Position numbers and translations under genes: made by a program. The notes beneath the pieces were generated by a model. That model ran no database searches and had not been told where the DNA came from. It saw only the letters and a program-made list of their open reading frames with translations. A stretch of 64,000 nucleotides of DNA from Ulva prolifera (taxonomy: Eukaryota; Chlorophyta; Ulvophyceae; Ulvales; Ulvaceae), in assembly GCA_023078555.1 (NCBI GenBank), contig CM041202.1, positions 2,600,022 to 2,664,021 of the forward strand. Reading direction: 5' to 3'. Shown one piece after another: positions 1 through 64,000 of the stretch; the stretch's first letter is position 1, and every line of letters starts with the position of its first letter.

Positions 1-673
1 AAGCTGTCACAGACGAAGACGCTAGCAACGCCACTCAGCAGCGGGCGGTGGTGGCTTCACAAAATCACACCAAAACCTACACCAAACTCTCCAATACCTG
101 GCCACCACAAACCCTAACGTAAAACGAGGCCACGAAAAGCATGTGGCACAGACGGCATTCCTCCACAGCAAGCGGAGATCTGCCGCTCCAAACATCCTAA
201 GAATCCTCCCATAATCCAGAACTCGTACACAGACTAGCCACCGCCCCGTGTTGCATGCGATGCCATGTGCGCTCTCCACATCAACGGACTGGGATCGAGA
301 GCACAACATACCGGCCCAGGCGAATCGGGCCGCCTAAATCGCGTGCCCGTTGCACAGAGGCGACATAGGAAAAGACGCCTGGGCCAGCCGAGAGAGGCGG
401 ACTGCCTCCGCATGTAGGTACACTCCCCGCCGTGCTACAGCACGCCCACCCGCGCACTCACTATGTGCGCATGCCATCATGCGTGCGGGCCATTTCAGTG
501 CCGCCGCGACACCCGCCACTGACGCACACTCGCACGTATATGTTGGAACTTTTACAACTTGCAGGTCGCCGCAGTGAGCTGCTGTCGAGGGAGCAACAGC
601 CCTGCACCTTCGCTGCCGGCGCCTGTACGGTCGCCCGCACCATCTCCCACAGCTCCACGCGCTGCACATGCGC
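1..673. other. No confident gene; possible extra exon of the next gene
   Basis: I see no recognisable protein here. On the minus strand, around 667-590, a stretch follows a good TGCAG acceptor and reads as an open, helical-looking exon (RVELWEMVRATVQ) before a GTGCAG donor. It could be a further exon of the gene at 3316-674 if that gene splices past its TAA at 676-674. The remainder is low-information sequence with overlapping open frames on both strands. Confidence 0.3.
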
Positions 674-3316
674 TTAGCACAGCCCTGCGGATTCAGAGCG
701 CAGCGGGGCGGTCGTGCACGCCGCAAAGCCAGCCTCGCTGTGGTCCGACGACGGCGACGCAGCGTCAGACACCGCGGTCGACAGCGGCGTGACGGCCGTG
801 TTGGCGTACCGCTGCGCCTGGGCGGTGCGGGCGGAGCACGCCGCGGCGGCGCTGATGCGCCCGAGCCGCGGGGGCCCCGGCACGGCGGACGGCGACACGG
901 CCGCCGGGGCGGCGGGCACCTGCAGGCGGCCTGTTGCGGCGCCGCCATCGCTGTCGGTGTCGCTGAAGGCGCTGTGCGCGAGAGAGCGCGGCGCCGCGAG
1001 CTCCGGCGCGGGCCCTGGGATCTGTGTCGACCTGCACACACGGTGTCTGCATCAGTGCGGCCGTGGGGTGCTCTGCTTGCACCGCATCTGTGACTGACCA
1101 GGAGTTAACATGTGATGGGCCACAGGGCCCGGCTGGTGGCACCGGCGTCAGTGAAACAGCATCACGGGAGGAGCGGCTCGGCGGCGTGGGGCTGGGGGGT
1201 GGAGAGGGGAAAGCACCTGGAGCTCGAGTCGCTACGGGCGCGGTCCGAGTGCCGGGAGTTGTGTTTGCGCATGCGAGCCAGCTCTTCGTTGTACTTCGCC
1301 TGCACGGAACGCATGATCTCAGGCACAGCAGGGCGGCAGGAGGCCACACACCGGGCCAGTGCGCCGAAACACGCCACATCCCCCGCATCACAAACAAGGG
1401 CGACCAGTGTGGCCAATGGCCACAACTGACCTCCGGCGACACACTGGAAATTGGCATAAAACCGCAGCAGCTCCATAACAAACTAGGGCAGTCCATCAGA
1501 AACGCCCTACAGCTAGCCCATGCCACCAGAGGCAGGGGAAGCAAAACAGAGGGAGGGGGGGCAGGGGCGCACGGTGAGGTCCTTCTCAGCGTCGCTGCAT
1601 CGCTGCAGCTCGAGCTGGAGGCCGTTCAGGAGCAACTTGAGGGACGCGAGCTGCTCGTCCTTCGCTCGGCAGTCCGCTTCGCTCTTCGCCACAGACGCCT
1701 GCAGCTCCAGCATGACCATCTCCTCCTGCACAGGCACGCCGGCGGTGAGTGCGGCGGTGGAGGCTGCAGCGGCGAGCACTAATATGGCTGTGGCGCGGGC
1801 ATCCCGGTCCGGCATGGGCCCCCCAGCCGCCCGTTCGAGCGTGACAGCAACACGCTGCATCAGTCACATTCGGTTCGACATGCTGTAGGTGTGGTGGAGA
1901 CTGCACACGGGTACTGTACCCAGGCGGCGGCTGTGGGCAGGTTGCAGGCATTCCAGCCTGACAAAGCCCGCCAGGCTGGAATGCCAGGCGGGGCGTGGCT
2001 GTGTGCAGAGGTCGGTGGGCTCACTAGGCAGGCAGGCGGCAGGCGGTGCACACCGGCGGCCTCTGTGTCAGGGGCATCAGCTGGCGAGTGATCGTCCCCA
2101 GGCGCTGCATCGTGAAGTGGCTTGAGGCGCTGCAGACGTTGGCGAGGGTGCCGAGCACGGCGCGGGCGACGTGCAGCAACACGGACACCGCGAAGCAGGT
2201 GGCAAAGATGGAGAGGAGCGGCGTCAGGACGGCGGCCCACATGACGAGGGAGCCGTGCGGGTGTGCAGCAGCCACGCGCAGCTCCTTGAAGAACTGCGTC
2301 ACATCACGGCTTGACAACAGGGCATCAAGCTGGTCCAGGAGGCGGGGTGTTGGCGCGCTGTCTGTATGCTTCAAAACCGGTGGGGAAATTCCAGGTGCAG
2401 GCGGTGCAGCCCCGGCGGAGTGAGGCAGGTGTTCAGGGGCGGAAGGTGTTGCCCAAGCAGCGCGGAGAGTTGGCACTGTGACATCATCTTGATCTTGGTG
2501 ACCGACAGGCTGATGATGTCGCTCAGAAGGATTGCTGGCCCGAGAAGGATCTGTCTCATGCATGAGCTCTGGTTGCTGCGGCTTTTGGACCTGTTGCGGC
2601 ATCTCCAGGGGCCGGGGTAGCTGCTGCAGTTGGTCTGGCTGCTGCGGCATGTCTACTTGCTGTGTACGCTCTTGAGCGAGCTGCTGAGATGCAATTGTTG
2701 GCAGGCAGACTGTGTCTAGGAGGTCAGTGGCCATACACAGATCAACATCGTTGCTACTGGAGGTGCAGATCCTAGCCAGGGCGGCCATGTATGGCACATC
2801 AGCAGCACGTGTGACGCTGCCTGGGCTCAACGTCTCAGACCAAGAGCTATCCGTCTCATCACCCTGACATGTCACAGGCAGAGGTGGTACCACGTTCTGT
2901 GGTGAGAGAGACTCTGTGTTTTGCTGATGGCTACCGGACAGAGATGAAGCATCCTTGGATGGTACGTAGACAGTTGCATCAACTTGCTGGACAATAGTAT
3001 GATCAGCAGCCTGGTCTCCTGCAAGCGGGGTGACTGCGTCCGCGAGTTCTGTCACAGTTTCTCGTGCCGGACATTCTGGCAGTTCCGTTTGCGAGACAGA
3101 AACGCCATGCTTGGACTGAATCAATTCCGGTTCTTGTAAAACCTGCAGCCGGAAGCTAGATGTACAATCACACTGACGAATTTGATTCTCATTTCCCACG
3201 CAGAAGCTGGCGTGTACATTCAAGATGTCGTCCGCACACAATGCGATCTCGACAAAATGCGCAAAGTTCACGTGCTCTAACATAAATGAGATACATGCTA
3301 CTGCGAAGCCTGTCAT
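674..3316 (-). CDS. Four-exon Gln/Pro-rich protein with hydrophobic and coiled-coil segments
   Basis: The family is not recognised. Proposed exons are 3316-2138, 1854-1573, 1443-1217 and 1031-674. Phases agree (0, 0, 2), acceptors end CAG, and the joined frame ends at TAA, giving about 681 residues. I start at the ATG at 3316 because the longer open frame upstream begins with a non-ATG codon and a TATA element lies about 55 bases upstream. Residues 1-200 are Ser/Thr-rich. A Gln/Pro-rich stretch with repeated PQQ motifs follows. Near the end of exon 1 is a strong hydrophobic segment (MWAAVLTPLLSIFATCF). Exon 2 has an Ala-rich hydrophobic segment and then a heptad-like coiled coil. The tail is Ser/Ala/Pro-rich. 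I infer a membrane-anchored scaffold or tether. Exon 1 is clearly coding-like; the last exon and the stop are less sure. Confidence 0.6.
1947..1985. repeat. Perfect 14-bp inverted repeat (hairpin) in an intron
   Basis: GGCATTCCAGCCTG at 1947-1960 is exactly complementary to CAGGCTGGAATGCC at 1972-1985, with an 11-base loop. It lies within the first intron of the minus-strand gene, so it could fold in the pre-mRNA. Function unknown. Confidence 0.7.
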
Positions 3317-3369
3317 CGCACAGCGTTGGAATCCATATCCGATGCCGCGGCGGGAGCAGTGGTGTGGCA

Positions 3370-3378
3370 CTTATATAC
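3370..3378 (-). promoter_or_regulatory. TATA box upstream of the Gln/Pro-rich gene
   Basis: Read on the minus strand this is GTATATAAG, a close match to the TATA consensus. It sits 54-62 bases upstream of the ATG at 3316, which would place a start site roughly 30 bases downstream and leave a short 5' leader. No other gene in the window has such a clear TATA element. Confidence 0.5.
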
Positions 3379-3523
3379 AATCATGCCACCCGTCCATATA
3401 CAGGCAAAAAGCTTGGACGTATCAGGTGAAGATACACATGTACTCTACACGGCGCTGCATGGAGGCGTCTCAGCCGATGCGGCATGCCGCGATGGAAACA
3501 AGTGTTGCAGGCGAAAGCAGTCG

Positions 3524-4184
3524 TCAGAAGAATTCACGCACCTCCGCTGTATGATAACTCGCTTGCAAGACGGATATTCCGAACACCACAATCACCAAAC
3601 ATGCGATTCCGGTAAGGCATTGCCTCCCGAACAAGATGAAACCACGCCGTGGACCTTCTGCATCGCATGTTATATCCCTCATGCGATATCGATGTGCATT
3701 GGGATGATAATTGCTGAAGGCAGATGTCGTGCTGCCTAACTCTGTCAAAGCAGCTTCGGTAACAAGCCTCCTGCGCTTGTTGTACTCATCGGTCGTCAGC
3801 GCTGCCACAAAGCCCTTGTGGTCATCAGATAGCAGCGATGGGCGAAACTCTAGTCCATTCTTCTTACTCATACTTGTAGAGGTTGAAGCGGAAGTGCCAG
3901 CGAAATCGGATGTGGCCAGATCGCGCTCACCCGGAATGGCAAGCTCAAGATGTGGCGAAGCTACAGGGTACCAAGGGCAATACACTGACAAATATGCTCG
4001 TACTTGCGATTCGTTGGCTGAAAACAGCGGAAGATCTCGACAAACGCTGCTGCGGTACCGGGAATCTGGGCTTCAGCCACCTGCCTGATGCCAAGATGTG
4101 AACAGCAACGTCTACGGTAGGACCCGGTGTAAGAACGCTGTTAATAATAGAGGCTCGCTGTCGCTTGTGTGTGGGATTGCACAT
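3524..4184 (-). CDS. Probable small protein with a C-terminal membrane anchor
   Basis: The family is not recognised. The 3' part (about 3953-3524) is an open frame that is polar and charged (KKNGLEFRPSLL, DEYNKRRRLVTEAAL) and ends in a single hydrophobic segment (LTGIACLVIVVFGISVL) about 15 residues from the stop. That is the layout of a tail-anchored or single-pass protein. A second open stretch starting at the ATG at 4184 reads MCNPTHKRQRASIIN and is in another frame, so an intron must join them. A GTACGAG donor and a CCCTGTAG acceptor (about 43 bases apart) would keep frame, but this intron is shorter than others here. The join and the start are uncertain; the C-terminal exon is the firmer part. 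It is divergent from no neighbour and lies about 150 bases upstream of the TATA box of the next gene. Confidence 0.42.
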
Positions 4185-5943
4185 GCTCTAGCTTTGCACA
4201 CTTTCGTGTTGTTGCATGCACACGACAAACGTCACGACATAAAGGGACGGACGACGTCGGACCAATTAAATGGCGCATGCCACGCGCTTGCATTTTACGT
4301 GTAAGCAGTGCTTGCAAACCTCACCAACGATGACTGAAGCCTTCATGAGGACATCAGTGAGCAAGTGAGAACACTCTCTGGACTCAGGACGGCTGTACGT
4401 GCGCCGTGTAAGGCTACCAGGGCCTAGCTATTTCCAGAATATTGGCTTCTCGTACAGCGCCCTGGATTCATCATGTCTTGACTTGGAGGTTGTACCATTG
4501 ATAATTTCTTCAAAGAACATGATTTTGAAGACCGTGATGCTTCCGGGAGCATTCAAGGCTGCAGGTGGTTCCCCCCCCCTTCTTTAATTCGCATCCTCTG
4601 CATGCACTGGCTGTCACTTTGATCCAGAATTGCACAGCTCGATCACAATTTTGCTGCATATTTTTGGTCCCTTTCAGTGTGCTAAGCTTGCTCCTATGTG
4701 AGGTCTTCAATAGCTGGAGTGCGCTGGGACTTTATTTTTCTGTCTGTGCTCAAGTACCTGCGTCGTCAGATTCCAGGAACTTCGAAAACGGCAGACGCAG
4801 GTGAATGCGAAGCATGGCATGTGCATAAAAGACGCCGTGCCTGATTTTCTGAAGACATCTCTCTATAGGAGGGTGTCAGGATACTGAAACACCGCATGAT
4901 ATAAGATAAGCTTTCAAATTTCCAAAATTGAAGTGACCCGCTGCAACATTTGGACTGAGCGGATCTGTGGTCGTTATTGGATGTATACCAGAATTTTCGA
5001 TGTCGGAAAGTGGTACCGAATCCTATGTTCATGGTGTGGCCATCCAGTTCATGAACAGGGCAATCTTCTGAACATGCCTGCAATTACCGTATCAGTGCAG
5101 CATCAGACATCATCAGCTGCCTGTTCCAACAGGAGCATTGCAACAATTGAAAAAGACACACGAATGCTCGGTGCAAGTTCACTCACACCTCTTGCATGAC
5201 TGCGCCTGGAGTACACTTGTACCACTGATGCTCCTGCTGTAGAAAGGTCAGACACTCATTGCTGCAGGCAACAAGCTAGACACCTTGTAATCCAATAATG
5301 TGAGACAATATGTTTGATTAGCATACCCGTAAGTGTATGTACAGCTGATTGAAACATACATGCACGTCCAATCAAGTAGCACAAGAAGTACTCGGCTGCA
5401 AACACTACCGCAAAAGTATCTACGGAACCACGGCCCAAGTAAATGCATTCTAAAGAGACAATTTTGACAGCAGGAGTAGTAGTGGCATGGGCATGCGATC
5501 ATCCCTTCATGAACTTGTTCAATGCTCACACCTGGATCAACGATCGAGTGGATACAGGTGTGGCAGGCACTTTGATCTGAAAGCCCAAAGGACAGCTGCC
5601 AACGAGAGTAGTCTGTAGCTGGCCCAGCTGGGCCCGGCACTCGGGGCTGCGCATTTTGGGGCTGACATACTGCCTGTGTTTGGCATGACACGCACCCGAT
5701 CTAGATGAAACTGTACTCGTAACAGGCAGTGCACATTTAGAGCCTCACTTGTGATCACAATTGAGCATGAGCTCCCACTCTATACTCATGTTTTGTACAT
5801 ATGTTTTAATATCTTATTTCTTGGGAATAGTCAGCATCAGCAAAGTTGCTAGAGCAGATGTGGAGGCAATGTACAAAAAACTACCACATGGTTTACAAGT
5901 ATATATACAATGATTGAGATCAGAGTGTCATCGCATATGCAAA
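4185..5943. other. Intergenic region without a recognisable gene
   Basis: Moderately AT-rich sequence with only short overlapping open frames and no family I recognise. A run of nine C at 4571-4579 and some AT-rich stretches toward the tRNA gene are the only visible features. The end of this region is the 5' flank of the tRNA gene. Confidence 0.5.
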
Positions 5944-6017
5944 GCACGTATAGCTCAGTTGGTTAGAGCGCAAGACTGTTAATCTTGAGGTCGAGGGTTC
6001 GACCCCCTCTATGTGCG
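5944..6017 (+). tRNA. tRNA-Asn (anticodon GTT)
   Basis: All four arms can be paired by eye. The acceptor stem is GCACGTA with TATGTGC (one G-T pair) and the discriminator base is G. The D arm is GCTC/GAGC with loop AGTTGGTTA. The anticodon stem is CAAGA/TCTTG with loop CTGTTAA, giving anticodon GTT for asparagine. The T arm is GAGGG/CCCTC with loop TTCGACC. The length is 74 nt and there is no intron. No CCA is encoded, as expected for a nuclear tRNA gene. A TTTT at 6021-6024 directly after the gene is a good RNA polymerase III terminator. Confidence 0.96.
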
Positions 6018-6020
6018 ACC

Positions 6021-6024
6021 TTTT
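6021..6024 (+). terminator. RNA polymerase III terminator of tRNA-Asn
   Basis: Four T on the coding strand, three bases after the discriminator base, is the normal Pol III stop signal. Confidence 0.7.
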
Positions 6025-6622
6025 GATTCACATCTTCTCTGCTAGTAACCTTTACCCGATGCCGATACCGGCCTGCTTTGAATGTTCAAGGCTTGTTAGG
6101 TCTCAATCTCAATCAAGAGATGGGTCTGTCGTCACCAGTCAAGATTTCCGAACGGTTTCCTGTGGCCAGAATTTGCAACGAGCGACATAGAAGCAGAAAC
6201 AACAAACCTCAAGCGATTCCACGTGTGCATGCAAGCTACCCAAACAACGGTCAATGGCATGATCTATGTATGTTCAAAGACGCAAATGCGTGGACACATT
6301 CAAACCTAGCAAATCAGGTGTCTGAGTTGTGGAAGCCCAGATGCCATGAATATATGAAGTCTTCACATCAAGATAACTGCTCTGTCTGAGCACCACAGCC
6401 TTTGTGATTTGCCTTTGTATGTAATTACAAAGGACAAAGGCCAGGCATAAAGCCGGTTATCGGAAGCCACTCACAAACCCACTCACTTTTTCATGGCACT
6501 AGGCCAGGCACGAGCGCGTACCACAGCCCTGCCGGTGATTTCAGCCAAAGATTGAAGCCCCGCACGGAGCACAACAGCATTCCCTTTGCACAACGCCACA
6601 CTCAATCGGCGCAGAGCATTCA
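6025..6622. other. Intergenic; nothing recognised
   Basis: Short open frames only. No repeat, RNA or protein family is evident. Confidence 0.4.
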
Positions 6623-7186
6623 TCACAAACAAACCGCGGTACATACACCACACCGAGACGCAACCTCCGCCAGCCGATTCAAGTGATCCATAGCAGGCTG
6701 TCCCAAGCGACCATGCGTCTCATGTGACAACGGCACAAAGCTATATGCATCAGGGTCGTACAGACGATAAGCACTGCGTTTCTGCACGTCCCGCGTCACC
6801 GAAGCACACCCGTCCTCCCGGGCCGCCCGGCCGCAATAGGTGTCAGCCCAGGGGTGCACAATCGACACATCCCCTATGCACAAGGGGTCACCTGGCGGCA
6901 TAAACATGATGTCCCCCAGCTTGTCTTGGGCCACCGCCCTGAGCACCCTCTCCAGCCCCTCCGCCTGCGCGGCAGCGGCCTGCTCCCCAGGTCCCGCCGC
7001 ATCCTGGCTACTTTGCACCGTCGCCGCCGCCAGCGCCGCAGCCTGCGCAGCATCCGGCGCGGGTCGCCCCACATGGGCGCTATGTCCAACGTCGGCATTG
7101 GCGGCCTGAGCAGTCATCGGCGCCGGCGGCCACCTTTGTATGTATGCATGACTCCTGCAGGGAGCATTTGATGCTGTTGTATGCAT
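6623..7186 (-). CDS. Retroelement-type endonuclease-like C-terminal fragment
   Basis: An ATG-initiated frame of 187 residues. The first half is Ala-rich and helical. The second half (about residues 100-178) has GDVSIVHPWADTY, then DVQKRSAY, then YSFVPLSHETHGRLGQPA. From memory, this D...K...F-V-P...E-T-x-G-R-L-G order is common at the C-terminus of reverse-transcriptase ORFs in algal and other protist genomes, where it resembles a PD-(D/E)XK-like nuclease fold. No reverse transcriptase domain is visible next to it, so this is either a 5'-truncated insertion or a host gene captured from one. The frame is intact, with no internal stops. The assignment rests on motif memory and could be wrong in detail. 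Confidence 0.5.
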   Translation of the reverse strand: MHTTASNAPCRSHAYIQRWPPAPMTAQAANADVGHSAHVGRPAPDAAQAAALAAATVQSSQDAAGPGEQAAAAQAEGLERVLRAVAQDKLGDIMFMPPGDPLCIGDVSIVHPWADTYCGRAAREDGCASVTRDVQKRSAYRLYDPDAYSFVPLSHETHGRLGQPAMDHLNRLAEVASRCGVCTAVCL

Positions 7187-10100
7187 GTGGATGTGTTATC
7201 AGTTCATTCATTCAGGAGCGGGACCTGTGTAATGCCAGTAAGCCCGACCGGAATACATTGTACATCCCAGTGCCACCTCTTGCTGTATGTGTTTGCAGTT
7301 GAAGCCAGAAGATTGTTGCAAGTATGCATGCCTGCGCCGTGGCTTCTCAAACGGTGTTTGATTCGATGCCATGCTCCGTTGGGGCGCAGAGCTATTGATC
7401 CAATAAGGGCAGGATAATCGAAACAGAACTTGTTGTGATGAGCATCTGGGCTGGATAATCGAAACAGAACTTGTTGCAATGAGCGTCTGGGCAGGATAAT
7501 CGAAACAGAACTTGTTGTAATGAGCGTCTAAGATCGCATTCTCTGTGCCAGCTTCTGATGTACGAAGCCTGACTGCTTTGGTAGCACCAACACGGGCAAC
7601 GCCAAGACTGGGTATTTGCCTTCTTCGAGCCTCACGGTGATTTGCAGTGTGATGATGATGAGTCTATGGCATGATGCTGTGCCAATTAGATCCATTACAT
7701 TGGTCTGCACAGCGTCGGTCCAAGTCTTGTAATTTGGTTTTTTGAAACCCAGAGAAGCTGCTGTTTTGTGGGGATTTGTGTATTGCCACTGGATTGCCAT
7801 ATTCCGTTGACATCAAAAGCTTTTTGTTCCTTCCATTCCTGGTGTACAGAATGGTGTCATCAGATCGCAGTGACCGCTGGTGTTTGTGAAGCGTGTACTT
7901 GTAATGCTGTGGCTCCTTCATACCATCATGCTTATCATGCATTCACACCTGCTTCCATCTTAGGCCTGGACCAGTTATTCTGTAGCACTCGGCAGTGACT
8001 GCATCCCTGTGTCTTGCATGAGGGTGCAGGCAGTAATAGCTGAGCTGTGCCCCTCAAACAGTGCAGGTCCGAGTTGACGGTGCGGTGCTTGTGGCATGCG
8101 AATTCTTGTACCCCATCAATTGCACAGAGTGTCAGATGAAAGTCTGGAGACGTGAATCCTGTGCTGCAATTGTCAACCACATTTACATGTTCACTTGATG
8201 TGTCGTGGTAGTCCATGGCCAAGAAGAAGCACCTTCACTGGACAAGCAGATATAGCGTTGACTCATGGATCACGAAACAGGCCTGATTACCAGGTTCTGG
8301 TGTTTATGTCGCAACACCTCTGTAGGGAGAAACAGTGTAGGGCGTTGAATGGGATGGAAAATTGTTACATCTGTGTGCAACTACTGGTGCACAGTTGTCA
8401 CGATCAACATCACAGCTATTCTGGTCAGGTACATACTGGCAGATCGTTAGAGCATGGTGAAGGGACGCTACGCGAGAACCTTTCTTCACATGCCCCATTG
8501 CCCTGGTGGATCGTCGCAACAAGATCAAGACATATTCCCAGGACAGACATGGGCCCCCACAAGAATAAAACTCCTATGTCGCCTGGAAATGACTGCAACT
8601 TCCTGCTGCTGGCATACATACAAGGACTAGGCATCGCATATCACTGATGACGTGACATCAGTACCGGCTGTGTCGACGGTGTGCGGAGAAAGCACAAAGA
8701 ATTCCAAACTGGCATATCATGCTTTGAAAAGATGTATTCTTTGCGCTGCCGCCCTGGCAAGACCGAAAGCCGGCTGTAATGGCAGCCGGAGCACCAGTGG
8801 AATGGTCAGGTTGCATCTGCTTGACCTGCTCAAATCAGTGCGTTGTGTATGTCCGCATATTCTGCCATCAGGATTCACCGATGGCTCCTCCTTCGCCTTT
8901 CTTTGGTAGTAAACTGCTGCCTGACGACGTGCTTCTCGGTGAATTGCTGCCCATCCCTTCTGGGTGGACGGAAGCTTGGGCTTGCAGACGCCCCTTTTAT
9001 GTGAGGTGTGTTTCCGTGTGGTTAGTTTGGCAGGTCTTTGAGCCTGGACCTCTGCGCAAGCAGGGCTCCAGGTGTGTGGATATAAGACGCATCAGTGCTG
9101 TTGGGATCTATGCACCAAAGTGCCAATGGAGATGCCACACAAGAACTTGCAGTGTGCACAAGCTGGTGTCATAAGGCGCCAGACAAGATCTGCTGCATCA
9201 GCAATACATGTGTAGTAGCTCTCCATGTACGAGATACCATACAAGGTAGCACGCACTTGTGGAAGGACCTTGGATTGGAGACTTCCCTGCGGACATGGCT
9301 GATCCAGTGATCATCTTTGACTCCTGCGACATCTACAAACCAGCCGACACGGTCACGCCAGGAAATTCATCCTGACGATGAGCGATGGCAGCTGACGCAG
9401 ATCTGGATTCGGACCAGAGAGTCTCCCGTAGTCAATCGGAACAGCGACGGCATGACCAATTACAGCTACGCAGGCTGGCTCCTGGTGATGCTCAGGTGAC
9501 CGCTTGCCAGAACTCGACTGCCAGGCCAAAGTGGATGCGCAGGAGACTGGGACCAGGGGCGCAGCGCGAGAACCTAACGAAGAGAAGAACACTTACTGAG
9601 GAGTCACTGGTCACATGCGTATACCGTTTGGCGATGGCGCTGGTGCGACGTCAAAGACAGCGAACGTGCATCATTGTTGTTGCACCACCGGCATGACTCT
9701 GTGACATGACACTGTAAGTCTCTAATACGTAGGCTACAGAGCTACAGCGGTGAATGCTGCGACGGTCAGTACGTGCAGCGAATACAGACTAGCTCTACAG
9801 CCGTCGCGGCAGCAGCCGGCACGGGACGATCGACGTCGAGTCCACATCTCAACGTGCAGTCGATTACTTGTAATAGTTACAAAAATGTGACTTTTCATTG
9901 GCACCCGTGGCTGAATATTGGAACAGCTGGGGTTGCGGATTGACTCGGCGCGAAGCAGCCGACAAATGCGGACAAGCCCACCAGGGAGCCAGCAGATGCT
10001 CACCGCTTTACGGCAACTCCAAAGTGCTTTCAGGTGCCTGCCTGCTTGAGCAGATGTGAAATGAAGGCAGCGCAGCACAACCGGCGTAAAGCTTCACTTG

Positions 10101-12571
10101 TGTAGTAGCACCAGTCTCAGACGCAAACTCTGAAGGTAAACGAATGTGGTTGTTTTAGTGCAGGGGCTTCGAGCGTGTGCGATCGGGTGTGCTCAATGCT
10201 CGGAGTATTTGAAGCGCGGAAGGCCAATCGCGAGTTCGAACCATGTGCAGCTCACTTAGGCGGCCGCAGCCGCGCATAGAGCATACCACAAGTACTCCGA
10301 TTGCCACGTCGACAGCAGAGTCAACAAGGCACTGTCGATAAACGACATCAAGTCACGTTTTCACAAGCCATGTTTTTCCTCGAGCGGAATCCAAGCCTGG
10401 AAAGGACTCGAAGTAACGTAACCGAGAAAGTATGCGGATGCCGATACATCGCGATGGTTGGTGGCAAAGTGGATGCGCAGTGCATTGCGCACGTGAATGC
10501 ATGCATGGTTGAGCCTCGATCGGCGATCAGCTGCGCTTGGCCAAGCTTGGCCATATGTTAGCTGCATGTGTATGCATATCATCAGCACTGCCACTCTCCA
10601 GGCACCTGCTTGACGTGCCAGCATATGCATGCGACAGTAGCTCTCTCGTGGCAACACCTAGCTGCATGCATGGCAGTGCCGCTGTCTCCGTAGCACACAT
10701 CTTCGCTGCACGCTGAAATTTACGAACAAATTGCCCATGATCATGTACACTTCGGTCTGCTAGTTGATGACCCGCATCTTCTCTGTATGCAGCAATCCTG
10801 CAGCGGCTCGTCTAAGCCTGGCAATGTTTGTGATGGGAGGTGCCCTGCGCCACGTATGTGCATAGCCAGAACACCAGCACAAGCGTGAGCATGCGCTTGA
10901 TGACGCCACAACGCGGCGTCGCTGACGCATGGCCCTGCACATGCCAGGACAACGCGTTGCACCGCCTTGTACTGGCATTATGATATGCTGCCCAGGATAC
11001 GGCCACGCACCCTGAACCCAAACCTGCCAGGTGAAATGTAGCCAGCGAACAGCATCAGAAAGCTGCGGCTTGTAAGCGCATGCTTGAGAGAAGCTCAAGG
11101 AGCAGTTGAATTCTGCTGTACATGTGCACATGCGCGGGCCTGCAGCTGGGGACGTACACGTTGGCACGGCATCGCGGTGATGCACTGCTGGGCCGGGGAA
11201 GCTTTAAACAGAGCCTCTTGCCGACAGAATCCCCAGCTTCGATTGCAGTGCTCAATCAGCATCGCATGCACGTCGCGATGTGCATGGAATGCTGTACTGT
11301 AGGCACTCGCGAAGGTCAACAAGCAACAGCGCTCTCAACGGGCTTGCTGTGGACCTCAAGCCGACTACAACATGGCCTGTGCCTCCAGCAGGGTCCACCA
11401 ATCATGACACATGGATCGGCCTTGACCAGTGCCGATCGCGACGTCGATTTGCAAACAGCTGAAACGCCACAAGCTCTTCGTGCCCAGGGCATATGCTCAA
11501 CACGGCCAAGCTGAACTCCAGCGCAGTGCCACAACAAAGAATGTTCGTACATGGGCCAGGATGGTGGCTATGGCTGCGTCTTATGAATTGCTTCGACAAT
11601 GACAACGCCCAATTGTGTTCGAGCTTTGAACAGCGCGCGTTTACTCGCGCATCCAGGGCAAAGCCAGTAGCATCCAGCGTACCTCCTACTGTTAATTCGT
11701 TTGACAAATCGGGCCGTCATGGACGAGTTGAGGCACGTACCGTCGTGATCTAAATCAGGACATCCGTGGGCGCTTTGCCCCGTACTTCGAAGGGTTCGCT
11801 AGACAGAAGCAGTGGGCATTGGACCACTGGTAGTGTAGTCTCCGATATGTAAGCTAGTGTGCTGAGGGACTACGTTGAGCAGTTCGCAGGTCAACCAGGA
11901 CTGGCAGCGGCACGAGAAGAATCGCGCGTCCATGCATATCAGAGACTCCCACGCTGCACCTGCACATCTGCACGTCGCCTGAGCAGCCATGAAACGTTTG
12001 AAGACACAGCTACACTGATCATAGACAGCTTGGCTGGCACAAGAATATGCGTCCCTACTCAGAATCTGCGCGATCGGCAGACGTTATCAGCCTGACCACT
12101 TGAACCCGGGAGCTTTGGAGGCCGGTGGGATTGCGCAAAAGGAAATTAATTAGAAAATTCACGATTTATAACGCATGTGGGCCAATGTTAGTTAGAGGTG
12201 TACGCCAGATTTTCGTTCGCTGCGTTTCTGTTGCCTGAGCCTGCAGGAAACACTCTGAATGTCGGCTCCAATATTTCGGAAGTCTGACTGAGCTAATTGG
12301 ACAGGGCCGCCTCCGGGGTGTGGAAGAATGACGGACAATGCACCACTATCAAAACAAGATGCGAATGGCGCCGGTGATGCTGGCTTGAAAGGTTTCCCTC
12401 TGCCAATAACCCATGGGACTCAGTGGCCACTGAATTTGTAAGTATGAATTGTCGCATAACCTGGCGTTATTGCGGGGTTGCTGCGATCGGGGGGACTTTG
12501 AAGGTTGGTGTCGCAGGACACTTCCCGGCCTCACTGGCATGTGGCGCAAATGAAGGAACCGTAAGCCCGGC
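7187..12571. other. Long gene-poor region
   Basis: About 5.4 kb in which I recognise no protein. Open frames are short, overlap on both strands and lack compositional support. Minus-strand frames between 7528 and 8222 might be decayed retroelement gag/pol, given the endonuclease-like fragment just upstream, but no catalytic motif is visible. The 41-bp tandem repeat at 7412-7530 is the only clear structure. Confidence 0.4.
7412..7530 (+). repeat. 41-bp tandem repeat, three copies
   Basis: Copies begin at 7412, 7453 and 7494, each with GGATAATCGAAACAGAACTT followed by TGTTG and an ATGAGC(A/G)TCT block. Copies differ by only a few substitutions. The period is exactly 41 bases. Confidence 0.9.
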
Positions 12572-12760
12572 ATGAGTTGCATTCAAGCTGCTTATAATAC
12601 CATTGATTCTGTTCATGCAGCGAGAAATGGAGCTTCGTCACCCTCGGAGCCAATGTGGTCGTTCCCAGAGCATGCCATGCTCGCAGGAGCTGGCGCCGTG
12701 ACATTCAGTGATTTCCTTCCACAAGTGCCTCAGCCTTTCGCCTTGCAAGATGAGGTTGAC
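12572..12760 (+). CDS. Candidate first exon of the NB-ARC-TPR gene
   Basis: The NB-ARC gene has no in-frame ATG before its P-loop exon, so an upstream exon is required. This ATG-started frame of 63 codons ends at GAC before GTGCGCTCC, the favoured donor type here, in phase 0. That matches the phase 0 acceptor at 13573. The peptide (start MSCIQAAYNTIDS) matches no effector domain I know such as TIR, CARD or death domain. Other exons may lie in 12761-13572. This is an inference from phase and donor style only. Confidence 0.28.
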
Positions 12761-13572
12761 GTGCGCTCCACGATCTACCGAATGCCATGTTGGCCGGGAG
12801 TGCATTGCCCTGCCCGCTTCAGCTGCAGCACTGCCCAGGGGTGGATGCTGGTCCAGAAGCAGAATTGCGACAGAGAAGAACCGCTCTGCGAAATGTGATT
12901 CATTCGAGATTCGTAGTCCTGTCGCGGTCGCGGGTCGTCTCCGCCTTTGGACCTGTGAACAGTACTACTGGCTCCCTTCCAAGCTGTCTATTGTGTTAAC
13001 CTGCAAGAAGTAAAAGAATTGACACCGGCACCGATGGCCTTGATATAATCCTCATTGCTTTATGTGTGCGTCATCTGTATTGTCAGGTCGCTGGCTTTCG
13101 CATAGGATACCATACCTGATCGACACTCATGCACGTTATGCAGCAAGCAATGCTGACGCTTTTGCAGCAACTTCCACACACTATACGAAGAAAGGTTGCT
13201 GTCTCTGTTTGAGCCATGCATGTGTGCTTGCTCAAATAGCGCTATGTGCTCTCAGCTCGCCCTTTTGGCATCGCATCTGTGGATCGACTCGGCCCAGTCA
13301 ATCACTGCTTCACATTTGACATAGCCAGCCCCACTCCTACCACTCTGTACCTGCCATACTCTTCTGTCCCGGTGCCCGTGTCAGCTTTCTAGCCACTCCA
13401 GAGAGTGTCCCTTCACCCGGGGGGGCGTTTCTGTTTTGCTGAGGCCGCTAGCTCCGCCATCTCCCAGCACTCGCCACTGCAACCCATCACAGTGGATCCC
13501 CAGCCCACATGTGATAATTTTAGGGCGTTCCAAGAGACCGAAACACAGTCTGTCAGCCGACTGTGTGTGCAG

Positions 13573-14111
13573 GGAGCGAGGAGTGCCATCTTCACCGAGG
13601 CGTTTCTTGCGGCGGACTCGTCCGTCGGGCTGATCGTCGGACCCCAGGCATGTGGCAAGTCCGTCGTGGCGGCACAGCTCGCGAGGGACCCGCAGGTCCA
13701 GGTGTGCCTCCCCTGCCTCCCCCCAGGCCACATCCGGCCTGCATTCACCCGGAATCGCTCGCACAGGCCGAGGAGTATTCATACTGATACTCTTCGCCCC
13801 TTCGCCATGTGGGCAGCCGATGGGAGGCAATGCCGCAGAACTGTGGCACATTTCAAACCATCTATCCACTCTCTTTGCATGCCATGGCAGGTCTCATGAT
13901 CGATGACCCATGCTTGCCGCTCTTCAATCGGGGTCTAACGGACGCTTTGCGCGCTTGGTCAGAAGTGCCGGTAGTCTGGAGCAGTCATGGCCATGGCATG
14001 CTGTGCTGCCACATACCACATCATGCCTGTCACCACACACAGCATGAGTCATGTATTGATCATCTCCAGGCAATCCTGCATGCTCCTGATCACCGTCGGT
14101 GGCGTGTCGCG

Positions 14112-14146
<35 letters not shown>

Positions 14147-14812
14147 GCACAGGCTGGCCTTAGCGACCCTTTGCCGTTCTGCGGGGCTGTGCCCTAGCGG
14201 CTATTCCTGCTGACACTGCTCGCCACACAGATCAGGGGGCTGACTCTGGCCACAGCGGCTGCAGAGGAGGGGTGGGTGGGTAGCGAGACCTGCGGCGGGG
14301 CTGGCCCGCACAGCTCTTTTTAGACCAGCTGCCCGCCTGCTACCCTCATCGGCGCATGCATGCGGGCGGCGGGACCACAGCAGGCCTCCCACAGCATCGG
14401 CGGCAGTGGCACCCCCAGGCCACAGCAGGAGGCCATGGCCCCCGGCGGCGCTAGCGGCTCCGTGCCATGCCTGCTTTGGCAGCCAAGCGCATCCCGGCCG
14501 CTCCTGTGGAGACGCACTCAGACTCGCCTGTGTGGTGTGCATGGATAGCATGCATGCACGCGTGCGCCCGCACCGTGTCATGGTGAGCGTGGATCGCAGC
14601 AGCTGTGCAAGGCAGACCCGGGGCGCGGAGTGCAGGATCTGTATCCGGACGGCATCATGTGGGTGCACTGCGGCGCGGCCGCGACGGCGTGGGCCGTGCT
14701 GCGGCAGCTGTGGCAGATCGTGCGGCGTGTGCGGCTGAGCTCCGGCGCGCAGCCAGTACAATGGCTGAATGACCCTGCACAGTGCGCGCCCTTTTCCCCT
14801 GTAGCCGTGCTT

Positions 14813-14845
<33 letters not shown>

Positions 14846-17800
14846 ACCTGTTGCTGGCGCGCCATGTCTGCGCTGGTGAATGATTGACGAACTAACTCAG
14901 CCGCTGGGCAATCACCGACAACGAGTTCCGCAGATGCTGGACCCACTGTTTTGTGCATTGGTGCGTGTTCAAGCTCCCGCAGATTTGCTGTGGCCTCCAG
15001 TCCTCTGAGCCAGCGCCGGATGTGCAGACCTGTTCTGTGTTGTCGACAACGTTCGCAGGGATGCCGGTGCCAGATAATGCAAGCCCCTCGTTATGCGTCG
15101 ATACAGTTGCAGCGTGAGAGCCGCAGACCACATGCATGCATTGGAAAGGGTTCGGCGGATCACAGCTTCGTTGTGCGCCTCTGCACCAGCAACCTGCAGT
15201 GATTCGTGTTGTTTCAAGCCGCACGAGTACGGATGGCCCGCAATGACGATGTGGCCGCCCCGCACGGTGCGCTGTCCAAGCAGCCCTCCATTCAATCAGC
15301 CCCTGGACGCATGTGCGGCATGCGTGTGTCTGTGCGTGCAGCACGGAGGCGAGCCTGTCGTACGAGCTCGTGCGGCAGCTGGCGTGCAAGCGCACGCTGC
15401 TCGTGCTGGACGACGTGCGCGACGCGCGCGCCGTGCGCGCCTGCAACCCCCTCGGCCCGCACCTCCTCTGCACCACCTTCGAGGGCAGCATCGCGAAGCG
15501 GCTGCAGACGGCGGTGTCCTCCGTCGGCGTGCGCTCGTACGAGATGCGCGTGCTGTCGCTGGCCAACATGCGCATGCTCCTCAACGCCCACTTCTCCTTC
15601 CAGGTGCTCCCCCCCCAACCCCTGTCTATGCGGGCTCTGTGGTGAGTGCTACGCAGGGTAAGCGAGCGCGCTGAACTCTGCGCGGCGTTCTGCTCGAGTT
15701 CTGTGGCAGGCCGGCGCGGGCGCTTCTGCCTTTGCGTGCGGCCGTGCAACGGCCCGCGCCGCTGTCCAATCATGCCACCGGCGCAGTGGTTCTGTCCCGC
15801 TGCGTTCTGATGGCGGGATTCCCTATCACATCTTCCCACGTTCAGCCCTCCCCGTCACATCCCGGCGCCTGATGCCACTCGGCTGTGACTGTTGGCATGG
15901 CAGTTATGGACAGTATGCATGGCAGAGCACGAATATAGACTACAAAGCGTTGTCCATATACCCATGGAACGAAGGTGGTGGTGGCGGCGCAGGAGGTGGA
16001 TGCGGCACTGCTGGAGTCGCTGCTGGCGATGATTGGCCGCCTGCCGCTCGAGCTCGTGCTCGTGTCGTTCCTCTTCCAGGTCGTCAAGGCATACGTCGCG
16101 TTTGACAACAAGACGCTGCTCGGCGCCGTCATGAAGCGCCTGCATGCCTCGCACCGCACCCTCCAGGTGCGGCCCCCACACCACTTTGCGTTTCAAGGCT
16201 TTGTAGTGTGCTGGGGAGATCTGCCATGCAATGGTCCGAGCTCTTGCACTGTGTTCCCGCACATCACTGCCCGCTGCCCCGCGGACGCTCATCGGCCGAT
16301 GTAGCGGGGGCTGGAGTGATAAGCGATTATCGGAAGGCTGAATGAATTTCGCGATCGCTTAGCAAGCTATAAGATGTCGCGTGAATTAATTTTTTCCTCG
16401 CTTCGCTCGCCACAACAAGGGTGTCATAATTAGGTTTTATAGCTTAATTCGGACTTGAATTTCAATTTTATCGCTTATAAGCGATTTATCGATGAAATTA
16501 TAACCACTGGCGAGGGATATCGTCCGGAGACCCAGCATCGCGTTGCCACGCATGTAGCTGAATGCATCGTGGATGGCAGAGATGCAGTCATATCTAAGCT
16601 TTTTGGGCACCTGCCCGTGCCTCGCCGCCGCAGTGAGCGTTTTCCAGATCCTGGAAAACTGGAGTTTGCCGGACCCCCCCGCTTCCTCCCCTTGCCCGAC
16701 GTGTTGGTGTTCTGTCTGCCGTGCACGCGCTGTGGCGCCCGCCGTCGAGGAGTGTAGGTGGCCAGGGGCTGGGCCTGAGGCGTGTGGCGGTGCGTGCAGG
16801 GGCAGCTGCACAACGAGAACGGCGTGCAGCACCTGTCGCAGAGCCACCTGTACTGCTGGCGCACGCTCGCCGTCACGCTCGAGCTCTTCCCGTCCATGTA
16901 CCGCAAGTGCATGTTCCAGCTCGCACTCGTGCCGGCGGGCACGATGATGTCCCAGCAGCTCCTCACGGTGCGACCCCCCCCCTCCCCCCCCCCCCCTCCG
17001 GCTTTGCGCGCCCGTTTGGCGCTGCCGCAGCAGATGTGGTGCAGGGGGTGGCCGCTGCAGGGCAGCTCCTTGCAGCTGGATGCACCCTGAGATGCTGTTT
17101 ACAGTGTGCCACAGCTGTATTCTATACTCAGGCGCCTGCGCTACATGGGCGCATGCATGCGCCCCCACCTCTACACATGCGGCACGTGTCCCTTTTGCCG
17201 CGAGCGGGAGGAGCGCAGCCGATTGCCTTACGCGGTCTCCAGATACTGCAGATCTTCCTGGAGGTCCAGGCTGCCTGCCTTGCCGCCTCGTGAGCCCGGG
17301 AAGGCACCTGTCGCGGTGTCGTCAACAGGGCCAGCATGCATGCGGCCCATGCGTGTGACTGCTGCGGCGCCGTGCAGGAGCTCTGGGGCCTGGCGCCGTC
17401 GGACACGCTGAGTGTGATACAGATGTTTGCGTCGGTGTCGATGCTGGTGCCCGTGCCGTGCCCGCAGGGCGCGCGCTGGCACGTGGCAAACCTTGCACAG
17501 GTGCGCCCCTAAGCCAACTCTTCCCGTCCTTTCTCCTCTGCCTCCTGCATTGTGCCCCAATCTGATGTGAGATAAAGCCACCCCCTCATCATTCATGCTG
17601 GTGTGTTGCAATGTCAAATACCTCTCAGTAAGTATGCTGATTGGGTATCCCCGGCAATCAAACCTGGAACCCCATCGCCGGTGGACGTTTTTGGTGGATT
17701 TTCCCCCACCCAACTGCCCTGCCACTGCAGGACTACATGGTGTACTGGGCGAAGCTGTCGGGTAAGGGCGCCGACATCGGGCGGCTGCAGCGGTGGCTAC

Positions 17801-20800
17801 TCGGGGACCCCGCCCGCGCCGCCCGCATCTGCAACCCCTTCTGCGAGACCGACCACACGCTGCTGCTGCGCTCCCCCTCGGCCGCCGCCGAGGCGGTGCG
17901 GCTCACCACCTCCGCCTCCAACATCAACGTCGACACGACGTTCGCGGCCGCGGTGCGGCGCGTGCTCGCGGCGCCGGCGGCGGCCGCCGGCACGGCCGCG
18001 CGGCAGACCGCGGGCGTCGTGCTTGCGCTCTCGACCGCCGCGTTCGACCTCCGCATGTACGAGCAGGCGCTCACGCTGCTGCGCCGCGCGGCGGACGAGT
18101 TTGCGGCGGCGGGGCTGCCGGCCGACGGCGCGCGGCTGCTGCACAGCCAGCTGCGCTTCGCGCAGGCGCAGGCGCTGCTCGCACTCGGCCGGCCGGCCGA
18201 TGCGATGCGGGAGCTCGAGAGCGTGCTGAAGGACGCCCAGGTGTGCCTCCAGTGTCTGCAGGCGTCACCGATGCCCACCCGTGCCTCCATTCTGTCGCTT
18301 GGGGGAGAGTCCTGAGGAGGTCCCGGCATGCCTCCAGCCCCCTCTTGATTGCCCCTCCATGCACATGACGACGTCACATGGTCGTACGTCATTGCGCGTC
18401 GCCAGTCTATCTGCGTCGATGAGCGGCGCCGGCGAACGCTGTCGGAAGGGACGTGCGCCTGTTGCATTCACCACCTGCCCCCCTCACGCAGCCACACTGG
18501 AAGCACGGATGCGGGAGTCATCATCTGTCCTGCGTGCTGGTCACCAATGAGGCCAAGCGCGGCCACACCATCCTGCGCTCCAGGACTCTCAACGCATTGC
18601 GTGTTGTCTACACGGGGTAGTGTGCCAGTGATGCAGGACGGTTCTCGGCGGTTGTTCCCACTGCCTTGTAGCATGCCGTGGTGCTCTGTCATGCATTATG
18701 CCGTGGTGCTCTGTCATGCATTATGCCGTGGTGCTCTGCCTTGTAGCATGCCGTGGTGCTCTGTCATGCACTGCCCCGCTGGCAACGGCGTTCGTGACTG
18801 GTTCTTCGGTGCAGGACGGCCGGCAGTACGCGCCGTACGTGCAGCAGCAGCTGGTGGCGGCGCTGCAGGCGGGCGCGTACGCGACCGCCGACGCCGGCCT
18901 CGCCCTCTCCCTTGCCACCGTGCGCAGCCAGATGGCCCTCGAGCAGCACGGCCACGGCGTCCACCACGCCGCCGCCCTCGGCGACCTCGTCAACGCGCAG
19001 CTCTACAAGTGCGAGAAGCCCGCAGCCATCAAGCAGGTGCGCGGGTCCTGCGCGTGCTGCGCGTGCTGTGCGTGCTGTGCTGTGAGGACGGAATCGGAGA
19101 GGCAGGTAGCACCGCAGGAACAGCGAACGACACTCAAGAGCAGGGTCACGGTGTCAGCGGCACACACTCTCAGGAGCCGCAGCTAGCATTTCATTCATGT
19201 GCTGTGTGGTTGTGCTGGCTGGTCGGTCGCGCCTCCATGCACTGTGGGAACTGCCAAACACTGCAGTGGCCGGGACCATGCCACAGCCTGCAGGGCTCAC
19301 AAAAGAGGGTCTCAGCCACAGTGGTGCCTGCAGAGCTGCCTGCCTCTGTGAATCGTGTCCTTGTGCCGTAGCCACATTACCATCCACATGGCCACGTAGC
19401 CACCTACCTGCCCCTGCACCCTGTTGTGTGGTCCTGCCGGTGCCTAGCTTCCCAACCACATGATCCCTCTATCCTGACATCTCCCCTTGTGGGCATCCCT
19501 ACAACAGAACCCCTCATTGTGTGTCCTGTTTGCACTGAGAAGATAGAGAGGCAGATATCACTGTGCTGAGAGTGCAGGATATGATACTGAGTGTGCAGGA
19601 TGTGATACTGTATGGCCCGCAATGGAATGGCCAGTCCTGAAGTACAGTGTGCAAACGTGCATGCATTGCACATCGGAATTTCACACTGCTGGGGTGACTG
19701 CATTGCAGCCTGGGCTCTAGACCACCTGAGATTCCCCATGGGCCCCACTAAAGTGCATCCATGGCCTGTTACCTTCCAGCCATGAATTCCTGAGTCAGCT
19801 GCTGACTGGTGCACATGGTGAGAAGATAATGCAAGTGCCGGTCATCTGTGCACAGCAGATCATCTTTTTTCATCATATGGCACCTGCCTGCTGCCTCCTG
19901 CCTCCCAGTTGCGCAACAGCTGCAGCTGGCAAGAAAGCACAGGATGAAAACAGATGACCTGCTGTGCACACATGTTCTGGATTGTCATCTGTTGAACATC
20001 TGCACCAACCCCAGTCACCCATGTTCCCCCGTGGCTGTGCAGCACTACTAGATATGCTGTGTTACAAAGGAAAAAGCCGGAGGGGCCGGCAGCACCGCCA
20101 GGACCAAGAGGGAGAGCACGAGAAACGCAATGCGCACGTAGCAGGAGAGCAACAGCCAACACCAAGGCACAACAAGCACCCACACACCCCCACACTCCTA
20201 CACACTACCACACGAACCAACCCCTAGATATGCTGTGTCAGTCAGGCACATCGACCGCGATTCCCGCCCCCCATCACGGCTCTGATTCACCGTGATTTAC
20301 ATCCCAACTCTTCCCCTCCCAACCACCCTCCCCCCAGACACATGAACTGTCAAGGTGCCAAGTTCCAGAACGTGAAGCCTCGCGTGAGCGGGCAGTGCTC
20401 CGTCGACGCAGTCGTGAGGTGCCACTGCCTGCGCCGCTACCCGCCTCTCCGACTGTGTCTTGCAACACATCATCCCCCACCCCGCCGCCGCTGGGCCACT
20501 CGGACCCCCAGTGACCCCACCCCGCCAAAAACTCACCACAGTGTGGCTACTGAACTGTATGCATGTGCGCCACCTGTGCACATGCGGCGGGGCGTGCGCA
20601 GCGTGTGTCGGTCCTCAATCACGCGGCGGGTGCGCATGCAGACGATCAAGGTCGCGCGGCAGACGCTGCAGCAGTGCAGCCGCCACTTCACGCTGCTGCA
20701 CCTCAACCTCGAGCGCGTCGTCATCTCCTACTACCTCTACATCGGCCGCGTCTCGGACGTCGAGACCAAGATGTGCAAGCTCTACCTCCAGATCCAGCAG

Positions 20801-22502
20801 GTCCGCCCCGCCCCCTGCTCCCCCGGTGGGTGCGCGCGTCCCACCGCGTGACCACAGCGGCCGGCCAGCATGTGCCAGCCACCGTTGTACATCTCTCTTT
20901 GTTGCCATGGCCGTGAGCTTGTCTGAGCGGCGGGTGTATGGCTCGGCATTGCCCCACTGCCGCCGCCTTGCTCGTCGGCGTCGGCGCGCGAAGGTGGGTG
21001 CTCTGGGCCCGGGGGTGCTGGGGTGTGCTGTGCATGCTGCGCGTGCTGTGCAGGTGTACGACCCGCACCACGAGGTCGCGGCGCTGCTGATGAACGACAT
21101 CGCGCTGTGCCTCAACATCCAGGGCAACTTCGGGGACGCGCACGACATGCTCGTCGAGGCGCTGACACTCTTCCGGCGGCCGGGCGCGACGACGCTGACG
21201 CAGCAGGCGTGCGCGCTCGCGCACAACAACCTCGCGGTCTCGCTGGCAGCGCTCGGGCGGCCGCGCGACGCGCAGAGCCACATGCGCGCCGCGCTCAAGG
21301 GCATCCGCGCGATGAGCAGCCCCTTTGTGTCGCCGCAGCCGACGCTGTACCTGCAGGCCGCGCTCCTCATGCAGCTCAACGTGCGCGCCCCGTGACATTG
21401 CGGAGAGTGTGGCATCGGCCCCGTGAACGCCACAATGCATGCACACTGCCTGCCTGCGATGTGTCTGCCGCGGTTGTGGCGTTTTGCCTGTGCGGGCGCC
21501 GAGTCACTGTATATACTTGCACATGCGCCGCTTGCGCATACCGTTGCGGCGATGATGCGCTTCACGCCGCCTGTCAGCATGCGCCCCCAATCTGACTCCC
21601 CGCAATGCCCGCCCCAAAGCGCGTGGCGTCCCCTGACGGCCGTGCGCATGTGCAGGAGTTTGACGCCGCGAAGGAGCTGCTGCTGCAGACGGTGCTGCAG
21701 TACAGCACGGCGCGGACGCGGCGCGTGAGCGCAGCTGCCGCGGCGCTGGAGTCGCTCGCGGTGCTCTTCATCGCGCAGGGCGACGCCGCGAGCGCCTCGA
21801 ACTGCCTCGACCAGAGCCTCGCTGTCAGCTCGATCCTCGAGCAGGACCGCAGCATGCGGCAGCTCAACAGCGTCGAGGTCGCGAAGGTCTACTTCCTCAA
21901 GTCGCTGCTCTGCAAGCGCCTCGGGGAGGCCGAGACGGTGCGCTCGGCCCGCTCAAGTCGCTACTCCGTGCTGTGTGCTGCTGTGCTTTGTGGCGTGAGC
22001 CTGTGCTCCGCTGCCGGCTCCGCGGCAAGCTGATTGGAGGCATGTTGATGGATGGCTCCGTTGGACGGTTGCAGTACCATCACATGTTGCCATCGCAATG
22101 CTGCATTCATGGGACTGAGGGGGGACGGTTGGGGGTATTGGGCCGGATCGGGCGTTGTTCCGTGCTCAGCACCTTTGTCAGAGTCTGTGTTCGTAGCGGC
22201 CCTGCCACTGCTGAGTCGACCACCCCGCCGCCGTGCAGGCCGAGGAGTTTGATGCAAAGTTCCGCAAGATCCTCGCCGCGAATAAGTCGCACCCGTACCT
22301 GCTGTGGGCGGCGAGCGTTGATGAAGTCGTCGAGGCGTTTGACGCATGCATGGCACGGAAAGATGGGGCGAACACCGGCGCCGAGCCGCCGGCTCTGCTC
22401 GCGATGCTCGAACCGGCGGCAGCAGCCAGGGGGGCAACGGAGCACAAGGCGCGGCGTGTGCTGCGCTCGGATCCAGAGCTAGAGGCGATGCAGATTGTAT
22501 AG
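13573..22502 (+). CDS. NB-ARC / winged-helix / TPR STAND ATPase (NLR- or Apaf-1-like)
   Basis: A signal-transducing ATPase inferred to switch between ADP and ATP states and to oligomerise. Exons: 13573-13701, 14636-14726, 15059-15113, 15342-15603, 15975-16166, 16800-16967, 17378-17500, 17731-18240, 18815-19036, 20642-20800, 21054-21380, 21656-21937, 22239-22502. All joins keep frame and give about 927 residues without the N-terminus. Seen in order: Walker A GPQACGKS; YPDGIMWVHCG, the strand after the P-loop in NB-ARC; Walker B LLVLDDV; LLCTTFEG at the RNBS-B position; RLPLEL at the GLPL position; RKCMFQLALVP and LWGLAP, matching the winged-helix domain; RWHVANLAQD at the MHD position. From about residue 360 follow TPR-like helix pairs (DAHDMLVEALTLF, AHNNLAVSLAALGRPRDA, AVLFIAQGDAASASNCLDQSL). 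The TTR arginine is F and the MHD aspartate is V. The third exon and the start of exon 15975 are the weakest joins. Confidence 0.8.
14112..14144 (+). repeat. Poly-C tract, 33 C
   Basis: An uninterrupted run of C in the intron between the P-loop exon and the next NB-ARC exon. Confidence 0.9.
14815..14845 (+). repeat. Poly-C tract, 31 C
   Basis: A second uninterrupted C run in the following intron of the NB-ARC-TPR gene, in the same orientation. Confidence 0.9.
16310..16500. repeat. AT-rich insert with inverted GATAAGCGAT motifs in an intron
   Basis: This stretch is much more AT-rich than its GC-rich surroundings. It carries GATAAGCGATTATCG near its left end and GCTTATAAGCGATTTATCG near its right end, which share an inverted GCGAT/ATCGC core. 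It looks like a small inserted element such as a MITE. No target duplication is obvious. Confidence 0.4.
18673..18772 (+). repeat. 25-bp tandem repeat, four copies, in an intron
   Basis: The unit ATGCCGTGGTGCTCTG plus a variable CATGCATT-like tail starts at 18673, 18698, 18723 and 18748. Copies 1, 2 and 4 are nearly identical; copy 3 has a diverged tail. It lies in the intron before exon 18815-19036. Confidence 0.9.
19847..19972. repeat. Imperfect long inverted repeat in an intron
   Basis: TGTGCACAGCAGATCATC at 19847-19864 pairs imperfectly with GATGACCTGCTGTGCACA at 19953-19970, and the pairing extends inward through T-rich and A-rich arms. The short unrelated open frames on the two strands are near copies of each other because of this symmetry. 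It could be a hairpin-type MITE. Confidence 0.6.
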
Positions 22503-22595
22503 GACACAGCGCGCACGGCACACCCGAGCCCGTGTGTCTCATGGCTCCGCCACGGCTGCAGTTCGGCTGGTCGCGGCGGCGTGATGTGCATGCTG

Positions 22596-22628
<33 letters not shown>

Positions 22629-24391
22629 ACACACATACACAAGCGTGCTGTTGCGATTCGTGTGGCGCCGCAATCGAAGAGGCACACGGAGCAGGGTTCT
22701 TCTCTCCACTGGGGATCAAAAAGACAATCGACTCAAACCGGCAACCACCAGCAGCCCATTTTTGAGAAAAGGGGTGTCATTCAGCACAATTTTCAGGAGC
22801 GGAGCAGCGTATGCAGACCACCGCAGCCCAGGAATGAAAGCCTGGGTTGTGGCAAGAGCGCAGCATGCCCCCCATGCAATGATGCCACCATTGCGTCCTA
22901 CCCAGGTGCACCGCGCTCACGTGTTGTCCACCCAGGACTGGCTGTGACCGTTGATCATAGCCCAGGCTCATGTGCTAGAAATGGTGTCTTGTGTATGCGT
23001 TGATGCGCTGCTGTGGCCCAGCATACACCGGTGGTGGCACCCCCGTCGGCGGCACTTTCATATCGCGCAAGGTCCGAAGCGCCAGCCAAGGCGCAGATGT
23101 TGCATGCGACAAAGCCCCACATGGACAATTTGAAGCTCGGGATCGTCTGGGGGGGGGGGGGGGGGATATGCAGCTTCGCTTACAATCCAAGACCCCTGGC
23201 CAGCGGGCAAGCCCCATCAGCCACCGCACGGCTCTTCCACAGCAGGTCAACGGCGTGTCGGTTTCTCTGGCATCGGGCCCGGGCCACACCCCCAGACGCG
23301 TCACATGATGCGGCACTGGTACAGACATCGAAAACCGGCTTGTAGAAAAGAATGCGATCCCAGTGTGAGGGAGTGTCACCAGCCCACGCGGGACAATTGT
23401 ACTGCAACGAAGGTTAGAGAAGAGGAGAGCGCACACAAGGGTGCTGCTCACACGTGATGCCCCCGCCATCACAGAGGGTGAGTGCCGCAGGCCGCCCTGG
23501 TTGCTGCAGGAGCACGGGGATAACAGTGTGGCCTGGCTGCAGAGTTCATGGGCCGGCACAGACCGCGGCTCTTCAATCACCACGGTAGCATACAATAGCT
23601 GCACAGTCTTGCCTGTCGGGTGTCCCTAGTTCCAGGCACTGAATGGAGTGGTGTGTGGCTTGTGCTTCCTCTACTCTCTAAAGAATTTCTGCATGGATAC
23701 GAGCACAGTGCCCATGAAAGCATGGCAGGCTACGTTGTACAGGCTTCGTGCCAAGATATACATTCATGGGGAAAGTTTCTATGTGCCACAGTTATTTAGA
23801 CATCTCTTGTAAGCAGTTTCCTCGTTTCACTCGCCCGCGACAGCTGCTGCATTCCCGTATCTCATGGTCATGCTACCACTGTGTCTAGAATCATCAATAT
23901 CAGGCGATCTCGCCATGGCATTCTCTGTTACTATACATGTCAGGCCCACACGTACAATCTGTTGTTCTGCGTTCGAAACCAGAGAGGATCGAATATTACA
24001 CACTCACTAAACAAATGCAGTTTGTGCACTCTGAGAAACTGATGTGCAAGACTTCAATCCTTGACTGACCGCCTAGGAAATACATCATCCGGGCACCGCA
24101 GTGTGTAGACCGCACTTAAACACCACGGGCAGGAGCTGTATGGCCTATGGCGAAGCTGCTGTCGCCAATACCTGAGTCTATGTGGCGAAGGCGAACACTT
24201 CCTTGTGCAGCGACTCTGCCTCTCCAGCACACTGACACAGAACTGAACAACAAGTATCAACGCCACCTGGAACATGAAAGATATCAGATTGGCATAGACA
24301 TCGGATACCCGCATGGCCGCTTTGAAGTGCACCACTACGTGGCCCTGACATGTCTGGAACAAATCTATGAATGAACAACTGCCATGCATCC
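22503..24391. other. Intergenic between two convergent genes
   Basis: No protein recognised. It contains a 32-base C run (22597-22628) just after the NB-ARC-TPR stop codon and a G run of about 15 near 23150-23165. A 209-codon minus-strand frame at 23604-22975 lacks any motif and an obvious start; I do not call it a gene. Confidence 0.45.
22597..22628 (+). repeat. Poly-C tract, 32 C, in the 3' flank of the NB-ARC-TPR gene
   Basis: An uninterrupted C run about 95 bases after the stop codon, in the same orientation as the two intronic C tracts of the same gene. Confidence 0.9.
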
Positions 24392-26595
24392 TCACAGGTC
24401 GGGCTCGTCGGGATCTGCTGTGCCGAGAACGACCTCTGGATGCTGCAGTGCCGCCGCTTCCGCTTCCGACGAAATCCGCATTGAAGCGATCTGTTCATGC
24501 ACAGGAACATGATTCCCGGGCTCGATGCCGTTCGGTCGCGGGGCAGGAGGGACAGGTGCGTCCGCGGCACCGACAACTGCTGGCGCTCCCATCGGCGGCG
24601 GCATTCCGACCCGGGCAGCGGGCGGAGCCATGCTGGTGAGCGTGCTCCCGACCGCGCTCCCGACCACGCTCCCAACCATGCTGAGAGCCGGTGCAGCGGG
24701 GGTAGCTGCAGCAGGGGCAGCAGGCGGGGCAGCGGCGCCGCCGGAGCTCCCGCCCCCGCCACCCCCGGTGGACGTCTGCGATAAACGCTCGTGCGTGTGT
24801 GCAGCCGTTGCGGCTGCGACGGCGGCGCCCATGCCCTCCTGACTCGCAGACGCCGACAGCCGGCGAGCGGCAAGCAGGGGGTCCATCACACGCCCGCCAA
24901 CCGGCGCCGCACCATCGCCGCCAGTCCCCAGCGACATCCGCGCCATGCCCGCCTCGTCCTCCACGCCCCCAAGCGTCAGCGCCGGCGCGGCCAGCACCGC
25001 TGGGTCCTGCGCCGCGGCGAGCAGGTTGTGAAGGCGCTCCATCATCTCCGGCGACGTGAAGGCGCGGCCGGCTTGTTTGCGGAGGACAGCAGCGTGGCGC
25101 GCGGCCGCCGCGGCACGAGCCCGCGCCGCCGCCGCGTCCTTCGCCTTGTCCTCCGCCTCTGCGGCCACGGCCTCGGCGAGCACGATGGCTTCGCTGATCG
25201 TGCGCTCGAGGCACAGGCTGCGCAGGTTGTCGTCTGGGATGAAGTGGCGGACGCTGTACTGCTGACGGCACAGCGGGCACTTGCTCGTGGCCTCCGCGTG
25301 CTGCTGCGCGTGCTTCTCATACTCAAGCAGGCAGAGCGGGTGAAAAGCGTGGCCGCAGCTGACGTACGCGACTCCGCGCGTCATCGCGTGCTCGCGGTAC
25401 CTGCACCACCAGCACCTCATGAACAACCATGTGCATATTGTATGTCCGTGCCTGGTGTGTGAATGTATCCTGTTCATCATCAGCAGCAGCATTTCAGTGT
25501 GCCGCTCAACCGGCGGCGTGAGATCCCAGACTCCGATCCACTGACAGCTAGTGACCACACGGTATTCACACGCTGCACAATCTCCTCACGGCTCGCAGTC
25601 GGACTCGACTCTCCACAACAGCGCTGCAGGCGAGCACTCGCTCTTACAGAAATACAGCAAAGAAGATTCTGGAAGCTGGATGCCACGCAGTGCAGCGCAC
25701 CGACACGTCTTGTAGAGGAATTGCAGCTGGCTCTCCAGGCATGCGCGCTGCGGCTGGGCCATGATGTCGTCCGCGATCGTGTCAGGGTGGCGGCCGTCGT
25801 CCAGCCGCACGACCTGCGCCTCCGGCGCGTCGCCGTCGCTGCCGTCCTCCAGCACCGCCGGCGTCGCCGGATCACAGGCGTCCACGAGCTGCTGCTGCAG
25901 GGCTGCTGCTGCCGCGGCGGCGGCGGCCGCAGACACCGGGGTGCCGGCGGCGCTGCCGCCCCCCCCACTGGCCACTGGCCAGTTGTCGCCGGTGACTTTC
26001 CCGCTGCTGGCCTTGATGCTGCCGGCTCCATCTATTGGTGCGACACACCCACCTTCATCTGCATGCCAGCCATCTGCCGTCACGGCGTGACCATGGCAGC
26101 CGTGAACGCCGTCACGGCACAGCTGCCTGGCAGCTCATAGGCGGCAACGCCTCGAAACCGAAGGTCGTTAGTGAAGCACTCGCAAAATGCGCCACTGATG
26201 CACACCACGCTCCAGGCAACCCCCGCAGCGTGCAGGCAGACGCCACTGCAGAGACGAGCTCCAACGCCACAACAGCCGGGTGCGCACAGAAACTTGCGCC
26301 ACTGCGGCAGATGCCGCCGCAGCAGCCGCAGCGGCACAGGCAGCCTCAGAGCGACAGTGTACGGTGTGCAGGCGTGCAGACAGAGGCGGGGAGCCGTACC
26401 ACCAGAGTGCTCAGACTCAGAGGTGCCACACGAGACGACGTCGTCGGCGGTGTCGCCCCCGGCGGCGACGGTGTCGTGCAGCCGGAAGTTGTGCAGGATC
26501 TCGCTGAAGCAGATCGCGCACTCATCTACAAAGCGCTTGCGGTGGCAGTCTAAGATGACCTTGGCCCACTCGGGGGTGAGGCCCGGGTTGGACAT
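24392..26595 (-). CDS. RING-type zinc finger protein, probable E3 ubiquitin ligase
   Basis: Probable ubiquitin ligase. Three exons: 26595-26403, 26073-25701, 25400-24392; phases 1 and 2 agree and give about 523 residues. Exon 1 starts MSNPGLTPEWAKVILDCHRK and carries the first ligand pair (DECAICFSEI). Exon 3 carries the rest: VSCGHAFHPLC (C-x-H-x2-H-x2-C) and CPLCRQQY, giving C3-H2-C3 (RING-H2) spacing. Between the second and third ligands lie about 170 residues, mostly exon 2, with poly-Ala, Asp-rich and QLVDACDPA stretches; in known RINGs this loop is usually below about 40. After the RING come a charged Ala-rich helix (EAVAAEAEDKAKDAAAARA) and a Pro/Gly/Ala-rich, probably disordered tail to a TGA. 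Donor GTGCGC or GTGTCG can both end exon 2. An isoform skipping exon 2 with another donor would restore a normal loop. Confidence 0.75.
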
Positions 26596-26856
26596 CGGGG
26601 ATGGCAGCCTGCACGAGGCAGCGGATGACTCTGCTACCACAACCTGTCATCCAATGCGCCATGACGCAGTCACTTCGGGCTGTTGCCTGTGATGCTAAGA
26701 GATGCGCTGATCTAGGGCCTGTAGATTGTATTGCCAGAGTTGCGCCGCGATAAATAATAATAACCGCGCCCACTGAATGGGAGCGGCTGAGGTGTGCAGC
26801 TAAATCGCCACGGGCCATCAGCGTGCACTTTCGTATCATGCCGGGAGCGGATTGCA

Positions 26857-29003
26857 TCACCCATGTGGAGCCGTTATGCAAAAAGGAACACACCCGTTGA
26901 TGAAGCTTCCTTTGCTGTACATAGTCACGGGCACCTCCAGGGTGAGCACCGGGACCTGCGTCGATGTCATCTGGATGCGCACCGTATAGCGCGTGCTGAT
27001 GATGGGGCTATTGATTGTGGTGCACAGTGTTGGCATGGTGATGAAGTATCGCTTCTTGAATTCTGACGGGCTGGCGCTGCTGAGCTCACGGATCGACGAT
27101 GCAATGACAGCCTTCTGTTTCACACGCCGTGGTTGGCCATTATATGGAAGTGACAATTCAAGTCGTTGCTCCACTGTGAATCGCAAGGACTTGACTTGCT
27201 GCACACCACGTGGGGTCAGTTTCTTGCAACTCGAGGCTTTGTTGAACACTGTCTGTGCCGTACGGAAGGCATCAGTCAAATGGAACCTTCAGTATCACTC
27301 TGAAAGACCCACAGTTGCACCTGGGAACACCAGCTTGACAAAGGACGTGGCAAGCATGATTGTCAGCGGACCACAAACTGAAAATTGGCTTGTGAAGCTC
27401 ATATAATGCTGACACAACAAGAATCTATTCAGCACAGAAAGTACCATTCTCTGTGGAACCTCTATCATGGATGAATTGACATATTCAGGAACGAATTGAT
27501 CCGACCCCCTATAATGTCATTCCAGTTTTTAACATTTATCACTCATGGGATGCGATCGACGAAAGAAACATACAAGAGTTCAGACAGGCGCCTTTGGTCA
27601 AAGTTGACACAGGGACGGAGTGCGGCCATGGTGTATGATGACAGCAGATCCTCAGTACATAACATAAAAAGGATGGAGGTAGCGATGCACATGAGCGGGT
27701 GAAAAAGATGCAGGATACTCGACTACATACAGATGAGAAAAGGCAGAGTGCAGAAAACGACACAAGCAGTGAGGCAGTCCCACATCGCGTCCACACGTGA
27801 TTGACTACTGTGAATGAATATGCTCTGGCAGAGCATCATATCTGGAGCCAGAAGATGTGTATCAGAACTGCACACCAGACGGTGTGCCCATGCACTCTGT
27901 CACAATGCAAGAGTACACAACACACCGTGCACGCCCACACACACAGAGCATGCCCAGGCAGTGATCTTTCTTGTCGATCGGAGTGCATTCAGGTTGTTGC
28001 CATGATCAGACAACCCTTGTAATTGCTGGACTGATAACAGTGTCGCTGTCAGGAACGGACCTGCATACTCCTAGCATGAAGCCTCAATGACAGCGTACTA
28101 CCAGAAGTCAAGTTGTCTACTTCGTCCATGTCCACTGTGGCGGCTAGGTAGGAATTGTTGTTGTTCTGATGCCTGCACATCCGTGCTGAATATTACTTGC
28201 AACAGCAACAAGCATTGCGACGCTCTCATGGAAACAACAAGACAAATAGAAAATGACTGGTGTGGTCTTAAACGTGTGCAACACAACCGTTGCGGTGGGA
28301 TCCGTGCATCCGGAGCGTGAGCTATCATGGCAACAGGAGGGCATACTGGAAACTGTGCCACACCCGGTGACAATGACTGCAGCATACATGAGCTAAAACT
28401 TTCGATGATCGTTCAGGAAGATGTACGGCTTTGCGCCACCTGACGCTCCCGCTATGTTCACGATTCGGACAAGAACAAACCGGACGCAGCCACGGCAATC
28501 ACTGAGGTCAGATCCCCGCACCAGTTAGATCGAGTGACGAAAGTTGCTAGCCTAGTCTTCTTGTTCATACGGCCGCTTTCTTCTGGAGCATTCTGTGTGA
28601 CGGTAACAGGCTCCACAGCCAGGACTTCGCCGTTCTCCGAATGCAGACACAGCCCATACGATACTGTCACGAATGCAGTGTTGTAGGCACTGGAGAAACT
28701 GGGCAGCATAGAGTCTGGTAGCGTCGTGCGAAAGTGCACCAGCCTATTCTCATCTGCTTTCCCGTCAGCCTTGCCGAAGGGGATTTTCAGATCGAAAAAA
28801 ATTGTTCCGTGCTCCATGGCGGAAGCATGTCCAATCCAGTGGGTTGCGTTGAAGTGCCTCGGGTTGGCTCGTGTCCGGTCGTACACTAGGGCTGCGCCAA
28901 GCATTCGCAGCTGCAAGGACTGCCCCTCGGGCATGTGTCTGATGACACCAACGATATTTTGCCCAGGGGCATAGCAGTCGTGGAAAGGGAGTATCGCGAC
29001 CAT
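26857..29003 (-). CDS. Arrestin-fold protein (Rgp1 or arrestin-domain-like)
   Basis: Three exons: 29003-28571, 28345-28197, 27252-26857. Phases 1 and 0 agree; the product is about 325 residues. The start is the ATG giving MVAILPFHDCYAPGQNIVGV. A Y-x-P-G-Q/E-x-(I/V)-x-G pattern near the N-terminus, a later LVHFRTTLPDSMLPSF and a tyrosine-containing strand (FVTVSYGLCL) are typical of the arrestin N-domain. The second half has alternating strands (SLRFTVEQRLELSL, STRYTVRIQM, LTLEVPVTMY) fitting an arrestin C-domain. Such proteins act as trafficking adaptors; Rgp1 is a Rab-GEF subunit and the ARRDC/ART proteins recruit ubiquitin ligases. The subfamily is not resolved, and no PPxY motif is visible. 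The small middle exon is the weakest part. It sits tail-to-head with the RING gene, 262 bases apart. Confidence 0.58.
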
Positions 29004-29030
29004 GTCGGTCTTCGTGGCCCGCGAGCACAA

Positions 29031-30201
29031 CCGGTGGTATATTGATGAGAGTGAATTTTCTTACGCTATAAATGGCTGAAGCGGGTACATTTATGTGTCT
29101 TGTTTTCGTGCCGGCGCCTGAACCCGTCGTGGTTACTCAGTGAGATGGTGCAGCTTAAAGTGATGTGTCCACGCGTGCTGTCAAGACGCTTGAAAGCTCG
29201 CACACCATTACACCAGGAAGGCGCCACACGCTGAAAGAGTCAAGCGCAGGCGGGTTGCGACCGTTGAATTTTATGAAGGAAAGTCAGCAGGCAGATAACG
29301 GTGGGCAAGGTTCTGAGGCGTATGGTCTTCGATCCGAGACCTGTCGGGCTTCGCCAACTTGCAAAGCGCAATTGCGGGAAGCCGCGCGCTGCCACGAGCG
29401 TTCAGCTGCATCAGCTTCTGTCAATGCGCTTGTACCCCGCCGCTGCACTTTGAATATGCTCCCTGTCTTTGCTCCAGGATTTGCATACGTAAGCCAAGGC
29501 CAACGTCATTCATAATGCGAGATGCCGCGAAACACACTCTCACACAGCTGCAGCAGGCAGCCAGATGACTGCCAGCTGGCCCAATGCACCCTGCATGTCG
29601 CGAGGTGTGCAGCTGCGGCGAAGGGCAAAGCCACTGCAGGCAGACTGTGTGCCTCAAACAGCTAGCTGCCATGCTAACATTCGGTGGCTGCGGAGTTCGT
29701 GATTGCTAGGTTGCGGCTGTATGTATCGTGATATTCAATGCATCTCCAGGTGCGTTGCTGGCCAGTGTGAAAGCCACGGATCCTCCAAAGAAACTTTCTT
29801 CCATGCTGCCCGTTGCCGATTCTGCAGCATGTGCAGCGGTATGGCAGGCTGGGAGACGGGCCAACGGACCATTGTTGTGATACATCGGATTTACGGCCGT
29901 ACGGGCCCGGGCACAGACATCCGAATTCACGGCCATGCGTGCGTTTGCTACACACGGCCGTGCGGTCGCGTTTGCGGCCACACAACCACACACACGCCCT
30001 GTGGCTGTGTCCGGCGAGGGTGCTGCCGTTGCGTGGGTGTTTTGGTGTGAGCTTCGTGTGGCTTGCCGCGTGGTGTGCGGTTCCCCTGGTTCTTGCTTGC
30101 GGTGCTACCTGCCTCGCTTGCTTTGTCCTTGTGACACACACGGCCGTGCACAGCTCCTGCCTTTCAGTCTGATCCACAATCACTCTCCTCGCGTCAGCAC
30201 C
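29031..30201. other. Intergenic; GC-rich repeats of CACGGCCGTG type
   Basis: The 5' flank of the arrestin-fold gene, followed by sequence with several ACGGCCGT or CACGGCC motifs between 29890 and 30150. No gene recognised. Confidence 0.4.
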
Positions 30202-30363
30202 ATGCATCATGACGTGCGCCGAATTGAACTCCAAACACTGTTACAGCACGACGTGAGAACAGCGGCAAAATCACTGCACGAAAAGACCATGGCCTTGTTG
30301 AATTATGGAGACGCCATCGGTATCAGGGACTCGGCACGCACTGAAGCATATGATGATCCTCAG
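30202..30363 (+). CDS. Candidate single exon, unknown product
   Basis: An ATG-started frame of 54 codons (start MHHDVRRIELQTLLQHDV) ends at CAG before GTGTGACAC, a donor of the local type, in phase 0. The peptide is charged and helical, with plausible coding composition. I cannot find a convincing second exon; a frame with YANDSYANDEYG follows only 27 bases downstream, too close for a normal intron. This may be the first exon of a gene extending into 30.4-33 kb, or a chance frame. Confidence 0.3.
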
Positions 30364-30645
30364 GTGTGACACTTGGTATCATTCAAACAAGCGGACGGCT
30401 ATGCCAACGATAGCTATGCCAATGATGAGTATGGACGCGGCGTCGACGCGACGGTGGTGCAATTCTGACCATTCGTCGCACACGTGAGCTCCAAGGCAGG
30501 TGGCCGCGAAGACCACTGGACGTAGTTACAAGCACCGTAGATGCACACATCAGGCGAGAGTCTTCCAGAATGTCAATCTGGTAGTCCGACATGGAGCCTG
30601 GCTCATGTTCAGCTGCAGGAGATAGCGACGTCAATGTGCACATGA

Positions 30646-30695
30646 AGCATGATGATGATGATGATGATAATGATGATGCTGATGTTGATGTTGGA
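30646..30695 (+). repeat. Imperfect (GAT)n microsatellite
   Basis: A run of ATG/GAT triplets with a few TAA, CTG and TTG interruptions. Confidence 0.8.
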
Positions 30696-30929
30696 TAAGA
30701 GCCCACGTCGTGTATGTTTGGCGGCAGATGTGAACAGCAAGATTGTGAACGTTCCTTCAAGGGGCGGGCCGCTATCTCCTGTGCATGCGATATGGGGGGA
30801 ATCTGGGTCCCAGAAGAGAGAACGGGCCTAGCATGCGGATGAGGAACTCTCCATCACTCTTCTGTCACTGTGTATAGCATATTAGGGAAGGGGCTGGCTA
30901 TATACGTTAGCGTTTCGGACACATTGTAA

Positions 30930-31225
30930 TGAAGCAGCGGGGTCTGCAGTGCAGACTCTGCACTCGGGCCATCCACGCGTCCACCGGGAACGCGAGCCAC
31001 TCACACATCGCCCAGGGCCCTGGGCAGTGTCTATAGACTCACAATAACATACTGAATGCACACAGGCGGTCGTCTCACGTCGCTGGGCGAAAGCAGCCTT
31101 CTCGTCGAAAAGCGTATGCATGCCTGGGCAGAATGACCCATTTCGCCCAGGGAGCGCCTGCAGCGCCCAGCGCGTGCCCAGTGCACGCCCAGTGAGCCTA
31201 TGACACCCTTATAATGTTTATATTC
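30930..31225 (+). repeat. Left arm of a long inverted-repeat pair
   Basis: About 290 bases that match the reverse complement of 32540-32830 with moderate divergence. Shared blocks include the GCCCAGGGCCCTGGGC palindrome (31010-31025), the ACTCACAATAACATACTGAA block, and a run of GCCCAG-type motifs. The spacing of the blocks is conserved. It looks like a terminal inverted repeat or half of a foldback element. Confidence 0.8.
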
Positions 31226-32539
31226 ACTGGTGGGACGTTATCTTTGATGTTATCGATTGCTGTGGAAGGCGTCCGAGCCGTTGTGACTTGTGGGGCCAGG
31301 TACTGTCACATGTAGGCAGCCAATTTGCGCGATTGGAGCGCTATCAAGAATCAATACCAGTATTTTTCACTCTCGGGGATGGGTTGTTTTGTCGCTCTGC
31401 GGTCGATTGCTTCTGCGGCTCTGACCCCATTTCGTTCTGGCTTGTCCAGCACATGGCATGAGTATATTTCAACAGGCTTCAATAGGCGTGCATGCTTAAA
31501 CTATTGTACAGTTGGGATACCTTCAACGATACCGACAGCTGTGATCGAGGCTGATCAAGCGGCTGTCCACATGATGAAATTCATTGTATTGACACCGCAT
31601 GGATGCAGCTGGCCTCGTTGATACATGGCATGTTTGTCATAAAAGACAGTATCATTTAGTTGCATCTAGAATGTATTGCAAGCGATGTCACATCTGATTG
31701 CCAGTCAGGTTACATGCTGATTGCATGGTAGCATTGTGCAAAGAGGCAGAAAACCGATGCAGTTGACTGTATACTGCTGTGAAGAAGAATGCAACAGAAT
31801 ATATACGCGAGAAGAACTCAGCATGCGCTCTGCATCACTGTCATGGGATTCTGAACTGCATCAGAGGTGAAGGAAAGCAAGAATGCCTTACACACAGCCT
31901 CTTTGTGCGCTTGCATCTGTGACCTGCCACATTACGCCCACTGATGACATCATGATTGACCATGAATCACTCACGTGGATCGGTGTTGGTTCAACAGCGA
32001 TAAGTTATTGCGTAGTCGGCGGTGCTGAATACATTTGTGTGAATGAAAATGCTGGCGCGACCGTCACAGCCAGTTTCGCAGCGCCTCCGTGCCCTCCAAA
32101 ACGAAGAAGAAACTGATATACACAGGCGAAAATGATGACTGCAATTTGTAGATCGCGCAGGGGTCATTCTTGCCGTGGCTTTGATGAGCCGGTGTACGGC
32201 AGCGTACTTTCAATCACTGTGACGGAAGAACAATGCTACCTTCCCCACCGAGATTAGTGATCCTGAGCGATCTGGGGCTGGTGCTTTTTGATATGTGTAC
32301 GCATATGCCGTGGTCGATTGGAATGCTGTGTTGCGTCTTTGCACACTCCCCAGGTACAGAAACTGCTCGCAACTTCCGGCAGAACCAAACAGCAATGCCG
32401 CCAGTCACTTAACTTCACCCGATCACTGAGTCTGTGGTACCTAAGCCGGTCTAGGCCAGCGTGGTGCCCGCTCTCCATGACTACATCACAGACACGTCGG
32501 ACATACCCGCACGACACCGGTTGCAGGTCACTGAACATC
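31226..32539. other. Interior between the inverted-repeat arms
   Basis: Only short open frames; the longest is a 98-codon plus-strand frame at 31325-31621 with no motif. AT-richer than most of the window. Confidence 0.4.
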
Positions 32540-32830
32540 CATGAGACACATTATAGTGTTTTTGGGGTGTTCTCAACCCACTGTGCTCACTGGGCGTGCG
32601 CTGGGCGCCAAATCCGCGTCAATGGGCGAAATCAGCGATTGGGGCGACAACAGGCCTTTCCCTGGGCACTTTGCTACGTTTCGCCCAGGGACCGCCTGTG
32701 TGCATTCAGTATGTTATTGTGAGTCCATAGACACCGCCCAGGGCCCTGGGCGATGTCTGAGTGGCTCGCGTTCTCGGTGGACGTGTGCATGGCCCGAGTG
32801 CAGACCCCCCTACTGAAGCTATGCTGACCG
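32540..32830 (-). repeat. Right arm of a long inverted-repeat pair
   Basis: The inverted counterpart of 30930-31225, with an 18-base perfect palindrome (CGCCCAGG...CCTGGGCG) at 32735-32752. About 1.3 kb separates the arms. No transposase is recognised between them, so the element, if real, is non-autonomous. Confidence 0.8.
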
Positions 32831-33899
32831 AGGCTACCACAAGCCATCCGGAACGAACGCGGCACATTTCGAGGCATGAATTTGATAGCAGCTTCAGCGC
32901 GAGTACGATATCTCTCACATTGTGCAGCTCACAAAGATCCCCACGCGTGGCGTGGCCCTGGTGCCTCGAGGCGTCGGTAGCTACAAGGCAGGTGATGCGA
33001 CATGCTTGGAGCGTCAAGAACCTTCGCCCTCTGCGCGACGTACAGAGTGGTCGGTGGAGGACTCTTGGCCTTTCAGACCTTTTCAACGGCAAAAGTGGTG
33101 GCCAGCTTCCCCTGCACGCTGCCATTTGCTTGCGAAGCTGCTTGTGACGTTGGATTGACGCAGGGGGTTCGCAGGACAATCCTTGTAGTTACATTCACCA
33201 TGATGTTTGCATATAAACCATACAGCCTGTATATGTATTTTGCTGGTACGTATGTCTTGGTGCCTTAGCCTCCGAGGCCTGTTCGATGCCTGATGATTCG
33301 CATCAGCTTTCGCATCGCTGCAGCGCGCTGCATAAACCGGAGCATGGAATGCACCTGTCATATATGCATGCAACCGCCTGATTGCCTTGCTTTCATCCAG
33401 ACAGTGGTGCATTGGGAAACATGGCAGTAAGTGCATTCTATGTAACTCCATTCCCTGGCGTTCCGCGCCACTGCGTGATATTCCCTGATTTCCCCAGCTG
33501 GTCTTCTTGTGCATCGTGTTGCCGTCGTTCCTGCGCTGTGTCTTTTAAATTTATCCGGCCCGGTGTCAATTTCGAACCGTGTTCAAACAGTGCAATCATT
33601 CACTTATTGCAAAATGGCCAGTGCATCATGCCACGTCAGGCTGTCACATGATGACGGTCAGGACTCTTCATCTGTGGGCTTCAGTGTACCCATCATGCCT
33701 TACATACTGTACACGTACACAATTGTGCTGTGCGCAAGAATCAGGGAAAAAGGTCAGAAGACCTACATGAGCAAAGCCACGGAGTGGAAGCTAACGCCCA
33801 TTAGTTCCCTAGGCCTGCCCATCGAGTCCGGAGAGCTGCGGGCAGAACGACACAGAGTCGTGCCAACACAGAGTCCGGAGAGTCTCGTCCGGGGAGTTC

Positions 33900-33935
33900 T
33901 GTCCACACATATCATATATATCATATGTGTGGACA
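33900..33935. repeat. Perfect 13-bp hairpin next to a dispersed repeat
   Basis: TGTCCACACATAT (33900-33912) is exactly complementary to ATATGTGTGGACA (33923-33935) with a 10-base AT-rich loop. It lies 18 bases before copy 1 of the three-copy dispersed repeat. Confidence 0.8.
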
Positions 33936-33953
33936 TGATGTTGTCCGGTTAAT

Positions 33954-34004
33954 TCGGAGTTGTCAATGCCAAATAGGATACGGCTCAGTAAATTCAGACT
34001 TACT
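33954..34004 (+). repeat. Dispersed repeat, copy 1
   Basis: TCGGAGTTGTCAATG followed by an AATAGGATACGGCTCAG block and AAATTCAGA(C/T)TTACT. Copies 2 and 3 are at 34998 and 37428 in the same orientation. Confidence 0.85.
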
Positions 34005-34419
34005 ATGCACATGAACATGCCATGACGTATCGCCTGCAGGCTCGCCCCGGCTGCACCTCACAGCGGCCACAGCAGAGAGGCGCCCTCAGAAGGGCGTTCA
34101 CAGACACTGAGGCTGCATATGCTCCAGGCACGTGGCCAGCATCAATCATGCAGGCCTGGCGGCTCATCAGGGCATGCCACACAAACACCTCCCAGGGCGT
34201 CCGACTCTCCATGCACACGCGTCTCCGAGATGGGGTACGAGCAAGCAAAGAATCCACAGACTGGACGCACAGGTCTATTGCAGTAACAGTAGACACAGTC
34301 CACGCTCCACTGCGTGATAGCGACAGCAAGAGGGTGCTGCCTGGCCTGGTTCCACACTCGCTCGCCAACAGTAGTGCTTCTGTAGGGGCTGAAGCTTGAG
34401 CTTGCTTTAAGGAATCAGA

Positions 34420-34671
34420 GTGATATTCAGAGAGCAAGATCCGGAGGCCACGGTAGCCACAGGAATAGCAGGAAGATTCACTGACATTCTCAAGCCAGAC
34501 TGTGGCGTGGGTGCACTGGACCAGGTCGGTGATTTTATTCTTGCGATGCTTTCTGGTTTCGCGGTGGTGCCCGCCTCGATCGCTGCCGTTGTTTTCGTCA
34601 CACAATCTCAAGCCAGATCAACCCTAGGGCGCAAGTTATTCAGCCGGCTGGCCGCATCTAGCAATGAATGA
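34420..34671 (+). CDS. Possible exon with a membrane segment, unknown
   Basis: An open frame after a ATATTCAG acceptor-like sequence reads DPEATVATGIAGRFTDILK and then a hydrophobic stretch (AMLSGFAVVPASIAAVVFV), ending in a basic tail. It has no ATG start of its own and no identified partner exons. It may be the last exon of a small membrane protein or a chance frame. Confidence 0.22.
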   Translation: MIFREQDPEATVATGIAGRFTDILKPDCGVGALDQVGDFILAMLSGFAVVPASIAAVVFVTQSQARSTLGRKLFSRLAASSNE

Positions 34672-34842
34672 CGAAACACATGAAAATTATTTTTCCATTT
34701 CAGATAGCCTGCCAGAGCCCCTCGGCGGGGCTACAGACAAGCCAGACGCCCTCCTAGGGCAGGCCTGCCCTCCTCCCATGACTACAATGACCAATGGGTT
34801 GAGGACGGATTAAAAGCTACCCCCTCCGTTTCAGGAGGTCGT

Positions 34843-34856
34843 GGGTTTGATTCTGC
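34843..34856 (+). promoter_or_regulatory. B-box-like sequence, possible tRNA-derived repeat
   Basis: GGGTTTGATTC closely resembles the Pol III B box and follows a CCTCC/GGAGG hairpin, as in the T arm and anticodon arm of a decayed tRNA. The rest of a cloverleaf cannot be drawn. It may be the head of a SINE located just before dispersed repeat copy 2. Confidence 0.25.
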
Positions 34857-34997
34857 GTGCGCTTTGGGGAATCGAAACGGCCGTACGTGACCACCTCGCT
34901 TAGCACAGCCTGAGGAGGAGGCCCTGTGAGTTGCGTACGGTCGTCTGAGGGGGGTTTCCAGGTGGTTTACCCCTTCGGCATATGTAGTCCCGTTAAC

Positions 34998-35047
34998 TCG
35001 GAGTTGTCAATGTCCAATAGGATACGGCTCAGTAAATTCAGATTTAC
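34998..35047 (+). repeat. Dispersed repeat, copy 2
   Basis: Nearly identical to copy 1 across about 50 bases, and again followed within about 25 bases by a GCATGCCAGCA-type sequence that copy 3 shares. Confidence 0.85.
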
Positions 35048-35864
35048 TCTACAATTGCTGATGCATGCCAGCATATAACATACATACTCATGAGTATTAC
35101 GATGTGTAGGCAATTGCTTAAGCAGTTGTGGTGCCACGATTGGCAGCGCAGCATCCGCAGGGAGGCCGGCCGGCCCATACTTCAAGTTGCGGGGGTGGGG
35201 GGGGCTCCCGATTCCGGCGCCGCCATCCGGTCGCGCCATCGGTGGTGGCCACCGCAATCATGGATGGCTCGCTCCTGTTGACACCAGTTTCGGCGAGAGG
35301 AATTATTGCAGGTCTCTCTTGGGCCATGCATACAAAATTCGTCCCCCGCGCAGCGCCGGCTGTGCATGCATGCTGGCATGCCGGTCGCCCCCCGTGTCAT
35401 TCTCCCAGCGCTGTGGTCACCAAGCCACCTTAAGCCACCTCAATTGGCTAGCGTGCATTCACGTCCAAATTCCAATCACGCATCAAGACAGCAGCGAAAG
35501 CACCAAAAAACGCTCATGTATCTCCTGTCATCCTGGCATTAGCTTCGAAGCCGCCGTGCGTGCAGATGCCATGGCCGATTAGACTTGTACTGCGCTGCCG
35601 GACCTGACCATCGAGGTGGACGTTCGAGACTTACGTATAAAACCTTAGACCATTGCATATGCATCTTGTGTTGAGATTCGTTAATCTTTAGATTCGCGAA
35701 GGGGCGCTGTCGCTGCCTGTCTCGGGCGTGAGGATGTTAACAAAACACTAGGGCATTTTGTGCTCGCTGCGAAAAATTGCGAAAACGTTGCGGAATTTAC
35801 CAGCACAAAAATCATGACGTTAAGAAAACAATGTGGAATCAAACGTAATAATAACAGGGGGGCC

Positions 35865-35944
35865 GGTCGCGCAGTGTGCGCTCTGGTAACACGATAAAAG
35901 GCTGCAGCCTTTATCGTGTTGCCGGTCGCGCACACTGCGCGACC
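35865..35944. repeat. 80-base long hairpin (inverted repeat with about 36-base arms)
   Basis: The left arm begins GGTCGCGCAGTGTGCG and continues to AACACGATAAA. The right arm is its reverse complement, ending CGCACACTGCGCGACC. Mismatches are confined to a central 8-9 base block. The tip contains GGCTGCAGCC. Confidence 0.85.
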
Positions 35945-36324
35945 TTCTGGACTCTCCTTCAAAGCAGAAAAGGCAAGGTGATCTGTGTATCGGCGAAAGC
36001 CTGCAGTGGGCTTCGATAGCCAATGGCGGCGCGTCGCCGCGGCATGCTGTGCACCTCGGACAAGCTTACGCGCCACGTGCGTGCTGTCACGGCCGCATCC
36101 ACACGTAAGAATCGCACTTTCTCGCAGTAACACCCACCAGCAGGTTACGCACAATCAAGGCGAAACGCACACCGCTCCCCAGGAACAGCACTGAATCCGC
36201 GGACTGGACAGACCTGGGACCTCTTTCACACAAGCCTGGACAGCTCTCCCGCACAACCTTCCTTCCCGCTGAAAGCCTAATTTAGATCTGCCGATCGCTG
36301 TCACCGCTACCTGTGCCCGAGCCA

Positions 36325-39300
36325 ATGGATCGCATTCACCTTGCAGCCGCTGTATCTGCGATTTTGGCTGTCGGCGTGTTGCCGCAGGTATGTCTCGATG
36401 TTTCCGCTGGCATGCAGCATCGTTCCTTCGAAGCGGGCGTAGGCGAAAAATTCCCGGAGAATTGGTGCAGTGGATCCATGCTGGATTGGGGCTGAGTTGA
36501 CCTAGCCCGCCCCGATGACACGTGCTCCAGCCGCGGTCGCTGCAGAGTAAGTGGATATAGACAGCATCAGCAAAAAACATTCTTCCGAGGCCGCACTGAC
36601 GAAATAGCTGGTCGACGTCAACGCATCACCGGTACCAGCTGCAGCTGCAGTCTGTTCCAGCAAGTCGCACGGTCTCGCCGACACGTCGAGCATGTCTGCC
36701 CACGGGCTCCGTAAAGCTTTACATGATCATGTTGCGGCAGTTGTGAAGTGGTGTGATGCGGTAGTGCCCGGGATGCATCTTGTCGGAGTCTCCGTACCGT
36801 ACATTGCGAAAACGTTTTCGCAATGTGCCAGCAGGACACCATGGTTGACCACTAGGACGACGTTCGCTACGTGCAAACGCTTTGTGGACGCGTAACGATG
36901 AAGTTGAACAAATCAAACAACAATTTGTCACACATCTTGGAAGGTGCGTACGAAGAAGCGAAGGTGGCGGCTAGCGCTCATCCTGTACTGTCGACTGCAG
37001 GTAGCGGTACCCAGCACTTGCGATTGACCACCCTACGCGTGTGACAGCAAGGAACAAAAACGTTTTGCTCCAGCGCCTGTGCATGCACAAGAGTTTATGT
37101 CAACACGCATGCGCCTGACTGGGTGCAATACATCATCATTCGTTGGTAAAAGCTTGCAAATTCCCTGGCATGTCTGCATTGCACCGGTCTCCGAGACGCA
37201 CCCGTCTCCGCATTGTCTCAGATCCCAGGGCAGAGCATCTGCGTTCACAGCACTGACAGTTCTCACTAGTGAGCCTGAGCTCAGCGTCAGTCGCTTCACA
37301 AAGCTGCATGAAGCCAGGCAGGAGTGTCGCCACCAACGTAGCTATAGGGCAGCTCCACGCGGAGTACTATAGTACATACACGTGGAGTACTACAGTAAAC
37401 ACCCCTTTGGCATGTGGTCCCCTTCATTCGGAGTTGTCAACATTCTTTTGAGGATATGGCTGAGGAAATTCAGATTTACTGAACTTCACATGCATGCCAG
37501 CACATGCATGCACACTCTGCGCTGGCAGCCACATGGCCCCGGTGTTCGCCAATGGCCAGGGCAGTATGGGGCTAGCAAAAGTCCAGTTTCATGGTTTCAT
37601 GGTGGCGAAGCCGGCGCTCCTGAGCGCCGTCGCTGCTGCAGGCCGCTGCGTACCCCTCGCTGTATGATTCTAAGGTTGGCAAGTGCGAGATTCCGGGCCA
37701 GGGTTTCGACGGCCACATGACACCGACCGAAGACCCTGCGGTGTGCCCCTCCCCCCCCCCCCCCCCCCCCCCCCCCCCTTCTCCGCCTCCAGGTGATAAC
37801 TGATGGTGCATGCATTGGGGTGTGGTGTGGTGGTGTCCCAGATCGCCACACCTCCATCTCTCCCGTCCATTTGCCGCCCAGGCAGCTGCTGCCTCACCAC
37901 CTTTCCCCCCACCCTCCTATCATCTGTCGCCATGCACGTGCGCACCTTTGAAGGACTGCACTCGCGTCACCCGGTCACTGCTTAGCTGCCTGCTGCTATA
38001 TATATAGTGGCATCCATGCCGCGCTGCGATATCAGCCTACGCTGAGACGCTCCTCATGTACCCCCTCCCCCCTTGGCCTAGGGATCCTGCATGCACCACA
38101 CAGGCCGACATGTGCCCACACTGTGGCAACGGAGCAGACTCCGCCCCGACACGAGCCGCGGATGCAGATCACTTTCGAGCTCACAGATGCCGCTGGAGCC
38201 GCAGTCACCGCGTGGGCCGCCGGCGCCGTCTACAACCTCAGTGTCGGCCCCTACGACACCACCAAGCCCACCAACGCCTGGATCCACGCCTCCGCCGGCA
38301 CTCTCGCTCCGGCCGACGCGGCCACGCATGCCTCGGCGGCGGCGTGCGGCTCGGCGGTCTTCAGCCTCATGCCGGTGCCCGGCTCGCATGCTGCGACGTG
38401 GACTGCGCCGGCAGACGACACCGGCTGCGTGACAGTGTCCACGGCGCAGGCCAACGGCCGGGCCTCTGGCTATGCAGTCGGCCTGGTATGCGGCTCGAGA
38501 TCCACGCGTGTCGTCCAGTGTTGGATCGCCTTGCAGCATTTGCAGGGCTGTCATCCAGAATTGAGACCTGTACATATTCGGTATTGCTCTATGTCATCGG
38601 AATTGCTCTATGTCATCGGGTCCATCACCGTTGTAGACCTGTGCGCTTTGGAGGAATTCTCTCGGCTTGCGTCTTGACGGCGCAGTGGCTACAAACGTCA
38701 CGCCTGCAGATCACCAGCGCACCCGCCCGGGAGCATCCATTCAACCTCTGGCTGCTGCAGCTGTATTTCCCCAACAAATGTCACGGCTTGTCTGAATGCT
38801 GCAGCTGCATGTGTTGTGTATGCCCTAGACACGTTGACTCACCTGTCAAACGACAGAAGTTGCTTGGAGAACATGCCAGCTCATGGTCCACGTCACCAGC
38901 CGCACGCCCGCTTGCCCAGGTTGCTACTGACATGTGAGTGCCGCGCTGCGCTCATGCCGCAATCTCCACGCTCCAGCTGCGTAGCTGGAGCGTGCTGCGG
39001 TGGAGAGGCGCCACTGCTACGTCCGCCAAAGCTTTGAGCTAGCTCACATCACCAAAAATCTGAAGCGGTGCTCGGATCCGGGTGTTGCTGCTTGGTCGCC
39101 CCTTCTTTTGAGATCGGCTCGCATTGTTTTCTGTGGCAAGAGGTCGCGGTAGTACATGGCCTGTGTCAGTACACGTCTACGGAGCTGTCTATGCCCGGAT
39201 GCATATCATACGGGCATGTAGATGTGCATGCGTACAGTGCAATACAATCCATGCGGTGACGCGCAGGTGGCGCTGCCGGGTGCTTCTGCGCCTCCATGCG

Positions 39301-39533
39301 CAGCCCCAGTGCTGACACTCACAGCAGAGGAGGACCTCATCGAGGAAGGCGCCAGTGCGCAGGGCAGCGGGCATGATGATTCTCATGACGAGGGGGAGCA
39401 ACACGAGGAGGGGGCGGCTCCGGCCGCAGAGGAGGGCGCTGCCGCAGAGGAGGGCACCTCTGGTGCCGCTACCGTGCACGCGGCGGCGGCCGCCGTCGCC
39501 GCCGCTGTTGGCGGTATGTTGGCGATGGTGTAG
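36325..39533 (+). CDS. Secreted/surface protein with Reeler-like domain, paralogue A
   Basis: Four exons: 36325-36387, 37642-37740, 38138-38485, 39267-39533; all phase 0, 258 residues. Exon 1 is a signal peptide (MDRIHLAAAVSAILAVGVL). Exon 2 (33 residues) has YDSKVGKCEIPGQGFDGH. Exon 3 carries a beta-rich domain: MQITFELTDAAGAAV, NAWIHASAGTLAP, a cysteine, then ATWTAPADDTGCVTVSTAQA. The W-(T)-A-P-x-GCV end resembles the Reeler fold (inference). Exon 4 is acidic (EEDLIEEG, EEGAAPAAEEG) and ends in an Ala/Val/Met hydrophobic stretch with no tail, as in GPI-anchored proteins. Paralogue B has the same exon plan, and exon 2 aligns in length and key residues. The acceptor of exon 3 is the least certain. 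Confidence 0.75.
36801..36826. repeat. Perfect 26-bp palindrome
   Basis: ACATTGCGAAAAC is followed immediately by its reverse complement. A partial relative (ATTGCGAAAACGTTGCG) occurs at about 35775. It lies in the first intron of surface-protein paralogue A. Confidence 0.9.
37428..37480 (+). repeat. Dispersed repeat, copy 3 (more diverged)
   Basis: Shares the TCGGAGTTGTCAA start and the AAATTCAGATTTACT end with the other copies; the middle is diverged. It lies in the first intron of surface-protein paralogue A. Confidence 0.75.
37751..37778 (+). repeat. Poly-C tract, 28 C
   Basis: Starts ten bases after the donor of exon 2 of paralogue A, in the same orientation as the other C tracts relative to its gene. 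Confidence 0.9.
38967..38994. repeat. 12-bp hairpin with 4-base loop
   Basis: CACGCTCCAGCT and AGCTGGAGCGTG are exact complements around a GCGT loop, in the third intron of paralogue A. Confidence 0.8.
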
Positions 39534-42156
39534 AGGCAGCCGCAGGGCATGTGCGGGCATGTGGTGATGGCGGCGGGCCCGCAGCGGAGCGCCGGGAGGA
39601 TGAGGGGGCGCCGTGATGGGTCGAGGGGCACAGGGTGTGGTGTGCAGGGCGCCCCCGTTTCACTGCGGTGGTGCACGCTATGTTAACCAATTGGCACTGC
39701 TGGTGCAAAGTGGGTGGCAGGTGGCGCAGCTCCTGTGCAGTGGACATGCGGTGAAGGCCCTCGATTGAGAGGGCTTCAAGAGCGTACGTGAATGGCGCGG
39801 TGACCACATGCATGAGCCGTGGGTACAATGTGATGTGAATGCATCCATCCAGGTGGGTTTGTGCGAGTGCCATTGCGAGGGCTTGGACATTGGTCATGAG
39901 TGGTCAGGCAAGACGGCCTCCACTGAACTCAAGTCAGCTCTCCAAGCACGAGCGTGGCCCAGGCAGTGCGTGTTGGCATGGTTCTGGGGCAGCTGCCGTG
40001 GGGATGCTGCGTCCAGGCCTGACATCAGGGTGGCCACTCACTCCTGTGCGACAGTGAATCTAATGTGTTTGATATGTGTATGGAGTCAGGAAAGCAATGT
40101 TTTCGGAAATAATGTCAGCAAGAGTGAACTGCTCGGCTGTCGTAGCCACGCCTGCACCATGTCGTAGAGCCACGTGAACGCCGCCGGCAGCCTCCGGTAG
40201 GCCTACGCACCGTCCAGAGCATTCCAGAATGTTCTACTATGGAGCCGCGGTGGACCATTCCGCCACATGCTATGACAGGTGCCATCCCTGTTTGTGAAAG
40301 GTGAGTGGGCTGTGCGTGCTGTGCTCCGCTGAGCTCCGGCCGTTCCTCTGTCGGCCCAAATGCAGCCCACATGCATGGCGCTCCCGCTTCCCTGCCTGTG
40401 CGCCGCCGCTTCGGTGGAGGGCCACTGTGGACGGCACCTCGCACACGTACTATGCCTGATGCGCACATGAGACCTGCGTCCAGGCTACGCGGGCACGGAC
40501 GGCTAGAGAACGCGCTCCATCTGCACCACGGCCACGTGCACTGTAATTATTGCTGCTGGTCGCCTGGGACGCACCCGTGTCTCATGCGTCGCGAAGGTTG
40601 GCGCGCCGGGACTCCGGTCTGAAGCGGTGCGCAGCATGCAGCGCAGAGCGAACTTGTGCCTCATGCATGTCATGATCACTCACTGTGGCACCAGTGAGTC
40701 ACGACCGCAGCGCCTGGGGGTGTTGTATGGATCCTACGCCGGGGCGGTCGTCCGCTGTGTTTGTGACTACCTGTGCATGTTGGATGGTTCGCGATCGCAG
40801 AAGCAGACCCGATGCCCAACCGAGGTGCCAGTTCTGGCAACGTCAAGTGAGTGGCGTCACCATCAAAGCAGCCCAACATTATTCAGCCAAGAGTTCAATG
40901 CGGTGACTCTACTCCCTTGCATGGCGGCCAGCTGAATGTTGAAGGGCCTGTGCGAGTCATAACTCGTCGGATAAAAGTGCGCAGTCTGCATCCCCTACAG
41001 CATGCATTACGTGCACGAGACATCAGGTTCAGTTTTGGAAGGACAGTTCTGGAGAAACAGGTAGCACCGCAGGCACAGCAAACAGCTGAAGAACACTGGC
41101 AGGCCGGGGTCGTATGCATCAACTGAGCACACTCCACCTGAGCCACAGCCGGGAGTTCCCGCAGAAGCGACCACCGAATTGTTAACAACGGCACTCAACA
41201 ACGCAATTCCACACCACTTTGCACAGGCAGACCCCAGCTCTCCCACACCGACGCACAGGAACACCAAAACCCCAACACACTCACCTGGCGACATGTGCAC
41301 ATCCACCTGCACACAGCCTCACAACACGCTCACGTGGCACCGCAGCCACTCCTGACTGCCTGATTGCCGAGGGCCGCAGCCCCCATGCGCTAAGCCCTGC
41401 CCGCACACAGCAGCACGGCAGCAGACCCCTCGTCTTGCCGCCCTCTTGAGCTAAAGCCTTCATCAGGCCACATCTGGGCTGTGCTGGCGGTGCCATGGCG
41501 CAATGAAGCACCGCAGGCCATGCAGCCTGAGCCCACACCACGCCCTAGGTCCAGCTGGACACATCTCTCTTGGACTCAAGCCGCAGCACGATGGCACCGG
41601 CCACAAAGAGATGGCGCCTGGCGGACTAGGATCTCGTGGGGCAGTGCGCCACTTAGGCCACATGGCGTGTCAGCGGCAAAACATCCGAGTTGCCGGACGG
41701 GCCGTCCAGACTATGATCGCTTGAGTTCCGCAAAAAAAAAAGTCTTGCCCGCGTGGGGTGCCCTCAGCGGGGCAGCGGTGCGGACCTGACCACCAACCGC
41801 ACGATGGAGTTTCATTTCAAAGCGTGTTCGGAAAGCTGCCGCACTGTGTGCGAGAGTTCAGCCGTGCCTTCCACTGATATGTCGGGGGCGGGACGGCCAT
41901 GTGCATCCGGTATGCATGAATCCGTGAAAACAGTCATCTCTTAAGTGCGAGAGGAATGGCGGTTTGACCGCATGCTCCGCTGCCGCCCGGATCGGCGGCG
42001 GCGCGTAGTCTCGACGACCCGCTGCGCATGCATGCCTCCCGGGTCGCCGCTTCACGACGCAGCATGCGGTGGGCGGAACTTGTTGGCAGTCTTCCGTGCA
42101 CAGAAGACAGAGGCTATGAATGCGCTACTGTACTGCCTCACCGTCGGTGTGTGGAG
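39534..42156. other. Intergenic; no gene recognised
   Basis: Open frames are short and unsupported. The right end (41834 onward) resembles sequence upstream of and within paralogue B (see the pseudogene entry). Confidence 0.4.
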
Positions 42157-42445
42157 GTCGAGCTGTGCTCTGCCGCTGTCACCGCCACCATCCCTGCTGC
42201 GGAGCCCATCGCTGTCGCCCCTGCGCCTGTCAAGCCCGCTGGTGAGGAGGGGATGATGGGGGGGGGAGGAGGAGGACGGAGCAGCAGGTCCGGTTGACGG
42301 CAACGAGCGCGCGTTGGAAGACGCCACGGACGCGGTGGCAGCTTTGGCCAAAGAGACCACGGCTGAGGCTACCGGTGCTGTCGGCACTTCCGCTGCGACC
42401 GCGACGCTCATAGCGGCGGCTGCGGTGCTCATCGCGGCGGTATAG
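42157..42445 (+). pseudogene. Decayed third copy of the surface-protein family (last exon only)
   Basis: The start VELCSAAVTAT matches the start of exon 4 of paralogue B (VELCSAGATAP). The end, in another frame, reads GAVGTSAATATLIAAAAVLIAAV and stop, matching B's GAAGTTGAIATLVAAAAVIAAAV and stop. The two halves are in different frames; the exon is 289 bases, not a multiple of three. The break lies in or near the nine-G run at 42258-42266 and the GGA repeats after it. The intron before the exon is also similar to B's last intron. No copies of exons 1-3 are found upstream. So this is a truncated, frameshifted relic. A sequencing error in the G run could explain the frameshift but not the missing exons. 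Confidence 0.7.
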
Positions 42446-43893
42446 TCCGCCGTGGTGCCTGCACACGCTATGCAGCCAGGTTCCACCAGCAGAGATGGCC
42501 ACCAGCAGATTGATTGACAGTCTGTTGTGGAGCCAGCAATGCATGCGCATGCGATAACAGTCCGATGTAAATGGGCCTCGTGCTACACATTGCTGCAGCC
42601 ACATCTGCTGCAACAATCTGCCCGCTAGCTGGAGCGTGCCTCTCGCGGGGGATGAAGCGCGGCCCACCGCGTTCGCGCCGCCCAAGCCTGGCAGCCACCC
42701 CTCTGCGCAGCTGCCTGTCTAGAGGGGCATGCCCCCAGCCCTCGCCAGGCGAGCCGGAGTCGACGGGCGAGGGCTCTGGCACTGTGCAATCCACGTGCGT
42801 GCATCGCACGAAACTGTCGCGTGCACCACGTGATCACACGTGAGTAGACGCACATGCATGCCATGCATGCATGCCCACCCACAGCATTGACAATCCTTTC
42901 TCCAGAGAAAGGACTCGGCAAGAAGACCAGGGCAACACGAGCGGACTGCCGCCAAGGCGGCTCCGTGTCACAGGCGCCGTCACCGGCCGCGGGGCATCGT
43001 GAATGCCGGCCAGCAGTTCCGCCGCTTCGACCAGGTACTTGCCCTACTCATCATGCATGGCCGCCTTACGCTCTTCGACACCAGCAGGCCAGGGCGCCGA
43101 CTTGCTTGGCGGCGTGACCACACGATGAGCCGCAGCCGCTGCAGCTTCCATCGTCAGCAGTTTCAATGAGGTCGAGCCGCCAGCAGACACCGCTTGCATC
43201 GGCAAAGATGATCTCGGTGGTGCACTAGACCAACAGGGGACCTTCTTTTCTTCAAGTTGTCTGCCTGCTACGCCGGCAATCGTCTGCAGCCTCCATCTCG
43301 CAGCCGGAGGGCGTACCACGATTGCGGACTTGAGCCCCACCAGTCAGTCCACAACTGTGTTCTGGCACCCGGGCGGATGCAAGTGCGGCCAGCCGCGCGG
43401 CCAGCGGTGTTGCGCTTGTGAGCCATTGTGCTCTGCTATATACTATAGTATGTACATCCCCGCATCTAAACAGTGTGAACAGTGTGAGGTCTCCCCCCGC
43501 CCCTTTTTTTGTTTATGCACCAGACGCGTTCCCCAATGCGGCTGCCGTTGCGTTGGGCTTGTGAGCGGTCAAGGTGATGCAGACGCAGGCGGCGGCGGCC
43601 GTTCGCGTCCGCTATGGCCGCATTGTCGCGCTCACCAAAAGCAACGGACGCGGTGGGTCGGAGGAAGCGCACGGTGGAGTGCCGCGATGTGTCAGCGCTC
43701 GTGCAGGTGGAGCGTGGGAACTGGGTACGTGTGGTGGGGGGCAGCAATTGCAACTGGAGTGATAGGGGGCAACCAGCACACCAGTCCGTTACTCAACATT
43801 GCAGAGCACCGCTGCCCACATCAAGGCGATGCAGCATTCAATCTGAGGGGCCGACCTTACGTACACGGCACAGCGAGCGGCAGGGGGTTGCCA

Positions 43894-43947
43894 CTGGTGC
43901 CGCTGAGGCGTGCACAGGAGGATCCTCCTGTTCCTCAGCGGCACCAG
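43894..43947. repeat. Nested hairpin: 15-bp arms around a GGATCC palindrome
   Basis: CTGGTGCCGCTGAGG (43894-43908) is the exact reverse complement of CCTCAGCGGCACCAG (43933-43947). Between them AGGAGGATCCTCCT is itself palindromic. Confidence 0.85.
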
Positions 43948-45226
43948 CACTTAATGACATCTTTGCTGGAGCAAAGAGGTCATCGTGGTCATGGTGCTCA
44001 GCTGTAAGCAGCAAGGGCCCTGCGGGGTGCTGCATTGTTGGCTTCTGTGCTGCGTCAGAGGAAGTGCTGTGGATTGGAGCACATGCTGGCAGAGAAGAGC
44101 GGTTGCCAGAGGTGCACCATCCTGGACCACATCATGATGTGATAGGCCACCATGCCCATGGCACAGCAGGTTGACTGCAGTGCACACATGTGAAACGCAG
44201 CAACAGCTATGGGTTCTCGATGAGCACTGCTTAATCCTGTTGAAGAAGTGATTGGCTGCGTAGTTTGCTTGTTTAAGTCGAATAATGTCTTTGCTGCAGG
44301 AAATATTGTTGATTTCTGTAAAACATTGTTGACACCCGAAATGGGGGCTGATGCATACATGGCCTGGCCGTTTGCCTTCAATGCAGCGAGTTCGAAACAC
44401 TGTGGGTTGAGCTGGCTCGGCATGGGAGAGCTCCTAGGCCCTCGGGGCGACGCCGCAGCAAGGTGCCACGCTGCATGAGATGCGGCGTGAGCGGCCTTTC
44501 TGCAACATGATGCTGTCGCTTGTTGTGATCACACTTGCGAAGGTGGGTTTGAATGTCGTGGTCACTTGCCAGAAGTGCGTCCCATCTCCTTCACTTGCAG
44601 TTGCGTCGTTAGATGTTTGTACAGAGGAAACTTCAGTCTCCATGCATGTGGTGTGGAGAGAGCATCGCCTGGTGGAGTGGTCTTGACAGTGTGAAGTAAA
44701 GTACAGTTCACCTGGATTTAATTAAGCCATACCCCCAAGAGGACGTTAACATCTGCGAATGAACGGGAGCAACAGCAGCCTGGCCAGCCACGGTCTTGGC
44801 CAGTTCCTTTAATGAGAGGACGGCCAGAGATCGGAGTTCTCAAGACAGCATTTCGGCTGCCCAGGTATGTGCACCATGGCAGAGCATCTGACTCTGATGC
44901 TCTATGGTGTACTTTACTGTTCTGCTTTGCAATCGCCCGTGCCCGTATTCATCTTCTCTGTAGTATGTAGGTAAAGCTGGATGTACTCAGCCATGCTCTT
45001 ACCGAACATCGACACTTCCAGACAATCGGGACCACATCCGATGAAGTGCTAGGCCACCTCAAGCATCAAGTGCACCTGGGCACACTGTGGCTATTTCTAC
45101 ATCGAAGCGAGATATCTGGACCGGAAAGACAAGGCAGCAGAACAACACGTCTACACTGTTGGCAGCGCATAGAACACCACGGGTGGCCAGGAGTCAGGAA
45201 CAGACGAATGCACAGGTGCAAGGGTG

Positions 45227-45306
45227 CAGGCAGGGAGTACATGTTGCAGCATACTCGAGATTGATCACTTGATCATCAGGCAGGGAGTACATGTTGCAGC
45301 ATACTC
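45227..45306 (+). repeat. Direct duplication of 30 bases, 50-base offset
   Basis: CAGGCAGGGAGTACATGTTG plus CAGCATACTC occurs at 45227-45256 and again at 45277-45306. The spacer contains the TTGATCACTTGATCA palindrome-like sequence. Confidence 0.85.
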
Positions 45307-45925
45307 ACGTTGCTCCGCAGCCAGGCTCTGAGTGACATGCTGCAGTGTCACAGAGGACTCAGCAGTACCACCACGGAGTGATGGACTCCGATTGTGAGCC
45401 CGTCAATGCTGACTCGAGCAGCGATGCTGCAGTACACATCTGTTGTGCGGTGACTGCCGGCAGCGATATTGCGGAGTCACAGGGGAACAGCCGGGCTGCC
45501 TTTTGCTACAACCTCACCACCAAAACGCTACTTCATATGTTATGCACAGCTTTCATCTGTGTAAACTCTGCACCAATCCGCTCGCAAAGGAGCCCTGAAC
45601 ACAGCCACCGCAGCTCAGTAACGTGTTTGGTGGGTAGTTGGTAGGCTGCAGCGCACATTGAGGGGTCAGCTCGCGGATGCTCAGGTGGCACACGTCCAGA
45701 AGGCTGATAATGTTGCTCATTATTGGAAGCAGCTGGCCCCTCCAGAGGCTGAGGGGTACATCTCAGCACCTGCTCCCAGCCACGACGACCCAGTTCAATC
45801 AGGGATTTGGCCAACCTGTGCTCAAAACGACGGACACAGAATGTGGTCGTGAAACATGCGCGTGGCAAGCAGTTGGCGCACGCCTGCATGACGGCGTGCG
45901 CCTGGATGCAGTTGACAAACACCTA

Positions 45926-46372
45926 TCAATTGAATGATATTTCATGCTCATGGCTCCAGCCAATACGTGAACATCGAGGTCCCGGTGTGCCGTCAAAGCA
46001 CCGCACGCGTGGGTCGGACACCCCCCTTCCGATCGCGACAAAGAGGTCATAGGCAAGCCGCCGTCGCGTTAGCTTTGGTAAAGGAATGTATAGAATCAGC
46101 GTTACTGCATTGGCTTTTCCGATAGCATTGCCTTCACTTCTGGCAGGTGCAGCCGGGTTAGTGCAACCGACAAGTAAAGCTCCCCGCCACCAACGTCCGT
46201 CGTTGGAGTCATAGTTGCATATGGTGCAGTTCTTCAGAATTGTCCGCCCATTCGCGCACTTATGGCAGGAGTATCGGCAGGTGCGAGGAGTCGCGCATGC
46301 AGCGACAGCACTGTGGAGCGCCGGTGGCACGGCGCATGGCCGCGAAGTCAGATAGCAGTTGCTGCCAAACAT
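45926..46372 (-). CDS. Hypothetical cysteine-rich protein
   Basis: The family is not recognised. An ATG-started minus-strand frame of 148 codons reads MFGSNCYLTSRPCAVPPAL, followed by a Cys-rich block with pairs CHKC and CTIC. The rest (KANAVTLILYIPLPKLTRRR) has ordinary composition. There is no signal peptide. It could be an unspliced gene or one exon of a longer gene. The spacing of the C-x2-C pairs (about ten residues apart) would suit a small zinc site, but this is speculative. Confidence 0.33.
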   Translation of the reverse strand: MFGSNCYLTSRPCAVPPALHSAVAACATPRTCRYSCHKCANGRTILKNCTICNYDSNDGRWWRGALLVGCTNPAAPARSEGNAIGKANAVTLILYIPLPKLTRRRLAYDLFVAIGRGVSDPRVRCFDGTPGPRCSRIGWSHEHEISFN

Positions 46373-47237
46373 GGAAATGCGAGACAAGCGCAGCAAGGTG
46401 ATTGCCTAGGGCTATCGTCGAGAGGCCGCAGCCCTAGACATCGCAACATGTGCGACCTCGTTGCCTTGGGCGGATCTGATGGTCGGCCGTCGAGCTCCGC
46501 CATTGACGATTGTCATGCTACTCATCCACATTGAGAAATCCGCAAACCCGGCTGGTCATGCTGCAAGGACTGCGACGCTGCCATTTGTGTGCATGGCCCT
46601 GCCGCAGCTAAACAGCAACGTTGCTGCACAATGCACCTGTGAAGCGATGCCTACACACGAGCACCGCATGTGATCAGTCACAGGCAACATTAGACGCGAG
46701 ATTATGCGCAACAGTGCACTTGCGTGCACGGAGGTTAGCTAAACGCAGGAAGGCCCATGCGCTTTATGCATGCGTCCCCACTCAGCCGACTGCAACGTGC
46801 AGCACGCATGAAGCGCCACCCTCAACCTGGTCGAGCAAACGCATCGCGAGGCTTTCCCGTTACCAAACACCATCGCTGTACAATCACGACCTCGTCCAGC
46901 AGGCCGTCGTCGCAGAAAAGACTGTGACGGGCTCGATGGTGCATGCCACGAAGAATTGCACCAGCTCCTGCTTAAGCGGAAGCTTCCACACTGTGTGCGA
47001 GGTTTCAAACAGGTGCTCCATCGGTAAGTCGAGAGCGGCGCTCTGCCATATGCATGAATCCGTGATCGTGCTCTTCCCATGCCGATGTGACCACGGCAAC
47101 GCCTGCTGGCATCAGCACGCTTAAAACTGAACAGCTCGGGGAAGTTTACTTATTGCCACGTGTGAATCGCAAATAACGTACTATCAAGCGATCATCTTTT
47201 CGGCGTTGCCTCTCCCATCACGCAACTCTTCAACACC
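46373..47237. other. Upstream region of paralogue B
   Basis: Contains a stretch (46978-47067) related to 41834-41936 upstream of the relic copy. Both encode peptides with a C...HTVCE or C...RTVCE core and end near an ATGCATGAATCCGTGA block. No confident gene. Confidence 0.4.
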
Positions 47238-49404
47238 ATGATGTCACTACAGGCTGTCGTAGGACTTGCGGTCGTCTCGCAGGTATTCCTCTTTCCTCAT
47301 ATGCAACTTGAGGCTTGTACTGTACGCCTGACATTCACGCGGCATCGATCCCTGTCGCCGAGCGAGGTTTCTGCAAAAGCGCTTCGTTCATGGTCTTGAT
47401 GTCATCCTCCGCTGTGCAACGGTTCAGATGTCTTGTTTAGGAAACTGCTCATTTGAGCTCTGGGAAACCACGGATTTGCTTCTGTTTGATGTTAATGAGG
47501 ATGCCGATTGCGACATCAGCTTGCTTTTCTTTCGATCGGACGTACGATGACTCACGCGGAGTCGGGCGCGGTCGCGTGAACGGCTATGTGACGCGTAACT
47601 GCGCCAGTGCCGACCCGCACCCGGCCTCGTCTCACCTCAAGTAGACGGTACCTCTGTTGTCTTTGAAAACTCGGAAGCTTGGGCATCGCGTCATTGCCGT
47701 AGCTGCTAGCTGCTAGGCAGCCACGTCCTCACCGCGTGCTTCTGTGCACAGGACTGCATGTTGTTCACCGACCTCTGCATCGATAGGCTTCTGCACTGCT
47801 TCACAAATCCTGTACGGCGTGATGAAGTCCGAATCAATTCCGTTTTCTCGCTTGCGGCATCAGCACCTGGCGCAGTGTTGGGCGAACTATCGATCAAGTC
47901 AAAAACAGCCTGAGACGTTGTCGAGCAGCAAATGTTAACGACACGCACCAATGTCGCAACTTCCTGTAACTCATGGCATTTGCCGAGTTGTCCATTCCTC
48001 CATCTGTGGTCTGTGTGCGTTCAGGCTCTGGCTCTTCCCATGTTCTACGACTCAAACAAGATGGGCTGCACAATTCCTGACCAGGCGTACGGGAGACACA
48101 GCGCGCCTACAGTTGATGAGACGGTGCGTCTATTGTCCTGCTGGCCACTTCCTGGTGTGGCAATACAATGGCCACCGGTACTGAGAATCCTGACCCGGCT
48201 GGACCGCCTCGACAGTTCCCATCCCAGTGAGCAATTTGTAAGTGCATGTCCGCATCCGTCATCTCATTTTAGATTGCCTGTGCTGTCTGTTGGTTCTCAT
48301 GTCTCACCCAGGCTACTCCAGCTCGGCGCCACCATTCCTCTCTCACCAGCGAAAGCATGTCCATGCAGATCACATTCTCGCTGACCGACTCCACTGGTGC
48401 GGCGGTGACCATGTGGGAGCCTGGCATGGAGTACATTCTGGAGATCTCCTCGTATGCTGCGGCCGCAAACGCCTGGATCCATGCCACTACCGGCACGCTT
48501 GCGCCAGATGACGGGTACACTCTCGCTGCATGTGAGGAAGCGGTGTACAGCAGCACCCCTGCACCCGCCCACACGGCCACCTGGACTGCTCCGGCTGAGG
48601 CCGGCTGTGTCACCGTCTCGACGGCCCAGGCGTCTGGCGAAGCGGAAGGCTACAACACCAACATGGTGCGCTGCTGCCACCCCTCACCATCGGTGGCTGG
48701 CCCGTGATCACATACCTGTACTAGCCCCTGCAAGAGAGAAAAATTGATCAGTGTTAGAGTCAGTCGCGGGCCCGTCCACCCCCCGTGGCACCCGGATGCG
48801 CTCGCACCGAGCTGGCACCTCGTTGTCTCAACACTGCCGCAAGGGCAGCAGTTGGCGCAGGGGTGTGTGCCTGTGCTTGTCGCTGGCGTGCTGTGACTCT
48901 GGAACACACCGACTGCTCGTGCCTGTGCTCCAAACGCCACGCAGCTGCTCCGTCGCCACTGCCCGGCGAAGGTGCAGGTTCCTGGTGTCTGCGTACCGCT
49001 GCGCATGCATGCCTCCTGGTCCGCCGCACCGTGACACGTCGCACGTCTGCCACGCCGTAGTGGCAGCTCTCCGTGCATAGAATCCAGTGTTCCTGTTTGT
49101 GCTACTGCCTGACTGTTGATGTGTGTAGGTGGAGCTCTGCTCTGCCGGTGCCACAGCCCCTGCCATGGCACCGATGGCAGGCACACCTATGGCAGTCGCA
49201 CCCATGGCTACCGCCCCCGAGGAGGATGATGGAGTGGAGGATCTTGTTGATGACACCGAAGATTTGGCGGAGGATGGTGCGGATGAGGTGGAGGCCGCCG
49301 CCGATGAGGGTGCGGACGCTGTGGAGGCGTCCGGTGCTGCCGGCACGACTGGCGCGATCGCGACACTCGTCGCCGCGGCTGCGGTGATCGCCGCCGCGGT
49401 GTAG
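47238..49404 (+). CDS. Secreted/surface protein with Reeler-like domain, paralogue B
   Basis: Four exons: 47238-47282, 48025-48123, 48312-48665, 49129-49404; all phase 0, 257 residues. The signal peptide spans exons 1-2 (MMSLQAVVGLAVVSQALAL) with a likely cleavage after ALA. Exon 2 is exactly 33 residues, as in paralogue A, and aligns with it (MFYDSNKMGCTIPDQAYGRH). Exon 3 holds the beta domain: MQITFSLTDSTGAAV, NAWIHATTGTLAP, TATWTAPAEAGCVTVSTAQA. Exon 4 is strongly acidic (EEDDGVEDLVDDTEDLAEDG) and ends with a hydrophobic Ala/Val/Ile segment with no cytoplasmic tail. That fits a GPI signal or a C-terminal anchor. I infer a cell-surface adhesive or wall protein. Its orientation matches paralogue A, about 11 kb away, suggesting tandem or segmental duplication. 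Confidence 0.78.
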
Positions 49405-50919
49405 GGCGGCAGCGCTGCCGCAGGGTGCGGTGTGCCCGTCCGTGGCCGGCGTGCCTGGATGAAACGGAGTGCGGGCCGTGGCGATCGGAGCTGTGTGTGG
49501 TGGAGTGGGGCAGTTGCTCGGGGTGTGTTCGGCGATTTGCCGGGGATGCTGCCTGTGATGTGGGTGTGTTGGGGATGCAGGAGGTGGAGGCGACTGTCCC
49601 TCGTGATGTGAGTGACTATGATGAGCGCCTGGGTCTGCTTGATCTGTTCTCGTGGAGGTGCCAGAGGTAAAGAGTCAGGATGTGGTGAGGTGGAGCATCT
49701 TCACTGCCTGCTGCATCCATGGAGAATCTCTGTGGTGCAACAGGTTGCGTGGGGGGAGTGACGATGGTTTGCAGAAGTGTCTGTAGGATCTGGGCCCTCC
49801 TGTTCATGTTTATGCCAACATCGCCTAGGCTTCGCTCCAAAACAACGCCAGGACGTTGCAAGAATGTAGTCCGTAGAAGGATCCGATTTGCTCAAGGGAG
49901 TAAGCTCATACTTATGTACCGGAGCATTGGTCTCAGTGAAATCATGTGTCTGCGGTGCATCGTGAGGTGGCTGAATGTCTGTATGCGCTTCGTCACAATA
50001 CCAGCTAACACTACTGTATGCGACCTGACGCGCCTTGCACAACAGTGGATAATGCATTGCGGAGCGTCATTAACACCAGGAGAGCGTATATCTTGTGCAT
50101 GCCATTGACTGATGAAAGGCATCACGCAGCGACACCACATGCCTATACCTGAAGTAATTTCTCTCGGTACACATTCAGCGCAGTGGCGCTATAGAATGGA
50201 TGAAATGGAGAGTGGGGTCTGTCTTCTACGGCATCGTGGCTGTGGTGAAGGTCATCAGCAACAACCTGACCTGATCAGGACGAGGCGGTTGACAAGGCAT
50301 TACAGCTTTCGCTGCCCAAGAGGTATGTGGATGCGCCAACATGCGCGCATACAGATGCACAAGCACGCTTGTACCTCCTAACGTACTGCCGGCACTGTGC
50401 CTGTCGTGTCTCCGCGAAGTGGCATGATACACGTGTGTCCGCCAAAGTGCTTTGTAATCGATCACATGCTGCAGATGACCCGTGTACAGGTAGGTGGGAC
50501 TTGGTGTGTGCGTGATAGTGTTCTGTCAGCACCTTGCGATAGTGACGAGTCTCGGACATCGTCAACGTGCAGACGATGACGGACCATCACCAGTTCAGTT
50601 TTCTGGAAAAATAAACTCTGGAACACAGGCATCGTTGTCCCGCAAGATATGTGGACAGTCCTTTGCACGATATCGATCGATCGATGTGCACAAGGTCTGT
50701 GTTGGCGGTAACGGTGCAGCAAAAGCATTTGCGGTGTGCGGCCCTCTGTCATGATGAGACACTCATCGCCTCCGAAGTGTGGAAAAGTCGCCCCCGCACT
50801 ACGTTTCTACGGCACGTGTGTCACGTTACAGCGACTGCGTAGCTGCGGCGAATTGCTGTGCACGAGATCCCAGACGCAAGCGCCACCAGAAAAAAAAAAG
50901 ATTTCATGCCCAAACCACG
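49405..50919. other. Intergenic; overlapping open frames, no call
   Basis: An ATG-started plus frame (49719-50108, 129 codons) and an antisense frame (50057-49701) overlap almost completely, with no motif to choose between them. Confidence 0.35.
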
Positions 50920-53125
50920 CTAAGTCGCGGCTCGGGAGCCGAACAACCCACCCCCAAGCCACCCGCCCGCCTGGCCACCCTCACTCCCAGACCCGCTATC
51001 CATCGGAGCCGACAAGTCGAGCTCCCCACCGGCCGCACCAGGGCCAGCGCCGCCGATGAGGACCTCTGATGGCGGCTTTGGCGCGTCCGCCGGAGGCATG
51101 TCCACGGGGGGCATACCCGTCGGTGGCGGGGCTGTCTGGTTCTGGAGCATCAGGCTCAGGCCCTCAATCGCAGCCTGCAGCAAGGCACACAGTTACAGCA
51201 CTCATACAAAGCACATCAATGTGCACGGCTCACATGAGTCGAGAGACAGTGTGGCATGAAGCCATGCCCTGGTGATGCAGCACAACCAGCACATGCATGC
51301 TGGGCATGCGCAGCAGGCGGGATGTGATGTTTCTGGCTGCATCGGAGGGGTGCAGAGCGAGATCTGCTCTCCCACAATGGCGACTGACGTGCGAGTGCAG
51401 CTCATGCGTACAGCGGTGCGACGCGTGTGGTGGCCAGCCTTCCTTGTGAATGGCTGCAGGTGTGTGGCAGCATATGCGGATGCGAAGCAGAGACGCCGTA
51501 GCCGCTGGGCATAGTCACTGTGCCCCATAGCGGCTGGCAGAGCCCAAGGCATCAAGGCAACAAGGCGCGCGAAAGATTGCCCCAAGGGAGGCGTAGCCCG
51601 TGAGTGCGAAGCCGTGGCTGGCAAGTCCCACAGAGGTGGAAGTGGCGTGTGGTGCGCAAGGTGTGGTCCACAGTGCATGTGCACTGGAGAAAGGAGGCGG
51701 TGCTTGGCAGCCCGTTGTAGCAGCATTCGCACAGAGTCATCGGCCCACAGGGGGCGCGCCGACAGCACAGCAGCGACATGCTGCACTGTCGCTGGGCCAT
51801 ACGGTCATATCGTTCAGCACACGTGCCACGTCCATGACTCTGGCGCCATGTGAGGGGCTCTGGCGCATGTGCAATTGCTTGCATATTATAGACCGAACAG
51901 CAGGAGGACATCTATTGTGTTTGAGGAGCAAAGGCACCTATAATGCCTGCACAAGTGATGCTGATGTGGAAGCCATGTTTCAGCTCCTCGGACAGCCGGA
52001 AGTAGAATAGGACAAAGACATATCAGGACGACCAAGGCGTGATGCTGAATCCTGTGGGATACGGAACATTCGTGATGCGATCTGAAGGCAATGTGATGCG
52101 AGCCGGTCAGCAGCTTGTGTGTGCGTGCGTGTGTGTCAAGGCTGTTGCGGGTGACAAGCAGCGCCTGGGCCGCACGGCGCATGGCACAATGGCCGCAAAG
52201 CTGAGGCAAGAGGAGCGATATTCAGAGCCGGACAGAGCGCTGTCACGACAACAACTCTGGCAGTCTCGCATCAGAAGAGAGCTGCGTAAACACTGCAACA
52301 GGTGAGACGGCCAGCAGGGAGCAGCATCCGTGAGGCTGGAAGGATGCAATAAAAAAAATCAATTCAAGGGGCCTAAGATAACACACCAGGATCACTCCTC
52401 CGAAAACTGCAGATCTCAGGGCTGCATTTGGTCCGAGTCGGGCTGACAGGAAGCCACCTGTCAAAGCGCCGGAAGCAATTGAATTCCAGTGATCCTCTTT
52501 TTGCCTCAAGTAGACAAGACTACAATCAAACGACGCAAACAAGCCCCCCCAAACAGCGAAGCTGCCTCCCATGCGAGGTGACTCCCGCCGAATTGCCTGC
52601 AGGGCCAAGATGGACACATGTGAACCACCTACGGAGCGTTTGGAAGTTGCCAACGTTGTGTTTGTCCTGAAAGTACTAGCAGTCGAGCCTGTAGATGTAC
52701 TGACGGTATCAACAATGTATACGCAGGAAGCAGCTCCGGCGAAAATTTGGCTCGCCCGGGCACTGTGATCACGTAGCAGCTCGACCACACACAAGTAGCG
52801 ACAAGGCAAGCACGAATTGCTGCAAGCATATCAAGATATGTGGTATACAGTTTCTCAATTTGCTGAACGGTCCGGTGGATCTTCCAGGTAGGAGCTCGGT
52901 CGGATGCACGTTCAGACAAGCGTTGCGCAAGCCAGCACACACCTCGAACGCGCTCCTGAACTTGTAGTTCTGCGGTCCCCAGACTAATTGCTTGCACGCA
53001 TGGAAAAGACCCCCGCCGACAGCACCCATGCTGAACGCCCCGCCGAGGTCATCGAGAATTCTGTCAGGACATGGTTCACGGTGATGGTCTACGGGTGGGG
53101 CAGCTCCCCCGGGCTGCTGAGCCAT
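50920..53125 (-). CDS. TIM17: Mitochondrial import inner membrane translocase subunit Tim17
   Basis: A core subunit of the TIM23 complex, which moves presequence proteins across the mitochondrial inner membrane. Exons: 53125-52943, 52596-52387, 51174-50920; both introns phase 0; 215 residues. Exon 1 has [19 protein letters not shown] and [10 protein letters not shown], the conserved Tim17 N-terminus and first membrane helix. Exon 2 has [20 protein letters not shown], the Tim17 signature, followed by [20 protein letters not shown] and SAVFGGVIL. Exon 3 begins [11 protein letters not shown], the end of the fourth helix, which confirms the splice across a 1.2-kb intron. A tail of about 70 residues rich in Pro, Gly, Asp and Ser follows; many Tim17 proteins end sooner. 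The conserved cysteines at the first and second helices are at expected places (EPCP; FDCS). Confidence 0.93.
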
Positions 53126-53700
53126 TGCTGGTCACCAAAGTGGCTGACAGTATGCCGCTGCGATCGACGGAGATTTTGTTGATGTTGTACGAGCGCCGGC
53201 GTCTAGGGCTTTCCGGAGCACGCAACGCAGATCTCGGATTACAAGCTGGCGTAGACAAGGAGACGGAATGGCAAAGACAATGCACCTGATAGCAGGAACT
53301 TGTCCAACTTCGGAGTATCGGACAAGCGTGTCGCGTTTGACGACTGTGGTGGCTACCAGTTGAGCTGCATGGACGTGACTGCCGCTGCAAGGTAAGTGGC
53401 GAGGCATGGACCTGCAGGGCGAAGATGAATTTTCGAAGCCACGAATAATTCATAGTCCAGATGAGAAATGCTGTATCATAGTCACAGTTTGTTCATCTGA
53501 CTGGTGAAACGTGTACTTGCTGATGCCCAGCCATAGTGCTACACAGCGAGTTGTTTTGCGGCTTTCAGCCGATGAGAGGCTGAGAATTCACGATAATAGA
53601 CTACAAGACGTACAGCTTATCAAGCAGGTGGTTTATAAGACGCCCCTTGCAAGAACACACGAGTAACGAGGATCCCAGATTTGTGATCACCGTTCTGCAG
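53126..53700. promoter_or_regulatory. Shared 5' region between TIM17 and the IQ-motif gene
   Basis: The two genes are divergent, so this 575-base gap should hold both promoters and perhaps the first exon of the IQ gene. No TATA box is obvious. AT-rich stretches occur near 53465-53640. Confidence 0.4.
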
Positions 53701-56700
53701 GTGGCCACTGATTCCTTCCAGACCCCAAATCTAGACATCCCACAGTTATTCAAGGAGTTCTGGCTTCGCGAGGAAGCCAGAGTACTGCGTGAAACGGCCC
53801 TGCTGCATCAAGTGAGGGGTAAGTACCACCGATCATGCACAGCAGCTTTGATCTTCTGCACCTTTCAAGATAGCACAAAGTGATCAACACAGTCCTGTTT
53901 CGACCCGGTCCAGAGTGGAGGGTATGCACTGCATGCAGATTGCGATCCCTTAGCTGCCCGCGATGCTGCTGTGGACACGGAACTAAGACAAGCATCATTC
54001 AGAGCCATTCTAGTGTACGCGGAGCAGAGCTGCCAGTCCACACTTCATCCACGCGACTACGTATGGCCGGATCTCTGTCCACAGTTTGGCAAATGTAGTA
54101 AGAAGTCGGCGTCCGCCTCAAATCAGAGTCAGGCTGAGGACTTATGGAACACTCACTGCACCAGCACGGAGGAGCCTCCTTCGCAACATTTTCCAACCGC
54201 CTCTACTCTGCCATTGCAAGCTGCTGTGTTGACCGCCGGGAACGCGCCCCAGGTCCACAGCGGCTTCGCTGTCACGGCAAATGATTGGAGCGCATACACT
54301 GTTGACTCACCAGAAAGCTTCAGCGCCATAGGAACTGGAATTGGGTACCTGGGCAATGCCAGGGATACGCTGTCTCGCGTCAGAGCGTCTGCGGCAGCCC
54401 GCCACATTCAGGCATGCCTTCATGTTGACCAAACCTGGTCTGTCCCTGCCTGCATGTAGCATCACTGGCGTGATGCAGAGTGATTTATATGGCACCAGCG
54501 AATGGCAGAGAGGAGGAACCGAGCATGTTCACAAACGTGGTCCATGGAGATGAGGGATCCAGTCTGGGATGCTGCAAGCAGGTATCAGAGTGTTGCCTGT
54601 CTGAAGGCAGCTGTCTTCCACGACAACAGCATTCCAGCCTTTTCCTGAATGCATGAAGTGGCCGTGCACTGGAGTGTATCATAGCGCTGCGTTCGTACAA
54701 GCAGTGGTAAATGTTGGCGTCAGGCATCGCTCATGCGGAAACTGTAACGGAAGGTCGCCTCAGCAGCGTGGCCAGCAGCCCAGGCCGCCGCCCATCCCAG
54801 GCTGCGTCGGCATGGGAAAAAAATTCTACCACAGCACTGCAGTTTGCAGCTGTAATATCCAGCAGATAGGGTGATGTGGTGAGGCTTGGGGGCGTGTGCC
54901 ACTGGCAGCAGTGCCACACCGCATGCGCCCTACCAGGGACCTGCCTGTATGCACAATGGAAATGAAGGGCAGCACACGAGAAGCCCCATGTACCAGTATG
55001 GGAAAGGCACTCTTCATTCGGCGCTTCAAAATTGACAAATTGAGCTCACACGGAGCAAGCTCCACCTCGTGCTCCAGGCAACATGGCGGAGTTCCTGGAA
55101 GCTGCGCCTCTCGAGGTGGCGCGTGCCGGAGGTGGCCACGCCCTCTCATGCATGCGGCTCCGCAGCACACCACAGCCTGTCCCAGTGGCACAGCGACCTC
55201 CCGCCAACGTGCCATCGCGAATGTGGGCATGCGGCCGCACACAGTGCGGCGACGCGCATCCAGGCACACGCTCGCGGCTGGCTCGCGCGCCGCGCTGTGG
55301 CGCTGTGCCGGGAGCAGTGCCGCATCGTGGCGCGCCGGGCCCGCTCCCGCGACTGGCGCCGGTGGCAGCCTGCCGCGGCGAGCCTGCTGCAGGTGCAGCG
55401 GCGCAGCGTGGAGTGCTTCGCCGTCGCGGAGGCGGCGTCTCGGCGGATCGAGGCGCAAGTGCAGGCACGCCTCCCGTGGTCCATCCTCCCTCTTGTGAAT
55501 GTGGTATTTGTACACGTGGCTGTGCATGGGCTGATGAGGGGTGCTCGTTGCTGAAGATGGACCCTTGCTCTGGGCTGCCAGGTTCCTCCATCTTGCCTCT
55601 AGGATATACGATGTGTAGCCTGCGGTGGGCATCATGTCAATAGCCAGCAGTTCCGTGGTAGCTGCAAGGTGAAATCTTGCAGCACGACAGCTGCCAGGAG
55701 TGTCTCATTGGCAGCAACAACGACCGTTGCTGTGGCATAACAAGGCTCGTTCTGGCCGCAGCAGAGGGAGAGAGCCACATTGTGGACCGGACTAGGGCTG
55801 AAAGAAAGAAAATATTTGTGCATGGGGTTGCACTGAACACTTGGCCCTTAGCTTGCAGTGACTGAGTCTCGAAGGCTTGAACAGGCGCTGCACTGGGAGA
55901 GATCTGGGTCCTGAGTGTGCCGACATTGGGAAGATGAACTCTGGCAGCCGGTTGATTACTTTGGTTTCCGGACGCATGACACAAGAGGTGGTTTGAAGTA
56001 GATTGATCTGCTTGCGAGGGGCTCCTGGAGCAGCGCATGAGAGGCGGGTTGCTATTGGTTGAGCCTGAGCACTCTGCCATGCTCAGCACGACATCAGAAG
56101 TGTATGTCATGGGTCATCTCGACTTCCTGACACAAGGGCAGCAGAATTGTGCAGGTGGCTGGCGTGGATGCTGCCCCGCTGCGCTCCTGCACAACTGGCC
56201 CTATGCCCCCCCCCTACTCTTCCTGAATGCGGCCTCTGCATGGCCCCGGGGGAGGCTGCATTTAAGTCAGCAGTGCTACAGTCCCTAGACGCTTCTGTGA
56301 ACATCAGGCTTGATATACTTTCGTTCACAGTGGGGAGAGCACTAGCTGGGGTAATGCATGAGGCACCATGTGGTCGCTACCCTCTCATGCACACGCACGC
56401 TTGTTCACAATTGGGCGGTGCAGGAGGCCCGGCAGCAGTTCTGGCAACAGTGGGCGCAGTACGCTGAGCGGATGCGGAGGCAGGCGCTGCAGCAGCCGCT
56501 GCCGCACGGCTGGAGGGTGCTTCTCGGGCGGCTGTCCACGGATGCAGACACTAAGGAGCCGCGTGGCGCTGGGGGCGCTCCAGTCACAGATGTAGGGCAC
56601 CGCTGGCCACCTCTGGCACCTCCTCCTCCGGCGTGCTCCGAGAGTGCTGGAGCTCCAGCCACTGCTGGCCACAGGCGGGCTGACCCAGTGCAACAATCTC

Positions 56701-58403
56701 GGCTTCAGGCTGAAGCATCTGGAGCTGCTCCTGTAGCGTCGGGTGCGTTGGTACTTCTGCGTGATAACAGATGGTTCTGTAGATGGTACTCCAGTCACTG
56801 CTGCTTCTGATGCATGATGTCTGGTTATGCCCTGTGTGGTCACAGAGGCCTACAAACAGTACGGTTAGCTCTGATATATGAACATTGTTGTGCCTCTTGC
56901 TATGTTTGCGAACAAGCGTGACCGAGCACGACCCATTTCTGCACAAGAGGAAGCCTGCCAGCTGCGTGCAGCTGCTCAGGCGCAAGTCCTTTCGTGGTTG
57001 GTCCTGGATATCCAGAGGCATGAGCTTGAATGTCTACTGCCAGGTTGATTTGTACGAACAAATGTGCAGTACGAAGCTCCCTCGAGTGCACACACGACAG
57101 CCTGCAGTACAGCTTCTGAGTAAATACCAACACAAGATTTTTGTCTCCACTTACACAGTGGCACACATCGTCAGGCTGGTACACAAACTCACACCTACCT
57201 CTGTTGAACTCTGACTGCAGAATGTCTCATAGCAGTCAACACCGAGCTTACATACTGTTCATCGTACACACATGGTGCCGATTTGCAGAGAGGTTACAGA
57301 GGAAGCTGCCGCGGCACAGACTCCTTCGTTGATTTCGGCAGCTGCATTTACCTAACAAAACGTGGCTGTAGGTCTAGCTCGTGTGATAGCCCTGAGTCAG
57401 TGCGACTGACTCGCATTCCTGTTTGGCCCACAGTCACAGCACCTGCTGTGCTGTCCAAAACCGCAGCTCTCTTCTGGGCGAGTCAATCCTCTACCTAGGA
57501 GACAGCCTGCCGAGCTACCTGTTGATTTTGACTCCCAGTACATTCATATTTCTTCATGGAAATGTAGACTCTGCTGGAGGACGAGGTGGCTTGAATCGAA
57601 CATCTTGTGCAGACTCACAAGGCCTGCCCGCAGTGAGATTCTATAACCTGCGAACACAGGAAGTGCACACTGTACACCCAGCACTGGTCGAGCTGCGGCC
57701 GATGCTGGTTGTAGAGTTCGAGAGGGCTCGAGCAAAGTTGGCTGCGCAGGAGCTCCAGGTGCAGGCGCAAGTGGAGCAGGTGTGGGCAGCTGCTGCGCAA
57801 ATGCAGGGGCATATAACATCTGCAAGCTATGCCTCACAAGGTGGATGAACGTGGTCCTACAGTGTTTTAGTGGAGCCTGTTGTGAGATTGGTGTGGAGGA
57901 GCTGCGGGCAGCTGTTTATGGCTTCGGCTGTGTTGAGGCTTCGACTGCTTTGTGTGATGTTACACTTGTGCCAAGAGCAACTGGGTGGTACAATATGTTA
58001 TGGCTGGGTGCAATCACGTATCGCAGTTTGAGATCGGTCCGCCAAAGGAAGCAATGTTTGCTTCGCTCTGATAACACACTACAGCACAATTGCAATGCGA
58101 CTGCTAGTGCAGTGTGCATGTGTCATTGAGTACTGCTGCGTGCAGAGCAGGACCTATATTCAACCTATCAGCCACGGCCGTCTGGCAGCAACACGGAACT
58201 ACAAACTGCAGGTCGGTCACGGCCAGGTGAAGCTGCTACAGCTGTCTGCAGTCAGCCACGATGTTCCACCCGATGTCTTGCACAAGGAAAACAAAGCCAA
58301 TGTAGTCTATATGAAAGGCAATGCGATGTTGCTGCCTGGTTACACATCCAATCATGAAATCAAGAGCTACAGCAGTCTTTGGCAGGAATGGGAGCAACTT
58401 TGA
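53701..58403 (+). CDS. IQ-motif, coiled-coil protein (tentative multi-exon gene)
   Basis: Proposed exons: 53701-53818, 53921-54423, about 55242-55458, 56424-56503, about 56950-57042, 57622-57779, 58146-58403. Most joins keep phase (1, 0, then 0, 1, 0). The 5' end is missing. Visible parts: LDIPQLFKEFWLREEARVLR; a degenerate IQ motif (RASAAARHIQACLH) and a good one (AATRIQAHARGWLARRAVAL), which bind calmodulin or myosin-light-chain-like proteins. Charged helices follow (EARQQFWQQWAQYAERMRRQ; EACQLRAAAQAQVLSWLVL). Then a WW-like strand (VRFYNLRTQEVHTVHP), a coiled coil (VVEFERARAKLAAQELQVQA) and a final exon ending SLWQEWEQL and stop. I infer a cytoskeletal or ciliary-type scaffold. Whether all exons belong to one gene is not proven; exon 3 start and possible extra exons (56.1-56.3 kb) are open. 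Confidence 0.48.
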
Positions 58404-58760
58404 GAACCGATCTCACACAAACGCAGTGCTCAACATCCCTAACCCGACTGGCGTGATGAGTGCAGCCCACGCACACATACCACTGCTGCGGTCAACCTGT
58501 TCAGAATACACACTCAAACTGCATCGGCCTGCGCCGGCACACGCAAGAACATACATAACCTGAAACATAAGACCCACATGGCCTCGGAGCAAGCCATAAG
58601 CAGCCGTGCTGCTGTGCTGCATGTTGACCTTGGCCACAGTGCTCACGAGGATTGGGCGCAGGCACCATCAGATCTCACTGGGTGCGAGGCACTGACAAAG
58701 CCACATGGCTGGACCCCATGGACAGCCACCCTGTGGCTGAGCCAGCCCTGCACGTCATGC

Positions 58761-63498
<4,738 letters not shown>

Positions 63499-64000
63499 GG
63501 CGCCTTGTAAGATGGATCAGTCAGGGAGACAAAGAAAAAAACTAGCATAAATCGCAGCAAACGATCATCAGCTATCGACTCCATATAAATAAGTGTGTGT
63601 CTATCGGGCTCACGCTACGTGCCCGCGCGTACTTCGCTCACGCGACAGGAGCTCTTGGACCGGGCGAATTCGAGAACATTCTGTTGCAGGCCGTGGCCCA
63701 GAATACGTTCACGCGCACTCCTGCATAGCAGACATGCTTCCCGATGCATGGAGTGCGCACCCGTCGATGAGCCTGCTTTGTCATTTCACATGCTTATCAC
63801 AGATATACTTCCATTGCAAGGTGTGCATTCGCGGTTGCTGGATTTCGCTAGTATCAGAATGCACCACAGCCACAGCACAATATCCGATGCAGGACATTAC
63901 AAACATCATGCACTGGCCAGCAGAACGACTGCAGCCCAACGCAGCATTTTGCATAATCTGCGGATATGGTCGCCGTCTGATGCATGGCTGCGTAATGTCC
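63499..64000. promoter_or_regulatory. 5' flank of CDC48
   Basis: The 500 bases upstream of the CDC48 start codon contain an AT-rich stretch near 63578-63592 (ATATAAATA on the plus strand), about 85 bases upstream of the ATG, which could serve as a core promoter element. Nothing coding is recognised. Confidence 0.35.

Follow-up and report, generated by a model that had tools for sequence, protein, structure and literature searches.

A divergent, intron-rich NB-ARC-TPR gene predicted in the genome of Ulva prolifera

Proteins that combine an NB-ARC ATPase with TPR have been published for Ulva mutabilis, Klebsormidium, brown algae and Acanthamoeba, and TIR-NBARC-TPR proteins for land plants. In the passages cited, the U. 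mutabilis genome was reported to encode an NB-ARC/TPR protein, UM014_0006.1, beside an NBS-LRR gene (PMC8891106), Klebsormidium flaccidum was reported to carry NB-TPR genes of clade I that are without typical R-protein signatures, and Chromochloris to have NLR copies arranged like an operon (PMC7145615). NB-ARC-TPR genes were likewise described in brown algae (PMC11378527, PMC4053784), with one such gene in Acanthamoeba (PMC4053784). The land-plant TNP/XTNX proteins are TIR-NBARC-TPR proteins, most of whose genes are intronless (PMC9806590, PMC5662649); as described in the cited passages, none was found in the green algae of PMC5662649 or in the chlorophytes or two charophytes of PMC9806590. 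The passages of PMC11218826 that were searched mention neither TPR nor green algae.

The gene described here lies in a window of 64,000 nucleotides of U. prolifera DNA, and all coordinates are those of the window. The first-pass annotation had proposed an undescribed system, a claim that finds no support in view of these publications; judged from the predicted protein, the window gene is a divergent NB-ARC-TPR gene, ordinary in kind, of a class already reported in other algae. By description only, UM014_0006.1 has the same named architecture and also comes from a green alga (PMC8891106), and the NB-TPR proteins of K. flaccidum, a streptophyte alga, combine NB-ARC with TPR as here (PMC7145615). 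TNP/XTNX proteins have NB-ARC followed by TPR as well, but as described they carry a TIR domain and their genes are mostly intronless, whereas no TIR was found here and the gene has at least 11 introns. Tandem duplication and TPR exon shuffling are described for the brown-algal genes; here no second copy was found and the exons are unequal and unlike one another. The closest NB-ARC matches in the searched collections were bacterial NB-ARC-TPR and NB-ARC-WD40 proteins (up to 25-27% identity) which, unlike the window gene, have uninterrupted frames, often an N-terminal effector domain, and the sensor-1 Arg. Apaf-1 carries APAF1_C and WD40, neither of which was among the Pfam families of the joined protein. 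It shares the NB-ARC class and gave a weak PDB match, but the window protein has TPR and no N-terminal domain was found in it. Plant NLR (NBS-LRR) proteins have C-terminal LRR, whereas no LRR family was among the 15 Pfam families listed for the joined protein.

Twelve plus-strand exons (13573-22502) were joined in phase 0 into 901 residues ending at a stop codon, with no stop or frameshift within them (Table 1). The first-pass annotation had counted 13 exons in frame, with coordinates for only two of them; the in-frame joining was upheld and the count recovered was 12. Both its P-loop exon (13573-13701) and its Walker B exon (15342-15603) are in the chain, with an extra exon (14636-14728) between them; Walker B lies where it had been placed, but an acceptor at 15349 is preferred as the start of that exon. 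This acceptor was our choice, the TGCAG acceptor at 15342 being out of phase with exon 2. All 11 introns were read as phase 0, which for exon 3 depends on the 15349 acceptor. A TGCAG acceptor precedes 10 of the 12 exons (the exceptions being GGAG at exon 3 and GCGCAG at exon 4) and a GTGYG donor follows nine of 11 (the exceptions being GTGCTC after exon 3 and GTCCGC after exon 9). Where exon 2 ends and exon 3 starts is uncertain, as about eight more residues stand between the Trp of the exon 2 motif, which we take to be RNBS-A, and Walker B in two cyanobacterial relatives.

Table 1. Features of the predicted gene, in window coordinates
Feature	Positions	Strand	Content
Exon 1 (first of those found, not the gene's first)	13573..13701	+	P-loop GPQACGKS 13639-13662, aligned with 41 NB-ARC sequences
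Exon 2	14636..14728	+	RNBS-A-like LYPDGIMWV (first residue L follows D); 3' end uncertain
Exon 3	15349..15603	+	Walker B LLVLDDV 15397-15417; sensor-1 LLCTTFEG 15463-15486; 5' end 15342 or 15349
Exon 4	15993..16166	+	GLPL-like IGRLPLELV 16032-16058
Interspersed repeat, about 200 bp	16312..16511	.	Inside intron 4; 38.5% G+C
Exon 5	16800..16967	+	Winged-helix motif CMFQLALVPAG 16908-16940
Exon 6	17378..17500	+	Winged-helix end; MHD-position residues VAN 17483-17491
Exon 7	17731..18240	+	Helix after the MHD position (LAQ/DYMVYWAK across junction) and first TPR-like units
Exon 8	18815..19036	+	Repeat region
Exon 9	20642..20800	+	Repeat region
Exon 10	21054..21380	+	TPR units
Exon 11	21656..21937	+	TPR region
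Exon 12	22239..22502	+	C-terminus with stop codon

The exons share a coding style, with a G+C content of 0.70, 0.45 and 0.93 at codon positions 1, 2 and 3, respectively (0.74 to 1.00 at the third position in individual exons), compared to 0.61 in the introns, which are 230 to 1605 bases long, intron 8 being the longest. Splice-flanked open segments (TGCAG to GTG[CT]G, phase 0) were more frequent on the gene strand of 13301-22600 (18 of 44 TGCAG sites) than in four comparison sets: the other strand of the same interval (4 of 36), 1-13000 (+) (1 of 37), 23001-64000 (+) (9 of 152) and the whole minus strand of the window (29 of 225). Neither TGTAA nor AATAAA was seen within about 1 kb 3' of the stop codon. 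The coding chain, with its NB-ARC, winged-helix and TPR parts, is plausible.

The A+T-rich repeat in intron 4 has 37 further places in the genome, at 67-91% identity. A reading of that intron as a mobile element bounded by long inverted arms was rejected, since those found were of 10-13 nt only; the idea that the introns are mutual copies was also discarded, the one short match being of 42 bases between introns 9 and 8. Uninterrupted runs of 31-33 C were present in introns (14112-14144 and 14815-14845) and after the stop codon (22597-22628). The first-pass annotation had set the gene apart from housekeeping genes, which does not hold across the whole window: an exon on the minus strand (59886-60299) matches Cdc48/p97, and other coding-style segments in 58908-61308 (-) resembled the same protein by eye. 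Coding-style segments were also seen in 24929-26601 (-), the first of which (24929-25399) resembled a RING finger, none of its matches reaching the Pfam cut-off, and a segment at 55231-55488 (+) had an IQ calmodulin-binding motif above the cut-off.

Profile searches of the joined protein gave NB-ARC and TPR matches above the Pfam cut-offs. NB-ARC (PF00931) scored 34.3 bits against a cut-off of 23.5, over profile positions 20-147 of 248 (36.8 bits for the NB part by itself), and TPR_12 and TPR_2 scored 46.5 and 38.9 bits against cut-offs of 30.1 and 27, respectively. The order that had been claimed at first pass, with P-loop, Walker B, GLPL-like and winged-helix motifs followed by TPR, was borne out by profile, tblastn and alignment; with the 12 in-frame exons, that observation is confirmed as a whole, and of its interpretation the NB-ARC, winged helix and TPR remain. 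Sequence neighbours in the PDB were the kinesin light chain TPR (best E 2.6e-4) and, weakly, APAF1 (best E 0.0063). The FxSxx-COOH TPR protein model NF040586 gave 36.9 bits, over residues 612-839 only, against a curated cut-off of 300, and none of the PADLOC anti-phage defence families was matched at E ≤ 0.01. Exon 7 by itself matched TPR families, none above its Pfam cut-off, and its single-sequence structure model was all-helix at low confidence (mean pLDDT 52.5). The corresponding model of exon 10 (mean pLDDT 62.1) resembled TPR domains in Foldseek, with no match reaching E ≤ 0.001. Exons 7 and 10 were also the best-matching pair among the TPR exons (39% over 59 residues, E 2e-5). Exon shuffling in the brown-algal style was rejected, as only exon 7 (510 = 5 x 102) is a whole number of repeat units long.

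Among 72,556 plasmid records, five, all cyanobacterial, had proteins matching the NB-ARC part, the best in one piece over residues 21-304 (E 4e-5, 25% identity). Three of the plasmid proteins carried EAD4 (L018), WD40 (L019) or CHAT, APAF1_C and WD40 (L020); on the cyanobacterial plasmid of L019, CHAT, NB-ARC (WD40) and TIR genes adjoin one another (3252-8360). An earlier scan of bacterial and archaeal genome contigs with the window protein as sole query gave no relatives, and neither did phage records and viral contigs. When the query was an alignment of the window protein and these three cyanobacterial proteins, with E-values that refer to the candidate stretches only, 101 relatives were confirmed in bacterial and archaeal genomes and 80 were kept, the best with 27% identity over residues 21-317. 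The relatives' alignment spans exons 1 to 6, which supports those junctions. In 19 of the 80 loci that were scanned for domains (five proteins by their best 25 families), WD40 was found in at least seven, TPR families in at least five (E ≤ 1e-8) and TIR_2 in at least seven; in other bacterial relatives PNP, DUF4062, SMEK or cyclase domains precede NB-ARC. Identity to the window protein was 18-25% among the bacterial and archaeal rows of the alignment and 17-19% among the NB-ARC-LRR rows from the same genome, and its end branch in the tree was very long (3.11). Grouping it with the NB-ARC-LRR proteins of that genome was not rejected (p-AU 0.372), and a clade with four bacterial TPR proteins was rejected (p-AU 0.000881), this set having been named after the tree was seen and omitting row L085, which is nested in it. 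The origin of the window gene is thus not settled by the tree.

Switch residues were compared in 42 rows, comprising the window protein, eight of the genome's own NB-ARC-LRR proteins, the three plasmid proteins and 30 of the 80 bacterial and archaeal loci, hand-picked for spread. The P-loop (GPQACGKS) and Walker B (LLVLDDV) were kept. Sensor 1 was TTF in the window protein and T[TAS]R in all 41 other rows. The Arg is usual in the NB-ARC family and has a role in holding the resting ADP state; Pfam membership is independent of it. In the most likely register the MHD position reads VAN in the window protein, while the other rows with letters there had H in 38 of 40 and D in 33 of 40; an alternative register, seen in another alignment, puts the His of RWH opposite the His of the cyanobacterial row L018. 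An ADP-holding role has been described for the MHD motif, in the passages cited (PMC8813719). Since four of five bacterial TPR relatives are also without the D of MHD, its loss is not special.

Exon 1 has no in-frame ATG, and the gene start is therefore placed upstream of 13573. Coding-style scans upstream of exon 1 revealed no N-terminal effector domain: in 6000-13572 (+) just one segment bounded by splice sites or an ATG exceeded 9 bits in a matching codon style, and it overlaps exon 1, and 47 open segments in 9000-13700, judged by eye, gave nothing convincing, Pfam having been run on the exon 1 frame only. These scans leave room for short exons, exons of another codon style and exons further upstream. 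A segment at 704-973 (+; 38.8 bits) was set aside, because the minus strand scores higher there (44.0 bits, and 57.7 bits for 698-1009) and no Pfam family was matched. The genome had no match to TIR PF01582, in a search whose control was positive in one of 14 genomes and which did not extend to PF13676. No match to APAF1_C was obtained either, but with none of 14 controls positive that search was uninformative.

No second copy was found in the genome (88.9 million bases, 44 contigs) with exons 3-5 and 7-12 as protein queries, which at E ≤ 0.001 returned the gene's own exons only; exons 1, 2 and 6 were left out. An exon-wise search gave at least 33 NB-ARC places, all 33 over the cut-off. The window gene was absent from the 33, showing that the search can overlook intron-rich genes and that the number is a lower bound; some places with identical scores may represent a single sequence in several copies. 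Eleven are on C4 (7.32-7.53 Mb), 10 on C6 at 2.31-2.61 Mb with one elsewhere, and five on C1 at 4.68-4.88 Mb with one elsewhere. NB-ARC-LRR clusters also occur at C8 5.23-5.28 Mb, and most cluster genes are long unbroken frames. Unbroken frames of at least 588 residues were present at 28 of the 33 places. LRR-like repeats were seen by eye in eight places read as single frames, and Pfam, run on seven places, gave LRR families in six (L001, L003, L101, L102, L105 and L103, the last having its NB-ARC and its LRR in different frames); the frame scanned for the seventh, L104, differed from its NB-ARC-matching frame and gave no family. In contrast to the window gene, the clustered NB-ARC-LRR genes of this genome are mostly long unbroken frames. 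The survey of Ulva, in the passages cited, lists one NBS-LRR gene (PMC8891106), as against the clusters of NB-ARC-LRR genes here. In the same genome, antenna proteins had chlorophyll a/b proteins as best PDB matches; one from L012 scored much higher than the others against chain 9vfj_2, a score summed over two domains of 284 and 240 bits, and the type read from these matches is just chlorophyll a/b of the green lineage, which hosts with secondary green plastids would also fit.

The best explanation, in which our confidence is evenly balanced, is a nuclear NB-ARC-TPR gene of the STAND ATPase class whose product would be a nucleotide-dependent signalling scaffold, the TPR part sensing and a partner giving the output. 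The TPR array would bind a protein or peptide ligand, binding would alter the contact between TPR and NB-ARC, and the nucleotide-loaded NB-ARC would then oligomerise into a platform from which the signal may be handed to a partner protein. The protein probably binds nucleotide and is probably less tightly locked by it than its relatives; the change of the sensor-1 Arg to Phe, an MHD position that is most likely VAN and the failure to find an effector domain point to a looser nucleotide lock and a partner-passed signal. As only one copy was found and the exons are not duplicates of one another, the ligand may be fixed and the protein more of a regulator or helper than a diversifying receptor.

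A canonical immune receptor whose effector domain lies in unseen upstream exons, and which on release by its ligand leads to cell death or defence, would account for the missing start codon and would resemble the many bacterial relatives in which effector-type domains, such as the TIR_2 noted above, precede NB-ARC. This reading is unlikely, given the lack of a matching-codon-style stretch besides exon 1 in 6000-13572, the negative TIR PF01582 search with its one positive control, the failure to find a second copy and the changes at both the sensor-1 and MHD positions. The same changes, with the sensor-1 Arg and most likely the MHD His absent, and the very long branch would also fit a protein that no longer switches, in which the TPR scaffold works and the ATPase part is a relic; the intact P-loop and Walker B and the uniformly high third-position G+C of 12 exons without stop or frameshift argue against such decay, which we consider unlikely.

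As the joining was read from DNA alone, it is also conceivable that an NB-ARC gene and an adjacent TPR gene were wrongly joined, the length of intron 8 being in keeping with this. Exon 7, however, links the two parts, since it encodes TPR-like units as well as the helix that continues after the MHD position; in the alignment with relatives, the boundary between exons 6 and 7 lies within this helix. A false join is accordingly rated very improbable.

A more specific reading, in which this single-copy NB-ARC-TPR protein, lacking its own effector domain and changed at the residues that sense ADP, would act as a shared helper or scaffold for the genome's clustered NB-ARC-LRR receptors, we consider very improbable; if true, it would mean a green alga with a sensor-helper receptor network. 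If both changed positions prove to be conserved in orthologues, the protein would represent an NB-ARC switch without the usual ADP contacts. An intron-rich NB-ARC-TPR gene in a genome with at least 33 NB-ARC places offers a setting in which to ask how the NB-ARC classes divide their work.
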